A stretch of DNA of 64,000 bases from Aquipluma nitroreducens (GTDB lineage: Bacteria > Bacteroidota > Bacteroidia > Bacteroidales > Prolixibacteraceae), in assembly GCF_009689585.1 (NCBI RefSeq), contig NZ_AP018694.1, positions 4,579,501-4,643,500 on the forward strand, given 5' to 3'. The stretch's first letter is position 1; each line of letters starts with the position of its first letter. The notes beneath the pieces were generated by a model that was not told where the DNA came from, ran no database searches, and was given only the letters and a program-made list of their open reading frames with translations. Shown one piece after another: positions 1 to 64,000 of this stretch. Both the position numbers and the translations under genes were made by a program.

Positions 1-1
1 C

Positions 2-934
2 TATGGAGGTTACGGTAGCTCTTACGATTATGGCACGAATTATACCTATACTGATCAATCATCGGCTAATGATCAAATCCAAATAACTTCTGCTGTATCA
101 ATGGGATATGGTTATCGTTTACGTTGGCCCGATGATTATTTTACCATGTACCACGAGGTTTCATTTCAGCACTATCAGTTGCAGAATATGGCCGGGTATT
201 ATTATTTTCTGAACGATGGCTCTGGAACAGGAAATGGAGGTTTTAATAATTTCAGTTTTAAAACGGCATTTGGCCGGAATTCGATGGATAATCCATTGTA
301 TACCCGTAGAGGATCGAGCTTTACTTTATCTCTTCAATTGACTCCACCGTACTCGCTTCTTAATGGAGTCGATTACAGTAAAGTGGGATTGTCGGAACGA
401 TATAAATGGATTGAATATCATAAATGGATGTTTAAAGGCGATTGGTATTCACCACTATCGAAAAACACGAATTTAGTTTTACATACCAAATTTGAATATG
501 GTTTCTTGGGCCATTATAACAAATACAGGCAGTCACCTTTTGAAGGATTTCGCGTTGGAGGATCGGGTATGTCAGGATATAATCTTTACGGAAGCGACAT
601 TGTTTCACTTCGTGGTTACAAAGATTACAGTCTGAGTAGTTCTCAAGGGTCGAATATTTACAATAAGCTTTCTATGGAACTCAGGTATCCGGTTATCCTG
701 AAACCATCTTCAACCATCTATGTACTCGGATTTCTTGAAGCTGGTAATGCATGGAACGATTTTAGCGATTACAACCCTTTCAAACTTCACCGTTCGGCTG
801 GTGCAGGAGTTCGGATCTTTTTACCAATGTTTGGTTTAATGGGTATCGACTGGGGATATGGCTTCGATCAGGTTCCTGGCCAAAGCGATGCCGCCGGAAG
901 TCAGTTTCATTTCGTAATTGGTCAGCAATTTTAA
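2..934 (+). CDS. bamA: BamA-type outer membrane assembly barrel, C-terminal part (5' end outside window)
   Basis: The frame is open from base 2, before the first internal Met at 101, so this is the C-terminal ~310 residues of a longer protein. It would be the membrane-embedded barrel of the BAM complex that inserts outer-membrane proteins. What is seen: alternating aromatic/polar strands, a segment VGGSGMSGYNLYGSDIVSLRGYKDYSL typical of the BamA/Omp85 region leading to the conserved loop, and an ending GSQFHFVIGQQF with a terminal Phe as in outer-membrane barrels. Two periplasmic Skp/OmpH-like chaperone genes follow after 60 bp, and this order is common in Bacteroidota. POTRA domains, if present, lie outside the window, so BamA rather than another Omp85 member is an inference from context. 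Confidence 0.85.
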   Translation, partial: YGGYGSSYDYGTNYTYTDQSSANDQIQITSAVSMGYGYRLRWPDDYFTMYHEVSFQHYQLQNMAGYYYFLNDGSGTGNGGFNNFSFKTAFGRNSMDNPLYTRRGSSFTLSLQLTPPYSLLNGVDYSKVGLSERYKWIEYHKWMFKGDWYSPLSKNTNLVLHTKFEYGFLGHYNKYRQSPFEGFRVGGSGMSGYNLYGSDIVSLRGYKDYSLSSSQGSNIYNKLSMELRYPVILKPSSTIYVLGFLEAGNAWNDFSDYNPFKLHRSAGAGVRIFLPMFGLMGIDWGYGFDQVPGQSDAAGSQFHFVIGQQF

Positions 935-994
935 TTCAATAGTTTGGTCTGGAATTTGCTAAACCTCTAAAGAAATAATTTAAAACATAACGCA

Positions 995-1510
995 ATGAGG
1001 AAATTAGTTATTATCACAGGGATTTTATTACTGGCAACAGTAACTACATTTGCACAGAAATTTGCCTACGTTGATACAGAATACATTCTGGAAAACATTC
1101 CGTCTTATAAAGCAGCGCAGGAACAGTTGGATCAGTTATCCGGGCAATATCAGAAGGAACTGGAATCGATGCATGCCGAATTAGAACAGATGTACAAGGA
1201 CTTTCAATCTGAAAGTGTGTTGCTTTCGGATGAAATGAAACGTAAACGTGAAGATGTGATTGTCACCAAAGAAAAGGAATACAAAGAGTTGCAGCGCAAA
1301 TACTTTGGTAGGGAAGGTGATTTGTTTAAAAAGCGCAAGGGATTGGTAAAGCCAATTCAGGACGATATATTTAATGCGATTCAGGAAATCTCGACTGAAG
1401 GAAGTTATGCTGTGATATTTGATAAAGCGAATGGACTTACATTAATCTATACAAATCCAAAATTTGATCTTTCCGATCAGGTTTTGACCAAACTTGGGTA
1501 TAAAAATTAA
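995..1510 (+). CDS. ompH: OmpH/Skp family periplasmic chaperone, paralogue 1
   Basis: A 171-aa protein with an N-terminal signal peptide (about residues 1-20, ending TFAQ) and a long charged coiled-coil body, with KFAYVDTEYILENIPSYKAAQ at the start of the mature protein. That motif (xxYVDxxxILxxxPxYxxA) is characteristic of the OmpH/Skp family, which forms trimeric jellyfish-like holdases that keep unfolded outer-membrane proteins soluble in the periplasm. It lies 60 bp after the BamA-like gene and 39 bp before a second OmpH, probably in one operon. The body is rich in Glu/Lys (about residues 40-110) as expected for the tentacles. Confidence 0.92.
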   Translation: MRKLVIITGILLLATVTTFAQKFAYVDTEYILENIPSYKAAQEQLDQLSGQYQKELESMHAELEQMYKDFQSESVLLSDEMKRKREDVIVTKEKEYKELQRKYFGREGDLFKKRKGLVKPIQDDIFNAIQEISTEGSYAVIFDKANGLTLIYTNPKFDLSDQVLTKLGYKN

Positions 1511-1549
1511 TATTATAAATTTGTCAAAATAAATTAAATCTAGAAAAGT

Positions 1550-2065
1550 ATGAAAAGTGTTTTCAAAATTTGTGTTTTAGGGATTCTGTTGCTTTCAGCA
1601 GGTTTTGCCAATGCTCAGGCTCCAAAATTTGGTCATATCGATTTGCAGGCTCTTGTACAGATTATGCCAGAGAGAGCTACTGCTGAGAAACAATTTACCG
1701 CCTATCAGAAGGAGTTGGAAGATGCACTTGGTGTTATGCAGAAGGATTTCCAAACACTATACATGGATTATGCCGCAAAAAGAGATTCTTTGTCGGAGAC
1801 CGTGAGAAAAATGAAGGAAGATGATTTGAATGCTAAAAATGAACGGATTCAGACATACCAACAAAATGCACAACAGCAGCTCCAGACTAAACAGGCTGAA
1901 CTGTTAAAACCAGTATTTGATAAGGCTGATAAAGCCATTAAGGAGGTAGGTGCCGAAAAAGGTTTAGTTTATGTATTCGACATGAGTTCACGGGTAATTC
2001 TTTATAATTCAAAAGAAAGTGTTGATATTCTTCCTTTTGTAAAGACTAAATTGGGAATTCAATAA
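1550..2065 (+). CDS. OmpH/Skp family periplasmic chaperone, paralogue 2
   Basis: Also 171 aa, with a signal peptide (to about residue 23, FANAQA) followed by KFGHIDLQALVQIMPERATAEK, the same family signature as the gene before it. The coiled-coil part is Gln-rich (residues about 95-115) rather than Lys/Glu-rich, so the two are diverged paralogues and not a recent duplication. Predicted role: periplasmic chaperone for outer-membrane protein biogenesis. A strong intrinsic terminator follows 22 bp downstream, which would close the bamA-ompH-ompH transcript. Confidence 0.92.
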   Translation: MKSVFKICVLGILLLSAGFANAQAPKFGHIDLQALVQIMPERATAEKQFTAYQKELEDALGVMQKDFQTLYMDYAAKRDSLSETVRKMKEDDLNAKNERIQTYQQNAQQQLQTKQAELLKPVFDKADKAIKEVGAEKGLVYVFDMSSRVILYNSKESVDILPFVKTKLGIQ

Positions 2066-2087
2066 TAGGATCAATTAAAATATTGAG

Positions 2088-2118
2088 AAAAGCCATCTGA
2101 TTTCAGATGGCTTTTTTA
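2088..2118 (+). terminator. Intrinsic terminator after the ompH pair
   Basis: Stem AGCCATCTG (2091-2099) pairs with CAGATGGCT (2104-2112), 9 bp with a 4-nt loop, followed by a run of six T. It lies between the second ompH and murI, so murI is either transcribed from its own promoter or by read-through. Confidence 0.8.
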
Positions 2119-2141
2119 ATTTTGTTCAAACTCACAGAGAT

Positions 2142-2978
2142 ATGTCACATCAATTTCAACCCATCGGAGTTTTTGATTCAGGATATGGCGGATTAACCAT
2201 CCTGAAAGAATTCATCAACGTTATACCCGAATACGATTTCATTTATTTGGGCGATAATGCACGGGCACCATATGGTTCGCGTTCGTTTGAGGTTGTATAT
2301 GAATATACATTACAGGCAGTGACCAAACTTTTTGAAATGGGATGCCCCTTGGTTATTCTGGCGTGCAATACTGCATCTGCCAAAGCGCTCCGGAATATTC
2401 AGATGAATGATCTGCCTCAGATGGATCCAAACCTGAGGGTTTTAGGCGTTATTCGCCCCGCTGTTGAGGCGATAGGTGATTTTACCCGGAATGGGCATGT
2501 AGGGATACTGGGAACCACCGGAACAGTGCTTTCGAACTCTTACCCAATAGAGCTGGAGAAATGGGCCAACGGGAAAGTTGTGAAAACGACCCAAGAAGCT
2601 TGTCCAATATGGGTTCCTTTGGTCGAAAATAATGAGATCGATTCACCGGGAACCGAATACTTTGTTTCGAAGAATATTAATAATTTATTGTTGGCTGATC
2701 CTGAGATTGATTCAATTATTTTGGGTTGCACGCATTATCCTTTATTATTGCCTGTTATTCAGAAGTTTGTTCCTGAAGATATTCAACTTTTAGAACAGGG
2801 CAAGGTTGTGAGCAGCAAGTTGGTAGAATACTTAAGTCGTCATCCTGAAATGGATCAAAGATGCTCGAAATCAGGAATCGTAAAATATTACACTACTGAG
2901 AATGTTGAAATTTTCGAAAAAAATGCGGCCACATTCATCGGGCAACGAGTGAAATGCGAAAAGGTGATATTGAAATAG
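2142..2978 (+). CDS. murI: Glutamate racemase
   Basis: Cytosolic enzyme (278 aa) that converts L- to D-glutamate for peptidoglycan. Signature elements are visible: GVFDSGYGGLT near the N-terminus (substrate-binding Asp/Ser), the first catalytic cysteine C75 in ACNTAS, and the second catalytic cysteine C196 in LGCTHYP. Length fits the family (250-290 aa). The start at 2142 gives MSHQFQPIGVFDSG, placing the conserved motif at the usual distance from the N-terminus. It is the last gene on the plus strand before a convergent nucleotidyltransferase. Confidence 0.97.
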   Translation: MSHQFQPIGVFDSGYGGLTILKEFINVIPEYDFIYLGDNARAPYGSRSFEVVYEYTLQAVTKLFEMGCPLVILACNTASAKALRNIQMNDLPQMDPNLRVLGVIRPAVEAIGDFTRNGHVGILGTTGTVLSNSYPIELEKWANGKVVKTTQEACPIWVPLVENNEIDSPGTEYFVSKNINNLLLADPEIDSIILGCTHYPLLLPVIQKFVPEDIQLLEQGKVVSSKLVEYLSRHPEMDQRCSKSGIVKYYTTENVEIFEKNAATFIGQRVKCEKVILK

Positions 2979-3030
2979 CAAAAAGGAATTTAGAATCTGG
3001 TAGTTTGGCGGCGAATCACTGACTTTTTCA

Positions 3031-3066
3031 TCCGCTATCAGGTAAAGAACTTTACCTGATAGCGGA
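3031..3066. terminator. Perfect 17-bp hairpin between convergent genes
   Basis: Arms 3031-3047 and 3050-3066 are perfectly complementary (TCCGCTATCAGGTAAAG and its complement) with only two bases between them. It lies between the ends of murI and the convergent nucleotidyltransferase, so it probably stops transcription from both sides. No U-tract is present, so it may work mainly as a barrier or an mRNA 3'-end stabiliser. Confidence 0.6.
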
Positions 3067-3072
3067 CGTTGA

Positions 3073-3972
3073 TTACCAAAGTTTCGCGGGATAGATTCCC
3101 CGATCAGTCAAATTTTGTATTTGTTCAATCACAAATGGTTTATCTTCCTGATAAGTAACTCCAAACCAGGGAGAATCTGCATGTAAAACTTCAACGCTAA
3201 TCAGTCCGGTTTTAATCATTTCGAAAACAACAAAAGGGATGTAGAATTCCGATTTAGGCTGATTAATATGGTTTGTTAAGAAGTCAATGAATTGGGTTTC
3301 TATGTTTTCAAAGATCGAAGGATGAAATCCCCAGAAATTCATCGATACGGTTTCATGTCCGGTTAATTTAATCGTTTTATTCTCCTCCGATTCGCAGAGT
3401 ATTTCGCCTCCTTCAGGTCTTATTTTATGCGTCTCTGTGATTTTAGTTAATCGATTATTCTCGTCAGTTACACAGATTCCCCTTGAAACGGATCCAAATT
3501 CAGATAAGGTATTGTTTAAACGGTAACCTACCATTGCATATTTTTCTGGAGTAATTGCTTGTGTCAAATATTCAGCAATGACCCGGTATGCTTCAGCTCC
3601 ATAAAAATCATCGGCATTTATCACGGCAAACGGTTCGCTAATAGCATCTTTTGCCATCAACACAGCATGGCCAGTTCCCCAAGGTTTTTCACGTCCCTCA
3701 GGCAACTGAAATCCTTCAGGGAGCATATTGGTTTCCTGATATACATAGCTGATTTCAATTTTACCTGCAAGCTTGGATTCAAAGCGGGTTTTAAAACTTT
3801 CTGCAAAACTTTCACGAATAACAAAGACTACTTTGCCAAAGCCAGCTCTGATCGCATCATAAACTGAATATTCCAAAATTGTTTCACCATTTGGGCCAAC
3901 AGGTTCTATTTGTTTTAGTCCGCCAAAACGACTACCCATACCAGCCGCAAGAATTAAAAGAGTTGGTTTCAT
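3073..3972 (-). CDS. Sugar-phosphate nucleotidyltransferase
   Basis: A 299-aa protein of the NTP-transferase (GT-A-like) superfamily. The N-terminal nucleotide-binding signature LILAAGMGSRFGGLKQIEP is clear, and INADDFYG at about residue 115-122 carries the metal-binding Asp residues. Such enzymes join an NTP to a sugar 1-phosphate (or a related phosphate) to make an activated precursor; the exact substrate cannot be read from the sequence. It is a single gene, convergent with murI and co-oriented with the MFS gene upstream of it, from which a terminator separates it. Confidence 0.85.
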   Translation of the reverse strand: MKPTLLILAAGMGSRFGGLKQIEPVGPNGETILEYSVYDAIRAGFGKVVFVIRESFAESFKTRFESKLAGKIEISYVYQETNMLPEGFQLPEGREKPWGTGHAVLMAKDAISEPFAVINADDFYGAEAYRVIAEYLTQAITPEKYAMVGYRLNNTLSEFGSVSRGICVTDENNRLTKITETHKIRPEGGEILCESEENKTIKLTGHETVSMNFWGFHPSIFENIETQFIDFLTNHINQPKSEFYIPFVVFEMIKTGLISVEVLHADSPWFGVTYQEDKPFVIEQIQNLTDRGIYPAKLW

Positions 3973-4081
3973 TATATGTATTTTTATGTTGTATTTTTTT
4001 TAATTTGGTAAAGCAAAATTAGGCATTTATCTTGTTTTTTTCTGATAAACACAAATATTCAATCGATGTTTGTTTTAAAAG

Positions 4082-4108
4082 AAAAGGATGTCAGCCTGAC
4101 ATCCTTTT
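4082..4108 (-). terminator. Intrinsic terminator of the MFS gene
   Basis: GGATGTC (4086-4092) pairs with GACATCC (4098-4104), extended by AAAA/TTTT on both sides (4082-4108). Read on the minus strand it lies 30 bp after the MFS stop codon and ends in a T-run. Confidence 0.7.
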
Positions 4109-4136
4109 CTTTTAATTTATTCTATCTATCGGAAGT

Positions 4137-5459
4137 TTATTTTGTTTTAGGGAATTTCTTTTTAATAATTATTGAAAGTCCAATAAAAGCAATAATCAAA
4201 ATAACGGGTAAGATGGACATGTTTCTTAAAGTGGTTTGAGGACCTGATGTTTCGATTGATTTTCCCATAATTGGTAAAACCATGGAGGTGGCAACAAAGC
4301 CGGCCCCACCCAAAATTGACATTCCCAATGCGCCACTTTTGGGCACATACTCCGACGCTACGCCAATCATAGTTGGCCAGAAATAACAGACACCAACGGC
4401 AAACACTGCTGCTGAAAGTAAGGTCATAGCAGCACCATTGGAAATACTGAGCAACCATAAACCTACAGTAGCGATCACTGATGATCCCAGTAAAACTCCT
4501 GTTGGATTTAAACGGTGTATCAGACCTCCGGCGAAATAACGCCCAATGGCCATAATTCCTGTTACAACAACCAGTATAATCATTGGATTGATTCCGTTGG
4601 TCTCCAGTAGTGCATTAATCCATTGTGTTGTCCCCAACTCGGTGGAGGCGGTTAACAACATACAAAACAGCACCAAAGGAAATAATAAACTGATTTTATT
4701 GATTGCTCTTCCTTCAATAAGGACCAAAATCAAAATAATGCCAACGGCGATATAAGGATAAATACTGTCGAAATTTAAGCTTAATGATGGAACAGATGCA
4801 ATCAAGATCATTACTATCACGGTTGCAATTATTGTAAATGGGGCACCAACATTCCTCATCATCTCTTTGTAGCTTACACCACTCGAAACACGTTCTGTTT
4901 CCGGAATTTTCTGTCCCCAAAATAGAAACCCGTATATTGCCAATGGAATGAATAAAAGGCTTACCAATATCTCCCAGCGAAGGTTGAGTGTATCCATAAC
5001 TAGCCAAGCCAGTATTCCTCCAATTACAATTCCGCCAGGAAACCAAACATGAAACCGATTTAGCATTTTTGTTTTGTTATTGGGAAATAAAGTGGCAATA
5101 AGCGGATTGCATGCAGCTTCAACACTACCATTTCCGAAACCAATAAAAACATTTGCAATAAATAATGAAGTCATGTCTTTAGCTAACAGTAAAAGCACAA
5201 TTCCAATTAAGTGCATTCCAAAAGCCATCCTAATTATTGTTTTGGTTTTTACAAGGTCAATAATAAAACCACCAGCAAACATGGCAACAGCAAATCCCCA
5301 GAAAGCCGGTCCAAATGCATAGCCAATTTGCTCTTTAGTTAAGCCATAGTCAGTTGAAAAAACGCCCTCAATTTTAGCCCTGATAGCAAAAGTAATTGCT
5401 GTAACTAATAGCGCCAGACAAGCTGCAATAAATAGTCTTTTTTGATTTACATTTTCCAT
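4137..5459 (-). CDS. MFS transporter, FucP-like sugar permease family
   Basis: A 440-aa integral membrane protein with about 12 hydrophobic segments, of the major facilitator superfamily. The N-terminal half contains GPAFWGFAVAMFAGGFIIDLVKTK, which resembles the MFS loop 2-3 motif, and FIGFGNGSVEAACNPLIATLFP, typical of the fucose/glucose permease (FucP-like) branch. The likely role is proton-coupled sugar or sugar-derivative uptake through the inner membrane; the substrate is unknown. It stands alone on the minus strand, with 620 bp of non-coding DNA upstream. Confidence 0.85.
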   Translation of the reverse strand: MENVNQKRLFIAACLALLVTAITFAIRAKIEGVFSTDYGLTKEQIGYAFGPAFWGFAVAMFAGGFIIDLVKTKTIIRMAFGMHLIGIVLLLLAKDMTSLFIANVFIGFGNGSVEAACNPLIATLFPNNKTKMLNRFHVWFPGGIVIGGILAWLVMDTLNLRWEILVSLLFIPLAIYGFLFWGQKIPETERVSSGVSYKEMMRNVGAPFTIIATVIVMILIASVPSLSLNFDSIYPYIAVGIILILVLIEGRAINKISLLFPLVLFCMLLTASTELGTTQWINALLETNGINPMIILVVVTGIMAIGRYFAGGLIHRLNPTGVLLGSSVIATVGLWLLSISNGAAMTLLSAAVFAVGVCYFWPTMIGVASEYVPKSGALGMSILGGAGFVATSMVLPIMGKSIETSGPQTTLRNMSILPVILIIAFIGLSIIIKKKFPKTK

Positions 5460-5719
5460 AAGCTCATTTTCGTTAGTTAATATTTATGTCGATTATTTAG
5501 GTTTGAATCTAATGCATTACTTGTTAGATGAGTCGTGCGGATTTTAAAGCCTATTGAAGAAGGATTCGAAGGGTTCATAAGTTTATGATCTTGTTAGTTA
5601 GTTGTAAATGTAGGAAAAAATCAGAACAGAATATATCACTTGAGAAGGAGATAAATTTTCTTTTTTGAATGATTTATAATTGACTTTGATGAAATTGAAA
5701 AGTCAAATGATGTATTTTA
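5460..5719. other. Non-coding stretch upstream of the MFS gene
   Basis: No supported gene is seen. The region is AT-rich, should contain the promoter of the leftward MFS gene, and ends where the tandem duplication begins at 5720. No clear terminator or palindrome was recognised. Confidence 0.5.
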
Positions 5720-5795
5720 CAGATTCTAATAAACACGTAAAGCCCGATAAAAATCGAGCTTGTTATGAGGGTAATATGTGATTCAATTAACTTTT

Positions 5796-5980
5796 AAAAC
5801 CGGAATGGTTTCGAGCAAGTACCTGGTTGAACATGAACAATTAAGGAACAAGTACCAATCGAAGGCCTAAGCCGGGCGAACAACATTAACTATTTTTAAG
5901 AACTATTAAAAACTGGTTTGGATTTCGTGAATACCTGGTTTGAACAAGAACAATTAAGGAACAAGTATTAACCGAAGACC
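5796..5980 (+). repeat. Two imperfect ~70-bp direct repeats (A, B), copy 1
   Basis: A (5796-5866) and B (5907-5980) share the pattern AAAAC-TGG-TGG-TTTCG, TACCTGGTT, GAACA-GAACAATTAAGG, AACAAGTA, A-CGAAG. A shorter third element C lies at 6002-6041 (GAACAATTG, AAAGGAACAAGTATTAATC). They sit in the non-coding 3' region of the 509-aa gene. The same core occurs in inverted orientation just upstream of the peptide gene (7889-7935). Confidence 0.85.
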
Positions 5981-6079
5981 CGAACAACAACAAGATTTTA
6001 AGAACAATTGATAATAAAGGAACAAGTATTAATCATTAAAACATATAAAGAACAAGATTGCGAACGAACTAAGAATATA

Positions 6080-7609
6080 TTATTCTGAATATTTTATTTT
6101 ACCAAGGATTGATTGAGCCTTTTGCTGGTAGAATCCTTCGTTTTTAGCTATTTTCTTAAATTGTTTGTATGCTTTTTTGTTTTCATTGGTTTGCAGGTAA
6201 CAAAGCCCGATATACCACTCGGCCTGTTCGGTAAAAAGGTTGTCTTTGTCAACAATTACAGTTTCGTACTCTTTGATTGCATTTTGGTATTTGCCGGTTT
6301 CCTGAAGCGAGATCCCTGAGTAAAAATGCCCAACCATATTGTTTTGATCTTTGCTTATCACCTCGCTGAAAAGATCCAGGGCTGCATTATAGTCTTGATT
6401 TTCAAATTTTTGCAAAGCTTTTGTAAGCGTTTGGTTTGCAGTTAAGTTTGCAGAACGAACGATACCTGTAGCTTCATATTTGTTGTAGAATTTCTGATAG
6501 ATATCTTCCTGGGACGATTGTCTGGACAAAATTCCGGTAATACCCAATAAAAGTATAATAGATGCAGCAACTGTTGATACGAGGATACGTTTGGCTTTAA
6601 ATTTTCCGGAGAATGATCGCTCTGTTTGTTTGTTTGCTGCTATTTCACCTGCAATGTTTTGAAGATTGTTTCTCAACTGCATGACATCGGTTTCGGATAG
6701 TGCCAGATCGATGTTTTTGATTAACTCGATCTCATCCATCAATTTCTGATTCGATGTTAATTCAGCTTCAAACGAAGCCAGTTCTTCATTGGAAAGCTCA
6801 CTGTGGATGTAGCTTTCGAGTTCTTTTATATTTGCAGATGACTGAAATTCAGATCTTTGTATTTTGTTTAAAGAAGCTCTTAGGTTGATGATGTCGCTTT
6901 CAGCTGCTGCATGGTCAATTTCCTTGATTAGGCTTACTTCGCTGGCCAGGTCAGAATTGATTGCCAATTCTTCTTCAAATTGAATTTTAAGCTCCGAATC
7001 CATCTGGTTATAGATGTAATCTTCGATCTCTTCAACTGAATATTGGTGAGCCGGGATACTTTGAGCAACCTGCATTAAATTAGCCCTTAAATCAAATATG
7101 TCATGTTCTTCCAGTGCATTCTGGATGTCATCGAACAGTTCTTCTTCGAATGGACTAAATCCTGATTCTTCGTTACTTACAGAATTTGTGTCAAATTGTT
7201 CTTTATAGAACTGATGGATATTTTCCTTTCCGGCAATTTGGTGTTGATAAAGATGAATCTTTGGGAAAGAATGTCCGAAGTTGAAAATATCATCTGGATT
7301 GAATTGAGCATTACTGCTTTTTTGTGATGAAAATTCTTCAGTTAATCCAAAGCTGAAAGAATCAAAAACGCTAATATTTTCAATAGATGCACTTTCAGCC
7401 TGATTTTGAACGATTTGGTTCAGCGTGTTGCGTAGACTGATAACGTCCTGTTCGCACATGGCCTGTTCCACATCCAGATGAAGATTTACTTCTTCATTCA
7501 AGTCCGAATCGATCTCCAGTTGGATTTCAAATTCTTTTAACTCCGGTAGCGTTAATTCCGAGTTAAGGTACTTGTCTGTCTGTTCAAAATATTCTGATTT
7601 GCGTATCAT
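6080..7609 (-). CDS. Membrane anti-sigma-like protein with TPRs, copy 1
   Basis: A 509-aa protein without a signal peptide. The N-terminal half repeats a module of the form Y(L/I)xxELxxxELxxFExxLxxxxxLxxEVxLxxDxxxAxxExDVxxLRxxL at about residues 8-67, 194-251 and 262-320, with a partial one at 155-184. This helical Glu-rich module resembles the cytosolic part of Bacteroidota anti-sigma/TPR proteins. One TM segment lies at about residues 341-362, followed by a TPR region (390-500) that should face the periplasm. A stretch FDSFSFGLTEEF (83-94) resembles the 42-aa peptide encoded just upstream. Expected role: membrane-bound regulator of the nearby sigma factor; this is inference. Identical to the copy at 8409-9938. 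Confidence 0.8.
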   Translation of the reverse strand: MIRKSEYFEQTDKYLNSELTLPELKEFEIQLEIDSDLNEEVNLHLDVEQAMCEQDVISLRNTLNQIVQNQAESASIENISVFDSFSFGLTEEFSSQKSSNAQFNPDDIFNFGHSFPKIHLYQHQIAGKENIHQFYKEQFDTNSVSNEESGFSPFEEELFDDIQNALEEHDIFDLRANLMQVAQSIPAHQYSVEEIEDYIYNQMDSELKIQFEEELAINSDLASEVSLIKEIDHAAAESDIINLRASLNKIQRSEFQSSANIKELESYIHSELSNEELASFEAELTSNQKLMDEIELIKNIDLALSETDVMQLRNNLQNIAGEIAANKQTERSFSGKFKAKRILVSTVAASIILLLGITGILSRQSSQEDIYQKFYNKYEATGIVRSANLTANQTLTKALQKFENQDYNAALDLFSEVISKDQNNMVGHFYSGISLQETGKYQNAIKEYETVIVDKDNLFTEQAEWYIGLCYLQTNENKKAYKQFKKIAKNEGFYQQKAQSILGKIKYSE

Positions 7610-7750
7610 TTTGTTGTTTCTTAGAGTATTATAAGGCCTGAAATGGCGTTATAAAAGTGTTCAGTCTCCTGCTGTTTTGATCCAAAAGAAAAATTTGGAC
7701 TACAAGCAATCGAATGATAATAAAAAATGAATGATTTAATCTGGAAGAAA

Positions 7751-7879
7751 TTAGTTCAGATCAGCATATGAATCTGCAACTTTCCCACCTTTTACTAAAG
7801 AAAGTTCTTCAGCAGTTAACACGTCGAAAGAGAAAGAATCAAAATTTTTTGTTTCGTTGTTCGCAAATAAAGTTTTCAT
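7751..7879 (-). CDS. 42-aa double-glycine-leader peptide, copy 1
   Basis: A short ORF (ATG at 7879, TAA at 7751). The sequence begins MKTLFANNETKNFDSFSFDV, continues LTAEELSLVKGGK and ends VADSYADLN. The block LTxEELxxVKGG matches the leader consensus of double-glycine secreted peptides (bacteriocin/RiPP-like and Bacteroidota GG precursor families). Cleavage after G32 would release a 10-residue KVADSYADLN. The gene sits 141 bp upstream of the 509-aa gene in the same direction, probably co-transcribed. No dedicated C39-protease ABC exporter lies in this window. The motif and its identical second copy support it as real, but its function is unknown. Confidence 0.7.
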   Translation of the reverse strand: MKTLFANNETKNFDSFSFDVLTAEELSLVKGGKVADSYADLN

Positions 7880-7888
7880 TACTTTTGA

Positions 7889-7935
7889 TTTTAATGATTA
7901 ATACTTGTTCCTTAATTATTCTTGTTCGATGGTTT
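7889..7935 (-). promoter_or_regulatory. Conserved 5' element of the peptide gene, inverted copy of A/B/C repeats
   Basis: On the minus strand, directly upstream of the peptide ATG, lies GAACAAGAATAATTAAGG followed by AACAAGTATTAATCATTAAAA. The last 25 bases (7889-7913) are a perfect inverted copy of 6017-6041. A 30-base stretch matches 5942-5971 with one mismatch. It probably belongs to the 5' untranslated region or promoter; the exact role is unknown. Confidence 0.6.
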
Positions 7936-8124
7936 ATCCCTGAATCAGGCAAAAGGTAACCCCAGTATTTAGAAAAAAAATGAAATTTTTTTATTGAATT
8001 TGTTTAAGTTGCTTATATTCTGCTTGTTGATTATTAGAATTTTTTCCTCAGATTCTAATAAACACGTAAAGCCCGATAAAAATCGAGCTTGTTATGAGGG
8101 TAATATGTGATTCAATTAACTTTT

Positions 8125-8309
8125 AAAACCGGAATGGTTTCGAGCAAGTACCTGGTTGAACATGAACAATTAAGGAACAAGTACCAATCGAAGGCCTAAG
8201 CCGGGCGAACAACATTAACTATTTTTAAGAACTATTAAAAACTGGTTTGGATTTCGTGAATACCTGGTTTGAACAAGAACAATTAAGGAACAAGTATTAA
8301 CCGAAGACC
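8125..8309 (+). repeat. Imperfect direct repeats A and B, copy 2
   Basis: Same elements as 5796-5980, shifted by 2329 bp; element C is at 8331-8370. Here the non-coding stretch 8049-8408 separates the second 509-aa gene from the first peptide gene. No other feature is seen in it. Confidence 0.85.
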
Positions 8310-8408
8310 CGAACAACAACAAGATTTTAAGAACAATTGATAATAAAGGAACAAGTATTAATCATTAAAACATATAAAGAACAAGATTGCGAACGAACTA
8401 AGAATATA

Positions 8409-9938
8409 TTATTCTGAATATTTTATTTTACCAAGGATTGATTGAGCCTTTTGCTGGTAGAATCCTTCGTTTTTAGCTATTTTCTTAAATTGTTTGTATG
8501 CTTTTTTGTTTTCATTGGTTTGCAGGTAACAAAGCCCGATATACCACTCGGCCTGTTCGGTAAAAAGGTTGTCTTTGTCAACAATTACAGTTTCGTACTC
8601 TTTGATTGCATTTTGGTATTTGCCGGTTTCCTGAAGCGAGATCCCTGAGTAAAAATGCCCAACCATATTGTTTTGATCTTTGCTTATCACCTCGCTGAAA
8701 AGATCCAGGGCTGCATTATAGTCTTGATTTTCAAATTTTTGCAAAGCTTTTGTAAGCGTTTGGTTTGCAGTTAAGTTTGCAGAACGAACGATACCTGTAG
8801 CTTCATATTTGTTGTAGAATTTCTGATAGATATCTTCCTGGGACGATTGTCTGGACAAAATTCCGGTAATACCCAATAAAAGTATAATAGATGCAGCAAC
8901 TGTTGATACGAGGATACGTTTGGCTTTAAATTTTCCGGAGAATGATCGCTCTGTTTGTTTGTTTGCTGCTATTTCACCTGCAATGTTTTGAAGATTGTTT
9001 CTCAACTGCATGACATCGGTTTCGGATAGTGCCAGATCGATGTTTTTGATTAACTCGATCTCATCCATCAATTTCTGATTCGATGTTAATTCAGCTTCAA
9101 ACGAAGCCAGTTCTTCATTGGAAAGCTCACTGTGGATGTAGCTTTCGAGTTCTTTTATATTTGCAGATGACTGAAATTCAGATCTTTGTATTTTGTTTAA
9201 AGAAGCTCTTAGGTTGATGATGTCGCTTTCAGCTGCTGCATGGTCAATTTCCTTGATTAGGCTTACTTCGCTGGCCAGGTCAGAATTGATTGCCAATTCT
9301 TCTTCAAATTGAATTTTAAGCTCCGAATCCATCTGGTTATAGATGTAATCTTCGATCTCTTCAACTGAATATTGGTGAGCCGGGATACTTTGAGCAACCT
9401 GCATTAAATTAGCCCTTAAATCAAATATGTCATGTTCTTCCAGTGCATTCTGGATGTCATCGAACAGTTCTTCTTCGAATGGACTAAATCCTGATTCTTC
9501 GTTACTTACAGAATTTGTGTCAAATTGTTCTTTATAGAACTGATGGATATTTTCCTTTCCGGCAATTTGGTGTTGATAAAGATGAATCTTTGGGAAAGAA
9601 TGTCCGAAGTTGAAAATATCATCTGGATTGAATTGAGCATTACTGCTTTTTTGTGATGAAAATTCTTCAGTTAATCCAAAGCTGAAAGAATCAAAAACGC
9701 TAATATTTTCAATAGATGCACTTTCAGCCTGATTTTGAACGATTTGGTTCAGCGTGTTGCGTAGACTGATAACGTCCTGTTCGCACATGGCCTGTTCCAC
9801 ATCCAGATGAAGATTTACTTCTTCATTCAAGTCCGAATCGATCTCCAGTTGGATTTCAAATTCTTTTAACTCCGGTAGCGTTAATTCCGAGTTAAGGTAC
9901 TTGTCTGTCTGTTCAAAATATTCTGATTTGCGTATCAT
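8409..9938 (-). CDS. Membrane anti-sigma-like protein with TPRs, copy 2
   Basis: Residue-for-residue identical to the 509-aa protein at 6080-7609: repeated Glu-rich helical modules in the N-terminal half, one TM segment (about 341-362), C-terminal TPRs. This copy is the one nearer to the divergent TPR-CHAT gene, so it is probably the original partner, with the other arising by duplication. Its upstream peptide gene (10080-10208) is 141 bp away. Confidence 0.8.
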   Translation of the reverse strand: MIRKSEYFEQTDKYLNSELTLPELKEFEIQLEIDSDLNEEVNLHLDVEQAMCEQDVISLRNTLNQIVQNQAESASIENISVFDSFSFGLTEEFSSQKSSNAQFNPDDIFNFGHSFPKIHLYQHQIAGKENIHQFYKEQFDTNSVSNEESGFSPFEEELFDDIQNALEEHDIFDLRANLMQVAQSIPAHQYSVEEIEDYIYNQMDSELKIQFEEELAINSDLASEVSLIKEIDHAAAESDIINLRASLNKIQRSEFQSSANIKELESYIHSELSNEELASFEAELTSNQKLMDEIELIKNIDLALSETDVMQLRNNLQNIAGEIAANKQTERSFSGKFKAKRILVSTVAASIILLLGITGILSRQSSQEDIYQKFYNKYEATGIVRSANLTANQTLTKALQKFENQDYNAALDLFSEVISKDQNNMVGHFYSGISLQETGKYQNAIKEYETVIVDKDNLFTEQAEWYIGLCYLQTNENKKAYKQFKKIAKNEGFYQQKAQSILGKIKYSE

Positions 9939-10079
9939 TTTGTTGTTTCTTAGAGTATTATAAGGCCTGAAATGGCGTTATAAAAGTGTTCAGTCTCCTG
10001 CTGTTTTGATCCAAAAGAAAAATTTGGACTACAAGCAATCGAATGATAATAAAAAATGAATGATTTAATCTGGAAGAAA

Positions 10080-10208
10080 TTAGTTCAGATCAGCATATGA
10101 ATCTGCAACTTTCCCACCTTTTACTAAAGAAAGTTCTTCAGCAGTTAACACGTCGAAAGAGAAAGAATCAAAATTTTTTGTTTCGTTGTTCGCAAATAAA
10201 GTTTTCAT
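10080..10208 (-). CDS. 42-aa double-glycine-leader peptide, copy 2
   Basis: Identical to the peptide at 7751-7879 (ATG at 10208, stop at 10080), with the leader block LTAEELSLVKGG and a 10-residue tail. It is divergent from the TPR-CHAT gene (ATG at 10371), so the 162-bp gap must hold both promoters. The inverted repeat element upstream of copy 1 is conserved here at 10218-10264. Confidence 0.7.
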   Translation of the reverse strand: MKTLFANNETKNFDSFSFDVLTAEELSLVKGGKVADSYADLN

Positions 10209-10217
10209 TACTTTTGA

Positions 10218-10264
10218 TTTTAATGATTAATACTTGTTCCTTAATTATTCTTGTTCGATGGTTT
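10218..10264 (-). promoter_or_regulatory. Conserved 5' element of peptide gene, copy 2
   Basis: Same element as 7889-7935. It lies in the shared intergenic region between the leftward peptide gene and the rightward CHAT gene, where it could also influence the latter. Confidence 0.5.
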
Positions 10265-10370
10265 ATCCATGAATCAGGTAAAAGGTAACCCTGTAATTAG
10301 AAAAAAAATTAAAAAATTAGAATTGATCTTTTTTTTCTGTAATAAATACTTTAGATAAATTAGTGTGAGT

Positions 10371-13235
10371 ATGAAGAAAATATTTTTTATGATCTTTATT
10401 TATATATTTTCTTCTTCTGTCTTTGCCTTGGATAAAAGGTCTATTGATCAGGATAGCTTATTGTCTCTTAAGCTTCAAAAAGATGGGATTGCTGCGGGTA
10501 GACTTGGTGATTTTGAGTTAGCATTGAAGAATTTTGAGCAATTGTATAAACTCCGTCAGAAGATGTATGGAGTTAATAGCGTTCGCTTGGCTTCCCCATT
10601 AATTAATATTGGAATTCAGTATAAAAACCTTGGAAATTTCGATAAAGCGATAGAATCGTATAAGAAGGCTGAATCTTTGTGTCTTAATGATATGGGAGAC
10701 AATAATCTTATGCTGGGAACGGTTTATGTTAATTTAGGTAATATCTTTCGTCTTGATGGCGATTATAATCAAGCATTAGAATATCAGAAAAATGCTTATC
10801 GTATTTTAAAAAAGGATAGTGCAAAATATATCATGAATTTTCAGGATTCAAAGTATAACATTGGAGAGACACAATTAAAACTCGGAAACAATAAGGAGGC
10901 AATCAGATTTACTCAATTGAATTTAATGACTATTTCGCCTCAATTAAAACCCTTATTGTATGATTTGATTGCTTCTGCATATAGAAATGAGGGTGAGTAT
11001 GAATTGGCTGAACTAAATTATTTAAATGCTATAAATACTTGGATAAAATTATATGGATATTATAGTGAAGGAGTAATATCTGAATATCTTGCTTATTCAT
11101 CATTTCTTATGTCTCAGAAAAATTATGAAAAGGCTCTGCTATATTCTACTAAGGCAAAATCAATTGTTTTAAAGTTTTACGGTGAAAAAAGCACAACATA
11201 TGCTGAAGTGCAGTCAAATTTTGGTGATTACTACTATTTGAAAAATTCTGAAGCTGGACAAATTGATGATTTTCGTGCGCAAAGGAAGAAGTATCTAAAT
11301 GAAGCAATTCAGTACTATCAAAATTCAATTGTTTCACTCGTTGATTCTTTTCAAATCAAAGATCCTTTTGCTGAACCTCCTTTAAAAAATGTAATTTCAG
11401 ATATCCAATTGGTAGAAGTGTTTAAGAAAAAGGCTCTGTCAATGGAGAAACTTGCTGATATCTATTTATCGGAGTTCGATTATAAAAATTCGATTAAATA
11501 TTATAACGCAAGTTTAAACTCACTCTCTAATGCAATAGATCTAATACACCGCCTGCAGATTGGATTTGAAAATGAGGACAGTAAATTCTTTTTGTCTCAG
11601 AATCAGGAATCAACTTTTTTAGAGGCAATAAACATTTCTTATAAATTGTATAGTCAGACTAAGAGGTTTGAGTTTATTGAGAAGGCTTTTGAATTTTCTG
11701 AAAGAAGTAAGTCCTCCAATTTACTTGCATCAGTTAAAGATGTTAAGGCTAAAGAATTTGGAGGAATTCCAGATTCTTTGATGAAAAAGGAGAACATTTT
11801 AAAAGGTAATATCGCGAGTTATAACTCTTTGTTATTTGAAGAGAATCATTCTGAAAAACCAGATTCTCAGAAAGTCAATTTGTATTCGGCAAAAATATTT
11901 AAGTATAATGAAGAATATAATCGATTGATCGATTCGTTTGAGAAGTTATTTCCACAGTATTATGCGCTAAAATATGAAAACAAAGTTGTTGGTATAAAGG
12001 AGATACAATCTAAAATAAGTAACCGTCAATCATTTTTGGAATACTTTGTTAATGAGCCGGAAAGTAAAACCGGTAAAGGAGAAATTTATCGCTTTTTAAT
12101 CACAAAGGATTCAGTAAATTTTTCAAAGGAGAGTGTTGATTATTCGTTTGTAAATAACATTCAGTCAATTCATGATTTCCTGGTTAATCCCAATTACCTT
12201 TATACCAAGAAGAAGGATTTTGTGGAATATTCGGTTGCTGCTTATGGATTGTATGAAAAACTAATAAAACCTGTTGCAAAAAAGTTGAATGGTACAAGTC
12301 TGACTATTATCCCACACGATAAACTTTCATACATTCCATTTGATGCATTATTAACGCAGTTGCCCGATACAAGTGTCATGAACTTTAGAAATTTGAATTA
12401 TTTGGTTCGTGATTATGCGATTAACTATAGCTATTCGGCAACTCTCTTGTATGATTATTTTGATCAGAAAAAAAGAAGTTCAAAAAGCCTTCTGGTATTT
12501 TCTCCGAAATATGATTCGCAGGAATCAAGAATCGATCCTGAAACTGCGGTTTCTTACATTCTGAGCCCTTTGCCAGGCGCCAAAGACGAAGTAAAAGGAA
12601 TATCAAAGTTTGTTTCATCAGTTTCATTTGTTGATGAGCAAGCACAGGAAAATACCTTCAAAGAAAAAGCTTCAGAATTTGATATTTTGCATTTGGCCAT
12701 GCATACGATCATCAATGATAGTGTGCCGATGCTATCGAAATTGGTCTTTTCGAAACCTGATCAAAAGTCAACCGATGATGGGTATTTGAATGCCTACGAA
12801 ATTTATAATATGAAACTCAATGCTCGTTTGGCTGTTTTGAGCGCGTGCGAAACTGGTACTGGTAAACTTCAAAGAGGGGAAGGAGTAATGAGTATGGCTC
12901 GCGGGTTTATTTATGCCGGGTGTCCATCTATAGTAATGACTTTATGGCAAGTTGAAGATAAATCGGGAGTGAAGATAATGGAAGACTTTTATAAATATTT
13001 GTCGAAAGGGAAACGAAAAGATGTGGCGCTTCGAATGGCAAAACTAAATCATCTTAATAACTCTGATCCTTTAACTGCCCATCCTCATTTCTGGCTCGGA
13101 TATGTTAATATTGGCAATCCGGAACCTTTATATACAAGTAAGGATGTTTATTTTGTAATTTTTCTTTTTATCACTCTGCTCGTGGTTTTGGCTGATTGGC
13201 AATTTCGAAGGAGAAGGCAAAAGCGAAGAAATTAG
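10371..13235 (+). CDS. TPR-CHAT protease-like protein, secreted and membrane-anchored
   Basis: A 954-aa protein. The ATG at 10371 is preferred over the in-frame GTG at 10365 because it gives a clean signal peptide (MKKIFFMIFIYIFSSSVFA). Residues about 30-440 are a series of TPRs (for example NIGIQYKNLGNFDKAIESYKKAE). The CHAT domain (caspase-HetF-associated, clan CD cysteine peptidase fold) spans about 620-925, with both catalytic residues present: His778 in DILHLAMHT and Cys826 in VLSACETG. A hydrophobic segment (VIFLFITLLVVLADW) and a basic tail end the protein. This predicts an inner-membrane anchor with the TPR-CHAT part in the periplasm. It lies between the anti-sigma-like genes and a sigma factor, suggesting a regulated protease acting on a signalling partner; the substrate is unknown. 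Confidence 0.88.
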   Translation: MKKIFFMIFIYIFSSSVFALDKRSIDQDSLLSLKLQKDGIAAGRLGDFELALKNFEQLYKLRQKMYGVNSVRLASPLINIGIQYKNLGNFDKAIESYKKAESLCLNDMGDNNLMLGTVYVNLGNIFRLDGDYNQALEYQKNAYRILKKDSAKYIMNFQDSKYNIGETQLKLGNNKEAIRFTQLNLMTISPQLKPLLYDLIASAYRNEGEYELAELNYLNAINTWIKLYGYYSEGVISEYLAYSSFLMSQKNYEKALLYSTKAKSIVLKFYGEKSTTYAEVQSNFGDYYYLKNSEAGQIDDFRAQRKKYLNEAIQYYQNSIVSLVDSFQIKDPFAEPPLKNVISDIQLVEVFKKKALSMEKLADIYLSEFDYKNSIKYYNASLNSLSNAIDLIHRLQIGFENEDSKFFLSQNQESTFLEAINISYKLYSQTKRFEFIEKAFEFSERSKSSNLLASVKDVKAKEFGGIPDSLMKKENILKGNIASYNSLLFEENHSEKPDSQKVNLYSAKIFKYNEEYNRLIDSFEKLFPQYYALKYENKVVGIKEIQSKISNRQSFLEYFVNEPESKTGKGEIYRFLITKDSVNFSKESVDYSFVNNIQSIHDFLVNPNYLYTKKKDFVEYSVAAYGLYEKLIKPVAKKLNGTSLTIIPHDKLSYIPFDALLTQLPDTSVMNFRNLNYLVRDYAINYSYSATLLYDYFDQKKRSSKSLLVFSPKYDSQESRIDPETAVSYILSPLPGAKDEVKGISKFVSSVSFVDEQAQENTFKEKASEFDILHLAMHTIINDSVPMLSKLVFSKPDQKSTDDGYLNAYEIYNMKLNARLAVLSACETGTGKLQRGEGVMSMARGFIYAGCPSIVMTLWQVEDKSGVKIMEDFYKYLSKGKRKDVALRMAKLNHLNNSDPLTAHPHFWLGYVNIGNPEPLYTSKDVYFVIFLFITLLVVLADWQFRRRRQKRRN

Positions 13236-13298
13236 GTTCTTTGAGGTAATTCAGGATATTTAAATTTCATCAATGTGCTTTCAAACGACAAGATCTGA

Positions 13299-13883
13299 TT
13301 AATTATCGCCACTTAAAATTTTATTGTATTCAAGATCTTGTTTAATGCTTTTAATTAAGTATTCCTTACATTTAAACTTACGTTTTTTAGCATATTTTTC
13401 ACTCTTGAATCCCATGATCTGAGCAATATTCTTAAGTGGAACTTTGTCGAAATACAACTGCAATATTTTCTGGCAATCTTTTCCTAAATTAATAAAATGC
13501 TTTTGATATAAACGGTAGCGTTCGTTTAGATCAGCCACTTTTTCTAACCCATCATCATATAAATCTTCATGGTATTCATGATTGTCTTTAATCTTTTCCT
13601 TTTCAATTTTTCTTTTCTCAAGCTGTTTAAGCCATAGGAATCGGCAAACTGAGTATAAATAAGTTTCAAAAGTACAATCTAAAACCAACTCATTGGCTTT
13701 TAACTTTCTGAAAATAATAATGATTGCCTCCTGAAATATATCATTTGCATCATCATCATCGCCACTGTTTTTTTTGATGAAAAAATTAATCTTGGAATAG
13801 AAATTCTTATAGATATATTGCAATACAATAGTATCATTTCTTCGAATCCCATTTAACAGGTCAAGGTTTGAATAATCGATCAT
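13299..13883 (-). CDS. Sigma-70 family (ECF-like) RNA polymerase sigma factor
   Basis: 194 aa. Region 2 is visible at about residues 20-95 (LQYIYKNFYSKINFFIKKN, then DANDIFQEAIIIIFRKL, the usual D-x-D-x-x-Q-E-x-F-like block). Region 4 is at about 135-185, with an HTH (LKNIAQIMGFKSEKYAKKRKFKCKEYL). Very Lys- and Ile-rich and AT-rich, like other sigma factors that accompany CHAT/TPR genes in Bacteroidota. It is convergent with the CHAT gene (63-bp gap), and the anti-sigma-like 509-aa proteins are 3.4 kb away. It probably directs transcription of this locus. Confidence 0.85.
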   Translation of the reverse strand: MIDYSNLDLLNGIRRNDTIVLQYIYKNFYSKINFFIKKNSGDDDDANDIFQEAIIIIFRKLKANELVLDCTFETYLYSVCRFLWLKQLEKRKIEKEKIKDNHEYHEDLYDDGLEKVADLNERYRLYQKHFINLGKDCQKILQLYFDKVPLKNIAQIMGFKSEKYAKKRKFKCKEYLIKSIKQDLEYNKILSGDN

Positions 13884-14255
13884 CGCAAGAGATTAAATTA
13901 TTTAAAATGATTTAGGCAGCAGGAAAACTCTAAATTCATTCCGGCTTAAAAATCACTATAAAATGTTGAAAATGCAAATGTTTTTAATCGATTTTCCTTC
14001 AGAATGTCTACAAATAAGGCACTTCCTATTGATTTGTTGAATTCCAGGTCTTCTTCCGTTGAATATTTTAACTAAATTCAGATAAATTGAAGTTCGATGA
14101 AATACTATATTTAATGATAAGTTGTTGTTAATCTGTACGTATTTCGTGTAATTCAAAAAAACACTACGGATTCTTTTTGAAATAGGGAGTTGAAATTTGA
14201 GGAATAATTGATTTTGCAATGATGGAGATCTTTGAAAGGAAAACATATAAAAACA
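13884..14255. other. Non-coding stretch upstream of the sigma factor
   Basis: No supported gene; a 96-codon open frame on the minus strand (13956-14246) has a composition unlike coding DNA here and no recognisable motif. The sigma-factor promoter must be in this region. Confidence 0.4.
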
Positions 14256-14284
14256 AAAAGGTAGAACCTCTGTCCTACCTTTTC
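14256..14284 (-). terminator. Intrinsic terminator downstream of the TonB-like gene
   Basis: AAAAGGTAG (14256-14264) pairs with CTACCTTTT (14275-14283), 9 bp with a 10-nt loop. On the minus strand it is followed by a T-rich tract. It lies 140 bp after the TonB-like stop codon. Confidence 0.65.
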
Positions 14285-14320
14285 TCTCTTAAACTAACTA
14301 ACCTAACTAAACCTAAACTT

Positions 14321-14347
14321 ATGAAAAAAAATGTATTACAAATGTAG
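14321..14347 (+). other. 8-codon leader-like ORF
   Basis: ATG at 14321 gives MKKNVLQM then TAG. It is preceded by an unusual CTAA/CCTAAACT-rich run (14290-14320), a pattern that resembles the 5' leader of receptor genes in this phylum. No continuation follows. It could be a relic of a lost gene's 5' end or chance. Confidence 0.25.
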
Positions 14348-14423
14348 GGGTTGACATTCTAAAATTATGAAAATAATTGTTAAATGATGTTAAAGTTATT
14401 GTGCCCTCTACATTAATCTGATG

Positions 14424-15155
14424 TTACTGAGCCACAAATCGGTAGGTGATTGTTCCTCGTTGTACCGATGGTGCTTTTTGATCTGAATTAAATACAGTAC
14501 GTTCAGCCGCCTGTGTCGCATATAAAGGTAGCATTGGATCTTTTAAATTATTTGATGATCTGGCTTCAGCTTTAATTACGTTTCCTGCTCGGTCAACCTG
14601 TATGTCAACTGTAATTGAACCTCCACTTTTGGCTAAAAAAACGGGTATTGGAAGGCGGACGTGAAAGCGGTTTTCAAGAAAATAGTGAATATTGCTTTTC
14701 CCAGAGTATATTGTGTTTTTTATTGAATCAGGGTTTTGTCCTTCGGTAACGGCCTCAGGCATCTCAAATTTCTTTGTTTGAGGTATTTTTTTTGAAAGTT
14801 GTTTATTCACATTACTGACCATTTTTTCGGCTTCTTCAATGTCGTGTTTGTAGCTGGCATCAAAGAATTTATCTTTTTTCATGGCGTCATTTACCGCACG
14901 GTTGCTTCCCATATTCTGATCATACGTATTTTTCTGATCGGTGCTATTCTTATTGCCTTGTGTTTTCTCTGGTTCGGGAGTATCAACTTTTTCAGGAGGT
15001 AAAACAAAATCTAGCAAAATAGTTTCTTCTTTTTCGGTTTTTATTTTGAAATGTAGCTCTTCTATCCAAAAACCTGTCATCAACAAGATATGAAAGATCA
15101 GGGTTCCCATAACCCCGTACATGTTTCTTCTATATAATTCTTTTATATTCAGCAT
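14424..15155 (-). CDS. TonB-like energy transducer
   Basis: 243 aa with the TonB/TolA layout: a cytosolic start, one N-terminal TM segment (about 14-31, GVMGTLIFHILLMTGFWI), a Pro/Glu/Lys-rich linker (LLDFVLPPEKVDTPEPEKTQ), a charged spacer and a C-terminal domain of about 75 residues (GGSITVDIQVDRAGNVIKAEARSS...). It should couple the proton-motive force to outer-membrane TonB-dependent transport. It is not next to ExbBD or a receptor here, so its receptors are elsewhere. Divergent from the barrel gene at 15269. Confidence 0.8.
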   Translation of the reverse strand: MLNIKELYRRNMYGVMGTLIFHILLMTGFWIEELHFKIKTEKEETILLDFVLPPEKVDTPEPEKTQGNKNSTDQKNTYDQNMGSNRAVNDAMKKDKFFDASYKHDIEEAEKMVSNVNKQLSKKIPQTKKFEMPEAVTEGQNPDSIKNTIYSGKSNIHYFLENRFHVRLPIPVFLAKSGGSITVDIQVDRAGNVIKAEARSSNNLKDPMLPLYATQAAERTVFNSDQKAPSVQRGTITYRFVAQ

Positions 15156-15268
15156 TTCGTCGCAAATTTAATAAAATCGACTATTACTGAATCATGAATT
15201 TCTAGGTTGGCAAAGCTTTTTATAAATAAAAAGATAATTTTAGAATTTGGAATAGAATACATGAAAGC

Positions 15269-17107
15269 ATGAAGATTGCATTGTTTACTATAATTCTCCT
15301 CTCTTCGTTAACCCTTGCCGGTAAAGATGTGCTTATTCAAAATTGTGACACTTTGAAAGCTGTTACTTTTGATAAAAGCAATAAGCTATTCTATGATAGT
15401 TTGCAAATTAGGGCTTCCCGTCATCGGGTAACCAGATGGCTCTATGGTACCATGATCCGTTCTGCCAGAGATTCAGGAAATGTTGATTTTCAGTCGTACG
15501 AATACTATAAAAGTTTTCAGAAAAAGACTATTGGCACAATTTCAATTCGGTCGCTTAAGATATTTGGGCCTAATTTCGATGATACATTGAAAACTACCAA
15601 CATTTGGATTGAAAAAGCAGCCAATACATTACATTCCCAATCGAACTTGTATGTTATCCGGAAGAATTTATGGATCAGAGAAGGTCAATCGCTCGATCCT
15701 GACCTGATGATGGATAATGAACGACTTCTTCGAAGTTTACCCTATCTGAAAGATGTCCGGATTGTCATTACACCACGTCCGCTAAATAATGATTTGGTTG
15801 ATATTCTTATTCTTACTCAAGATGTTTTTTCGTTTGGCGTTACAGGAGGCATTGGAAGTGTAAATAAGGGAGAAGTTGGTATCTATGATAAAAATATTTT
15901 GGGCGTTGGGCACGAGGCTGGTGTCACCATCGTTGCACATACCGACAAAGCTCCACACATCGGCTTTGAGTCTTATTATTCAGTAAATAATATCATGGGA
16001 AATTTCATTAATTTCTCTACCGGATATGCAAATACTTACCTGCATCAGGAATTGTTTCTTTCTCTTCAACGCGATTTCTTACGGCCACAATCTGTTTATG
16101 CAGGTGGGTTCACTACTATGCGAAGTTTCAGGACAGATCGAGTATATTTGAATAATAATGTGATTAGCACAGATCCTTTGAATTATATTTATCTTGATGG
16201 GTGGTATGGCAGGCGATTAAAGCTAGGAATCAGACCCAACGACAGTCGTTTCCAGATGACTCTTTCAGGGCGTATCAGATATACTCATTTTTATGACCGA
16301 CCGTTGCCCGATAGTAATAACAATCAGTATTTCGCCAATAGCAAATTTTATTTGGGAAGTTTAAGTTTCTCGCATCGGTCGTATGTCCGGGATTATTTGG
16401 TTTACAGCTATGGAATTACTGAAGATATCCCGAAGGGGTATTTGTGTGAACTGGTTTTTGGGTACGATCACAATGAGTTTAATGATAGGTGGTATTCTCA
16501 TGTATTTTTGTCGACCGGCAATCTGTTTAAAAATAAACCATTTTATTTATACACCTCTCTTGGGGTTGGAAGTTTTTTTAATCAATCGCATACCGAGCAG
16601 GGAATGGCCGACTTGAAGTTCGATTTTATTTCGCCACTTTTTCAAGTTTTGAATGTTCAGGCAAGGCAATTTATCAAATTAAATTATACGATTGGAATTA
16701 ACCGGTTCGATATTGAAAATTTGTTGTTGCTGAATAGTAATGGCATCAGAGGGTTTGGAAGTCTCATTGGTAAAGGAAAGCAACGTTTGACTTTAAATGT
16801 TGAAAATGTATTCTTTCAGAAAAAAGCAGTTCTGAATTTTAAGACTGCTTTATTTTCTTTTTTCGATGTTGGAATTGTTGGGCCATCTGAACAATCCATA
16901 TTCAAGCAAAGCTATTATGCCGGTTTGGGCCTTGGTCTTCGAATTCGAAATGAAAATCTTGTGTTCAAGACCATTCAGCTCCGACTAGCCTGGTATCCCA
17001 ATCATCCGAGCGATGTAAATTCCATCGGTTTTATTCTCGATGGGGTTTCTAAAACCCGGTTTTATAATTTTCAGCCGCGTGGCCCGGAACCTTTACGTTT
17101 CGAATAA
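15269..17107 (+). CDS. Omp85/BamA-TamA-like outer membrane barrel protein
   Basis: 612 aa with a signal peptide (MKIALFTIILLSSLTLAG). After an N-terminal segment, residues about 85-185 look like one or two POTRA-type modules (IRSLKIFGPNFDDT..., NLWIREGQSLDPDLMMDNERLLRSLPYLKDVRIVI: the FTAT-like repeat of POTRA domains). The remainder is beta-rich (VFSFGVTGGIGSVNKGEVGIYDKNILGVGHEAGVTIV) and fits a 16-strand barrel. It is a second Omp85-type protein, distinct from the BamA fragment at the window start. Its substrate is unknown. The neighbouring divergent TonB-like gene may be unrelated. Confidence 0.75.
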   Translation: MKIALFTIILLSSLTLAGKDVLIQNCDTLKAVTFDKSNKLFYDSLQIRASRHRVTRWLYGTMIRSARDSGNVDFQSYEYYKSFQKKTIGTISIRSLKIFGPNFDDTLKTTNIWIEKAANTLHSQSNLYVIRKNLWIREGQSLDPDLMMDNERLLRSLPYLKDVRIVITPRPLNNDLVDILILTQDVFSFGVTGGIGSVNKGEVGIYDKNILGVGHEAGVTIVAHTDKAPHIGFESYYSVNNIMGNFINFSTGYANTYLHQELFLSLQRDFLRPQSVYAGGFTTMRSFRTDRVYLNNNVISTDPLNYIYLDGWYGRRLKLGIRPNDSRFQMTLSGRIRYTHFYDRPLPDSNNNQYFANSKFYLGSLSFSHRSYVRDYLVYSYGITEDIPKGYLCELVFGYDHNEFNDRWYSHVFLSTGNLFKNKPFYLYTSLGVGSFFNQSHTEQGMADLKFDFISPLFQVLNVQARQFIKLNYTIGINRFDIENLLLLNSNGIRGFGSLIGKGKQRLTLNVENVFFQKKAVLNFKTALFSFFDVGIVGPSEQSIFKQSYYAGLGLGLRIRNENLVFKTIQLRLAWYPNHPSDVNSIGFILDGVSKTRFYNFQPRGPEPLRFE

Positions 17108-17115
17108 TTCCTGAT

Positions 17116-19248
17116 TTACAGATTTTCCTGAAAATAATTACTGACCTTTTCCATCAAGTGAATCCGATCTATTCCACGGACATTGTGTTCATGCGTCGGA
17201 TAGACAAAGAAATCGACCTGTTTATTTAAATCGATGCATTTTTTCAGAAATTGCATACTTTGTTGCATCACTACTGTCTGATCCTGAGCTCCGTGTATAA
17301 TCATCAGCTTTCCACTGAGTTTATCCACGTAATTTAACATGTTCGCATCTTTGTAACCTTCCGGATTTTCCTGTGGCGTGTCCATGTAACGTTCTCCGTA
17401 CATTACTTCATACATGCTCCAGTCAACAACGGGACCTCCTGCGACAGCAACTTTAAATGTTTCAGGATATTTAAGTTTGAGGTTTAAGGTCATAAATCCG
17501 CCGTAACTCCAGCCATGAACACCAATCCGGTTGGCATCAATATAAGGAAGTGATTTCAAATAATCAATACCTTTCATTTGGTCGGCAGTTTCAATAATTC
17601 CCAATTGACGGTGGATCACATTCTCGAATGATTTGCCCCGGTTTTCGGAACCCCGACTGTCAACCGTAAAGGCAATGTATCCTTTCGAAGCCATGTAATA
17701 TTGCCACCATCGGGCATCGTTTTGCCAGGTTTTATTTACCAGTTGAGCATGTGGGCCGCCATAAACGTAAACGATCACCGGATATTTTTTTGCCGGGTCG
17801 AAGTTGTTGGGTTTAATCATCCGGCAATACAAATCAGTAGCGCCATCAGCAGCTTTGATGGTGAAAACTGTATTTTCTCCCAGATCAAAATCTTTTAATG
17901 TATTTTCTGCTTGAGAAAGGACCTGTCTGCTGTTTTTCTTTACCGATATCAAATCGAGTTGTCCCGGATTATTCGTGCTAGTCCAACGATCGATAGCGTT
18001 TTGCTGATCAGGAGATAAAATGCCGGAATGAGTGCCCGCTTCAGCAGTTAGTTTATCGGTTTTTCCTGAACGAAGATTAATACGGTAAACGTGTCGCTCT
18101 ATCGGGCTTTCTTTGGTGGCTTCAAAAAACATGTTTTCTTCTTTGGCATCAAATCCCGACAACTCGGTTACTTCCCAATCGCCCTTCGTGATTTGTGCAA
18201 CAATCCCGTCTTTTATGGTACATTGATACACGTGATTCCATCCGTCGCGGCGGCTTTGATAGTAAAATTTCTCAGGATCAATCTTCGAAAAGAGAATCGG
18301 GTGGACTGGTTCAACGTATTTGTCGTCTTGTTCTTCCAAAACAGTCCGAATCAAATCACCGGTAGCCACATCGTACTGATTCAGCTTCATGTGGTTTTGC
18401 TCACGATTCAATTCCTGAATAAAAATGCTCTTTTCGTCGGGACTCCAGCAAATGTTGGTCAAATAGTGGTCGAGCGGTTCTCCGGTTTTCAGGTAAACGG
18501 TCTGTTTGGTGGTTCTATCGTAGATTCCCAGTTTAACCTGATGGCTGGTCATTCCGGCCATTGGATATTTGATGTTTACCAATTCAGCTTCCCGGGTCAT
18601 GTAATCAACCAAAGGGTAATCGCCAACCATGGTTTCGTCCATGTGATAAAAAGCGAGTTTCGTTCCTGCCGGCGACCAGAATGTACCTTTATCGATCCCG
18701 AATTCGTTACGGTGAACCGCTTTCCCGTTGATGATGTGTTGGTTTTGATCTTTCGTAATTTGCTGTACTCCTGAAGTTCCAGTAGCAAATAAATTATTAT
18801 TTACGGTGTAGGCAAGGGTTGTGTTTGCAGTACAAAAATCCAGATTTTCAGCATTTTCAGGATATTCAATGTTTTGATTTACCTTTTTGGTGTCAATATT
18901 TAAAATCACGATCTGATTGGCTGCACGAAACCAAATTTGGGATGGATTGATGAATGAAAATCGAGGGAACGATTTGACCACTTTTATCCCGTCCGTTTTT
19001 AAGGCCGTGTTTAATTCGGAGAGTGATAAAATATTGGATTGATTATTCTTCTGAATTTCCTGCTGAAGCAGAATGCTGTCTTTTACCATCACAAACCGGT
19101 GTGCATCGCGCCATTTGATTTGTTCAGGCATTTGTGGTTTCAGGTAACTACTGGCACCCAGAATTGCATCTTTCAGGCTCAATGTCTTTTGGGCGCTTAC
19201 ACCCGAAACAATAAAAAAGAGAATCAGAAGAAATGTAAACTGCTTCAT
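17116..19248 (-). CDS. Dipeptidyl-peptidase IV family (S9B) serine peptidase
   Basis: 710 aa from the ATG at 19248, chosen because it begins a signal peptide (MKQFTFLLILFFIVSGVSAQ); an upstream in-frame ATG at 19281 would add 11 residues. Residues about 60-480 form the DPP-IV N-terminal beta-propeller. The alpha/beta-hydrolase domain (about 490-710) carries the triad Ser581 in GWSYGGF, Asp656 in HGAQDQT and His688 in HEHNVRG. The enzyme removes Xaa-Pro/Xaa-Ala dipeptides from peptides in the periplasm or at the cell surface. It is a single gene, convergent with the barrel gene (9-bp gap). Confidence 0.93.
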   Translation of the reverse strand: MKQFTFLLILFFIVSGVSAQKTLSLKDAILGASSYLKPQMPEQIKWRDAHRFVMVKDSILLQQEIQKNNQSNILSLSELNTALKTDGIKVVKSFPRFSFINPSQIWFRAANQIVILNIDTKKVNQNIEYPENAENLDFCTANTTLAYTVNNNLFATGTSGVQQITKDQNQHIINGKAVHRNEFGIDKGTFWSPAGTKLAFYHMDETMVGDYPLVDYMTREAELVNIKYPMAGMTSHQVKLGIYDRTTKQTVYLKTGEPLDHYLTNICWSPDEKSIFIQELNREQNHMKLNQYDVATGDLIRTVLEEQDDKYVEPVHPILFSKIDPEKFYYQSRRDGWNHVYQCTIKDGIVAQITKGDWEVTELSGFDAKEENMFFEATKESPIERHVYRINLRSGKTDKLTAEAGTHSGILSPDQQNAIDRWTSTNNPGQLDLISVKKNSRQVLSQAENTLKDFDLGENTVFTIKAADGATDLYCRMIKPNNFDPAKKYPVIVYVYGGPHAQLVNKTWQNDARWWQYYMASKGYIAFTVDSRGSENRGKSFENVIHRQLGIIETADQMKGIDYLKSLPYIDANRIGVHGWSYGGFMTLNLKLKYPETFKVAVAGGPVVDWSMYEVMYGERYMDTPQENPEGYKDANMLNYVDKLSGKLMIIHGAQDQTVVMQQSMQFLKKCIDLNKQVDFFVYPTHEHNVRGIDRIHLMEKVSNYFQENL

Positions 19249-19367
19249 CGATAATGATTTTAGGAAAAAGTCAATGGTCATTAGGAAAAACTATTTTCGA
19301 ATGACTGATGACTATTTTTTTGATTTGTTGCAAATGTAAATTGAAAATCTGTTCGGAAAACAATTAT

Positions 19368-22289
19368 TTAACTGAATAAACTCATGATTTCTTCTTCATT
19401 AATTCCGTCTATCGGATTATTCGAGCCGATGAACTTCTCGGCCAGGGCTGATTTTCTGGATTTTAAAATCTGGATTTTTTCTTCAATTGAATCTTCAGTA
19501 ATAAACCGGTAAACAAACACTTTTTTATCCTGACCGATGCGATGCGCGCGGTTGATGGCTTGATTTTCAGCGGCCGGATTCCACCACGGGTCGATAATAA
19601 AAACATAGTCAGCAGAGGTCAGGTTCAGCCCAACGCCACCGGCCTTCAGCGAAATCAGGAAAATGTGGTTGTCGGGGTCTTCCTGAAACTGTCGGATTAC
19701 TTCCTGACGGTTCATGGTTTTCCCGGTTAGCATGGAATATTTCCAGTTTTTCGATTCGATTTTGGCCTGAAGTAATTCGAGGTGTTTTACAAACGAGGAG
19801 AAAATCAGTACTTTATGGTTTTCAGCCAACAAATTTTTTAGGTTTCGGTATATTTCGTTGAATTTACCCGATTCCATCTCGCTTTCTTTTGAAACCAACG
19901 ATGGATGGTTAGCCAACTGGCGAAGTTTGGTCAACCCCTGAAGAACCACCAATGCCGACTTTTTGAGCCCGTTCGATTCAATGTTTTTCAGAATGGCATT
20001 TCGGATAGCCGATTTTTCCGTATCGTAAATTTCCTTTTGATCTTCAGTCATTTCGCAATAACGGATTTGCTCGGTCATCGCCGGCAAATCTTTGGCAACT
20101 TCCTCTTTTTTGCGCCTCAATACAAAAGGATGAATCAGTTTTTGTAATTTTTTCTGCTGTTCTTCGTCATTCTTTTTCTCAATCGGGGTTATAAATTCAC
20201 GCTTGAAGTAGGGCAAACTCCCAAGCAATCCCTTGTTCAGGAAATTGAGTTGCGACCACAAGTCAGACAGCGAGTTTTCGATTGGAGTTCCGGTAATTAC
20301 CAATTTGTGTTTCGACCGTATTTCAAGGATGCTTTTATATGTTTTCGACGACGAATTTTTGATGTTTTGGCTCTCGTCCAGAATCAGGTACCAGAAATCG
20401 AACGAACGAAGCATTTCAGCATCGTTTCTCATCGTTCCGTAAGTGGTTAGTATTACGTCGTAATATCCAATGGTTTGCGCCATTTTATTCGATTTATTCC
20501 GGAGGCCGCCAACATGTTTATACACCTTGAGCGAAGGGGCAAACTTTCGGATTTCATTTTCCCAGTTGTGAATCAGCGAAGTTGGCATGACAATCAATGA
20601 GGCTGGTTGCAACGGAGCGCCTGCTTCAGGCTGATCGAAAAGCGAAAATTGCAATTGGTCGTCTTTCTTCGGAACAACAATCTGCGATTTTGCTTTCTTG
20701 ATTTTTAGTAAAAGCGTCAAGGTCTGCAACGTTTTTCCCAAACCCATGTCGTCAGCCAGACAACCGCCCAATTGGTTTTCGTACAAATGATACATCCACG
20801 AGAATCCTTCTTTCTGGTAGTTTCGCAGCTCGGCTTTTAAATCATTCGGAAGTTCTACCGGATTGGCAAAACTCGTATTTATTTCTTCCAGTTTGTAGAA
20901 GTAATTCCGGTCGATTCCTTTTACGTTATCCTGAAGAAGCAGAAAATGGTGCTTTTTGAGTTTCAGGATATTGCCATCAGTTTTGGCAAACGGGAAAATT
21001 TCGCGGTACGACGAAAACCATTCGAGTGGCAAAACTGCAATTTCGCCCGATGGAAGTTCAAATTCGCGAATGCCATTTAAAATGTGTTTCCGCAACCTGA
21101 TAAACGGGATTTGGAACGAACCGAATTTAACGATGGCATAAATGTCGAACCAGTCTTCGTCGCTTTTAATCTGAATATCCAGAATTTGAGTTCCGGTGTA
21201 ATATTTTTTGTCGAGTTTGTTTTGCTGAATCAGAAACCCTTGTTTCTCCAGTGTTTCACGGTTTTTTGATAGCCACAGCACGGGGCTGTAATAGTTGTCG
21301 GTTTCATCATTATCTTTTGGATTCCAAAAACCATTTTTGTATTTCAAATCCAGTTTTTTCAACATTGCAAGCTGCTCTTCCTCCCATTCATGGTTGCGGA
21401 CAAATTTCCTGAATGAATAGTTGTCGTGTTTCATTTCAAGGCTGACAAATACATCAGATACAGCATCAGCAAGGTATAAACTGTTGTCGTATCTGAATTT
21501 AACGATAATGGTTGGTCGCAATGCCAAATCCTGCTCAAGCGAAAGTATGGTTTTTCGTGGCGGGCTGCTTTCAACAATCTCAAAACCGGTAGCTTTTACT
21601 TCCGATTCTTTAATTGTATTCAGCACAAACGACTTGTAATACTTGTCTTCGGCCTGCCGCGGAATCCAAACCGATTCTTTCGACAGGAAAGGAACTATCT
21701 TTTTCCCTGAAAGCTTATTGAAAATATAGAGTTTATTCAGGTACACAAAACAGCAGGGTAGGGTAGTGACCATGCGAAGCGTTTTGTGTAAAATCTCCAC
21801 TGGCGTGCCTTCATGACTGATTTTTAGTCGGTATCTCGTGCCATTTTCATTTCGGTAAAAATGAAATACGCTTTCCGAAAAGCTCTGGTTGATTTGGATA
21901 ACGTCTTCGTTGTATAGGCTCGAATATTTGGCCTGTTTGGAAAACAGTCTGGTTTTGCCTTTCATTAACAGCAGGATACAACGATACATGTATTTGTCGA
22001 TGAAAGGACTAATGTGGTTCTGAAACAGATCAGCATCCAGGTTCTGGAAAAAGTTTGGCTCTTTCTTTTTTGAGAATTTTTTCACCAGGTTTTCATCGCT
22101 ATAATTCTCGATCAACTTGAGTAATTCAAGTTCCGATTCGTTCAATCCGACCTCGCCACTTTTATAGTCACGTAACTTAACTGTCTTTTTTACAGTGAAG
22201 TACGAACGTTCTTCTTCAATTAGCATGGGGACGAAAATGTTCCCAACGGCACGATGTTCGGTCAAAGCGATAATAAATTCCTGAGCCAA
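19368..22289 (-). CDS. SNF2/SWI2 family DNA-dependent ATPase (helicase-like)
   Basis: 973 aa. The C-terminal half holds the two RecA-like lobes: Walker A DDMGLGKT with Lys519, Walker B LDESQ (Asp638-Glu639), motif III VITGTPIEN, and the helicase-C part with VLIFSSFVKHLELL, LISLKAGGVGLNLT and DPWWNPAAENQAINRAHRIGQ. The N-terminal ~480 residues resemble the extension of bacterial SNF2 proteins and show no clear zinc-binding Cys cluster. Such proteins remodel DNA-protein complexes and are probably involved in transcription recycling or repair, as for RapA-like enzymes. No restriction or defence genes are beside it. Confidence 0.92.
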   Translation of the reverse strand: MAQEFIIALTEHRAVGNIFVPMLIEEERSYFTVKKTVKLRDYKSGEVGLNESELELLKLIENYSDENLVKKFSKKKEPNFFQNLDADLFQNHISPFIDKYMYRCILLLMKGKTRLFSKQAKYSSLYNEDVIQINQSFSESVFHFYRNENGTRYRLKISHEGTPVEILHKTLRMVTTLPCCFVYLNKLYIFNKLSGKKIVPFLSKESVWIPRQAEDKYYKSFVLNTIKESEVKATGFEIVESSPPRKTILSLEQDLALRPTIIVKFRYDNSLYLADAVSDVFVSLEMKHDNYSFRKFVRNHEWEEEQLAMLKKLDLKYKNGFWNPKDNDETDNYYSPVLWLSKNRETLEKQGFLIQQNKLDKKYYTGTQILDIQIKSDEDWFDIYAIVKFGSFQIPFIRLRKHILNGIREFELPSGEIAVLPLEWFSSYREIFPFAKTDGNILKLKKHHFLLLQDNVKGIDRNYFYKLEEINTSFANPVELPNDLKAELRNYQKEGFSWMYHLYENQLGGCLADDMGLGKTLQTLTLLLKIKKAKSQIVVPKKDDQLQFSLFDQPEAGAPLQPASLIVMPTSLIHNWENEIRKFAPSLKVYKHVGGLRNKSNKMAQTIGYYDVILTTYGTMRNDAEMLRSFDFWYLILDESQNIKNSSSKTYKSILEIRSKHKLVITGTPIENSLSDLWSQLNFLNKGLLGSLPYFKREFITPIEKKNDEEQQKKLQKLIHPFVLRRKKEEVAKDLPAMTEQIRYCEMTEDQKEIYDTEKSAIRNAILKNIESNGLKKSALVVLQGLTKLRQLANHPSLVSKESEMESGKFNEIYRNLKNLLAENHKVLIFSSFVKHLELLQAKIESKNWKYSMLTGKTMNRQEVIRQFQEDPDNHIFLISLKAGGVGLNLTSADYVFIIDPWWNPAAENQAINRAHRIGQDKKVFVYRFITEDSIEEKIQILKSRKSALAEKFIGSNNPIDGINEEEIMSLFS

Positions 22290-22536
22290 TTTTGGTTAAA
22301 TTATTGATTATTAAACTTCCTGAATCACTTTCAAAAGTTAACTTTCAGGGATAAACAAAAGGTTAAAGGTACGACATTCCGGTTTTATATGGAACATTTA
22401 TTTCTTCGAAAACACGAGTATTTAACATTGTGACACGAGGACAAGCCGTTTCTTAACAGTTATTTAAGATTGTGGATTAATTGAGTTAACCTTCCAAAAA
22501 AGAATACCATTTTAGCAAATATTCTTTGCACATTAC

Positions 22537-22544
22537 TATTTTTG
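22537..22544 (+). promoter_or_regulatory. Putative -7 element of the NfnA-like gene
   Basis: TATTTTTG matches the Bacteroidota TAnnTTTG consensus, 37 bp before the ATG at 22581. The -33 TTTG partner is not convincing, so this is tentative. Confidence 0.35.
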
Positions 22545-22580
22545 GTGCTCATTTCAAAAATCTAATTAAAACCGAATACG

Positions 22581-23396
22581 ATGAACCAGATAGTAGAGAA
22601 GGTTCTTTTTTCAGAAAAAGTAGCCAAGTTTGTTGTTGATGCTCCGCGAATTGCCAAGTCGCGTAAGCCTGGTCATTTTGTGATCTTGCGTGTAGATGAA
22701 AAGGGGGAGAGGATTCCACTGACCATTGCTGGTGCTGATCCGGTAAAAGGGACAATTGTACTGGTGGTTCAGAAAATGGGCGTTAGTTCAGCTAAGCTTT
22801 TTGAGCTTGAGGTTGGCGATTATATTCTCGATTTAGTTGGTCCTCTGGGTAAAGCAACTCATATTCATCAGGCGGGAACTGTCCTTGCCTGTGGTGGTGG
22901 TGTAGGTGTTGCGCCAATGCTTCCGATTGTTGAAGGCTTTAAAAAGGCCGGGAATCGGGTTATCTCCATAATTGCAGCGCGTAATAAAGACCTGATTATT
23001 TTGGAAGACGAAATCCGAAAATGGTCGGACGAAACAATCGTAATGACCGACGACGGATCCTACGGAACCAAAGGATTGGTGACTGCCGGAGCCGAGATGA
23101 TTATCCAGCGCGAAAAGGTGAACGAATGTATTGCCATTGGACCTGCTGTGATGATGAAATTTACTTCGTTGCTGACCAAAAAGTATGAAATTCCAACTCA
23201 GGCCAGTTTAAATGCCATCATGGTTGACGGAACCGGAATGTGTGGGGCATGTCGTGTAAGCGTTGGCGGAAATACCTATTTTACTTGTATCGACGGACCA
23301 GAATTTGACGCTCACCAGATTGATTTTGATGAGTTGATCATGCGTCTGGGTGGATATTCGAACGAAGAAAAACTTGCTTACGAGCGGTATGTATAA
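22581..23396 (+). CDS. NfnA/GltB-like FAD/NAD-binding reductase subunit
   Basis: 271 aa, the ferredoxin-NADP reductase family subunit found as NfnA, SudB or the dihydroorotate dehydrogenase electron-transfer subunit. A FAD-binding beta-barrel (RKPGHFVILRVDEKGERIPLTIAG) is followed by the NAD-binding fold (CGGGVGVAPMLPI). The C-terminal [2Fe-2S] cysteines are present in MCGACRVSVGGNTYFTC. Pairing with the next gene, 20 bp away, is the NfnAB / sulfide-dehydrogenase-like arrangement, which can transfer electrons between NADH, NADPH and ferredoxin. The precise reaction cannot be told from sequence alone. Confidence 0.88.
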   Translation: MNQIVEKVLFSEKVAKFVVDAPRIAKSRKPGHFVILRVDEKGERIPLTIAGADPVKGTIVLVVQKMGVSSAKLFELEVGDYILDLVGPLGKATHIHQAGTVLACGGGVGVAPMLPIVEGFKKAGNRVISIIAARNKDLIILEDEIRKWSDETIVMTDDGSYGTKGLVTAGAEMIIQREKVNECIAIGPAVMMKFTSLLTKKYEIPTQASLNAIMVDGTGMCGACRVSVGGNTYFTCIDGPEFDAHQIDFDELIMRLGGYSNEEKLAYERYV

Positions 23397-23416
23397 TCTA
23401 AATTAAACTTAACGAA

Positions 23417-24907
23417 ATGTCAACAAATAAAGAATATATTCAGATCGAGCGCGAAAAAGAGTGGCGGGTTGATCTGAGAAAAACCATTGCTAATAAGGAG
23501 CGTACTGCCAAAGAAAGAGTTCGAATGCCTGAGATGGATCCGCAGGAACGCATCAAATATCAGGATCGCGAAGTGAATATCGGTTTGTCGGCCGATCAGG
23601 CTCAGAAAGAAGCTAGCAGATGTCTGGACTGCCCAAATCCAACTTGTATCGAAGGTTGCCCGGTTAGCATTAACATTCCAAAATTTGTTAAATATATTGA
23701 AGCTGGAAAATTTCTGGATGCCGCTAAAACATTAAAAGAAACTTCGGCGCTTCCGGCAGTTTGCGGTCGTGTTTGCCCTCAGGAAAAACAGTGCGAAGCC
23801 AGTTGTTTTTATACTCAGAAAATGAAAAAGGATCCGGTGGCTATCGGTCATTTGGAGCGTTTTGCAGCCGATTACGAGCGTGAAAGCGGTTTTATGTCGA
23901 TTCCTGAAGTTGCTCCAGCCAACGGAATAAAGATAGCTGCTATTGGTTCAGGTCCGGCTTCGCTCTCTTTTGCCGGCGACATGATTAAACTGGGTTACGA
24001 TGTGACTGTTTTTGAAGCGCTGCACGAAATTGGTGGCGTATTAAAATATGGTATTCCTGAATTCCGTCTTCCAAACAAAATTGTGGACGTTGAATTGGAT
24101 AACCTTCAGAAAATGGGCGTGAAGTTTGTCCGAAATTTTATTGTTGGAAAAACGGCCAGTTTCGACGATTTGAAAGAAGAAGGTTTCGAAGCCTTTTTCG
24201 TGGCTAGTGGTGCAGGGCTACCACGTTTCATGAATATTCCGGGTGAAAACTACAACGGAATCCTTTCGTCGAACGAATACCTGACCCGTGTAAACCTGAT
24301 GAATGCAGCTAAAGATGAATTTGATACTCCGGTTATTAAAGGAAAAACAGTGGCTGTGATTGGCGGTGGAAACACTGCGATGGATTCGGTTCGTACCGCA
24401 AAACGCTTAGGTGCAGAGCGGGCAATTATTGTTTATCGTCGTTCGCGTGCGGAAATGCCTGCCCGTGTCGAGGAAGTTCATCATGCCGAGGAAGAAGGCA
24501 TCGAATTTATCAACCTGGCCAACCCGATTGAATATTTTGCCGACGAAAAAGGAAAAGTAAACCGGATGCGTGTTCAGCGCATGGGGCTTGGCGAACCTGA
24601 TGCTTCAGGGCGTCGTCGTCCGATCGTTTTGGAGGGTTCTGAATATGATATTCCTGTCGATTTGGTTGTTGTTGCCGTGGGTGTATCACCAAACCCATTA
24701 ATCCCTTCAGAAGTAAAAGAACTGAAAGTGAGCAAATGGGGAACCATTGAAGTTACAGAAGAAACCATGCAAAGTTCAATCCCGGAAATGTTTGCCGGTG
24801 GCGACATTGTTCGTGGTGGAGCAACGGTAATTTTGGCGATGGGCGATGGCCGGAAAGCTGCTGCCAATATGGATGAATACCTCCAGAAAAAGCATAAAGC
24901 CAACTAA
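23417..24907 (+). CDS. gltA: Glutamate synthase small-subunit-like / NfnB flavoprotein
   Basis: 496 aa. N-terminal cysteine clusters CLDCPNPTCIEGCP and CGRVCPQEKQCEASC (about residues 69-131) bind two [4Fe-4S] clusters. They are followed by FAD- and NAD(P)-binding Rossmann motifs (IAAIGSGPASLSFAGD and VAVIGGGNTAMDSVRTAKRLGAERAIIVYRR). This matches the homotetrameric GltA-type glutamate synthase subunit and NfnB. With no GltB large subunit and an NfnA-type partner beside it, a bifurcating NADH-dependent ferredoxin:NADP+ oxidoreductase is the more likely role; this is inference from the pairing. It forms an operon with the preceding gene. Confidence 0.9.
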   Translation: MSTNKEYIQIEREKEWRVDLRKTIANKERTAKERVRMPEMDPQERIKYQDREVNIGLSADQAQKEASRCLDCPNPTCIEGCPVSINIPKFVKYIEAGKFLDAAKTLKETSALPAVCGRVCPQEKQCEASCFYTQKMKKDPVAIGHLERFAADYERESGFMSIPEVAPANGIKIAAIGSGPASLSFAGDMIKLGYDVTVFEALHEIGGVLKYGIPEFRLPNKIVDVELDNLQKMGVKFVRNFIVGKTASFDDLKEEGFEAFFVASGAGLPRFMNIPGENYNGILSSNEYLTRVNLMNAAKDEFDTPVIKGKTVAVIGGGNTAMDSVRTAKRLGAERAIIVYRRSRAEMPARVEEVHHAEEEGIEFINLANPIEYFADEKGKVNRMRVQRMGLGEPDASGRRRPIVLEGSEYDIPVDLVVVAVGVSPNPLIPSEVKELKVSKWGTIEVTEETMQSSIPEMFAGGDIVRGGATVILAMGDGRKAAANMDEYLQKKHKAN

Positions 24908-24940
24908 ATTTTTTATCTTTAAACGACCAATCTAATTGTT

Positions 24941-25927
24941 ATGGCAAATATATCAACCCGATTCTTTGGACTCGATTTAAAAAGTCCGGTAATTGCAGCA
25001 AGCAGCAGCATGACCGGTCATGCAGAACAAGTTATCAAACTGGCCGAGGCAGGCGCCGGAGCCATCGTTTTAAAATCAATATTCGAGGAAGAGATTTTTC
25101 ATGAATTGCAGGAAGAACTTAGCCTTCGTACTCCATTAAATTCAGACCCTGAGTATTTGGATTACTTTGATTATGTGATCAAAGAAGAAACAATCCGGAA
25201 ATATCTTCATTTAATTTCTGAAGTTAAAGCAAAAACTGCGGTTCCAATCGTTGCCAGTATAAATTGTGTTAGTTCAAGTGATTGGACATTGTTTGCACGA
25301 AAAATTGAAGAAGCTGGAGCTAATGCCTTGGAATTGAATATGTTTATTGCTCCATCGGATATTTCAAAAAGTTCTGAAAATCACGAGCAGTTTTATTTTG
25401 AGACTATTCAGAAAGTGCTTCAAGCTGTTCAAATACCAGTTTCAATTAAAATCAGTCATTATTTTTCTAACCTCTCCGGAATGGTTAAGAAATTGGCAAA
25501 TACAGGTATTGCCGGAATCACCATTTTTAACCGCTTTTACAATCCTGATATTGATATTCACGAAGAAGCTGTTACTGTTGCCGATGTTTTAAGTACCTCT
25601 CACGATTACCTGCTTCCGTTAAAATGGACAGGTATTTTGTCTGGTCAGGTTAAAGTTGATTTATCAGCCACTTCAGGAATTCATTCGGCTGAAACTGCTA
25701 TTAAATTTTTATTGTCAGGCGCTTCTGCCGTGCAAATTGCTTCAGTTGTTTATCATGAAGGCCCATCGGCGATCACTCGTATGAATCAGGGCATTTCTGA
25801 CTGGATGGATCAGAAAGGTTATAAGTCTATTTCAGAATTTCAAGGTTCATTAAGTCAGGCTGCAACATCAGCTCAGGCCTGGGAGCGGACACAATTCATG
25901 AAATATTTTGGCGAAAAAGCATACTAG
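24941..25927 (+). CDS. Dihydroorotate dehydrogenase-like flavoprotein
   Basis: 328 aa, of the DHODH/TIM-barrel family (starts MANISTRFFGLDLKSPVIAASSSMTG, which resembles PyrD N-termini). An NAD-type TIM barrel continues through SINCVSSSDWTLFARKIEEAGANALELNM and IPVSIKISHYFS. The C-terminal phosphate-binding region reads ATSGIHSAETAIKFLLSGASAVQIASVVYHEG. The class-1B catalytic Cys is not obvious, so it may act on another substrate; family members of this kind are annotated only as DHODH-like. It is 33 bp after the NfnB-like gene, so one operon and shared electron flow are plausible. Confidence 0.85.
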   Translation: MANISTRFFGLDLKSPVIAASSSMTGHAEQVIKLAEAGAGAIVLKSIFEEEIFHELQEELSLRTPLNSDPEYLDYFDYVIKEETIRKYLHLISEVKAKTAVPIVASINCVSSSDWTLFARKIEEAGANALELNMFIAPSDISKSSENHEQFYFETIQKVLQAVQIPVSIKISHYFSNLSGMVKKLANTGIAGITIFNRFYNPDIDIHEEAVTVADVLSTSHDYLLPLKWTGILSGQVKVDLSATSGIHSAETAIKFLLSGASAVQIASVVYHEGPSAITRMNQGISDWMDQKGYKSISEFQGSLSQAATSAQAWERTQFMKYFGEKAY

Positions 25928-25959
25928 TGTTGTGTTAACGAGCTTATGACGGATCGTCA

Positions 25960-26025
25960 TGCCGAACTTGTTTCGGCATCCCATTGTAAATGAGACCCTG
26001 AAACAAGTTCAGGGTGACTTGCTCC
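25960..26025. repeat. REP-like inverted repeat element
   Basis: GTCATGCCGAACTTGTTTCGG is followed about 20 bases later by GACCCTGAAACAAGTTCAGGG; the core GAACTTGTTTC is perfectly complementary to GAAACAAGTTC (11 bp). It resembles dispersed short palindromic units of many Bacteroidota genomes and lies just beyond the DHODH-like gene. Confidence 0.55.
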
Positions 26026-26046
26026 GAATATTATCAATAAATAAAA

Positions 26047-26085
26047 ATGCCAGTACATGCCCATTTGGGAAGTACTGGCATTTGT
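26047..26085 (+). terminator. Intrinsic terminator of the NfnAB-DHODH operon
   Basis: ATGCCAGTAC (26047-26056) pairs with GTACTGGCAT (26072-26081), 10 bp, followed by a T-rich stretch. It lies 120 bp after the DHODH-like stop codon and shortly before the LysM gene start. Confidence 0.75.
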
Positions 26086-26120
26086 TTTACTTTTGACTCC
26101 TGTTATCTATCATCAGAACC

Positions 26121-28283
26121 ATGAAACTACTTGTTGTCATTTGCCTCTTTGTTTTAAGTATTTCGATTTTCAATCCTTGTTTCTCGCAGAAGCAAGTCGA
26201 GATTTCAGGAGTCAAATACATTTTGCATACCGTTATCAAAAGCGAAACCGTTTTTAATATTTGCCAGAAATATAAGGTAAGTCAGAAAGATATTATGCAG
26301 GCAAACCCTGGATTGCCGGGCATTCTTAAAGCTGGTTCAACTGTTAAAATTCCGGTTGCTACAGTATCTCAGGAAACGGAAAAGCCGGAGCCGGCAGGAG
26401 AAGCACAACCGGCAACGGAAGAGGAGTTTTATTACCACAAAGTTGCACCTAAGCAAACCTTATTCTCAATTGCGAAACAGTACGGCATTACAGCCAACGA
26501 TTTAATCCGGAATAATCCGGAATTGACCAATGGAATTGTTCCCGGACAGGTTTTAAAAATTCCGGTAAGCATAACCAATGTTGACGCACAAAAGGCCAAT
26601 GATATAGCATCTACCCAGATTGATGTTTCAGAATATTCGGTGCATCCGGTGGTTTCGGGCGAAACTTTGTATAGTCTGGAACAGCGTTACGGAATTTCGC
26701 ATGATGAAATGATGAAATTTAACCCGGCGCTTCAGAACGGGCTAAAAGCAGGAATGAAACTGAAAATTCCGGCAAAAAAGGCTGTTGCATCGGTTGAACC
26801 AGTTACTGTGCCTGGCAATGTTGTTTTGAGCAAGTATAAGGTCGAAAAAGGTGAAACGCTTTTTTCGTTAGCTGCCCGCTTTGGTGTGGATGTCGCCGAA
26901 ATTAAGAAGGTAAATCCTTCACTCTTTTCGCGCAGTCTGGAAACAGGTGAAATAATTTCGATTCCGCAGCAATCTTCAGCTAAAAATCAGGATTCAGGAA
27001 AAACGGAACCTTCGCAAATCGCGACTGTAACAGAACCCAATTCGGAACCACCTCAGGATTGTGATCCGATAAACTCGAAAAAACAGAAGTACAAAGCTGC
27101 ACTTTTATTGCCACTGTATCTTGCCGGAAATGAAAATCCGGAACCTACAAGTATTGATAAAGCTCTTTTGCTTAGTAAAATCAGTATAACAAAATCGGTA
27201 GTTGCCAATCCGATGGATACTGCTGTTGTTTTAAATGGAGCGAACATCGATCAAAGAGCATTGGGATTTCTTGAATTTTATGAAGGTGCGTTACTTGCTT
27301 TGGATAGTGTTCAGCGCAGGGGCATGAACGTTGAATTGTATGTATTCGATTCGAGTAATCAGAAAATGATTAATGCTTTGCTTCAGTTGGACGAATTTCG
27401 TGATTTGAATCTGATCATCGGTCCGGTGTATCCCGAAATTCAGGAAACAGTAGCTTCTTTTGCTGCGAAGAACCGCATTCCAATGGTTTCGCCATTGGCT
27501 TCCGCCGGAAATCTGGAGCAAAATAATTCATGGTACTTTAAAGTGAATCCGAGTCGGGAATATCAGATTGAGCAAACCGCTTCGTATGCCGCAGAGAACC
27601 TGCGCAACAAGAATTTTATTTTGCTACAGTTGAGTGGAAATTCGTCTTCGGCTGATGCCCAGCTTGCCAGGTTGTGCAAGGAGAAACTGGCGATCACTTC
27701 GAAAAAGAACTTGTTTCATGAGTACAACATTCAGCAGCAGGGCATTAATTCATTAAAACCGCTTTTGGCTGATAGTGCAGAGAATATCTTTATCATCCCA
27801 ACCGATAATGAAGCACAAGTTAGTGTTGCGGTTACCAATCTGACTGCTTTGGCCGAACATTACAACATTGTATTGTTGGGAACACAGGCGCTTCCAAAGT
27901 TGAAAAGTATTCAGACTGAAAACTATCATCGGATTCGGTTGCGCTATTTGTCACCATACTTAATCGATTATAACCGACATCTGGTGCGTCGGTTTGTGGG
28001 TCAGTACCGCCAAATGTATTCAGCAGAACCTACACAATTCAGTTTCCAGGGATTTGATGTGACCTATTATTTTCTAAGCGCACTTTATCGCTATGGTAAA
28101 GATTTCAGAAATTGCCTGTCGGATTATCCGATGGAGCTAACCCAAATGGATTTTAACTTCGAAAAGGTGGCACCAATGGGTGGCTATACCAATCACAATT
28201 TGTTTGTTACAGGTTACGAGCGCAACTTTGATGTGCTTAATCTGGGGACTTTTGGTGGCCATTCGTTGAATCAGAAAAAGTAA
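26121..28283 (+). CDS. LysM-repeat protein with a type-1 periplasmic-binding-like domain
   Basis: 720 aa with a signal peptide (MKLLVVICLFVLSISIFNPCFSQ). Four LysM modules of ~45 residues follow at about 33-79, 104-148, 172-217 and 238-283, each with the LysM hallmark VxxGETLFSLAxxYGxxxxxIxxxNP and ending KIP. The C-terminal half (about 330-715) is an amino-acid-binding-protein fold (ALLLPLYLAGNENPEPT, then FLEFYEGALLALDSVQRRG and LIIGPVYPEIQETVASFAAKN). LysM binds peptidoglycan, so the protein is probably anchored to the wall in the periplasm. This LysM/PBP1 fusion is common in Bacteroidetes, but its ligand is not known. It is not followed by permease genes. Confidence 0.85.
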   Translation: MKLLVVICLFVLSISIFNPCFSQKQVEISGVKYILHTVIKSETVFNICQKYKVSQKDIMQANPGLPGILKAGSTVKIPVATVSQETEKPEPAGEAQPATEEEFYYHKVAPKQTLFSIAKQYGITANDLIRNNPELTNGIVPGQVLKIPVSITNVDAQKANDIASTQIDVSEYSVHPVVSGETLYSLEQRYGISHDEMMKFNPALQNGLKAGMKLKIPAKKAVASVEPVTVPGNVVLSKYKVEKGETLFSLAARFGVDVAEIKKVNPSLFSRSLETGEIISIPQQSSAKNQDSGKTEPSQIATVTEPNSEPPQDCDPINSKKQKYKAALLLPLYLAGNENPEPTSIDKALLLSKISITKSVVANPMDTAVVLNGANIDQRALGFLEFYEGALLALDSVQRRGMNVELYVFDSSNQKMINALLQLDEFRDLNLIIGPVYPEIQETVASFAAKNRIPMVSPLASAGNLEQNNSWYFKVNPSREYQIEQTASYAAENLRNKNFILLQLSGNSSSADAQLARLCKEKLAITSKKNLFHEYNIQQQGINSLKPLLADSAENIFIIPTDNEAQVSVAVTNLTALAEHYNIVLLGTQALPKLKSIQTENYHRIRLRYLSPYLIDYNRHLVRRFVGQYRQMYSAEPTQFSFQGFDVTYYFLSALYRYGKDFRNCLSDYPMELTQMDFNFEKVAPMGGYTNHNLFVTGYERNFDVLNLGTFGGHSLNQKK

Positions 28284-28384
28284 AGCCTTGCTTTAATTCT
28301 TCAACTGGTTCCTTAATCTGAATGATTTTCTTGAATCTGGTAAAAAGATTGTAAATTCGTTCCCGACTGAAAATCTGTCTTATT

Positions 28385-31300
28385 ATGGTGGCTAATCGAA
28401 ATTTTAAAAGGACTATTTTAACAGCTTTCAAAGCTTTCAACGGAAAAGCTTTGGTTCTGTTATTTTGTCTGATATTGGCTTCAAAAGTATCCATGTCAGA
28501 TGGAATTGAAGCTGTGAATAACCTGAATTTTGATTTTTATTCGCAAGAACATGGCCTCTCCAGCAATCAGATTCACAGTATTCTTCAGGATAAAAAAGGA
28601 TGGATGTGGTTCGGAACATCGCAGGGAGCCTGCCGTTTCGATGGCTATAAGTTTACCGTTTTCAAAAACGATGCTGATGATTCGACCAGCCTGAAAGGAA
28701 ATCTGGTTCGGGCTATTTTTGAAGATCGGAAAGGCCAGTTGTGGATTGGTACTGAAAACGGAGGGCTTAATAAATTCAACCGTGAAAAGGAAAATTTTCA
28801 GCATCTGTTTAGTTCTGGAACCCAAACAGAATTAAAAGATGTTTCGGTTACTTCTATTCACGAGGATAAGGTTGGTAATCTTTGGGTAGGAACGGATTCT
28901 CACTTATATCTGATTAAAGGTGAAACTAACATTTCAGAAATAAAACCGACAAGCTTGCCCTTTCCCACTGATTATTTTCGTGTTTTGCTTTCTGATCAAT
29001 CCGGAAGGATTTGGTTGGGTACAAATCATGGTCTGTTTGTCTACAATCAAAAAACAAATACTTCAGAAAAAATAAATTTAGCACAAAGCTTATCGGCAAA
29101 CGAAGAGATTTGGGAAATTGTTATGGATGACGATGGTACAATTTGGGTGGGTACCTATGCGAATGGTATGTTTTCTGTTAATCAGACGACGCTTGAAGCC
29201 AAACAGATAATCATTGATCCGAATAATGAAAGAAGCCTTACGGTCAGATCAATTTCGAAAGACAAAAACGGAAAATACTGGATAGGTACCCGTGGTGGAT
29301 TGTATATTTACCAAAAGAACACAGGCGTTACGGCTCACTATTATCATGAAGAAAGGGAACCTAAGAGTCTAGTCAATAATTCTATTCAGTGTATCGCCCA
29401 TGATTTGAAGGGTGATGTTTGGATTGGTACTCGCAATGGGATAAACTTTTTAATCGAAGAACGGCAAAATATTCATGGATATAAATCGATGCCTGGCGAC
29501 GACCGGTATCTGAACAGCAGTGAGATTTATGCCTTTTGGATTGATCCCAAAGGCGATGTGTGGGCCGGTACTGAAAGTGGTGGAATAAACATTCTGAACC
29601 GAAAAACTGGTCGTTTCAGATATTTTGTTCCTCAAAAAGGCAATCCAAATTCCTTGTCGCGCAACTGCATCAAAGCCTTAATGGACGATGGTCGAAATAA
29701 CCTGTGGATTGGTACTTTCCTGGGCGGATTGGATGTGCTTAATCTTCGGACGGAATCATTTAAGCATTATCGGAATGATCCTGCGAATCCTGCTAGTTTG
29801 TCTGATAATCGGGTCTGGGCATTCTTGAAGGACAGCAATAACGATATTTGGGTAGGAACTACTGCCGGACTTGATAAGTATAACTCGACAACGGACAATT
29901 TTGTGCACTATCCGAATCTGAGTCAAGGTCAGGTCAATTGGTTGGCCGAAGACGATGAACATTGCTTGTGGATTGGTTCAGATATTTTGGTTGTTTATAA
30001 TCCAAAGAATCAAAATGTTGTTCGAATCAATCAATCGACGAGGTGCATGCTTCAGGATTCAAAAAAGCGATTTTGGCTGGCTACAAATAATGAGGGAGTT
30101 GCACTTTACTCCAAAGAAAAGGGAATTGTCAGGTATTTTACTGAAAAAAACGGACTGGCCAACAACCAAACACTGGCTATTTTGGAAGATAATGACCACT
30201 TTTTGTGGATTAGTACAACCAATGGCCTTTCAAAATTCGATCCGGAAAAAGAACGTTTTCATAATTTTTCACTCAAAAACGGGTTCCAGAACAACCAGTT
30301 TACTTATGGTGCTGCTTACAAAACAAAAAGCGGAGAGCTCCTTTTTGGCGGAATTTCAGGTTTTAATGTGTTCGATCCGGCGAAAATTAAGTCGGGCGAA
30401 TACTTTGCACCCATTGTGTTGACCGATCTGAAGATATTCAATAAATCAGTCAAAATTGGTGAAAGCAAGAAGGATGTTCTCCGAAAGAGTATTTCAGAAA
30501 CAGAAAAGATCCAGTTGAAATATGAGCAGAATTCTATTACACTTGATTTCGCATCGTTCGATTATGCCAATAATATTGGTATTCAATACTCTTATTATCT
30601 CGAAAATTTTGATAAAGACTGGACAGAGCCTTCGGTTGGCCGATCGGCAACCTATACCAATTTGGATCCGGGAGAATATACCTTTCGGGTAAAAACAGTT
30701 TCTATCGATAGGCAGGAAAGCAATTCCGGACCTGTACTTACCATTGTAGTTCTTCCACCATATTGGCAAACCTGGTGGTTTCGGGTTATCCTGTTTGCCA
30801 CAATTGCTGGCTTATTTTATATGCTGATTGCCTTTCTGGTAAATAAAGAAAAACTCAAGAACGACTTGGTGCTTGAACGCATGAAAGCCAAAGAATTGCA
30901 TGAACTTGATATGATGAAATTGAGGTTTTATACCAATATCTCTCATGAAATCAGGACTCCACTAACCTTGATTCTTGGTCCGCTCGAAAAAATGAAAAAC
31001 AACATGCTTCCATCGTCTGAAATTAAAGGGCATGTTGAAGTAATGTACCGAAATGCGACTCAATTACATCAGTTAATCAATCAGTTACTCGATTTCAGAA
31101 AGTTAGAGTCAGGCAATATAAAGCTCATTTTAACAAGCGGTGATCTGGTTTCGTATATTTCTGAAATTGTTAGTTCGTTTGATAAATTTGCTGAAGAGAA
31201 GGAGATTGAACTGAAATTCAATTCATTGAAGAAAAGGATTATAACTAATTTTGATACCGATAAGGTGGCCAAAATTATGAATAACCTGTTGTCGAATGCC

Positions 31301-32497
31301 TTTAAATTTACAGGAAAGGGTGGACGAATATCTGTCAATCTTTCGCTGGTGTTTGACGATTCGACAGAAAATGATCCTCTTGGAAATTCAGAAGAGAACC
31401 GGTTGGTTGAAATCACGGTGAAAGATAATGGAATTGGAATTTCGGAGTCAAACCTGGAGAAAATATTTACACGCTTTTTCCAGGTTGGAGAAGGTGCAAC
31501 GCAGACAGGAACCGGCATTGGCCTTGCTTTAACTAAGGAGCTTGTCAAATTGCATAACGGTAAGCTATTTGTTACCAGCAAGCCGGGCAAAGGATCAAAG
31601 TTCACCGTTCAGCTTCCATACGAAGATCTTAATGTTTCAGAATCGACTGAAGCTAGTCTGCCGGTAGTTCATAAAGAACAAGATTCGGTTGTTGCTGTTG
31701 CTGAAGAGCATGTGAACGAATCAATTGTGGCCGGACAAAAAATTATGCTTTTAGTCGACGATAATGCTGATGTCAGGTACTTTATTAAATCTCATTTTTC
31801 TGTCAGTTTCCAGATTTTGGAAGCCGCTAATGGGGTAGAGGGCTGGGATATTGCGCTTAAAACCATTCCCGATATTATTATTAGTGATGTGATGATGCCT
31901 GATATGGACGGGTTCGAATTTTGCCGGAAGGTTCGAAAAGATGAACGCACATCCCATATTCCAATCTTGTTGCTTACTGCATTAGGATCGCGGGAACACG
32001 AAATAGAAGGACTGAGCTACGGTGCTGATGATTACATTACCAAACCTTTCGACTTGGTCATTCTACAGACCAAGGTTGAAAATATCCTTTCGGTAAGGCA
32101 ATCCCTGAAACAAAAATATACTGGCGAAATACTGCTTCAGCCGCGGAATGTGATTCTGAGTTCACCCGATGAACGCTTCCTTCAAAAGGCGATTGCAGTT
32201 GTTGAAGATAACATCGATGATCCTGATCTTGACATCGAAAAATTTGCTTCTGAAATTGGCGCCAGTCGTATGCAATTGTACCGCAAATTGAATGCACTGA
32301 CTGAGATGACCGTCAAGGAATTTGTTCGCAGTATTCGCCTGAAGCGGGCAGCCCAATTGTTGGTGCAGAAAAAGCTAAATATTTCGGAAGTTGCTTATGC
32401 CGTTGGGTTCCGTGATCTGTCGCATTTCCGAAAATGTTTTAAACAGGAGTTTGGAATGAGTGCCAGCGAATATGTGGATAAACATGGAGTGGAATAA
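28385..32497 (+). CDS. Hybrid two-component system sensor-regulator (HTCS) of the pectin PUL
   Basis: 1370 aa with all functions of a two-component system. An N-terminal membrane/signal segment is followed by a periplasmic sensor of about 700 residues made of two-component regulator propeller repeats (KKGWMWFGTSQGACRFDGYKF, WIGTENGGLNKFNRE) and a Y_Y_Y domain. A TM segment sits near 798-818. The kinase core has the phosphorylatable His854 in NISHEIRTPL and an ATPase domain with NxxSNAFKFT and GTGIGLAL. The receiver domain carries Asp1168 in ISDVMMPDMDG, and an AraC-type HTH ends the protein (from about 1265). It should sense a pectin oligosaccharide and activate the adjacent PUL. The oligosaccharide itself is unknown. 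Confidence 0.95.
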   Translation: MVANRNFKRTILTAFKAFNGKALVLLFCLILASKVSMSDGIEAVNNLNFDFYSQEHGLSSNQIHSILQDKKGWMWFGTSQGACRFDGYKFTVFKNDADDSTSLKGNLVRAIFEDRKGQLWIGTENGGLNKFNREKENFQHLFSSGTQTELKDVSVTSIHEDKVGNLWVGTDSHLYLIKGETNISEIKPTSLPFPTDYFRVLLSDQSGRIWLGTNHGLFVYNQKTNTSEKINLAQSLSANEEIWEIVMDDDGTIWVGTYANGMFSVNQTTLEAKQIIIDPNNERSLTVRSISKDKNGKYWIGTRGGLYIYQKNTGVTAHYYHEEREPKSLVNNSIQCIAHDLKGDVWIGTRNGINFLIEERQNIHGYKSMPGDDRYLNSSEIYAFWIDPKGDVWAGTESGGINILNRKTGRFRYFVPQKGNPNSLSRNCIKALMDDGRNNLWIGTFLGGLDVLNLRTESFKHYRNDPANPASLSDNRVWAFLKDSNNDIWVGTTAGLDKYNSTTDNFVHYPNLSQGQVNWLAEDDEHCLWIGSDILVVYNPKNQNVVRINQSTRCMLQDSKKRFWLATNNEGVALYSKEKGIVRYFTEKNGLANNQTLAILEDNDHFLWISTTNGLSKFDPEKERFHNFSLKNGFQNNQFTYGAAYKTKSGELLFGGISGFNVFDPAKIKSGEYFAPIVLTDLKIFNKSVKIGESKKDVLRKSISETEKIQLKYEQNSITLDFASFDYANNIGIQYSYYLENFDKDWTEPSVGRSATYTNLDPGEYTFRVKTVSIDRQESNSGPVLTIVVLPPYWQTWWFRVILFATIAGLFYMLIAFLVNKEKLKNDLVLERMKAKELHELDMMKLRFYTNISHEIRTPLTLILGPLEKMKNNMLPSSEIKGHVEVMYRNATQLHQLINQLLDFRKLESGNIKLILTSGDLVSYISEIVSSFDKFAEEKEIELKFNSLKKRIITNFDTDKVAKIMNNLLSNAFKFTGKGGRISVNLSLVFDDSTENDPLGNSEENRLVEITVKDNGIGISESNLEKIFTRFFQVGEGATQTGTGIGLALTKELVKLHNGKLFVTSKPGKGSKFTVQLPYEDLNVSESTEASLPVVHKEQDSVVAVAEEHVNESIVAGQKIMLLVDDNADVRYFIKSHFSVSFQILEAANGVEGWDIALKTIPDIIISDVMMPDMDGFEFCRKVRKDERTSHIPILLLTALGSREHEIEGLSYGADDYITKPFDLVILQTKVENILSVRQSLKQKYTGEILLQPRNVILSSPDERFLQKAIAVVEDNIDDPDLDIEKFASEIGASRMQLYRKLNALTEMTVKEFVRSIRLKRAAQLLVQKKLNISEVAYAVGFRDLSHFRKCFKQEFGMSASEYVDKHGVE

Positions 32498-32948
32498 ATT
32501 TACAGGACTACCAGTTAATTGTAGATTCACGTAGGTATGCTACCGGTTATTCATTTAGATTTACCAATCGCTTTATCAGTCGTCTTATCCTCGTGGCCTT
32601 CTTTAAACTAATTTGATGGGTAATTCTATTGGCGATTTTAAAAATCCGGAATCGATACTTCAACGATTTTACCTATCATTTCTCTGTCAAATTCCTTCTC
32701 TGGAATTTCGTAAATAATTTACAATTTTTTAACAATAGATTTACATGCTTAAATGTGTTTTGTTGTGTGTTAATTTGCATTATTTCAGTCTTTTGCGTCG
32801 TTTTTGTAGATTTTGTAATAAATAATTTGCCCCGCTTTTTGGGAAATATTTCCCGCTGATGGTACGCTGACCCTCCTTCCTTGATATGACTTTATAGGTT
32901 TCATGGCTTGCCGAGTTGTAGTTTTACATCCAGACTCAATCAAAACTT
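32498..32948. other. Intergenic region holding the PUL promoter
   Basis: No supported gene over 450 bp. It is AT-rich and lies between the regulator and the first PUL enzyme, so the HTCS-controlled promoter is expected here. No firm binding site or -7/-33 pair was recognised. Confidence 0.4.
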
Positions 32949-33053
32949 ATGGAAGAAATAATCAAAAAACAGAAAAGAGTTGCTTTGATCATTGCCTTGA
33001 CAACGATCTTTTTGGCAGCTATCCTTTTATTTTTGATTATTACCACTTTTTGA
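32949..33053 (+). CDS. 34-aa single-TM small protein
   Basis: ATG at 32949 to TGA at 33051-33053: a charged N-terminus (MEEIIKKQKR) followed by a strongly hydrophobic stretch (VALIIALTTIFLAAILLFLI). It looks like a small membrane protein with one TM helix, cytosolic N-terminus and almost no periplasmic tail. It ends 43 bp before the GH105 gene, in the same direction, so it may be the first cistron of the PUL operon. The clear charged-then-hydrophobic layout argues that it is real, but no family is recognised. Confidence 0.5.
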   Translation: MEEIIKKQKRVALIIALTTIFLAAILLFLIITTF

Positions 33054-33096
33054 GCAATCGATTGTATTTGGTAAATAACAAACTTAACGCTAACTA

Positions 33097-34287
33097 ATGA
33101 AGAAGATCTGGATAATACCTGTGGCTTTTTTGATGGTATTTCAATCGTGTTCTGGCCAATCGATAAAGAAAGAAGCAAATGGTCTGGAGATGGCAGTGAA
33201 AATGGCCGATTCGGAAATTAAACAATTTCCTGAGCCATGGACTGTTGATTTCAACCCTCAGCCAGTCTGGAATTACACGCAGGGTTTGATTGCCTATTCC
33301 ATGATTAAAGTATGGAACGCGAACGGCAATGAAACGTATTATAATTATGCCAAAACCTATGCTGATAAATTTATCGATAAGGATGGTGTTATCAGTCAGT
33401 ATAAGTTGGACGATTATAATATTGATGCAGTAAACTCCGGAAAGTTTCTTTTCGATCTGTACGAAAAAACAAAAGACGAAAGGTACCTGAAAGCAATCAA
33501 TCAACTGCGCGATCAGCTCAAAACGCATCCACGAACTTCGGAAGGTGGTTTCTGGCACAAAAAACGTTACCCACACCAAATGTGGCTCGATGGATTGTAC
33601 ATGGGCGCTCCATTTTATGCCCAATATGCTGTACATTTCAACCAACCTGATCTTTTTGACGATGTGGTTAAGCAGTTTATTCTAGTCCATAAATACACTT
33701 ACAATCCTGAAACTGGTCTGAATTACCACGGTTGGGACGAAAGCAAAACTCAGAAATGGGCCGATCCAAAAACCGGTTGTTCTCCCAACTATTGGGGCAG
33801 GGCCGAAGGTTGGTATGCGATGGCTTTGGTTGATGTTCTCGATTATCTTCCTCAGAATCATCCAGGACGAGTAAAAATTCTTGAAATTCTGAATCAGGTT
33901 GTTGCTGGTATCAAAAAATATCAGGATACAAAAACTGGCTTATGGTATCAAGTTCTCGATCAGGGTTCTCGTGAAGGAAATTACCTCGAAGCAACAGGAT
34001 CTTCCATGTTCGCTTATGCTTTGCTGAAAGCTACCCGGAAGGGCTACATCAGTAATGATTACAAGGCTGTAGCGTTGAAAGCCTACTCAGGAATATTGGA
34101 AAACCTGATCAAAAATAACAATGATGGAACGATTAGTCTGACCAAATGCTGCTCGGTGGCAGGTTTGGGCGGAAACCCATACCGCGATGGTTCTTACGAA
34201 TACTACATTAAAGAACCAGTGCGCGATAACGACCCCAAAGGAGTAGGACCGTTTATTTTGGCTTCGCTTGAATTCAGTATGAAATAG
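33097..34287 (+). CDS. GH105 unsaturated rhamnogalacturonyl/galacturonyl hydrolase, lipoprotein
   Basis: 396 aa. The N-terminal lipobox (FQSCSGQ, Cys18) makes it a lipoprotein, probably periplasmic or on the outer membrane. Family hallmarks are WLDGLYMGAPFYAQYA with catalytic-position Asp165, GRAEGWYAMALVDVLDYLP and CSVAGLGGNPYRDGSYEYYI. GH105/GH88-type enzymes remove the unsaturated uronic acid left at the non-reducing end after lyase action on pectin. As no lyase gene is in the window, the substrate must come from enzymes encoded elsewhere. It is the first enzyme gene of the PUL. Confidence 0.93.
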   Translation: MKKIWIIPVAFLMVFQSCSGQSIKKEANGLEMAVKMADSEIKQFPEPWTVDFNPQPVWNYTQGLIAYSMIKVWNANGNETYYNYAKTYADKFIDKDGVISQYKLDDYNIDAVNSGKFLFDLYEKTKDERYLKAINQLRDQLKTHPRTSEGGFWHKKRYPHQMWLDGLYMGAPFYAQYAVHFNQPDLFDDVVKQFILVHKYTYNPETGLNYHGWDESKTQKWADPKTGCSPNYWGRAEGWYAMALVDVLDYLPQNHPGRVKILEILNQVVAGIKKYQDTKTGLWYQVLDQGSREGNYLEATGSSMFAYALLKATRKGYISNDYKAVALKAYSGILENLIKNNNDGTISLTKCCSVAGLGGNPYRDGSYEYYIKEPVRDNDPKGVGPFILASLEFSMK

Positions 34288-34446
34288 CTATATCACATTT
34301 GAAATTAAACACAAATAATATCTGGCTATTCCATTCGCCGGGATTTTATATCAGGAACAAAAACCGATACGACAATTGAAGAACCCTAAATGGGGTATGA
34401 ATTAAATGAAATAAGTAAAAGCAATACACAAACTTAACAATTATCT

Positions 34447-37400
34447 ATGATGAAAATGAAGCAAAGTTTTCTTGGTAAAGTTTGCCTGTTAGCACTGTTC
34501 GTAATTTTCACAAGCGCACAATTGTACGCTCAGAAAGTTAGCGGTGTGGTGGTTGATGAAACAAACACTCCATTACCAGGCGTAAATGTTGTAGTTAAAG
34601 GAACTACAAATGGTGTGATAACCGATTTTGATGGGAAATTTTCCATTAATCCAGCTAACATCCAAAAGGACGTTCTCTCTTTCTCCTTTATTGGTATGGA
34701 AACCAAAGAAATAAGTATCAATGGACAGAAAGAGATTAATGTGCAAATGAAAAGCAACACTCTTGAATTGGATGAGGTTGTTGCAGTTGGTTACGGTACA
34801 GTTAAAAAGCGCGATCTGACAGGCTCGGTTTCTTCAGTAAAATCGGAAGAGATTACAAAAACAAGCAGTAGTAACGCGATGCAGGCCATGCAGGCCCGGG
34901 TTCCCGGACTTGACATTCAGCAGTCAAGCGGACAGGCAGGAGCAGGCATAAATATAAATCTGCGCGGTAATCGTTCTATCTCGGCTTCGAATAGCCCCTT
35001 AATCTTAGTTGATGGAATCGAATATGGTTCTACACTTGATGTAAATCCATCCGATATTGAATCAATGGAAGTTTTAAAAGATGCTTCGTCAACTGCTATT
35101 TATGGTACCCGTGGAGCGAATGGTGTTATTATCATTACAACCAAACGCGGAAAGTCGGGCTCAACTAAAGTTAATTTTAATGCTTATGTATCTTCAAACT
35201 CACCTACCAATGTTCCTCAGGTGATGTATGGTGATAAAGAAGTACAACGTTTAATTGACAAAGCTAACTATCAGGCTGATTCTAAATCGGGAAATTGGGG
35301 AACCAGCAATTTGACTCCAGAGCAGGTTTTGACCGAAAGTTTGGAAGATTTTACTGAAATCGGGATTTATCAGGATAAATCGTACACCAACTGGGCTGAT
35401 ATGATCCTTCAGAATGGATTGACTAAAAATTATGAACTTTCAGTTTCCGGAGGAAATGAGAAAACAACCTTCAATCTTTCGTTAGGAACTATGTTTGATG
35501 AAGGACTGATGAAAGATGATAAACAGAGCCGATACAATGTAAGAACCAATTTGGATCATAAAATCAGCAATGTTTTCAAGGCTGGAACCAGTTTAATGTT
35601 CACATACAAGGATAACGATTCTCGTAATTCAAGTGTATTTAGCCAGGCTCTTAAAATGACTTCCATTACACATCCTTACACTGCTGAAGGTGTATTGATT
35701 GCAACGCCTAACCCACGTTATGCCGCACACTGCAACCCATTACTCGATGAAATTGATGGCGCCTACAAAAACAATGTTGAATCCACCCGTTTCTTTGGTA
35801 ATACATACCTTGAAGTTTCTCCTATGAAAAACATGAACTTCAAAACAATATTTGCACTCGACCGCTCAAATACTCGTTCAGGCATCTATCAGGATTACCA
35901 GAGTGTTAGTCGTTACCAATCACCCGGAACCAGTTCTATTTCTTCGGAATATGAAAATAAAACGGGTTTAACATGGGAAAACACATTGAATTACAATACG
36001 AACTTTGGTGGAACAAAACATGAAATTACAGCTTTGTTGGGACATAGTATGAAACAGAGTGTTTACGAAGAATCGATAACCTCTGGTGACGCCGGACGTG
36101 AGCATTATTACACCAGTTTATTTTACGATTTGTCGAAAATTGCATCTGCTACAACGACCAGTCAGTTTATTAAATCGTCGATGATGTCGTATTTTGGTCG
36201 TTTGAACTATAAGTACAACGAGAAATACTTACTTACGGCATCAGTACGTGCCGATGGATCTTCAACACTTGCCAAAGGTCACCAATGGGGCTATTTCCCT
36301 TCAGTAGCAGCAGCTTGGAGAGTTAACGAAGAATCATTTCTGAAAGATACGGAATGGCTCAGTAACCTGAAGCTTCGCACATCGTGGGGTATTTCGGGTA
36401 ACGCAGCCGTTGGCGCTTATAGTACTTTAACATCGCTAAGTACAACTCCTGTTTACTATTACTTGGGAGCAACCAGTATTGCCGGTAATATTCCAAGTAC
36501 ATTAGGAAATAAAGACCTGACCTGGGAAAAGACTGCATCTTATAACTTTGGTCTTGACTTTGGAATTATTGATAACCGCGTTTCAGGTACAATTGACTAT
36601 TTTATTAGTAATACTTCGGATTTGCTTTATCGTAAAAGTGCTCCGCCATCATCAGTATATCCAAGTGTTTTGGCAAACATTGGCGAAACTAAGGGTCATG
36701 GTCTTGAAGTTTCGTTGAATACTTTGGTTGCAAAAACAAAAGATTTTTCATGGGATATAAACTGGACTTATACCACCTACAAAGATGAAATTACCAAATT
36801 ATCGGAAGGTGTAACAACTAATATTAGTGGGACAACAGGTCAGATTGTTGGTCAGGCCGTTTCGATTTATTACGATTTTGAAGCGAATGGCAACTGGAAT
36901 GTTGGTGAATATGCAACCTATAAAGCCGATTGGGAAGCCCGTCATCCAGGTGAGACGATTGGCTATGTAGCGGCTTACGGAGCTCCGGGAACAATGAAGA
37001 TTGTTGACCGTAACGACGACGGTATGTTAAATGATGATGACAAGATTGTTTATAACCGCTCGCCTAAGCACATCTTTGGTATGAATAATTCGGTGGCCTA
37101 CAAAAATTTCTCATTGTCGGTACTTGTTTATGCCCGTATTGGCGGTTACATCTCGTACGACATGAATTCACAATTGAACTATGAATCGGCAAACTGGGGA
37201 AATCTTGATTATTGGACACCTACTAATGTTAATGCGAAATTTCCAAGCCCGGGAGCTCCAAGTACAACATTTGGAAGCTACGGATCTGCTTTGAAATATG
37301 AAAAGGCCGATTACCTGAAAATTAAAGATATAACTCTTGGTTATAACTTGCCCAAAAGTGCGATCAGCCATATTGGACTTAGCAACGTAAAAGTTTATGG

Positions 37401-37518
37401 ATCGATGAAAAACTATTTTACATTCAGTAAAATTGATAATTACGACCCTGAGCGTGGTGGCGCTATTTCCTTCCCATTGTCAAAACAGTTAGTTGTAGGT
37501 GTTAATGTTGAATTCTAA
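34447..37518 (+). CDS. SusC-family TonB-dependent outer-membrane transporter
   Basis: 1023 aa. A signal peptide ends at SAQLYAQ, followed by a carboxypeptidase-D-like domain (about 28-110, VSGVVVDETNTPLPGVNVVVKG), a TonB-box-like VDEVVAVGYGTVKKRDLTGSV, and a plug domain (RVPGLDIQQSSG..., LRGNRSISASNSPLILVDGI, YGTRGANGVIIITTKRG). The remainder is a 22-strand barrel. SusC pairs with the SusD gene 19 bp downstream and imports oligosaccharides. The TonB-like gene at 14424 could supply energy, but a distant one is just as likely. The substrate is probably pectin-derived, judging from its neighbours. Confidence 0.96.
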   Translation: MMKMKQSFLGKVCLLALFVIFTSAQLYAQKVSGVVVDETNTPLPGVNVVVKGTTNGVITDFDGKFSINPANIQKDVLSFSFIGMETKEISINGQKEINVQMKSNTLELDEVVAVGYGTVKKRDLTGSVSSVKSEEITKTSSSNAMQAMQARVPGLDIQQSSGQAGAGININLRGNRSISASNSPLILVDGIEYGSTLDVNPSDIESMEVLKDASSTAIYGTRGANGVIIITTKRGKSGSTKVNFNAYVSSNSPTNVPQVMYGDKEVQRLIDKANYQADSKSGNWGTSNLTPEQVLTESLEDFTEIGIYQDKSYTNWADMILQNGLTKNYELSVSGGNEKTTFNLSLGTMFDEGLMKDDKQSRYNVRTNLDHKISNVFKAGTSLMFTYKDNDSRNSSVFSQALKMTSITHPYTAEGVLIATPNPRYAAHCNPLLDEIDGAYKNNVESTRFFGNTYLEVSPMKNMNFKTIFALDRSNTRSGIYQDYQSVSRYQSPGTSSISSEYENKTGLTWENTLNYNTNFGGTKHEITALLGHSMKQSVYEESITSGDAGREHYYTSLFYDLSKIASATTTSQFIKSSMMSYFGRLNYKYNEKYLLTASVRADGSSTLAKGHQWGYFPSVAAAWRVNEESFLKDTEWLSNLKLRTSWGISGNAAVGAYSTLTSLSTTPVYYYLGATSIAGNIPSTLGNKDLTWEKTASYNFGLDFGIIDNRVSGTIDYFISNTSDLLYRKSAPPSSVYPSVLANIGETKGHGLEVSLNTLVAKTKDFSWDINWTYTTYKDEITKLSEGVTTNISGTTGQIVGQAVSIYYDFEANGNWNVGEYATYKADWEARHPGETIGYVAAYGAPGTMKIVDRNDDGMLNDDDKIVYNRSPKHIFGMNNSVAYKNFSLSVLVYARIGGYISYDMNSQLNYESANWGNLDYWTPTNVNAKFPSPGAPSTTFGSYGSALKYEKADYLKIKDITLGYNLPKSAISHIGLSNVKVYGSMKNYFTFSKIDNYDPERGGAISFPLSKQLVVGVNVEF

Positions 37519-37537
37519 TTACTAATAAGAAATAACG

Positions 37538-39553
37538 ATGAAAAAGAAAATATATATCCTAATAGCTGCCATGGCGCTTATGCTTGGTACGCCTTCCTGC
37601 TCTGATTATCTGGATGAAGATAATAAGGTAGGTGCAACGGCCGATCTTACTTATTCTACAGCAACGGGTATTCAGGGGCTGGTCTCTTCTTGCTACAGTT
37701 TTTCGAGAGGCTGGTATGGTAAAGAAGCTGGTCTTGGTTTGTCGGAAATGGGTACAGACTTATTCAATTATGGTTACGACAACAAACAGAAATCACTAAC
37801 CTCCTATAACCTTACTTCTGTAAGCTTAGATGACAATTCAAGTGATAATGCTTGTCTGGATCAATATTGGGAGTTATTCTATTGTGCTGTCGATGTTTGC
37901 AATACAGCCCTCAAATATATTCCGCTAAATACAGTAATTAATGAAACGGTACGTAGTCAGTACATGGGCGAGGCATATTTTATGCGTGCCTTTTATTACC
38001 TCCACATGGTTAATATCTGGGGTGCAATTCCATACAACACAGAGCCGCCAAGCTCAGTTGTGACTGATGCAACACGTGTACCGGAAGAAGTTGTTTACAG
38101 CAATATTCTTGCTGATCTCGATAAATCGATTGCTGCTTTTAACACAGCCAATTACAAGACGAAAGCCGATGGGCGTGCCAATTATTGGGCAGCCCGCGCA
38201 TTAAAAGCACGTACATTACTTTATGCTGCATCGTGGTTAGGAAAAAGTAGCATTACAATAAATGCGGACTATAACGGTAAGGATTTGTACGCTCTTGCAA
38301 AAGCTGAATCTGAAGCAGTTATTGGCAGTGGAATCGCTTCTTTCTACGATAATTATGCCGATACATGGTCGATGAAGAATGAAGATGCTTCAAAAAACAA
38401 AGAATCGATTTTTGGAGTGACTTATTCTCCTGACGTTACAACAAACGTTAACTGTATTCCTTATCGCTACCGGACAAATGCAAGTGGTTCAGCATTGTCG
38501 TACAATGGTTTAATTACCCGCACAGGGTATTCCCGCGGTGGTAGCGCTATGCTGCTAATGTTTGTTGGTATGTGGAACAACGGAGCTTCTGACCTTGGGA
38601 ATAATGGAAATGAGACTTTTGTTCGCGTTTTGGGTGAATCAACTTCATATGTTACTAACATCATCACAAAATCAAAAGTTTATGTAGCTCCAACTTATTC
38701 ACCTTATGGTCGCGGATTTACCCGTTATTTACCTTCCGTTTATTTGTGGAAACTGCTCGACAAATACCGCGCTACCGACCAACGAACTAATGCTACGCTG
38801 CTCGAAGCTTATACAATTGCTCCTGGATTGGAAAAAAGTTCTAAAAACTATCCTTCCATTCAGGATACTGCAATCTATTATTGCCCATTAGATGGTAATT
38901 CAGCTGAAGGTAAAGCGAAACAGGCTTGGGCTAAAGGTCGTTATCGCATCCAGTTTATGGCAAATGGCGACATTCCAGTCTTTACATCTACCGACCCTGC
39001 AACAGCAAAACCCACAGAGGCTGCTAAAGCAAAATCAGATGTTTATGGTGACGCACGCTACAACTCATACAAAATTGGAGGATGGTGTTCTTATCCTGGA
39101 ATCAAAAAATTCCTTGATGACGTTTATGATCCGCTTTACCCAACCAATGATATTTCGAGCCGCGACGCTATTGTATTGCGTTTAGCCGAAATGTACCTGA
39201 TAAAAGCTGAAGCCGAATTAGGTACCGGAAGTGCGAGCGCAGCTCTTGCAACACTGAATGAATTGCGTGCAAAACGTGCTATTGCCGGAAAAGATAATTC
39301 ATTATCAGGAACTGTTGACATCAATACAATTCTTGATGAACGCGCAATCGAATTATGTGGCGAACAACAACGTTGGTTCGACCTTAAACGCACAAAAACT
39401 CTTGTTAGTCGTGTGAAAGCATATAATGCTCAGGGAGCCGCAAGTATTAAGGACATTCACTATTACCGTCCAATTCCTCAGGCTCAGTTAGATGCTGTTA
39501 CGAATAAAAGTACGACTGCTGGTACCGGTTTCTGGCAGAACGATGGGTATTAA
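37538..39553 (+). CDS. SusD/RagB-family substrate-binding lipoprotein
   Basis: 671 aa, larger than a typical SusD (500-600 aa). Lipobox TPSCSD with Cys21. The family body is seen in AYFMRAFYYLHMVNIWGAIPYNTEPPSS (TPR-type N-terminal part), WAARALKARTLLYAAS, LRLAEMYLIKAEAELGTGSASAALATLNELRAKRA and LDERAIELCGEQQRWFDLKRTKTLV near the C-terminus. The protein caps the SusC barrel and binds oligosaccharides at the cell surface. It is translationally close to susC (19 bp) and separated from the cupin gene by a terminator. Confidence 0.95.
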   Translation: MKKKIYILIAAMALMLGTPSCSDYLDEDNKVGATADLTYSTATGIQGLVSSCYSFSRGWYGKEAGLGLSEMGTDLFNYGYDNKQKSLTSYNLTSVSLDDNSSDNACLDQYWELFYCAVDVCNTALKYIPLNTVINETVRSQYMGEAYFMRAFYYLHMVNIWGAIPYNTEPPSSVVTDATRVPEEVVYSNILADLDKSIAAFNTANYKTKADGRANYWAARALKARTLLYAASWLGKSSITINADYNGKDLYALAKAESEAVIGSGIASFYDNYADTWSMKNEDASKNKESIFGVTYSPDVTTNVNCIPYRYRTNASGSALSYNGLITRTGYSRGGSAMLLMFVGMWNNGASDLGNNGNETFVRVLGESTSYVTNIITKSKVYVAPTYSPYGRGFTRYLPSVYLWKLLDKYRATDQRTNATLLEAYTIAPGLEKSSKNYPSIQDTAIYYCPLDGNSAEGKAKQAWAKGRYRIQFMANGDIPVFTSTDPATAKPTEAAKAKSDVYGDARYNSYKIGGWCSYPGIKKFLDDVYDPLYPTNDISSRDAIVLRLAEMYLIKAEAELGTGSASAALATLNELRAKRAIAGKDNSLSGTVDINTILDERAIELCGEQQRWFDLKRTKTLVSRVKAYNAQGAASIKDIHYYRPIPQAQLDAVTNKSTTAGTGFWQNDGY

Positions 39554-39637
39554 ACGTATAAATGCTACTTGCTTTTAAAAGTAAGTTAGCTTTTATAGTT
39601 CCTTGAAAATACGAAATTATACCCTGTAATAATTAAG

Positions 39638-39687
39638 GGCACTGGAAGCTTTTGTGGAATAAACGGAAGCGTCCCAGTGCCTTTATT
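39638..39687 (+). terminator. Hairpin after SusD
   Basis: GGCACTGG (39638-39645) pairs with CCAGTGCC (39674-39681), followed by T-rich sequence; the loop is about 28 nt, long for a terminator. It probably attenuates transcription between the SusCD and enzyme parts of the PUL. Confidence 0.5.
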
Positions 39688-39744
39688 TGGTTTTTAGCCT
39701 TTGATAAAATTTTGTGACATTATATGTTTGATTAATTTAGAGGC

Positions 39745-40557
39745 ATGAAGATAAAGTATTGTGTTTATTTCAGTTATTTGGACTACAGAAAACTATTGAT
39801 GAGTTTTCTCTTTGTTTCTCTTTGCAGTTTTTCTTTTGCTCAATTGCTACCTGTTCTGCCGGGAGTTTACCGATGGGCAGATCGCTCTGTAAAGGTCAAT
39901 GGAGACAGAGAGTCTGGGGTTTTCCTTGAAGGAACAGCTCCCAATTTAGACTATTTGAGAATTCATGCAACGACACAGTATAAGGGCGCAAAACCAAGTC
40001 CTGCCCACATCAATAAAGAGCGGGAAGAATTGGTTATTGTAAAAGAGGGCACTATGAAAGCCACTATTGATGGTAAGACTAAAGTTCTTGGTGCGGGTAG
40101 TGTTCTTTTAATCATGCCACAACAAATGCAGTCTTTCGAAAATATTGGTGATGGCCCGCTTACTTATTATGTGATGCAGTATAAATCTACAAAACCCGCA
40201 AATCTTGAACGTGGTAGGACTGGAGGAGGATCGATGATGCTAAATGCTGACTCATTGGTATTCAAATCGACTGAAAAAGGAGGAAGCCGTGCTTATTTCG
40301 ACAGAGCCACCGCTATGTGCGAACGGTTTGAAATGCATGTTACTCAGTTAAATAAAAAGGGCCCAAGTCATACATCGCATTCCCATTCAGAAACCGAAAT
40401 AATTTTGGTTATATCAGGTGAAACCGAAATGACTATTGACGGCAAGGAATACAAAGCTGACGCTGGTGATTTTTATTTTATAAATTCTGAATTGTTGCAT
40501 GGAATGCGCAATGCTGGTAATGCACCATGTTCATATTTTGCTTTCAAGTGGAATTGA
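39745..40557 (+). CDS. Secreted double-cupin protein
   Basis: 270 aa from 39745; an internal ATG at 39799 would begin a tidier signal peptide (MSFLFVSLCSFSFAQ). Two cupin domains are visible. The first is around HINKEREELVIVKEGTMKATIDGK. The second is around HTSHSHSETEIILVISGETEMTIDGKEYKADAGDFYFI, with the metal-ligand pattern HxHxxxxE and a later His in LLHGM. Periplasmic cupins of this kind occur in pectin PULs and are often compared with KdgF, which opens the ring of unsaturated uronates, although KdgF has a single domain. A role in handling uronate products is inferred from context. Confidence 0.75.
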   Translation: MKIKYCVYFSYLDYRKLLMSFLFVSLCSFSFAQLLPVLPGVYRWADRSVKVNGDRESGVFLEGTAPNLDYLRIHATTQYKGAKPSPAHINKEREELVIVKEGTMKATIDGKTKVLGAGSVLLIMPQQMQSFENIGDGPLTYYVMQYKSTKPANLERGRTGGGSMMLNADSLVFKSTEKGGSRAYFDRATAMCERFEMHVTQLNKKGPSHTSHSHSETEIILVISGETEMTIDGKEYKADAGDFYFINSELLHGMRNAGNAPCSYFAFKWN

Positions 40558-40601
40558 TATTATGCCTGATAATCAGTAATAAAATTGAATTAATTAGTTG
40601 A

Positions 40602-42002
40602 ATGATGAAAAAATTTATTCCGGTTGTTTTCCTGACATTTTTTGTGATTTCGATTTTTGCCCAGAACGCTGAACCCGCATGGCGTGAAATATACCCCCAA
40701 ATTCTAAAAAATATCAGCGCTCCTGTTTTTAAAAATCAGGATTACAATATTTGCGATTTTGGAGCTGTGGCAAATGATTCGACTATCCTCAATAACGAAT
40801 CAATCGATCGCGCCATTGCAACCTGTAGTCTAAATGGAGGTGGCAGAGTTATCGTTCCGGAAGGCATTTGGCATACCGCGCCCATCAGGCTTAAAAGCGA
40901 TGTAAACTTATACCTGAGCGAAGGAGCTGTCCTTTTATTTACTACCGATGCCGACTATTTCCCGACCGTTTTAACTCGTTGGGAAGGGCTCGATTGTTAC
41001 AACCTACAACCCCTGATTTATGCCTATGGCGAGAAAAATATAGCCATCACCGGAAAAGGAACAATTGATGGCGCTGCAAAAAACGAGAATTGGTGGAAGA
41101 AATGTGGCGCACCATCTTTTGGTTGGAAAGCAGGCGATATTTCGCAACGGGTTGGTCGCCCCAAATTACAGCAATGGGCTGTCGATAAAGTTCCGTTTGC
41201 CCAAAGAATACTAAAGAAGGAAGACGGAATGAGGCCACAATTGATTAATTTATACCTGTGTGAAAATGTATTGATTGAAGGTGTTAAATTGCTGCGTTCA
41301 CCTTTTTGGGTCATACATCCGCTTTTGTGCGATAATGTGACTGTGCGCGGCGTACACATCGAAAATGATGGTCCGAACGGTGATGGCTGTGATCCGGAAT
41401 CGTGTACCAACGTATTGATTGAGAATTGTTTCTTCCATACAGGCGACGATTGTATAGCTATCAAGTCAGGACGAAATAACGATGGCCGTTTGTGGTCGAA
41501 ACCAAGTCAAAATATTATTGTCCGGAATTGTGAAATGAAAAATGGACATGGCGGAGTTGTGGTAGGTAGCGAAATCACAGGTGGTTACAAAAATCTTTTT
41601 GTCGAAAATTGCAAAATGGATAGTCCTTTATTAGACCGTGTAATTCGCATTAAAACAAACACCTGTCGCGGTGGTATAATCGAGAATATTTATGTGCGTA
41701 AAGTTGAGGTAGGTCAGTGCAAAGAAGCCGTTCTTCATATCAATCTACTTTACGAACCCAATGAAATCGGCGAAAGGGGATTTCTTCCAACCGTACGAAA
41801 TATTTATATGGAAGATGTTAACTGCCAAAAAAGCCGGAATGGAGTTTTTATCGATGCGTTGAAAGAACAAACCAATGTGTATAATATCAATGTCAGTAAC
41901 TGCACTTTTAATGGTGTAACTAGTGGAAATTCAATAACTGGTCAGACCAAAGATATTCACTTCAATAACCTGATAATAAATGGGAAGAAGTACAATCAAT
42001 AA
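40602..42002 (+). CDS. GH28 polygalacturonase-type hydrolase (1)
   Basis: 466 aa with a signal peptide (MMKKFIPVVFLTFFVISIFAQ). The right-handed beta-helix signature motifs of family GH28 are all present: NGDGCDPESC (catalytic Asp positions), GDDCIAIKSG with the paired aspartates, GHGGVVVGSE with the conserved His and Gly, and RIKTN with the RxK. The enzyme hydrolyses alpha-galacturonosyl linkages in homogalacturonan or rhamnogalacturonan; exo or endo action is not resolved. It is the first of two GH28 genes in this PUL. Confidence 0.93.
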   Translation: MMKKFIPVVFLTFFVISIFAQNAEPAWREIYPQILKNISAPVFKNQDYNICDFGAVANDSTILNNESIDRAIATCSLNGGGRVIVPEGIWHTAPIRLKSDVNLYLSEGAVLLFTTDADYFPTVLTRWEGLDCYNLQPLIYAYGEKNIAITGKGTIDGAAKNENWWKKCGAPSFGWKAGDISQRVGRPKLQQWAVDKVPFAQRILKKEDGMRPQLINLYLCENVLIEGVKLLRSPFWVIHPLLCDNVTVRGVHIENDGPNGDGCDPESCTNVLIENCFFHTGDDCIAIKSGRNNDGRLWSKPSQNIIVRNCEMKNGHGGVVVGSEITGGYKNLFVENCKMDSPLLDRVIRIKTNTCRGGIIENIYVRKVEVGQCKEAVLHINLLYEPNEIGERGFLPTVRNIYMEDVNCQKSRNGVFIDALKEQTNVYNINVSNCTFNGVTSGNSITGQTKDIHFNNLIINGKKYNQ

Positions 42003-42040
42003 ATTATAAACCAGCCCAAGTAACTATACATATACATTCA

Positions 42041-42190
42041 ATGAACAATTTGTGCTTGTTGCTAATTTGTCTACTTATAAACTGGAATTGTTTTTCAAAT
42101 TCCGTTCAAAAAATGGTAGGTAAGGCAGTTAATGTTTCCGGAGATTCAGCATTGATTCATAAAATGTTGAAAACCCACAGAATGATTTGA
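42041..42190 (+). CDS. 49-aa secreted-peptide ORF between two PUL enzymes
   Basis: ATG at 42041 to TGA at 42188. The N-terminus is a hydrophobic signal-like stretch (MNNLCLLLICLLINW), followed by NCFSNSVQKMVGKAVNVSGD and an abrupt end (KMLKTHRMI). It lies in the 254-bp gap between the first GH28 and the esterase-like gene. It may be a small exported protein or the surviving 5' end of a disrupted gene. No family is recognised and the coding status is uncertain. Confidence 0.35.
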   Translation: MNNLCLLLICLLINWNCFSNSVQKMVGKAVNVSGDSALIHKMLKTHRMI

Positions 42191-42256
42191 GGATTGGGTT
42201 TTAATCCTGAAGAATGAATGATTGCAGGAAATTCTAAACATATAAACTTTTATCCG

Positions 42257-43636
42257 ATGAGACCCATTTTTGTAATTTTTATTCTGCTGATTACAACTGG
42301 TTTATTTGCCCAAACCGTTGAAGAAAATTACCGGAAACCATTGAAAGAGGTTTTGATTCAGGTTGAAAACCGGTTTCATGTCAAACTCAATTTTGACGAA
42401 AAGTTAGTTGCCAACCGTTCGGTAAATTATGCGCAATGGCGCTTTAAAGACGATATAGAACCAACTTTGCAGGCTGTTTTGGGGCCGTTAGATTTGGTTT
42501 GGTCAAAAAGTGGAGATGACACTTATAAAATTGAGGATTTTCAGTATCACCGCCGGTCGGTTGAAGAAGGGCAAAAACACCTGAACCGTTTGCTTTCTTT
42601 GTATCCCACACTTCCGGATTGGTGGAAGCGCAAAGCTGTATTGCAGCAATGTATACTTTCAACACTGGGATTGTCTCCGCTTCCGGCAAAAGTTAATTCG
42701 GATCCGATTTATGCACATAAACGCCAGCTCAATGGATATACTGCCGAAAACGTTGCCATCGAAAGCCTTCCCGGAGTATTTGTGAGCGGAACCTTATATA
42801 GGCCTATCAAGGGTAAAGGCCCTTTTCCTGCTGTGATGGTTGCACAAGGACATGGCGAAATTCAGCATTACGGCGAAAGCTCGCAATTATTGAGCGCTAC
42901 TTTGGCACGTATGGGTGCAGTAGTTTTTAGCTACGACATGTTTGCCAAAGGCGAAGAAAGCCTCCAGTTCGCATTCGACGATCACCGAACCATTCTGGCG
43001 CCAACCATGCAGACCTTAAACAGCATCCGGATACTCGATTTCCTGAGTTCGTTGCCTTACGTCGACACCAAGCGAATTGGTATGACTGGAGCTTCCGGCG
43101 GCGGAACACAAACATTTCTAATGACTGCACTCGATCCGAGAATTGCTGTGAGCGCTCCGGTCGTGATGGTTTTGTCGTGGTTTTTTGGTGGCTGTCCTTG
43201 CGAGAGCGGAATGCCGATTCATTCGTGTGGTGAGTGGGGTACCAATAATGTGGAAATTGCCGCTATGGCCGCACCACGTCCTATGTTGGTTGTTTCTGAT
43301 GGAGGTGACTGGACGGCCAATGTTCCTGAAATTGAATTTCCGTACCTGAAAAAAGTATATTCCTTATTTGGAAAACCCGAATTGGTTGAAAACGTCCATC
43401 TGGTAAAAGAAGGGCATGATTACGGTCCATCCAAACGTCAGGCTGTTTATGAGTTTTTAGCCAGACAATTTGCTCTGAATTTCGACGCCGTAAAAATGTC
43501 ATCTGGCTTGGTCGATGAATCAAAATCGACTGTTGAACCCAAAACGGAGATGCTGGTATTTGGAGAAAATGGAGAACGTTTACCCACAAATGCCATTCAT
43601 GGGATTGAGGCTTTAAAAACACTATTCAAAAAATAA
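42257..43636 (+). CDS. Alpha/beta-hydrolase, acetyl-esterase-like, with N-terminal extra domain
   Basis: 459 aa from the ATG at 42257, chosen because it begins a signal peptide (MRPIFVIFILLITTGLFAQ); the longer frame from 42218 adds 13 residues. The C-terminal part (about 135-430) is an alpha/beta hydrolase with PAVMVAQGHGE (oxyanion region), nucleophile Ser280 in GASGGG and HDYGPSKR near the catalytic His; Asp is in VVSDGG. This matches acetyl-xylan-esterase/dienelactone-hydrolase-like proteins in PULs. Residues about 25-100 (LKEVLIQVENRFHVKLNFDEKLV) resemble the STN short domain of secretins and TonB receptors. It probably removes acetyl groups from pectin; the extra domain may serve in protein interaction. 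Confidence 0.75.
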   Translation: MRPIFVIFILLITTGLFAQTVEENYRKPLKEVLIQVENRFHVKLNFDEKLVANRSVNYAQWRFKDDIEPTLQAVLGPLDLVWSKSGDDTYKIEDFQYHRRSVEEGQKHLNRLLSLYPTLPDWWKRKAVLQQCILSTLGLSPLPAKVNSDPIYAHKRQLNGYTAENVAIESLPGVFVSGTLYRPIKGKGPFPAVMVAQGHGEIQHYGESSQLLSATLARMGAVVFSYDMFAKGEESLQFAFDDHRTILAPTMQTLNSIRILDFLSSLPYVDTKRIGMTGASGGGTQTFLMTALDPRIAVSAPVVMVLSWFFGGCPCESGMPIHSCGEWGTNNVEIAAMAAPRPMLVVSDGGDWTANVPEIEFPYLKKVYSLFGKPELVENVHLVKEGHDYGPSKRQAVYEFLARQFALNFDAVKMSSGLVDESKSTVEPKTEMLVFGENGERLPTNAIHGIEALKTLFKK

Positions 43637-43640
43637 ACAA

Positions 43641-44618
43641 ATGAAGATTTTTAAATTAACTATTGTTTGCTTGCTGATTTCGATGTGGACTTTCTCGGCC
43701 GAAAAGTATGATTATGTGGTTGCTCTTGATGGTAGCGGAGATTACACGTCCATACAGAAAGCTCTCGATGCCTGCAAAATTTTTCCCGACCAACGGATAA
43801 CTATTCATGTAAAAAATGGAATTTATACTGAGAAAGTAGCTGTTCTGTCGGGCAATACGCAAATTTCAATCATTGGCGAAAGTGTTGATAAGACCATCAT
43901 TTCTTTTGGCGATTACTTCGATAAAATAGACCGAGGACGGAACAGTACTTTCTACACGTCTACGTTAAAGGTTGATGCCAGCGACTTTGTGCTGGAAAAT
44001 ATTACAGTTGAAAATTCGGCTGGTCCGGTTGGCCAGGCGCTAACCCTGCACGTTGAGGGCGACCGCTGTGTATTTCGCAATTGCAGGTTTTTAGGCAATC
44101 AGGATACTGTTTATGCTGCCGGAAAGTATAGCCGTCAGTATTTTTACAATTGTTACATCGAAGGGACTACCGATTTTATTTTCGGTGAGGCTACCGCTGT
44201 TTTTGAACAATGTTCGCTTCATTGCAAAGCCAATTCGTTCCTGACAGCAGCCAGCACTACCGAAGGAAAACCTTTCGGCTTCGTGTTTCTGAATTGCAAA
44301 ATCACGGCTGCTTCAGGAGTCGACAATGTATTTCTGGGTCGTCCGTGGCGAAGTTTTGCCAAAGTTGCATTCCTGAATTGTGAAATGGGCTCGTTTATCA
44401 TTCCTGAAGGCTGGGACAATTGGTCGAAAACAGAAAATGAAAAAACAGCACAATTCGCTGAATATAACAATTCAGGAGCAGGCGCTAACACCGAAAAACG
44501 TGTTGGATGGTCGATAAAATTAAACAAGGAGGAAGCCTTGAAGTTTAACAAAGAAAATATTTTTACGCCACTTGGCTGGGAAATTTCATCTGGTAAAAAG
44601 TGGTACAATATTGATTAG
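43641..44618 (+). CDS. Pectin methylesterase (CE8)
   Basis: 325 aa with a signal peptide (MKIFKLTIVCLLISMWTFSA). Family CE8 signatures: Asp155 in GNQDTVYA, Asp178 in TDFIFGEATAVF and Arg234 in FLGRPWR. The enzyme demethylates the galacturonate of homogalacturonan, making it a substrate for GH28 and lyases. The start codon lies 4 bp after the esterase stop, and the GH43 gene follows after 11 bp, so these form a tight operon. Confidence 0.96.
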   Translation: MKIFKLTIVCLLISMWTFSAEKYDYVVALDGSGDYTSIQKALDACKIFPDQRITIHVKNGIYTEKVAVLSGNTQISIIGESVDKTIISFGDYFDKIDRGRNSTFYTSTLKVDASDFVLENITVENSAGPVGQALTLHVEGDRCVFRNCRFLGNQDTVYAAGKYSRQYFYNCYIEGTTDFIFGEATAVFEQCSLHCKANSFLTAASTTEGKPFGFVFLNCKITAASGVDNVFLGRPWRSFAKVAFLNCEMGSFIIPEGWDNWSKTENEKTAQFAEYNNSGAGANTEKRVGWSIKLNKEEALKFNKENIFTPLGWEISSGKKWYNID

Positions 44619-44629
44619 TAAAGAATTAT

Positions 44630-46252
44630 ATGAAGCATTACGTTTATCTTGCTGCATTCCTTTTTACGTTTGCCAATCTGTCTTTCGCACAAAAAACGAG
44701 CGAAATTTCCAAATCCTGGGTTTCAGATAATGGCAATGGAACCTATACCAATCCGGTTTTGTATGCCGATTATTCCGATCCGGATGCCATTCGGGTGGGC
44801 GATGATTATTATTTGGTGGCCTCCTCGTTTAATTGCGTTCCGGGATTGCCAATCCTTCATTCCAGAGATTTGGTCAATTGGGAACTAATAGGCCATGCAC
44901 TTGAAAAACAACCGCCTTTTGATGTGTTCGATAAAGTTCAGCATGGCGGAGGCGTTTGGGCGCCGTGCATCAGATACCACAACAATCAGTTTTACATTTA
45001 TTATCCTGATCCTGATTTTGGTGTATATATGGTGAAAGCTACAAATCCCAAGGGGCCATGGTCAGAGCCTTTGCTTGTCCAGGCAGGGAAAGGGCTGATT
45101 GATCCTTCGCCACTTTGGGATACTGATGGAAAAGCTTATCTGGTTTATGCTTTCGCCGGAAGTCGTGCGGGTGTGAAAAGCGTGATTCTGATTAACCGAA
45201 TGAATGCTGAAGGAAGTAAGCTGATTGGCAACAGCGTGATGCTCATCGACGGACATCAGAAACACCCGACGATTGAGGGGCCTAAAATTTACAAACGAAA
45301 CGGTTGGTATTACATTTTTGCACCGGCTGGAGGTGTTCCAACTGGCTGGCAAATGGTTATGCGCTCGAAAAATATTTTTGGCCCATACGAAGATAAAATC
45401 GTTATGGCTCAGGGCAAAACAGACATCAACGGGCCGCATCAGGGCGCTTGGGTTGATACCAATGCCGGCGAAAACTGGTTCCTGAATTTTCAGGATTTGG
45501 GTGCGTACGGAAGAGTACTTCACCTCAATCCGATGAAATGGGAGAACGACTGGCCGGTAATTGGCGTTGATGCCGACGGCGATGGCTGCGGCGAGCCAGT
45601 TCGTACTTACAAAAGGCCAAATGTTGGCAAAACCTATCCGAAGATAACACCACCGGAAAGCGATGAGTTTAATGGCAGTGAATTGGGTTTACAGTGGCAG
45701 TGGCATGCCAATTATCAGACTACTTGGGGATTCCCATCTGGTAATCTTGGCTTTTTTAGGCTGAATTGTATTCCTTGTCCAGCCGAAGCAACAAACCTTT
45801 GGGGCATTTCGAATATGCTTTTGCAGAAATTTCCCGCAGAGGAATTTACAGCCACAACAAAATTGACATTCGATGCCCGTTTCGATAAAGAGGAAGTTGG
45901 CCTGATTGTCATGGGATTGGACTACGGGCGATTAACTGTAAAACGAGAAGATGGAAAACTAAATCTCTATGTCGCTCATTGTAAGAATGCTGATAAGGGA
46001 ACAACAGAAGATCTTGTTTCTGGTCCTGAACTGAATTCATATCTGGTTTATTTTCGGGTAACAGTGAAAAAAGGTGCTGAATGCAGTTTCAGTTACAGTA
46101 CCGATGGCGTTTCATTTACTTCGTTGGGAAACTCATTCAAAGCTCGAGAAGGCAAATGGATTGGCGCTAAAGTTGGGCTTTATGCCTTGCGCGAAGGCAT
46201 CATTAACGATGCCGGATCTGTTGATATCGACTGGTTCAGGGTGGAGAAATAA
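44630..46252 (+). CDS. GH43 family arabinosidase/xylosidase-like protein with C-terminal lectin-like domain
   Basis: 540 aa, signal peptide to about residue 20. The N-terminal five-bladed propeller has the GH43 catalytic triad: Asp in YSDPDAIRVGDDYYLVASS, Asp in IDPSPLWDTDGKAYLVYA and Glu in IEGPKIYKRNGWYYIFA. The C-terminal ~200 residues (from about 345, PPESDEFNGSELGLQWQW) are a concanavalin-like beta-sandwich of the type attached to GH43 proteins. The usual role is removing arabinose or xylose side chains. In this PUL it probably trims pectin side chains; linkage specificity cannot be read from the sequence. Confidence 0.9.
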   Translation: MKHYVYLAAFLFTFANLSFAQKTSEISKSWVSDNGNGTYTNPVLYADYSDPDAIRVGDDYYLVASSFNCVPGLPILHSRDLVNWELIGHALEKQPPFDVFDKVQHGGGVWAPCIRYHNNQFYIYYPDPDFGVYMVKATNPKGPWSEPLLVQAGKGLIDPSPLWDTDGKAYLVYAFAGSRAGVKSVILINRMNAEGSKLIGNSVMLIDGHQKHPTIEGPKIYKRNGWYYIFAPAGGVPTGWQMVMRSKNIFGPYEDKIVMAQGKTDINGPHQGAWVDTNAGENWFLNFQDLGAYGRVLHLNPMKWENDWPVIGVDADGDGCGEPVRTYKRPNVGKTYPKITPPESDEFNGSELGLQWQWHANYQTTWGFPSGNLGFFRLNCIPCPAEATNLWGISNMLLQKFPAEEFTATTKLTFDARFDKEEVGLIVMGLDYGRLTVKREDGKLNLYVAHCKNADKGTTEDLVSGPELNSYLVYFRVTVKKGAECSFSYSTDGVSFTSLGNSFKAREGKWIGAKVGLYALREGIINDAGSVDIDWFRVEK

Positions 46253-46295
46253 GAAAGACCGAAGTCGGAAAACGGAAGACCATAGACGGAAGTCC

Positions 46296-46328
46296 GCTCC
46301 CTGAGTAGCGAAGCGTATCGAAGGGAGC
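46296..46328. repeat. Palindromic REP-like element
   Basis: GCTCCCT (46296-46302) pairs with AGGGAGC (46322-46328), with CTGAGTAGCGAAGCGTATCGA between. The inner part resembles the CCTGAG-CGAAGTCGAAGGG-type repeats scattered in many genomes. It lies between GH43 and the second GH28 gene. Confidence 0.5.
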
Positions 46329-46363
46329 ATTGAGAAATTTTAATAATGTGTTATAGTGAAAAA

Positions 46364-46406
46364 GTTACCGGTTATGGGATGCAATTCGCATCCCGCAACT
46401 CGTAAC
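46364..46406. repeat. Nested palindromic repeat, type GTTAC/GGGATGC
   Basis: Outer arms GTTAC/GTAAC (46364-46368, 46402-46406) and inner arms GGGATGC/GCATCCC (46376-46382, 46388-46394). The 13-mer CGCATCCCGCAAC (46387-46399) recurs at 53891-53903. Confidence 0.55.
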
Positions 46407-46423
46407 AATTTAAGAATTAAGAT

Positions 46424-48118
46424 ATGAATGTATTAAAGACAACAATCACGACGGTTACTGCTATTTTTTATGCAGCTTGTGCCTTTTCACAGCCAGTAGA
46501 GATAACTGATCAACAGCCTGATTTGTATGCAGGTATTGAGTTTGAGATGCCTCGTGTTCAGGAACCGGTTATTCCGGCAAATTCAGTTTTAATTACCGAT
46601 TTTGGGGCAAAAAGTGGTGGCCAGGAACTGTGCACTCAGGCTATTTGTGATGCTATTAGTGCCGTTTCAATAAAAGGTGGTGGTAAAGTGATTATTCCGC
46701 GTGGAATGTGGTTGACAGGTCCTATTACCCTGAAAAGTAACATCGAATTGTATACAGAATCAGGTGCTTTGGTTGTTTTCAGTACCGATAAAAGTTTATA
46801 TCCTTTGGTTGATACCAATTTTGAAGGCTTTAATACTTTTCGTTGCATGTCGCCCATCAATGGACGTAATTTGGAGAATATCGCTTTAACTGGTAACGGA
46901 ATTTTCGATGGTTCAGGAGAAGCCTGGCGTTCAGTTAAAAAAGAAAAGCTAACTGAAAGTCAGTGGAAGAAGTTGATTTCCTCGGGAGGTTTGGTCAGTG
47001 AAAACGGAAAGACCTGGTATCCGTCGCAGCAGTTTCGCGATGGCGAAAAGCAAGCCGAGATGAATGTTCCCCGGAACCTGAAGACCAAAGCTGAATTTGA
47101 AAATATTCGTGATTTTCTTCGTCCGGTTATGGTTAGCCTGATTTCATGCAAGAAAGTGCTGATTGATGGACCGACTTTCCAAAATTCGCCGGCATGGTGT
47201 ATTCATCCGCTGATGTGCGAAGATTTTACACTTCGCAATACGACAGTTCGTAATCCCTGGTTTTCGCAAAATGGCGATGGAATTGATATTGAATCGTGCA
47301 AAAACAGCATTATTCACGATTGTACTTTTGATGTTGGCGACGATGGTATTTGCATCAAATCGGGCAAGGATAAAGAAGGTCGTGACCGTAAAATACCAAA
47401 CGAAAACCTGATCGTAAAAAACTGTATCGTTTTTCATGGACATGGTGGTGTTACTGTTGGTAGCGAAATGTCAAGCGGTGTAAAAAATCTGCATGTTTCA
47501 AACTGTACGTTTATTGGAACCGATGTTGGTTTACGTTTTAAAAGCAATCGGGGCAGGGGAGGAGTGGTCGAGAATATTTACATATCGAATGTTGAAATGA
47601 TGAATATTCCCACGCAGGCCATTTCGTTCAACCTTTTCTATAGCGGACGTTCTGCCTCTGAAGATTTGGAGGCCGGGGAAGCTGGCTCAGTCGTGAAATT
47701 GTTGCCGGTAACCGAAGAAACACCTCAGTTCAAAAATATTTTTATCCGGAATGTAAATTGTAAAGGCGCCATGCTCGGCATTCAGTTGCAGGGGTTGCCC
47801 GAAATGAATTTAGAAAATGTAGAACTTGAAAATATCAGGATGGAAGCCGAGTCCGGAATGGTCTGCGCTGATGCCAAAGCTGTAACAGTTAAAAACCTGA
47901 CGCTCATTACAAAAAAAGCGCCTGTTGCAGAGTTCAAAAATTGCAAAGACGTGAGTGTTGATGGTCTCCATACGCAATCAAATGTATTTCCTTTGATTCA
48001 GGTGACTGGTTCAACATCAGGAAATATGGTTCTGAAAAATTCAGGTTTGACTAATCCGATTCAACAAATTGTGATTGGTGAAGACGTACCGAAAAATGCA
48101 GTTCAACTTGTAAAATAA
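46424..48118 (+). CDS. GH28 polygalacturonase-type hydrolase (2)
   Basis: 564 aa with a signal peptide (MNVLKTTITTVTAIFYAACAFSQ). Catalytic motifs: NGDGIDIESC, GDDGICIKSG, GHGGVTVGSE and RFKSNRGRGG. It is about 100 residues longer than the first GH28, and its insert around residues 165-215 (KKEKLTESQWKKLISSGG) points to a different substrate subset, possibly rhamnogalacturonan or exo-acting. The CE12 gene begins 4 bp later. Confidence 0.92.
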   Translation: MNVLKTTITTVTAIFYAACAFSQPVEITDQQPDLYAGIEFEMPRVQEPVIPANSVLITDFGAKSGGQELCTQAICDAISAVSIKGGGKVIIPRGMWLTGPITLKSNIELYTESGALVVFSTDKSLYPLVDTNFEGFNTFRCMSPINGRNLENIALTGNGIFDGSGEAWRSVKKEKLTESQWKKLISSGGLVSENGKTWYPSQQFRDGEKQAEMNVPRNLKTKAEFENIRDFLRPVMVSLISCKKVLIDGPTFQNSPAWCIHPLMCEDFTLRNTTVRNPWFSQNGDGIDIESCKNSIIHDCTFDVGDDGICIKSGKDKEGRDRKIPNENLIVKNCIVFHGHGGVTVGSEMSSGVKNLHVSNCTFIGTDVGLRFKSNRGRGGVVENIYISNVEMMNIPTQAISFNLFYSGRSASEDLEAGEAGSVVKLLPVTEETPQFKNIFIRNVNCKGAMLGIQLQGLPEMNLENVELENIRMEAESGMVCADAKAVTVKNLTLITKKAPVAEFKNCKDVSVDGLHTQSNVFPLIQVTGSTSGNMVLKNSGLTNPIQQIVIGEDVPKNAVQLVK

Positions 48119-48122
48119 GCTC

Positions 48123-48890
48123 TTGATGAAAAGGATAATAAAAAACACCTCAGTTTTAGTTTTGTTTCTGTTCGCTATTACTATAGAAACAGCTCTGGCT
48201 CAAATCAGTTCAGGGAATCAGATTACAGTTTGGACTATCGGTGATTCAACGATGGCCAATAAAAAGGCGGAAGTTGCTCCTGAAACCGGCTGGTGCCAGG
48301 TTTTTTCAGCATTTGTCGATCAAAGTGTGGACGTTAAAAACAGGGCGATAAATGGTCGGAGTACAAAAAGTTTTATAACTGAAGGCCGCTGGAAATCGGT
48401 GCTCGATTCGCTTCAATCAGGCGATTATGTGTTTATCCAGTTTGGGCACAACGACGAGAAGATTAAGGATTCGACCCGATACACTGAGCCATTTACCAGT
48501 TACCGCAAGAATCTGGAGCGTTTTGTAAGCGAAACACGCGAAAAAGGAGCGACTCCGATTCTGTTTACTCCCATTGTCCGCCGCAAATTTGAAAATGGCT
48601 TTTTGACCGATACGCACGGCAATTATCCTGTGGCTGTTCGGCAAGTTGCTACTGAAATGAATGTTCCGATGATCGATTTGCAATTACTCACTGCAGGGGC
48701 TGTAACTGTACTTGGCGACGAAGCTTCAAAACAAATTTACCTCTGGACTCCGCCAACCGATAGATTTCCTGAAGGCAGAAAAGACGACACCCACCTGAAA
48801 GTTGAAGGTGCAACTTTGGTGGCTAAACTCGCCGCACAACAATTGATTTTACTGGATAATTCGCTGGCAAAACGAATAATCAACCAATGA
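48123..48890 (+). CDS. Rhamnogalacturonan acetylesterase-like SGNH hydrolase (CE12)
   Basis: 255 aa with a signal peptide (to about residue 28). SGNH blocks: Ser42 in TIGDSTMAN (block I), the Gly in NRAINGRSTKS (block II), Asn in GHND (block III) and Asp/His in DDTHL (block V). CE12 enzymes remove acetyl groups from rhamnogalacturonan I. It is the last gene of the PUL, tightly packed after GH28(2). Acetyl-esterase and methylesterase activities together would unmask the pectin backbone for hydrolases. Confidence 0.92.
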   Translation: MMKRIIKNTSVLVLFLFAITIETALAQISSGNQITVWTIGDSTMANKKAEVAPETGWCQVFSAFVDQSVDVKNRAINGRSTKSFITEGRWKSVLDSLQSGDYVFIQFGHNDEKIKDSTRYTEPFTSYRKNLERFVSETREKGATPILFTPIVRRKFENGFLTDTHGNYPVAVRQVATEMNVPMIDLQLLTAGAVTVLGDEASKQIYLWTPPTDRFPEGRKDDTHLKVEGATLVAKLAAQQLILLDNSLAKRIINQ

Positions 48891-48919
48891 TTATCCTGCT
48901 TAATCAAGCAGATCTGACT

Positions 48920-49441
48920 TCATCTTTTCGTATAAAACGAATACCTTAAGTTGAGAATAAGTGGAAATTCGTCGAACTGATAAGTTCCCGGACTGACAGT
49001 TGCTGAATCATATACTTTATAATCTTTTGTACCAAACTGGTATCCAAGTTCAACGGCAAACCCTTTGCGTTTTATACGTTTACTGTACCATTCTTTGCCA
49101 ATCAATATTCCAGGAATGGGCAGGCTGGTTCTATGATATGAATCATTCACATTAACCCATTTCCATTTTCCAACCACGCCAATGTAGGTGCGTTGGGTTC
49201 GCTCATAGATGAGCGCATGCAAAAATTTAAACCCTGCTTCTGCATCATTGGGGTTGAAATCGTTCAACTCTGAGGATATTCCACCAAACACCTCAAACCC
49301 GGTGGTTTTTGAAATCCATGAACGATAATTCGGTTTAATACTTAATATTGAAAGCTCTCCTCCAAAGCCTCCAATTTTCTGAGCGAATGAACTTGCTCCG
49401 AAGGATAACATCATTGCCAGAAGAAGTATATTGCGTTTCAT
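48920..49441 (-). CDS. Small outer-membrane beta-barrel protein
   Basis: 173 aa: signal peptide (MKRNILLLAMMLSFGASSFAQ), then alternating strands with aromatic residues (GFEVFGGISSEL, TYIGVVGKWKWVNV, GFAVELGYQFGTKD) and a terminal strand ending FPLILNLRYSFYTKR. This resembles an 8-strand barrel of the OmpW/PorT-like size class, but no specific family is recognised. It is convergent with the PUL and sits 43 bp downstream of the acyl-CoA ligase gene in the same direction. Confidence 0.6.
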   Translation of the reverse strand: MKRNILLLAMMLSFGASSFAQKIGGFGGELSILSIKPNYRSWISKTTGFEVFGGISSELNDFNPNDAEAGFKFLHALIYERTQRTYIGVVGKWKWVNVNDSYHRTSLPIPGILIGKEWYSKRIKRKGFAVELGYQFGTKDYKVYDSATVSPGTYQFDEFPLILNLRYSFYTKR

Positions 49442-49484
49442 TGTACTGAAATTTTATTGTCCAAATGCTTTATTCGCTAAAGAG

Positions 49485-51389
49485 TTAAAGCCACTTTTTC
49501 AAAGCATCCATATTGCGTTGATTGATAATGCTTTTTGCCTCAGGCGTGTACAGGAATTCAAGCTCTTTAGCAAAGTACTCCGTAATTTTTCCACGAACCA
49601 TTTTCATTGTCGAGTTCAGCAAATGGTTTTGTTCGGTAAATGCTTCGGGTAAAACCGCAATGGTAGCCGGAAGCCATCGCTCCGGAAATGAGTTTTCGAA
49701 CTTACCACCTGCTTTATATGCATCAACTTCCTGCTGAATGATTTTCAAGGCTTCAACCAATCCTTCAACAGTTTCCGATTTGAGGCCACGCTTTTCAACT
49801 TCACGGTTTAGGACAGGTATGTTTGGGACTATCATTCCTGAAGTATAGGCATTCTGGTTATTGTAGAGCATGCATTGATCGATAAATGGCGATTGGTCAA
49901 CCAATGATTCTTCGATGCCTTCCGGACTGTATTTTTCTCCGTCGCTGCCAATCAGCAGGCTTTTAAACCGGCCAAGAACATAGAGAAAGCCGTCTTTATC
50001 CATGTAGCCCATATCTCCTGTATAGAGCCACCCGTCTTTGATGGTTTCTTCAGTTGCTTTCTGGTTGTTCCAATAACCCTTCATCACATTGTCGCCCTTT
50101 ACCACAATTTCTCCTTTTTCTCCCTGCGGAAGCTGGTTACCATCCAGATCGCATATTTTCAGTTCCATATGTTTAACCAATCGACCTGACGACCCAAATT
50201 TAATAGCGTGCAACGCGTTTGAAGAAATAACCGGAGATGCTTCTGAAAGGCCATATCCCTGACACATGGGCATCCCGATGGCAAAGAAAAATCGCTGCAA
50301 TTCGATGTCGAGCAAGGCACCACCACCGATAAACAATTGAAGCTTCCCACCAAACCCTTCGCGGATTTTCGAGAAAAGAATTTTATCGTAAAAGCTCAAT
50401 AGCGGTTTGTAAATTACTCGTGCACCTTTTCCCCGATCCCAGCCGTAGCCATTGTATTTGTATGCAATTTTCAAGGCATGATTGAATAATTTTTCAGCGG
50501 TAGGGCCTTTTTGACGGATATTGGATTCGATGCTTTTCCTGAAATTCTTGGCCAGCGCCGGAACACTCATCATAATGGTTGGCTTTATTTCCTGAATGTT
50601 TTTCGGGATATTCTTCAACGTTTCCATTGGTGTTTTGCCAACTTCAAGCGCAGCAATACTTGCACCATTAATCATCAGGCAGTAAAGGCATGCTGTGTGG
50701 GCAAAAGCATGATCCCATGGTAGTAGAGCCAGGGTCTTCCAATCTTCGGTAATTTCCATCAGGGTATTCGACTGAATAACATTAGCAGCGTAATTCAGGT
50801 GTGAAAGCATAATTCCCTTTGGATCGGCTGTTGTTCCCGATGTGTATGAAATATTGGCAATATTGTCGGGCTGAATGGTTTGATAAGCAGCTTCGAAATC
50901 GTTCAGATTTGTTTTCAGGTATTCGTCACCCAAAGCGAGAACCTGAGTGTATGAAATGTCGTTGGCTCCGGGGTTTTCTTTACCATCGAGGTAAATTACT
51001 TTTTCCAACTCCGGAAGATTATTCCTGATTTCTTCCACTTTTGAAGCATGTCCGCCGGAAACAATAATCATTTTGCTTCCGGAATGTGCCAGCCTGAATT
51101 TAAGTTCATTCCCCGAATCCAATTTTACTGAAAGCGGGACATTAATACCTCCGGCATACAAAATTCCAAGTTCAGAAATAATCCAGGCATTGCGTCCTTC
51201 TGAAATCAGTCCAACACGATCGCCTTTTTGAAGACCTAGTGACAACAAACCTGCGCCAAACCGAAAAACCAAATCGCGGGTTTGCTGATAGGTCGTTCCT
51301 TCAAATTTTCCATTCTGTTTCTCCCATAGATAAACATTGTTTGGAAATTTGGCTACACTGGTTTCAAAAAGATCAATAATGGTTCTCAT
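49485..51389 (-). CDS. Long-chain acyl-CoA synthetase (AMP-forming)
   Basis: 634 aa, of the ANL adenylate-forming family. The P-loop ISYTSGTTADPKGIMLSH, the motif GYGLSEASPV and the hinge/Asp motif YTGDMGYMDKDGFLYVLGRFK are clear. The enzyme activates fatty acids to acyl-CoA at the inner membrane or in the cytosol. The protein is long for a bacterial FadD (about 560 aa) and closer in size to the eukaryote-like LACS/FAA subfamily. It is not part of the PUL; its neighbours share only the strand. Confidence 0.92.
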   Translation of the reverse strand: MRTIIDLFETSVAKFPNNVYLWEKQNGKFEGTTYQQTRDLVFRFGAGLLSLGLQKGDRVGLISEGRNAWIISELGILYAGGINVPLSVKLDSGNELKFRLAHSGSKMIIVSGGHASKVEEIRNNLPELEKVIYLDGKENPGANDISYTQVLALGDEYLKTNLNDFEAAYQTIQPDNIANISYTSGTTADPKGIMLSHLNYAANVIQSNTLMEITEDWKTLALLPWDHAFAHTACLYCLMINGASIAALEVGKTPMETLKNIPKNIQEIKPTIMMSVPALAKNFRKSIESNIRQKGPTAEKLFNHALKIAYKYNGYGWDRGKGARVIYKPLLSFYDKILFSKIREGFGGKLQLFIGGGALLDIELQRFFFAIGMPMCQGYGLSEASPVISSNALHAIKFGSSGRLVKHMELKICDLDGNQLPQGEKGEIVVKGDNVMKGYWNNQKATEETIKDGWLYTGDMGYMDKDGFLYVLGRFKSLLIGSDGEKYSPEGIEESLVDQSPFIDQCMLYNNQNAYTSGMIVPNIPVLNREVEKRGLKSETVEGLVEALKIIQQEVDAYKAGGKFENSFPERWLPATIAVLPEAFTEQNHLLNSTMKMVRGKITEYFAKELEFLYTPEAKSIINQRNMDALKKWL

Positions 51390-51456
51390 AGTAATATAGA
51401 TTTACTGCGGTATAGAATTCAAATGTACAAATTTTATTTTTCAGCAATTCGCATAA

Positions 51457-51478
51457 AAAAAGGGCCGAAGCCCTTTTC
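51457..51478 (-). terminator. Terminator of galM with UUCG loop
   Basis: AAAAGGGC (51458-51465) pairs with GCCCTTTT (51470-51477). On the minus strand the loop reads TTCG, an exceptionally stable tetraloop, followed by a run of seven T. It is placed directly after the galM stop. Confidence 0.85.
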
Positions 51479-51479
51479 G

Positions 51480-52526
51480 TTATTTTGCGCCGAATTTGTA
51501 AATCGTTTTTTCGTAGAAATTCTGTCCCGGTGCCAAGGTAACCGGTGGGAAAAGTGGTTTGTTAATGGCATCGGGGTAATGTTGAGTTTCCAAGGCCAGA
51601 CCCGAATAACTTCCAAATCTTTTTTGTCCATCGATGGTTAATTCCGGAATCCAGTAGCCGGTATAAAGCTGAATGCCAGGTTGTGTGGTGTAAACTTCAA
51701 CTTCTCTTCCTGAAGTGGCTTCGCTTAGGCGACCAGCATAAACTAACTTCCCGTCAGGATTGTCCAACACAAAATTCAGATCGTAGCCGGTTTCTTCAGT
51801 CGCAATGTCTTTACTGATCTTCTTTTTGGTAAGGAAATCGTTTGGTGTTCCGGCTACCGGAAGGATTTCGCCGGTTGGTATGCTGTCGATATTGAGCGTG
51901 AAGGTTTTTGCAGGCAATTCCAATTCATGATTTAAGATTTGGTCTTTTCCGCCAGTCAGGTTGAAATAAGTGTGATTTGTTAGGTTTACAATCGTGGTTT
52001 GATCGGTTTCTGCTCCGTATTCGATAGTCAGTTCGTTGTTGTTATTTAAAGTATATGTGCAGCTAATTTTCACGTTTCCCGGATAACCTTCTTCCAGGTG
52101 AGGACTAAGTAAACTCAGTTTCACGCCTACACTATCAGTATTTTCAATTGTTTCAGCAGTCCATAAACGGCGGTCGTAACCTACTAATCCACCATGCAAA
52201 TGGTTCGCTCCGTTGTTTACTGCCAAAGCGTAATTTTTGCCTTCGAGGGTGAATTTTCCGCCTGCAATACGGTTGCAGCAACGTCCGCAGACACATCCAA
52301 AATATGGATAACTACCGAGGTATTCCGGACTCAGGTAGTTTTCAAGCTTTTCGAAACCACAGGCAATATTGGCAAGTTCGCCGTTTTTATCCGGAGTAAC
52401 AATGGAAGTAATAATTGCACCGTAATTGGTTATTTTTACGGTTACCTGATTGTCATTTGATAAGGTAAATAGGTCAACTTCAATTTCTTCGTTGGTTTTT
52501 CCGAAGAGCGATTTTGTAATTTTCAT
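51480..52526 (-). CDS. galM: Aldose 1-epimerase (galactose mutarotase)
   Basis: 348 aa, cytosolic. Conserved NNGANHLHGG (around residue 95-105) and NLTNHTYFNLTG (around residue 180) contain the catalytic His; the C-terminal Glu region is GLALETQHYPDAINKP. It converts beta- to alpha-galactose, the substrate of galactokinase. It is divergent from the GntR-type regulator and forms the leftward arm of the galactose module. A predicted -7 element (52594-52601) and an operator-like site (52617-52636) lie upstream. Confidence 0.95.
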   Translation of the reverse strand: MKITKSLFGKTNEEIEVDLFTLSNDNQVTVKITNYGAIITSIVTPDKNGELANIACGFEKLENYLSPEYLGSYPYFGCVCGRCCNRIAGGKFTLEGKNYALAVNNGANHLHGGLVGYDRRLWTAETIENTDSVGVKLSLLSPHLEEGYPGNVKISCTYTLNNNNELTIEYGAETDQTTIVNLTNHTYFNLTGGKDQILNHELELPAKTFTLNIDSIPTGEILPVAGTPNDFLTKKKISKDIATEETGYDLNFVLDNPDGKLVYAGRLSEATSGREVEVYTTQPGIQLYTGYWIPELTIDGQKRFGSYSGLALETQHYPDAINKPLFPPVTLAPGQNFYEKTIYKFGAK

Positions 52527-52593
52527 GCGTTTAGATATTTTAGTTTTAAAATGTTACGTGTTTTTTGTGCACCGACCACTTTCATTCTGCTTA

Positions 52594-52601
52594 CAAATTT
52601 A
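52594..52601 (-). promoter_or_regulatory. Putative galM -7 element
   Basis: On the minus strand TAAATTTG matches TAnnTTTG exactly. The operator-like site at 52617-52636 lies 15 bp upstream, covering the -33 region. Confidence 0.5.
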
Positions 52602-52616
52602 ATTTTTTTCATTCAT

Positions 52617-52636
52617 ACTGGTGGGTACTGGTTGTG
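52617..52636 (+). promoter_or_regulatory. Operator-like site O1 of the galactose module
   Basis: ACTGGTGGGTACTGGTTGTG: the hexamer ACTGGT occurs twice, 10 bp (one helical turn) apart. A 17/20 match is found on the opposite strand at 53750-53769, on the other side of the regulator gene. Confidence 0.7.
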
Positions 52637-52695
52637 TATTTTATTGTGAAATATTTTTACTTTTGAGTTCAGTTACTAAATCAAAACCTATACTT

Positions 52696-53694
52696 GTGAA
52701 ATACATTCAGATTGATGATTCATTAGGTGTTCCCAAATACCGACAAATTATTAATTCCATCTATACCGCTATTTCGATTGGCGAATTGAAACTGGGTGAT
52801 AAAATACCATCATTGAATCAAATTTGTACTGAATTTGAGCTGTCGCGCGATACGGTAATGGTGGCCTTTAATGAACTAAAGGCAAAGGGAATCATCAATT
52901 CCATTCCCGGGAAAGGATACTACATCAATAGCATTGAGATCAACGTTGATCAAAAAATTTTCCTTCTTTTTGACGAACTGAATGCTTTCAAAGAAGACTT
53001 ATACACTTCTTTCCTGAATAGTCTGGATAACAAATCGACAGTGGATATTTACTTTCACCATTTTAATTATCAGGTTTTTAAAGATCTGATTTCGGAAAGT
53101 GCAGGTAAATATACTTCATATGTAATTATGCCCGCAACGTTTGATTATTCGGCTGACATAATCAGCAAGCTGCCAAAAGACAAGGTTTATATTCTTGATC
53201 GTTTAAAAGACGATTTGTCTGATTATCCGGTTGTTTATCAGGATTTTGAGCAAGATGTTTACGATGCCTTGAACGAAGGATTGGAATTACTTCAGAAGTA
53301 TAACAACCTGATCATGATTTACCCCGGAGGAAAAGAGCCGGAGGGACGCATGTTGGGATTTCAGCGCTTTTGTAAAGAGAAGGGATTCAAATCTGAAATC
53401 ATACGAAATGTATCGACGAAGGAAATGAAATCAGGAGAAGCCTATTTTGTTCCGTCTGACCGTAATCTGGTGCGTTTGGTGAAAATGGCCACTGAAAAAA
53501 ATCTTGAACTGGGCAGGGATGTAGGCATCGTTTCGTTTAACGATACCGTACTGAAAGAAGTCGTTGCCGGTGGAATTACAATTATTTCTACTGATTTTCA
53601 ACTCATGGGGCAAACACTTGCCCGAATGATACAGGAAAGAAGTTCTGAAAAAATCAGAAATCAATCATCGCTGATCAGAAGAAACTCGCTTTAA
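52696..53694 (+). CDS. GntR-family regulator with LacI-like ligand-binding domain
   Basis: 332 aa from the GTG at 52696 (MKYIQIDDSLGVPKYRQII). Longer frames exist but would overlap the operator site and lack conserved sequence. The N-terminal winged HTH of the GntR type is clear (YTAISIGELKLGDKIPSLNQICTEFELSRDTVMVAFNELKAKGIINSIPGKGYYI). Residues about 85-320 are a periplasmic-binding-like effector domain (DKVYILDRLKDDLSDYPVVYQDFE, VGIVSFNDTVLKEVVAGGITIISTDFQLMG), as in AraR-type repressors. Given its position between galM and galTK, galactose or a derivative is the expected effector. Its own promoter contains O1, so it is probably autoregulated. Confidence 0.85.
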   Translation: MKYIQIDDSLGVPKYRQIINSIYTAISIGELKLGDKIPSLNQICTEFELSRDTVMVAFNELKAKGIINSIPGKGYYINSIEINVDQKIFLLFDELNAFKEDLYTSFLNSLDNKSTVDIYFHHFNYQVFKDLISESAGKYTSYVIMPATFDYSADIISKLPKDKVYILDRLKDDLSDYPVVYQDFEQDVYDALNEGLELLQKYNNLIMIYPGGKEPEGRMLGFQRFCKEKGFKSEIIRNVSTKEMKSGEAYFVPSDRNLVRLVKMATEKNLELGRDVGIVSFNDTVLKEVVAGGITIISTDFQLMGQTLARMIQERSSEKIRNQSSLIRRNSL

Positions 53695-53721
53695 AATGTT
53701 TGAAAACACAATTTCGTTTCG

Positions 53722-53750
53722 TTTGGTAAAGGGTAAAAGATCTATTTTTA
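53722..53750 (+). promoter_or_regulatory. Putative galTK promoter
   Basis: TTTG at 53722-53725 and TATTTTTA at 53743-53750 (one mismatch to TAnnTTTG) are 17 bp apart. The operator-like site O2 begins at the last base of the -7 element. Confidence 0.45.
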
Positions 53751-53769
53751 CCAACCAGTACCTACCAGT
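53750..53769 (-). promoter_or_regulatory. Operator-like site O2 of the galactose module
   Basis: On the minus strand ACTGGTAGGTACTGGTTGGT, 17/20 identical to O1. It overlaps the predicted -7 element of galTK and extends into the start region, so a bound repressor would block initiation. Confidence 0.7.
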
Positions 53770-53841
53770 TTGTGGAGGGATTGAATTTGTAGAAGTAACA
53801 CAATGATTAGTGATCAACCGCAATAGGCAGAAAAGACTGAT

Positions 53842-53903
53842 TCGGGTTACGAGTTTTGGGTTACGCAGTACAAACACGTAACTTGAAACCCGCATCCCGC
53901 AAC
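53842..53903. repeat. Palindromic dispersed repeat
   Basis: Outer arms CGGGTT/AACCCG and inner GTTACG/CGTAAC; shares CGCATCCCGCAAC with 46387-46399. It lies between the operator O2 and galT, inside the 5' untranslated region of the gal transcript. Confidence 0.55.
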
Positions 53904-53931
53904 AAAATAATAACTAGAATACATAAATTAA

Positions 53932-54987
53932 ATGAGCAATTTTAATATCGAAGATCATCCGCACAAGCGATTAAATCCGTTAACAGGCGACTGGATTTTA
54001 GTTTCGCCACATCGATCTAAAAGGCCTTGGCAAGGTCAGGTTGAAAAAGCTGTTTCAGACCAACGTCCCAGCTATGACCCCACTTGTTATTTATGCCCCG
54101 GAAACGAAAGGGCAGGAGGGAAGTATAATCCACAGTATAAAGGGACTTTCGTATTTACCAACGATTTTAGTGCCTTGTTAACTGATTCCCCTTATGGAAT
54201 TGTTGATGAAGGCAATCTTTTTCAGGCCAAAAGCGAAACCGGTATTTGCAAAGTGATTTGCTTTAGTAATGATCACAGCCTGACCATTCCCGAAATGGAG
54301 GTTGAAGACATTCGTAAAGTAGTTGATGTTTGGTGCAATGAATATGATGAGTTGTCTGGTAATGAAATGATTAATTATGTCCAGATTTTCGAAAATAAAG
54401 GTGCAATTATGGGGTGTTCGAACCCACACCCACACGGACAAATCTGGTCGTCATCATCGGTACCAACTGAACCTGAAAAAGAATCGAAAACGCAGAAAGA
54501 GTATTTCGCAAAACATGGGAACACCCTTTTGTCTGATTACCTGAACGCTGAGTTGGAAAAAAAAGATCGCATTGTTGTTGAAAATGAGCATTTTGTTGCG
54601 CTGGTTCCATTTTGGGCTGTTTGGCCATTCGAAACGATGATCATCAGTAAGCGAGCGGTTCAAAATGTTTTGCAGCTAACTGACGAAGAACGAACTGCTC
54701 TAGCTGATATTTATCAAAAGTTGACGATCAAATACGATAACCTTTTTGAAGTTTCGTTTGCTTATTCTGCCGGCCTGCACCAGGCTCCAACTGATGGAGC
54801 CGATTATCCGGAATGGCATTTGCACATGCACTTTTATCCGCCATTGTTGCGTTCGGCTTCAGTAAAGAAATTTATGGTGGGCTACGAAATGTTGGCGACT
54901 CCGCAGCGCGATATTACCGCCGAACAAGCCGCACAACGTTTGCGCGACCTATCAGATGTTCATTATAAGAAACAAACCAATAAATAA
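53932..54987 (+). CDS. galT: Galactose-1-phosphate uridylyltransferase
   Basis: 351 aa, of the HIT-like transferase superfamily. The active-site triad HPH is seen in [13 protein letters not shown], with His168 the expected uridylylated nucleophile. Zinc-ligand cysteines are in CYLCPGN. The C-terminal [11 protein letters not shown] is also conserved. The enzyme exchanges galactose 1-phosphate and UDP-glucose in the Leloir pathway. It is 18 bp upstream of galK. No galE is in the window, so UDP-galactose epimerisation must be encoded elsewhere. Confidence 0.97.
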
Positions 54988-55004
54988 TTAAACACAACAA
55001 AACG

Positions 55005-56294
55005 ATGGCAAAGATTAATGCTTTAATTGAGAAGATTGCCAATGGAAAAAATCCATTGTTTCAGGAATTATATGGTGTAAACGAAGTTGTTCTGAAAGAA
55101 CAGGCCGATCGCTATGCCGATTTAATGAATGAATTTAAGAAAGTTTACGGAGCTGATGATGTTTCGTTATTCAGTTCTCCGGGACGTACCGAAATTGGTG
55201 GTAATCATACCGACCACAACTATGGAAGAGTATTGGCTGGCGCTGTGAACCTCGATATGGTTGCAGTTGCTGCTTCAAACGGAACCAACGTTATCCGCAT
55301 CAAATCAGCCGGATATCCGGAATTTCAGGTGGATCTTTCGGAATTGGTTATTGATGAATCAAAATATTATACATCTACTTCGCTGGTGAAGGGTATTTGT
55401 GCCCGGATGAAACAATTGGGTTATGAAATTGGTGGTTTTGATGCCTGCATTGAAGGACGCGTGCCTAAAGGTTCTGGTTTAAGTTCTTCAGCATCGTTCG
55501 AAGTGCTTATTGGAGCTATCATTAATCATTTGTTCAACGATGGCAAAATGAATGCCGTTGAGAATGGAATCATTGGTCAGTGGGCTGAAAACAATTTCTT
55601 CGGAAAACCTTGTGGCTTGATGGACCAGACTGCGTGTTCTGTTGGAGGTTTGATCACCATTGATTTTAAAGATCCTTCGAAACCAATCGTGAAAGAAGTT
55701 GATTTCGACTTTGTTAAAACCGGTTTTGCATTGGTGATTACTGATGTTGCAGGAGGTCACGATGATCCCGCTTCACAGGCAGAGTACGCTTCTTTACCTA
55801 CTGAAATGAAAGCAGTTGCTGCTGAACTTGGTGCTAAAGTTCTTCGGGAAGTTACACTCGAACAGATTGTTGATAAAATTCCTGAAATTCGAAAAGTTAC
55901 CGGCGACCGCGCTATTCTTCGTGCCTATCATTTCCAGGGCGATAATCAGCGTGTTGTTGATCAGGTTGCCGCACTCGAAAACAACGATTTTCAGTCTTTC
56001 CTGAAAATGGTAGTTGAGTCAGGATATAGCTCTTACATGTACAATCAAAATATTTTTGACGTAGTTCATAAAGACGAGCAGGTTGTTTCATTGGCTTTGG
56101 CATTGAGCGAAATGATTTTGAAAGGTAAAGGCGCGTGGCGCGTTCATGGTGGTGGATTTGGTGGAACTATCCAGGCTTTTGTACCACAGGATTTACTTGA
56201 TAAATATGTTGCAACACTTGAACATGTCTATGGCAAAGGAAGTTGTCACAAATTGTTTATTCGTTCAAAAGGATCAATCAGACTTGATTTGTAA
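55005..56294 (+). CDS. galK: Galactokinase
   Basis: 429 aa (longer than E. coli GalK, 382 aa). GHMP kinase signatures: the galactose-binding GRTEIGGNHTDHNYG near residue 60, the P-loop-like PKGSGLSSSASFEVLIGA, and C-terminal HGGGFGGTIQAFVP. It phosphorylates alpha-galactose at C1. It forms an operon with galT (18-bp gap) and probably with the permease downstream. Confidence 0.97.
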   Translation: MAKINALIEKIANGKNPLFQELYGVNEVVLKEQADRYADLMNEFKKVYGADDVSLFSSPGRTEIGGNHTDHNYGRVLAGAVNLDMVAVAASNGTNVIRIKSAGYPEFQVDLSELVIDESKYYTSTSLVKGICARMKQLGYEIGGFDACIEGRVPKGSGLSSSASFEVLIGAIINHLFNDGKMNAVENGIIGQWAENNFFGKPCGLMDQTACSVGGLITIDFKDPSKPIVKEVDFDFVKTGFALVITDVAGGHDDPASQAEYASLPTEMKAVAAELGAKVLREVTLEQIVDKIPEIRKVTGDRAILRAYHFQGDNQRVVDQVAALENNDFQSFLKMVVESGYSSYMYNQNIFDVVHKDEQVVSLALALSEMILKGKGAWRVHGGGFGGTIQAFVPQDLLDKYVATLEHVYGKGSCHKLFIRSKGSIRLDL

Positions 56295-56466
56295 GTATAT
56301 AGTGTTTGCTAGTCTTTCAAATCGAAAAAGTAGTTAGTGTTTGTGTGATAGGATTTTAATGTTTTTTGTACTTCAGGCATAAAATAATAAGTTATTTTGT
56401 GCAAATTCGAATCCTGAATTCACACAAACAATAATTCATCAATTAACAATCAAATCAACTAAAATT

Positions 56467-57756
56467 ATGACTCAAAACAAGAATTACACAGTGCCAATAA
56501 TCATGATGATCATGCTTTTTGGTATGATTTCGTTCGTAACCAACTTGGCAGCCCCAATGGGTATCGTGTTAAAGAGCCAATTTGCAGTAACTAATTTCTT
56601 AGGACTTCTTGGAAATGCAGCCAACTTTATTGCTTATGCTGTAATGGGTATTCCAAGCGGTATCTTACTTCAAAGAATAGGCTACAAGAAAACAGCCTTA
56701 ATTGCTATTGCAGTAGGCTTTGTTGGAGTAGGAATTCAATATCTTTCAGGTTATTCAGGACAGGATTCAGCCTTTGCAGTTTACCTCGGTGGTGCATTTG
56801 TTGCCGGATTTTCAATGTGTTTGTTGAATACAGTAGTTAATCCAATGTTGAACACTCTTGGTGGTGGTGGAAATACAGGTAACCAATTGATTCAGGTTGG
56901 TGGTTCTTTCAACTCAGTAATGGCTACTGCTACTCCTATGATCGTTGGTATTTTGATTGGTGATGCAGCCAAAGCTCAGATTACCAATATTTTCCCATTC
57001 ATGTATGCTGCGATGGCTGTATTTGCTATCGTATTTGTAGTATTATATTTTGTAAATATTCCGGAGCCTCACGCAGAACAATCTTCTGAACCACTGGGAG
57101 ACTTGATGTCAGGAGCCTTAAAGTTCCGTCATTTCATTTTAGGTGCTGTTGGTATTTTTGTTTATGTTGGCGTTGAAGTTGGTACTCCCGGAGTATTAAA
57201 TTATTTCCTCGTTGACCCCGCTACTCCAAATGCATTGAATGCTACTACTGCAGGATTCGTTGCTGGTACTTACTGGTTCCTGATGCTGATTGGCCGTTTG
57301 GTAGGTGCATCAATCGGAGCAAAAGTGTCGAGTAAAACCATGCTTACTTTTGCTTCAGGTTTAGGCTTAGTCCTTGTTCTTGCAGCTATGTTCTCTTCCG
57401 CTTCTACTTTGGTTTCATTACCAGTATTGAAAAGTGTCGATGGTGTAACTTCATTCGGATTGCTGGAAGTGCCGATCAATGCTGCATTCCTTGTATTAGT
57501 GGGACTTTGTACCTCAATTATGTGGGGCGGTATTTTTAATCTTGCTGTTGAAGGTTTAGGAAAATATCTGGCCGCAGCTTCAGGTATTTTCATGGTCATG
57601 GTTTGCGGTGGAGGTATTCTTCCTGCACTTCAGGGTTGGGTAGCCGATTTCGCTGGGTATATGCCTAGCTATTGGGTAATTGTTGCTGGCCTTGCCTATT
57701 TGCTGTTCTATGCTTTAATCGGAAGCAAGAATGTAAACAAAGATATTGCAGTTTAA
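56467..57756 (+). CDS. MFS sugar permease (FucP/GluP-like) of the galactose module
   Basis: 429 aa with about 12 TM helices. Motifs of the FucP-like branch: AVMGIPSGILLQRIGYKKTALIAI (MFS loop 2-3 with the RxGxK pattern), GFSMCLLNTVVNPMLNTLGGGGNTGNQLIQVGGSFNS (family hallmark) and CGGGILPALQGWVADF. It is likely a proton symporter for galactose or glucose. A strong GCAA-loop terminator follows 26 bp after the stop. Confidence 0.9.
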   Translation: MTQNKNYTVPIIMMIMLFGMISFVTNLAAPMGIVLKSQFAVTNFLGLLGNAANFIAYAVMGIPSGILLQRIGYKKTALIAIAVGFVGVGIQYLSGYSGQDSAFAVYLGGAFVAGFSMCLLNTVVNPMLNTLGGGGNTGNQLIQVGGSFNSVMATATPMIVGILIGDAAKAQITNIFPFMYAAMAVFAIVFVVLYFVNIPEPHAEQSSEPLGDLMSGALKFRHFILGAVGIFVYVGVEVGTPGVLNYFLVDPATPNALNATTAGFVAGTYWFLMLIGRLVGASIGAKVSSKTMLTFASGLGLVLVLAAMFSSASTLVSLPVLKSVDGVTSFGLLEVPINAAFLVLVGLCTSIMWGGIFNLAVEGLGKYLAAASGIFMVMVCGGGILPALQGWVADFAGYMPSYWVIVAGLAYLLFYALIGSKNVNKDIAV

Positions 57757-57781
57757 AAGTTTGCTTTCTTAATCAAATACG

Positions 57782-57815
57782 AAAGAAGGGCCAGCAATGG
57801 TCCTTCTTTTTTTTT
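57782..57815 (+). terminator. Terminator after the galactose permease
   Basis: A 12-bp stem (57782-57793 with 57798-57809, one G-T pair) with loop GCAA (a GNRA tetraloop), followed by a long T-run. It closes the galT-galK-permease transcript. Confidence 0.85.
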
Positions 57816-57864
57816 GTTAAAAAAATGTTTTCCAGCAGAAAAGCGTAATAAGTACACTTTATTT

Positions 57865-57889
57865 TATAAAAGTAAAAAATACTTTTATA
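57865..57889. promoter_or_regulatory. Palindromic operator-like site before the Nudix regulator
   Basis: TATAAAAGTA (57865-57874), five A, then TACTTTTATA (57880-57889): perfect 10-bp arms. It is 31 bp before the ATG of the Nudix-type regulator, so autoregulation is a natural hypothesis. Confidence 0.65.
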
Positions 57890-57920
57890 TTTTAGCTGCA
57901 TATAATCTTGATAGATTTTT

Positions 57921-58601
57921 ATGGAATTGTATAAAATACATCCGCAACACTATGTTGCAGTTGATTGTGTTATAATGGGTTATCAGGATGAAGAAATTAA
58001 ACTTTTACTTTATCCCAGAAGCTTTGAACCATACAAAGGTAAATGGTCGCTGTTGGGCGGATTTGTTCAGGATGATGAATCGGCAGATAATGCAGCTGCT
58101 CGGATATTGAAACAGACAACCGGGTTGGAGCAAATTTTTCTGGAGCAGGTCGCATCCTTTTCTGTTCCCAATCGTGATCCTGAGGCTCGGGTAATTAGTC
58201 TGGCTTATTATGCTTTAATCCGGATCGATCTGCACGATGAAGAACGGGTAAAAGAAAACGGTGCCTACTGGATCTCGATCAGTAAGTTGCCAAACCTGAT
58301 CTTTGACCATCAGGAAATGTTCGAAAAGGCGTTGATCAAGCTGCAGCAAAAAGCCGGGTATAGTTTAATTGGTACTGAATTATTGCCTGAAATGTTTACT
58401 CTGATTCAGCTTCGCAAATTATATGAGGCTCTTTTTCAGCGCGAATTTGACCCGGGGAATTTCAGGAAGAAAATTTTATCGCTTGGTGTTCTTGAAAAGC
58501 TCGAACTGAAAGATGTTTCAGAATCAAAAAAAGGTGCTTTCTATTACAAAGTCAAAAATAACATTGATGAAGTTGGAAAAGACAGGATCGTTAAGTTTTA
58601 G
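57921..58601 (+). CDS. Nudix-fold transcriptional regulator (NrtR/AraR-like), catalytically degenerate
   Basis: 226 aa. Residues about 10-140 are a Nudix domain, and the C-terminal part (about 155-220, LPEMFTLIQLRKLYEALFQREFDPGNFRKKILSLGVLEKL) is the winged helix of the NrtR/AraR-type regulators. The Nudix box reads GGFVQDDESADNAAARILKQ: the G and the first Glu and Arg positions are kept, but the catalytic REUxEE Glu residues are I, Q and T, so hydrolysis is unlikely and ligand sensing likely. A related Nudix regulator controls arabinose genes in Bacteroides. Located just upstream of a sodium/sugar symporter, it probably controls that gene and itself. Confidence 0.85.
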   Translation: MELYKIHPQHYVAVDCVIMGYQDEEIKLLLYPRSFEPYKGKWSLLGGFVQDDESADNAAARILKQTTGLEQIFLEQVASFSVPNRDPEARVISLAYYALIRIDLHDEERVKENGAYWISISKLPNLIFDHQEMFEKALIKLQQKAGYSLIGTELLPEMFTLIQLRKLYEALFQREFDPGNFRKKILSLGVLEKLELKDVSESKKGAFYYKVKNNIDEVGKDRIVKF

Positions 58602-58651
58602 AAAAATTGAAATTCACAATTACTTAAATATAACAATCTAAATCTCAATTT

Positions 58652-60397
58652 ATGAATTGGAGTTCACATGAATTTATTTGGCTCGACTGGACTATTATGG
58701 CAGTTGGGATTTTGGCCGTATCGTGGGCTGTATGGCGTTCGATACAAAAAGACAAACGATTGCAACAGGGAGCCGACAGCGAAGATTATCTGTTTGGTAA
58801 AGGCGAACCCTGGTATATCATTGGTGCAGCTATTTTTGCTGCAAATATCGGCTCAGAACACCTTGTTGGACTTGCAGGCACAGGTGCAAACGCAGGTGTA
58901 GGTATGGCGCACTGGGAGATGCAAGGCTGGATGATACTTATCCTAGGCTGGCTCTTTGTCCCGTTTTATCAATTGATGAACAATAAATTGGGGAAAATTA
59001 TTACCATGCCCGACTTCCTCAAGAACCGCTACACTCCTCGTACTGGCTCGTGGCTATCGATTATTACACTTATAGCTTATGTATTGACCAAAGTGAGTGT
59101 AACCGCGTTTACCGGTGGTATCTTCATGGAAAGTCTTCTTGGATTACCTTTCTGGTACGGAGCAATCGGATTAATCGTATTAACAGGTATTTTTACCGTT
59201 CTGGGTGGAATGAAGGGTGTGATGACACTGTCAGCCATTCAAACTCCGATCCTTATCATTGGTTCATTCCTTGTGCTTTTCCTTGGATTGTCAGCGCTCG
59301 GCGACGGCAGTATTGCTCATGGCTGGACCGCAATGATTGACTATTCCAAAACCCTGGGCAAAGGAGCTGATGGCGTTGCTTATGGCACAAACCACATGTT
59401 CCACTTTGAAACGGGTGACCCGCTGTATGACGAGTATCCCGGTTTTTGGGTATTTATCGGAGCAACAATTATCGGTTTTTGGTATTGGGCTACCGATCAA
59501 CACATCGTTCAACGTGTACTCGGACAACAAAAAGGCGAGTCTAACGAAGTTGTGATGAAGCGTGCGCGCAGAGGGACTATTGCTGCAGGTTATTTCAAAT
59601 TGTTGCCTGTATTTATGTTTTTGATTCCTGGTATGGTAGCGGCTGCATTAGCTGCACGTCCTGATAGCGGTTTTACGTTAGAAAATCCGGATACAGCATT
59701 TGGTTCAATGGTTAAGTTTGTATTGCCGGCTGGTGTGAAAGGTATCGTTACCATAGGCTTTATATCTGCATTGGTTGCTTCATTGGCAGCATTCTTCAAC
59801 TCTTGTGCTACCTTGTATACCGAAGACTTTTATAAACCTATGTTTAAAGGCAAAACCGAAGCAAGATACGTTTTGGTAGGTCGTATTGCAACAATTGTAG
59901 TAGTATTCCTTGGTATCGCATGGATACCAGTTATGATGAGTCTCGGCAGTCTTTACAGCTATTTGCAAGGCATTCAATCGTTGCTGGCTCCTGCGATGGT
60001 AGCCGTATTTGTAATGGGTATATTTTCTAAACGAATTACGCCCAAGGCTGGCGAAGCAGGTTTAATTGTAGGCTTCCTTATTGGTATGGCACGTTTGCTG
60101 ACCAACATCTTTACAAACACAGGGAAAGATGTCATGACAGGCTGGTACTGGGAATCCACCAGATGGTTCTGGCATACAAACTGGCTTATCTTTGAAATCT
60201 GGCTACTTGTCTTCATCATGTTGTTCATGGTTGCAGTGTCGTTTGTTACTGCTAAACCTACCTCTAAGCAGGTCGAGTTTATTACTTTCACCGACGACTA
60301 TAAAACGATTATCAGGAGTAGTTGGAACAAGTGGGATGTAATTGCTTCGTTAGGTGTTGTTTTGGCCTGCTCTTTATTCTATATGTATTTCTTGTAG
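58652..60397 (+). CDS. Sodium/sugar symporter (SSS/SGLT family)
   Basis: 581 aa with about 14 TM segments. SSS motifs are visible: FAANIGSEHLVGLAGTGANAGV in TM1-2 (sodium site region), GFWYWATDQHIVQRVLG around residue 275 and GFISALVASLAAFFNSCATLYTEDFY around residue 370. These match bacterial SGLT-type transporters. It imports a sugar (galactose, glucose or similar) with sodium. It follows the Nudix regulator by 50 bp. Confidence 0.92.
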   Translation: MNWSSHEFIWLDWTIMAVGILAVSWAVWRSIQKDKRLQQGADSEDYLFGKGEPWYIIGAAIFAANIGSEHLVGLAGTGANAGVGMAHWEMQGWMILILGWLFVPFYQLMNNKLGKIITMPDFLKNRYTPRTGSWLSIITLIAYVLTKVSVTAFTGGIFMESLLGLPFWYGAIGLIVLTGIFTVLGGMKGVMTLSAIQTPILIIGSFLVLFLGLSALGDGSIAHGWTAMIDYSKTLGKGADGVAYGTNHMFHFETGDPLYDEYPGFWVFIGATIIGFWYWATDQHIVQRVLGQQKGESNEVVMKRARRGTIAAGYFKLLPVFMFLIPGMVAAALAARPDSGFTLENPDTAFGSMVKFVLPAGVKGIVTIGFISALVASLAAFFNSCATLYTEDFYKPMFKGKTEARYVLVGRIATIVVVFLGIAWIPVMMSLGSLYSYLQGIQSLLAPAMVAVFVMGIFSKRITPKAGEAGLIVGFLIGMARLLTNIFTNTGKDVMTGWYWESTRWFWHTNWLIFEIWLLVFIMLFMVAVSFVTAKPTSKQVEFITFTDDYKTIIRSSWNKWDVIASLGVVLACSLFYMYFL

Positions 60398-60452
60398 AAA
60401 AATTGGACAAAGCTTATTTCAAGCTTGAAACATATTTTGTGAAAATTTAATT

Positions 60453-60485
60453 AAATTGCCCGAATAAACTATTCGGGCAATTTTG
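60453..60485 (+). terminator. Terminator directly before the phosphatase start
   Basis: AAATTGCCCGAAT (60453-60465) pairs with ATTCGGGCAATTT (60471-60483), 13 bp, loop AAACT. It ends 4 bp before the ATG at 60488. Confidence 0.75.
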
Positions 60486-60487
60486 TT

Positions 60488-61411
60488 ATGTACGACATTA
60501 TAGGAGATGTTCACGGATATGTGGATCAGCTGAAGAGTTTACTGGCTAAGTTAGGTTACCAACTCATTAATGGTTGCTATACTCATGCAACTCGTAAAGC
60601 CGTATTTGTTGGCGATTTCATTAATCGTGGACCCAAAATAAGGGAAACTATCATTTTAATCAGAAGGATGGTTGAGGCTGGAACGGCTTATGCTATTTTG
60701 GGAAACCATGAAATGTACGCTATACTTTATTATTTACGCGATACTGAAGGTAAATATTATAAAAAACGGATTCCCAAATATCAATTGCAGATTAATCAGA
60801 CGCTTGATGAGTTTGTTACCTGTAAAGACGAATTTAAAAGTCACCTGAAATGGTTTAGAACATTGCCTATGTTTCTCGATTTTGGTGCGATCAGGATCGT
60901 TCATGCATGCTGGCAGAAGGATAACATCAAAGAACTCAAGGGTGCATTAAATGAACCTAAAATAAGTAAAACGATTTTACGTGAAATTGCTTTGAATGAG
61001 ACTTCATTTGCCCAGTGTTTTTGGGAAACCTGCAAAGGGATTGATTTCCAGGTTCCTAAAAATCTGCTGATTTTTGATGATGATGGCAGACCGCATCGTT
61101 CATTTCGTATGAAATGGTGGGATAATCCGGAAGGAAAGACTTTTAAAGAAATTTCAATGGAAAGCCGCTTTGAACTTCCAGCTTATACCATTCCGCCTGA
61201 AATTGTAAAATTCAGGACTCCTTATCCTGAAAATGATCCAATTGTTTTCTTTGGACATTACAGTTTGGTTGAGGGTTACGGAATATTGAAAGATAATGTT
61301 TGTTGTGTTGATTCTGGCGTGTCCAGAAACGGTAAATTGTTGGCTTACAGATGGAGTGGAGAGTTGAAATTGAATCAGTCGAATTTTGTAATGGTAGAAG
61401 GCGCTGTTTAA
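60488..61411 (+). CDS. PPP-family metallophosphoesterase
   Basis: 307 aa, cytosolic. The two-metal phosphatase motifs are complete: GDVHGY at residues 6-11, GDFINRGP, GNHE (ILGNHEMYA), VHACW and GHYS near the C-terminus (FFGHYSLVEGYGILKDNVCCVDSG). It belongs to the Ser/Thr phosphatase / diadenosine-tetraphosphatase-like group; the substrate is unknown. The start is certain because the first motif begins at residue 6, yet a terminator hairpin abuts the start codon. Confidence 0.85.
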   Translation: MYDIIGDVHGYVDQLKSLLAKLGYQLINGCYTHATRKAVFVGDFINRGPKIRETIILIRRMVEAGTAYAILGNHEMYAILYYLRDTEGKYYKKRIPKYQLQINQTLDEFVTCKDEFKSHLKWFRTLPMFLDFGAIRIVHACWQKDNIKELKGALNEPKISKTILREIALNETSFAQCFWETCKGIDFQVPKNLLIFDDDGRPHRSFRMKWWDNPEGKTFKEISMESRFELPAYTIPPEIVKFRTPYPENDPIVFFGHYSLVEGYGILKDNVCCVDSGVSRNGKLLAYRWSGELKLNQSNFVMVEGAV

Positions 61412-61623
61412 TTTGATTGATATTCAGTGTTTTATAAAATTGTTGTTTTGATTGAAAAGTATGTGATTTTTTTCATTTGCCCTATTGCAGGGAAAGAAAG
61501 AAAGGCTATATTTGCAAAGCCTTTTGAGAAACGGATTTCAGGAGGTTTGTTCTTAAAAAGTGTTGTAAATTTTGTAAAAAAACAGCTTGATTTATTTCAA
61601 ATCAGGTCTCGAAAAAATACTCT

Positions 61624-61697
61624 GGTGCGGTAGTTCAGTCGGTTAGAATATCGGCCTGTCACGCCGAGGGTCGCGGGTTCGAGTCCCGTCCGCACCG
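61624..61697 (+). tRNA. tRNA-Asp (GTC), copy 1
   Basis: 74-nt cloverleaf: acceptor GGTGCGG/CCGCACC, D-arm region GTTCAGTCGGTTAGAA, anticodon arm GGCCTGTCACGCC with anticodon GTC, T-arm GCGGGTTCGAGTCCCGT, discriminator G. CCA is not encoded. A second identical gene is 75 bp downstream. Confidence 0.96.
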
Positions 61698-61771
61698 CCC
61701 TCTCAAAATTTACACTACAAAAAGAAATAAGTGGTTATAATCAACCATGAAATTTAATAATACTGAAAATT

Positions 61772-61845
61772 GGTGCGGTAGTTCAGTCGGTTAGAATATC
61801 GGCCTGTCACGCCGAGGGTCGCGGGTTCGAGTCCCGTCCGCACCG
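61772..61845 (+). tRNA. tRNA-Asp (GTC), copy 2
   Basis: Identical to copy 1 over 74 nt. Followed directly by the terminator hairpin at 61847-61876. A damaged 3' copy of this gene and terminator occurs at 62203-62291, beyond the GIY-YIG gene. Confidence 0.96.
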
Positions 61846-61846
61846 C

Positions 61847-61876
61847 AAAAAAGCTTCAAGAAATTGAGGCTTTTTT
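61847..61876 (+). terminator. Terminator of the tRNA-Asp pair
   Basis: AAAAAAGCTTCA pairs with TGAGGCTTTTTT (loop AGAAAT, one G-T pair). An exact repeat of this sequence lies at 62262-62291. Confidence 0.8.
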
Positions 61877-61931
61877 CGTTTTATGACAATTTTACATTAA
61901 AAATTGTTTCCTTTAGGTAAATCATGTTCTC

Positions 61932-62204
61932 ATGTTTTACTCCTATATTCTACAAAGTGAAATTGACAATAGCTATTATATTGGGCATTCGTCTGATATT
62001 AAAAAGAGGTTGGAATATCACAACCAAGGGCTATCTGCATACACATCAAAGAAGATTCCATGGAAACTTGTTTATATTGAGATTTTTCAGACTAAAAAAG
62101 AGGCAACCCAACGTGAATTATTTTTAAAACGGCAACGCAACCATTCTTTCTATGAACGATTGATTTCTAGTGAATCTAATAAAATTCATCAAATGGATAA
62201 TTAA
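61932..62204 (+). CDS. GIY-YIG family nuclease-like small protein
   Basis: 90 aa. Core motifs: SYIL at residues 4-7 and YYIG at 15-18 (GIY...YIG equivalent), Arg in KKRLEYHNQG, and Glu in ATQRELFLKRQRN. The single-domain size matches the UPF0213/GIY-YIG group common in Bacteroidota, often found beside RNA genes. It could be an endonuclease of a minimal homing or invasion cassette. The last bases of its stop codon are also the first bases of a partial tRNA-Asp copy, which places its 3' end exactly on a junction. Confidence 0.85.
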   Translation: MFYSYILQSEIDNSYYIGHSSDIKKRLEYHNQGLSAYTSKKIPWKLVYIEIFQTKKEATQRELFLKRQRNHSFYERLISSESNKIHQMDN

Positions 62205-62260
62205 TATCGGCCTGTCACGCCGAGGGTCGCGGGTTTCCCGAAGGCTCGGGATCCGCACCG
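62203..62260 (+). pseudogene. Truncated tRNA-Asp remnant with an altered T-arm
   Basis: From base 62203 the sequence AATATCGGCCTGTCACGCC then GAGGGTCGCGGGTT equals tRNA-Asp from about position 25 on. The T-arm is disrupted by TCCCGAAGGCTCGGGA (62235-62250 area), and the acceptor end CCGCACCG is kept. The 5' 24 nt are absent, so it cannot form a tRNA. It is followed by an exact copy of the tRNA terminator (62262-62291). Confidence 0.85.
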
Positions 62261-62261
62261 C

Positions 62262-62291
62262 AAAAAAGCTTCAAGAAATTGAGGCTTTTTT
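62262..62291 (+). terminator. Second copy of the tRNA-Asp terminator
   Basis: Same hairpin as 61847-61876, with about 39 bp of identity including the following TCGTTTTAT. It ends the GIY-YIG transcript. Confidence 0.75.
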
Positions 62292-62310
62292 CGTTTTATC
62301 ACTATCGAAT

Positions 62311-62340
62311 GTTTTATATTGAATTTGTTCAATATAAAAC
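62311..62340. repeat. Perfect palindrome
   Basis: GTTTTATATTGAA (62311-62323), TTTG, TTCAATATAAAAC (62328-62340): 13-bp perfect arms. Confidence 0.8.
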
Positions 62341-62430
62341 TCTGATTAACGGATAGCGAAAATTCAAAATAGATTTAAAATTTCAGCACGCCATGACATA
62401 ACGCAAACTATCCGCAATCAGAGTTTATAT
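62333..62430. repeat. Long imperfect inverted repeat overlapping the palindrome
   Basis: Arms around 62333-62356 and 62408-62430 (AAACTCTGATTAACGGATAG against CTATCCGCAATCAGAGTTT), about 20 bp with two mismatches, enclosing about 50 bp. No ORF is inside. No other content is seen between 62292 and 62514. Confidence 0.75.
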
Positions 62431-62514
62431 CTTTTTCTTTCGACTGTTTTTGCTAGTCTTGGTATATAAACAACTACATCACGGACTTGTTTTAAGGGCG
62501 TAAAAATTGATAGG

Positions 62515-63900
62515 TTATTTGTTTGCGGGAAGTGAAAAATAAAATGTAGAGCCGATCCCAAACTTTGATTCAGCCCAAATCTGACCTCCATTCAATTCGA
62601 CAAACTCCTTGCAAATTTGCAATCCAAGGCCTGTCCCTTTTTCATTTTGAGTTCCATTGGTCGTAAATTCAGAGCCTGACTTAAAGAGTTTTTCTAAAAC
62701 TTTAGGTTCCATTCCAATTCCATTGTCCTGAATTGCTATAATAATCTTGTCTTCATAAGCGGTGGCATTTATAGAAATATTTCCTTCCTCCTTTGTGAAT
62801 TTAATGCTGTTAATAATCAAATTCTTTATCACAGATTCCATCATTGAAGAGTCAGTACAGATATCAATGTCCTCAGCGATATTGTTCGCTAACGCTATCC
62901 TTTTTTGATTACACAGAGTTCTTATGGGTAAGATTGAGTTCTCAACCAATTGATTTAAATTTGTTGTTTTTAAAACTGGAACAAGTTTTTTTCGTTGTGT
63001 TTTTGTCCAAAGTAGGAGGTTGTTAAGCGATTCAAAAGTTAGTTCGGTTTCCTTATTAAGCGAAATCATAATTTTTTTGATTTCTTCCGGACTCATAATA
63101 TCGAAATCTTCAGAAACTAATTTGGTTACATTTATCAGTGAAGCAAGGGGACTTCTCAGATCATGAGCTATTATCGAAATCAATTTATCTTTAGTCGTAT
63201 CGCTTTCTTTTAGTTCTTCGGAGTAAAATTTTAGTTTGTTTAAGTTTTCAATCAACTCATTTTTCTGTTTCTCGATGAGTTTATGTTGTTTTATGCGGGT
63301 TAAATTCATTTTCCAGAAAATAAGCGACAGACACAAACCCAAACCGGAAAGCGTTAGTCCGTTCACATTGTTCGAGATTAAAACATCAGGATTTGCTTGT
63401 GCATAATTCATTAATAGATAGAAAATTATAAAGCTAAATGAATAATACAGGATTGAATAAACTGGCCGGATTAGAAGAATAATCGAGCTAATTATTGTTG
63501 TTGCAATAAATGGGTTTATTGCGGTCGTTATCTTTTGATCAACTGCCGATATGGCTGCTCCTCCAAACAAAAGAGATAAAGCAACTGCTACGATGCAGAT
63601 TTCTGCAAGCCGAATATTACTCCTCTTTTTTATAAACGCGAAGTAGATCGTTAGGCTTATAATGCTGAGTAAAATGATTATCGATGTGTGTATTGTTATA
63701 ATGGAAACCCGCCATTCATATTCAATTCCAACACTAGATTTCAGGTGAGAAATAAATAAAATAACATGTAGTAAACTAATTGGAATACCAATTACCGAAA
63801 GATAGAATACGCGTCTAACGTTTTCATTCAGAATGTTGGTTTTTATTATTTTCCGATCTTCTTCTGATATTTTGAAAAAGTCAATAAGTTTATTTAACAT
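62515..63900 (-). CDS. Membrane-bound sensor histidine kinase
   Basis: 461 aa. The N-terminal ~215 residues contain about six hydrophobic segments with no sizeable extracytoplasmic domain. A coiled coil (about 205-235) links to the HisKA domain with His246 in IIAHDLRSPL. The HATPase domain has NLIINSIKFT (N box), DNGIGM (G1) and GTGLGLQICKEFVELNGG (G2). No receiver domain is attached and no response-regulator gene is next to it in the window, so its partner is elsewhere. The signal is probably sensed in the membrane. Confidence 0.9.
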   Translation of the reverse strand: MLNKLIDFFKISEEDRKIIKTNILNENVRRVFYLSVIGIPISLLHVILFISHLKSSVGIEYEWRVSIITIHTSIIILLSIISLTIYFAFIKKRSNIRLAEICIVAVALSLLFGGAAISAVDQKITTAINPFIATTIISSIILLIRPVYSILYYSFSFIIFYLLMNYAQANPDVLISNNVNGLTLSGLGLCLSLIFWKMNLTRIKQHKLIEKQKNELIENLNKLKFYSEELKESDTTKDKLISIIAHDLRSPLASLINVTKLVSEDFDIMSPEEIKKIMISLNKETELTFESLNNLLLWTKTQRKKLVPVLKTTNLNQLVENSILPIRTLCNQKRIALANNIAEDIDICTDSSMMESVIKNLIINSIKFTKEEGNISINATAYEDKIIIAIQDNGIGMEPKVLEKLFKSGSEFTTNGTQNEKGTGLGLQICKEFVELNGGQIWAESKFGIGSTFYFSLPANK

Positions 63901-63924
63901 CGCTATTTTAAGCTAAAAATTATT

Positions 63925-63999
63925 CTAGTAACGCGGAACAGCATAATTTAAAACATCTTCGCGGGTAATTGTTTTATCACATAGAATAATCAATCGTTC
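63925..63999 (-). CDS. C-terminal end of a further gene (partial)
   Basis: On the minus strand the last 24 codons read ERLIILCDKTITREDVLNYAVPRY then TAG. It ends 24 bp upstream of the histidine-kinase start, suggesting one operon. Too short to identify. Confidence 0.4.
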   Translation of the reverse strand, partial: ERLIILCDKTITREDVLNYAVPRY

Positions 64000-64000
64000 A

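Follow-up and report, generated by a model that had tools for sequence, protein, structure and literature searches.

Here we describe a conserved gene module of Bacteroidota, in which a TPR-CHAT protease is encoded together with a sigma factor and an anti-sigma-like protein (ASF). On balance, we consider it probable that these proteins constitute a membrane-spanning sigma/anti-sigma relay, in which CHAT cuts the ASF and the sigma factor drives the production of exported cargo. The locus from which our analysis started (positions 5720-13883) lies in a 64,000-nt stretch of Aquipluma nitroreducens DNA, referred to below as the window (GCF_009689585.1, NZ_AP018694.1, forward-strand positions 4,579,501-4,643,500). 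It encodes a TPR-CHAT protease, an ECF-type sigma factor, an ASF with a single transmembrane segment (TM), and a 42-aa double-glycine (GG) peptide. The initial annotation had reported these four component types as contiguous, and profile matches and ORF coordinates place all of them in this region:

5720..7939, no strand: duplication copy 1 (partner 8049-10268)
6080..7609, minus strand: ASF copy 1, 509 aa, with anti-sigma-like modules, a TM and predicted periplasmic TPRs
6455..6457, minus strand: Arg385 codon of ASF copy 1, in the putative periplasmic linker; candidate cleavage site
7751..7879, minus strand: GG-leader peptide copy 1, 42 aa, MKTLFANNETKNFDSFSFDVLTAEELSLVKGGKVADSYADLN
7936..7963, minus strand: promoter motif before peptide-ASF copy 1, 33.0 bits
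8049..10268, no strand: duplication copy 2 (partner 5720-7939)
8409..9938, minus strand: ASF copy 2, 509 aa, identical to copy 1
8784..8786, minus strand: Arg385 codon of ASF copy 2, candidate cleavage site
10080..10208, minus strand: GG-leader peptide copy 2, 42 aa, divergent from the CHAT gene
10265..10292, minus strand: promoter motif before peptide-ASF copy 2, 25.2 bits
10371..13235, plus strand: TPR-CHAT protease, 954 aa, ATG at 10371 (alternative GTG start at 10365)
12702..12704, plus strand: codon of catalytic His778 (954-aa numbering)
12846..12848, plus strand: codon of catalytic Cys826 (954-aa numbering)
13299..13883, minus strand: sigma factor of the ECF type (194 aa), whose gene converges with that of CHAT

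The segments 5720-7939 and 8049-10268 are identical letter for letter and form a direct tandem repeat of 2,220 bp; the peptide and ASF genes are therefore each present twice. Such an exact repeat may be an assembly artefact, but the bordering sequences differ between the copies (34 nt at 79%, followed by unlike sequence) and the promoter motif is nevertheless retained at both. Two 63-aa ORFs of the plus strand, which overlap the minus-strand GG peptides, were rejected as peptide genes.

The CHAT protein is readily recognized by its Pfam profile (201 bits, cut-off 24). Its catalytic residues, His778 and Cys826, are kept in all 58 aligned CHAT sequences (that of the window included), which confirms that the dyad is intact, as had been noted. 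A signal-like N-terminus and a C-terminal TM followed by a basic tail are predicted, so that the earlier placement of this protease in the periplasm is supported as a prediction, with the protein anchored in the membrane. Searches of PDB sequences for CHAT domains gave no match; Csx29 was reached by fold comparison instead, in which the Craspase proteases were the best-scoring structural matches of the CHAT model. The Craspase precedent invoked in the initial annotation for a CHAT-sigma link thus gains structural support.

The sigma factor matches TIGR02937 (49.2 bits, cut-off 42.9) and Sigma70_r2 (29.1 bits, cut-off 24). Its presumed partner, the ASF, contains four anti-sigma-like modules, of which one is partial, followed by one TM (approximately residues 339-360) and TPRs at residues 393-504. 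Among 97 ASF members a TM was predicted in 92, and topology prediction placed the TPRs in the periplasm, in agreement with the previous description of a single-TM protein with anti-sigma-like cytosolic modules and periplasmic TPRs. Profile matches to known anti-sigma factors are weak: NF052375 was found in 10 of 34 members (best E-value 2.1e-10; 25 bits for the window ASF against a cut-off of 100), and zf-HC2 in two of the 34. Structure comparison, which effectively covered only residues 385-509 (the TPRs), listed no anti-sigma structure. A similarity between the peptide and the 509-aa protein (FDSFSF) was dropped, the corresponding segments of a close relative being FDSISF (peptide) and LDAFSF (ASF). 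A gene for an M50 protease is also present.

Genes encoding CHAT, the sigma factor and the ASF form a conserved module in Bacteroidota. When loci were chosen by CHAT alone and inspected for 3 kb on both sides, the sigma factor and the ASF were both found in 51 of 61. We quote this figure because 13 loci preselected by known sigma/ASF matches, as well as the window, had been set aside from the 75 fully flanked loci (65 of them with both partners). A sigma match of at least 90 bits occurred in 53 of the 62 genomes of the order with a CHAT match of at least 250 bits, as against 9 of the 136 others (198 genomes; Fisher p 4e-29, calculated from the best bits per genome with kinship ignored). The co-occurrence survey suggested in the initial annotation thus gave a linkage far beyond chance. 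That the genes are merely neighbours without a functional tie could be argued from their variable order (in 92 loci, CHAT and sigma genes are convergent in 61, divergent in 25 and on the same strand in 6) and from the seven CHAT-selected loci lacking both partners. However, the co-occurrence, the counts obtained for CHAT-selected loci and the shared promoter motif described below speak against this explanation, whose probability we regard as negligible, and we take it as refuted. No CRISPR genes were found among the annotated neighbours of module loci, while the four gene types recur together, as expected of the CRISPR-free arrangement that had been envisaged. Our search of the open literature found no paper dealing with CHAT and sigma factors in Bacteroidota.

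According to the model that we favour, the ECF sigma factor would be held at the inner membrane by the ASF, whose N-terminal anti-sigma modules would lie in the cytosol and whose TPR domain would lie in the periplasm. Some cue would act on the membrane-anchored periplasmic TPR-CHAT, which we infer to be the site-1 protease of the ASF. The cut would fall in the linker between the TM and the TPRs, most likely after a conserved arginine (R385|S386), and an M50 site-2 protease would then complete the release of the sigma factor. The candidate cleavage site was chosen from sequence conservation: an isolated arginine is near-invariant (91 of 97 members) within an otherwise variable periplasmic linker, the Arg385 column having an entropy of 0.34 against a linker mean of 3.0. 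This conservation could alternatively be structural. The freed sigma factor would activate promoters of the type GGGTTACCTTTT-N-GGAAT, and the resulting output would be exported cargo: the GG peptide, for which C39 PCAT and HlyD presumably serve as exporters, or a protein secreted by T9SS in other lineages. Either the sigma-ASF operon or the peptide-ASF operon, according to gene layout, would be induced as well, so that the sigma factor would be subject to feedback from its inhibitor. The window carries the peptide-ASF operon twice, each copy with a promoter of its own.

The motif GGGTTACCTTTT-N-GGAAT was recovered de novo, separately, upstream of the peptides, the sigma genes and the T9SS cargo (the runs on sigma and T9SS upstream regions having no shuffled control of their own). 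At 15 bits or more, however, sites precede only 26 of 91 sigma genes and 7 of 20 held-out peptides. The motif lies before one of 622 other genes and before none of 92 CHAT genes. Before the window sigma gene there is nothing stronger than a weak 10.1-bit site located 358 bp upstream. The motif is informative only near gene starts, since three further sites of at least 15 bits (17.2, 19.0 and 16.4) occur elsewhere in the window. In pattern scans only the core with the spaced second box was enriched (10 sites, some of them inside ORFs, versus 3 in the control); the bare 12-mer gave 6 versus 8, and spacing longer by one base gave 2 versus 2. One motif site in the same genome precedes a GH108 lysozyme-like gene and a gene that we read as holin-like (no Pfam match). 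The presence of a shared motif before cargo and sigma genes, and its rarity elsewhere, make it probable that expression of the cargo, and often that of the anti-sigma factor, depends on the sigma factor, assuming that it is this sigma factor that reads the motif. With such a promoter before its gene, the peptide looks primarily like an output.

Double-glycine peptides are exported by C39 PCAT/HlyD systems, as in streptococcal competence. The GG peptide scored 14.3 bits with TIGR01847, under the cut-off of 15.7, and its relatives were collected with a custom leader pattern, so that their likeness is partly by construction. Of 86 module loci, 48 have such a peptide upstream of the CHAT gene and 19 others have a T9SS-exported protein; no locus carried both cargo types, and 19 carried neither (first screen). 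The p values for this exclusivity (2e-5, 5e-4 and 6e-9) are overstated, because loci were counted as independent while cargo type follows the CHAT tree (six changes for T9SS on the best tree, at least two of them forced by starred branches; the labels of L080, L138 and L078 were set to GG by hand). PCAT and HlyD genes occur in many module loci; among the 36 fully flanked peptide loci, 23 have a PCAT nearby. The window genome has a single C39 exporter (a PCAT/HlyD pair), located elsewhere on the chromosome and unlinked to the locus, and no peptide was found beside it, which counts against the presumed export of the window peptide by this route.

The peptide could also be an autoinducing signal, which binds the periplasmic TPRs of CHAT (or of the ASF) and triggers cleavage in a quorum- or self-sensing loop. 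This is possible but rather unlikely: the 19 loci with T9SS cargo and the 19 with neither cargo type (first screen) imply that the core of the module can do without a peptide, and the TPR matches are generic. An elaborated form, in which the sigma-made, exported peptide is sensed by periplasmic CHAT acting as the ASF site-1 protease at the linker arginine, with a T9SS surface protein replacing the peptide in sister lineages, we hold to be unlikely. It is conceivable, too, that the main substrate of CHAT is the exported cargo, an ordinary site-1 protease cutting the ASF and the relay only co-regulating cargo and enzyme. Cargo genes indeed lie near CHAT in 67 of the 86 module loci (a peptide within 1.5 kb upstream or a T9SS gene within 3 kb), and 21 of 22 T9SS cargo genes run in the direction of CHAT, making read-through into it possible. 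Against such a maturation role, which appears improbable, CHAT genes lack the motif and the peptide gene is oppositely oriented, so that peptide loci show no sign of joint induction of protease and cargo; the conservation of Arg385 would also be left unexplained.

A role in defence, with CHAT reporting infection or envelope damage and the sigma factor turning on a defence output that includes the peptides as effectors, is suggested by the structural relatives Craspase and DdvA, which belong to or sit near defence systems, and by the motif site before the lysozyme-like and holin-like genes. However, the PADLOC matches of the three window proteins were limited to TPR models of a generic kind (E 1.2e-4 and 0.0077) and to Cas2 at weak scores (E 0.03-0.06). 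Seven of the 14 further neighbour clusters that recur were annotated, and these contained no defence gene. We regard this role as improbable.

Should the relay model be correct, a caspase-like CHAT protease would control a transmembrane sigma switch outside CRISPR, and an exported peptide or T9SS output would be tied to that switch. To the initial annotation our analysis adds exporters of the PCAT/HlyD type, T9SS proteins as an alternative cargo, a shared promoter motif and an arginine conserved in the ASF linker.

Several known systems share parts of this design. The module resembles RseA/RsiW-type systems in its membrane anti-sigma factor, the proteolytic release of the sigma factor (proposed here) and the M50 protease, but here a CHAT cysteine protease, whose gene lies beside the module, is proposed as the site-1 enzyme in place of DegS or PrsW. 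With C39 PCAT/HlyD peptide export it has in common a putative GG leader and, in many loci, PCAT and HlyD genes, tied here to the sigma/anti-sigma/CHAT set. Separase, in contrast, is eukaryotic and differs in substrate and location. In Craspase, Csx29 (TPR-CHAT), Csx30 and CASP-sigma form part of type III-E CRISPR; Csx29 cuts Csx30 at a site lying between residues 427 and 429, and none of the residues is essential by itself (PMC10028731), a point against reading Arg385 as the cleavage residue. Both systems have a TPR-CHAT protease fold and a His/Cys dyad (12% identity), whereas the window CHAT is predicted to be periplasmic and membrane-anchored, and the ASF is a TM-TPR protein unlike Csx30 as described in that report (a comparison by description, not sequence). 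A Cas7-11/gRAMP partner was absent from the annotated neighbours, the largest ORF overlapping positions 1-20000 (973 aa) being of SNF2 type. In Myxococcus xanthus the sigma factor DdvS controls an antiphage island (PMC12288465, PMC4374960); DdvS/DdvA (PDB 8rot, 8rw5) shares the TPR-CHAT-like fold, but in DdvA this part is described as lying within the anti-sigma factor itself, while the window, like the mapped loci, has separate genes for the two, with exported cargo added. For the actinobacterial ECF54 group (model member from Geodermatophilus), CHAT-domain proteins have been reported in the gene context, and proteolytic control and the absence of an anti-sigma factor have been proposed (PMC8999054); CHAT is common to both contexts, whereas a putative anti-sigma factor, the ASF, accompanies it here. 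Taken together, Craspase, DdvA, ECF54 and the module described in this study suggest that signalling from CHAT proteins to sigma factors recurs among bacteria and is not an oddity of CRISPR.

The window carries one locus of a module that is conserved in Bacteroidota and consists of genes for a TPR-CHAT protease (CHAT), an ECF-type sigma factor and a membrane anti-sigma-like TPR protein (ASF), with an exported cargo, i.e. a small peptide with a double-glycine leader (GG peptide) or a T9SS-exported protein. The features of this locus are as follows.

G000:C1:4579501-4643500 (contig C1 of the window genome): the window, part of a single-contig 5.71-Mb genome
10371-13235, + strand: TPR-CHAT protease, 954 aa (CHAT domain 201 bits, cut-off 24)
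13299-13883, opposite to CHAT and convergent with it: ECF-type sigma factor
on the other side of CHAT from the sigma gene, - strand: 42-aa GG-leader peptide and 509-aa ASF, the pair being present twice

The CHAT protein, the only match to its family in the whole window genome, has a signal-like N-terminus, TPRs, the CHAT domain and a C-terminal TM segment with a basic tail; by CHAT, Prolixibacteraceae are the closest named relatives among the matches listed. The peptide-ASF pair lies in a 2,220-bp tandem duplication (5720-7939 being exactly identical to 8049-10268). The flanks outside this block diverge; a promoter motif is nonetheless retained before both copies.

The three genes travel together. 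Across 198 genomes of the order, a sigma match of at least 90 bits was found in 53 of the 62 genomes with CHAT at 250 bits or more, versus 9/136 of the others, and an ASF match of at least 60 bits in 52/62 versus 5/136. Where CHAT reached at least 350 bits (47 genomes), a sigma match with E<=1e-15 was present in 45, and in 31 no more than 10 kb separated the best CHAT from the best sigma; several of the pairs scored as unlinked are on short contigs. A scan of named organisms by CHAT (best 80 of 563 confirmed places) listed Prolixibacteraceae, other Bacteroidales, Chitinophagales, Cytophagales, Saprospiraceae and Aquimarina, as well as one MAG labelled Chlorobiota. From all sources we compiled a non-redundant set of 127 loci (loci, not genomes), with copies merged at 95% CHAT identity. 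Both partners accompany CHAT in 51 of 61 loci picked by CHAT alone with at least 3 kb on each side (at least one partner in 54/61), a figure that leaves out the window and 13 loci chosen for sigma or ASF hits; with these added, the values are 65/75 and 68/75. Among 92 loci, the sigma gene is convergent with CHAT in 61 and divergent from it in 25, the remaining 6 having both genes on one strand; the catalytic dyad is kept in all 58 aligned CHATs. The relatedness of the sampled genomes and loci inflates several p values, and the GG pattern, bit and HMM thresholds and mechanical ORF calls are settings of our own choice. Two loci (L057:1749-8456 and L058:5555-12263) have two tandem CHAT genes per module.

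Of the 86 module loci whose upstream sequence spans 500 bp or more, 48 have small GG-leader ORFs no further than 1.5 kb upstream of CHAT. The density of these ORFs is 1.19 per intergenic kb versus 0.032 elsewhere in the same loci; in the non-redundant set 64/65 are opposite in strand to CHAT. These ORFs fit real genes, since dN is below dS in five species pairs (0.10/0.30, 0.09/0.56, 0.18/0.88, 0.16/1.02 and 0.20/1.49; three pairs share one sequence). Two loci, L051 (at 6537-7458) and L096 (upstream of CHAT), have four tandem GG-peptide paralogues each. In 19 other loci the place of the peptide is taken by a protein of about 411 aa, and the T9SS signal Por_Secre_tail (Pfam) was found in all nine examined, one below the cut-off. 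The two cargo types were found together in none of the 86 module loci; by the GG pattern screen 19/86 have neither, and two of these (L080 and L138) contain a GG-peptide-like ORF behind the motif, overlooked by the pattern. A C39 exporter (PCAT) is nearby in 23/36 peptide loci versus 4/32 others. The sole C39 match of the window genome is a PCAT (728 aa) paired with its HlyD partner (438 aa) elsewhere in the chromosome (L189:3905-7489), with no adjoining GG peptide found. Of the fully flanked loci, 28/75 have a HisKA/HATPase-type gene no more than 5 kb from CHAT, often behind ASF. The order kinase-ASF-GG peptide/CHAT/sigma/PCAT-HlyD recurs, e.g. at L148, L149, L152, L159 and L170.

Expectation maximization on 64 peptide upstream regions yielded the motif GGGTtACCTTTT followed by GGaAT (log-likelihood 507 versus 96 and 98 for shuffled sets), and separate runs on 91 sigma and 20 T9SS-cargo upstream regions, both run with no shuffled control, gave an identical core. 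Counting sites of at least 15 bits within 250 bp upstream of a gene, we found the motif before 43/60 peptides (the training set), 26/91 sigma, 8/20 T9SS and 4/38 kinase genes, and before 1/622 other genes; CHAT (0/92), PCAT (0/31) and HlyD (0/26) had none and ASF one (1/96). A motif trained on 40 peptides recovered 7 of 20 held-out ones at 15 bits, and column-permuted motifs almost none. Where ASF is apart from sigma (21 loci, including the window), the motif precedes the cargo in 16 and sigma in 2; where the two adjoin (62 loci), it precedes sigma in 24 and the cargo in 26. Given this distribution across both layouts, ASF often stands behind a motif promoter, by way of either the cargo or sigma. 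As ECF factors are usually autoregulated, we infer that the module sigma factor reads this motif. In the window, the motif scores 33.0 and 25.2 bits before the two peptide-ASF copies, and before the sigma gene there is just one weak site, of 10.1 bits, 358 bp upstream. Three more sites in other parts of the 64 kb score 16.4-19.0 bits, so the raw score is not informative by itself.

In the whole window genome the corrected motif pattern has 10 sites versus 3 for the control, and a pattern with one-base-longer spacing 2 versus 2. The three best sites outside the window (22.4-27.2 bits, above its 19.0-bit background) are candidates:

L190:2205-9041: 26.1-bit motif, followed by genes for a secreted protein of 179 aa and then a secreted TPR protein of 1,979 aa
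L191:3078-4287 (G000:C1:4056500-4065500): 22.4-bit motif before GH108 lysozyme-like and holin-like genes
L192:2728-3018: 27.2-bit motif before a 73-aa ORF

The lysozyme/holin-like pair is a possible lysis output of the module sigma factor. The 73-aa ORF has no Pfam match. The two secreted proteins have related N-termini.

ASF relatives are typically about 250 aa long, with one module, a TM segment and a TPR domain; 85 of 97 complete ASFs are shorter than 321 aa and nine exceed 400 aa, including the two identical window copies. In the 509-aa window protein, a 60-residue helical module occurs three times in full and once in part (pairwise alignment scores of modules 1, 3 and 4, 102-124 versus shuffled means of 30-31); a TM segment (about residues 339-360) and a TPR domain (393-504) follow. 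Long ASFs of Prolixibacteraceae have three to four tandem anti-sigma-like modules (residues 5-324 in the window) and most relatives one; several of them have in common a cytosolic stretch like SFPKIHLYQH...ENIHQFYKEQ. Anti-sigma models match the family weakly (NF052375, 10/34 members; zf-HC2, 2/34). By position, architecture and these weak profile hits, we call ASF a putative anti-sigma factor.

A search of the open literature found no report of CHAT, sigma factor, membrane anti-sigma and exported cargo forming a module in Bacteroidota, and all findings on the module rest on computation. CHAT proteins have a predicted N-terminal hydrophobic stretch (73/89) and C-terminal TM segment (88/89), and by charge the CHAT body is outside in 86/88 and the ASF N-terminus inside in 90/97. 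From the predicted topology of both proteins, CHAT and the TPR domain of ASF would share the periplasm. The linker between the ASF TM segment and TPR domain is variable (mean entropy 3.0 bits), with an AlphaFold2 pLDDT of 56. Within it, Arg385 is kept in 91/97 ASFs, with the third lowest entropy of columns 258-509 (0.34), and is followed by Ser in 71; two of the six ASFs lacking it have Arg-Ser close by. We propose that CHAT would cut ASF at R385|S386 and that an M50 protease, encoded in the window genome and likewise in 14/14 control genomes, would take the next step. This site is proposed because of the near-invariant arginine in a variable linker with a pLDDT of 56, the predicted common periplasm, and the fact that Clan CD proteases often cut after arginine.
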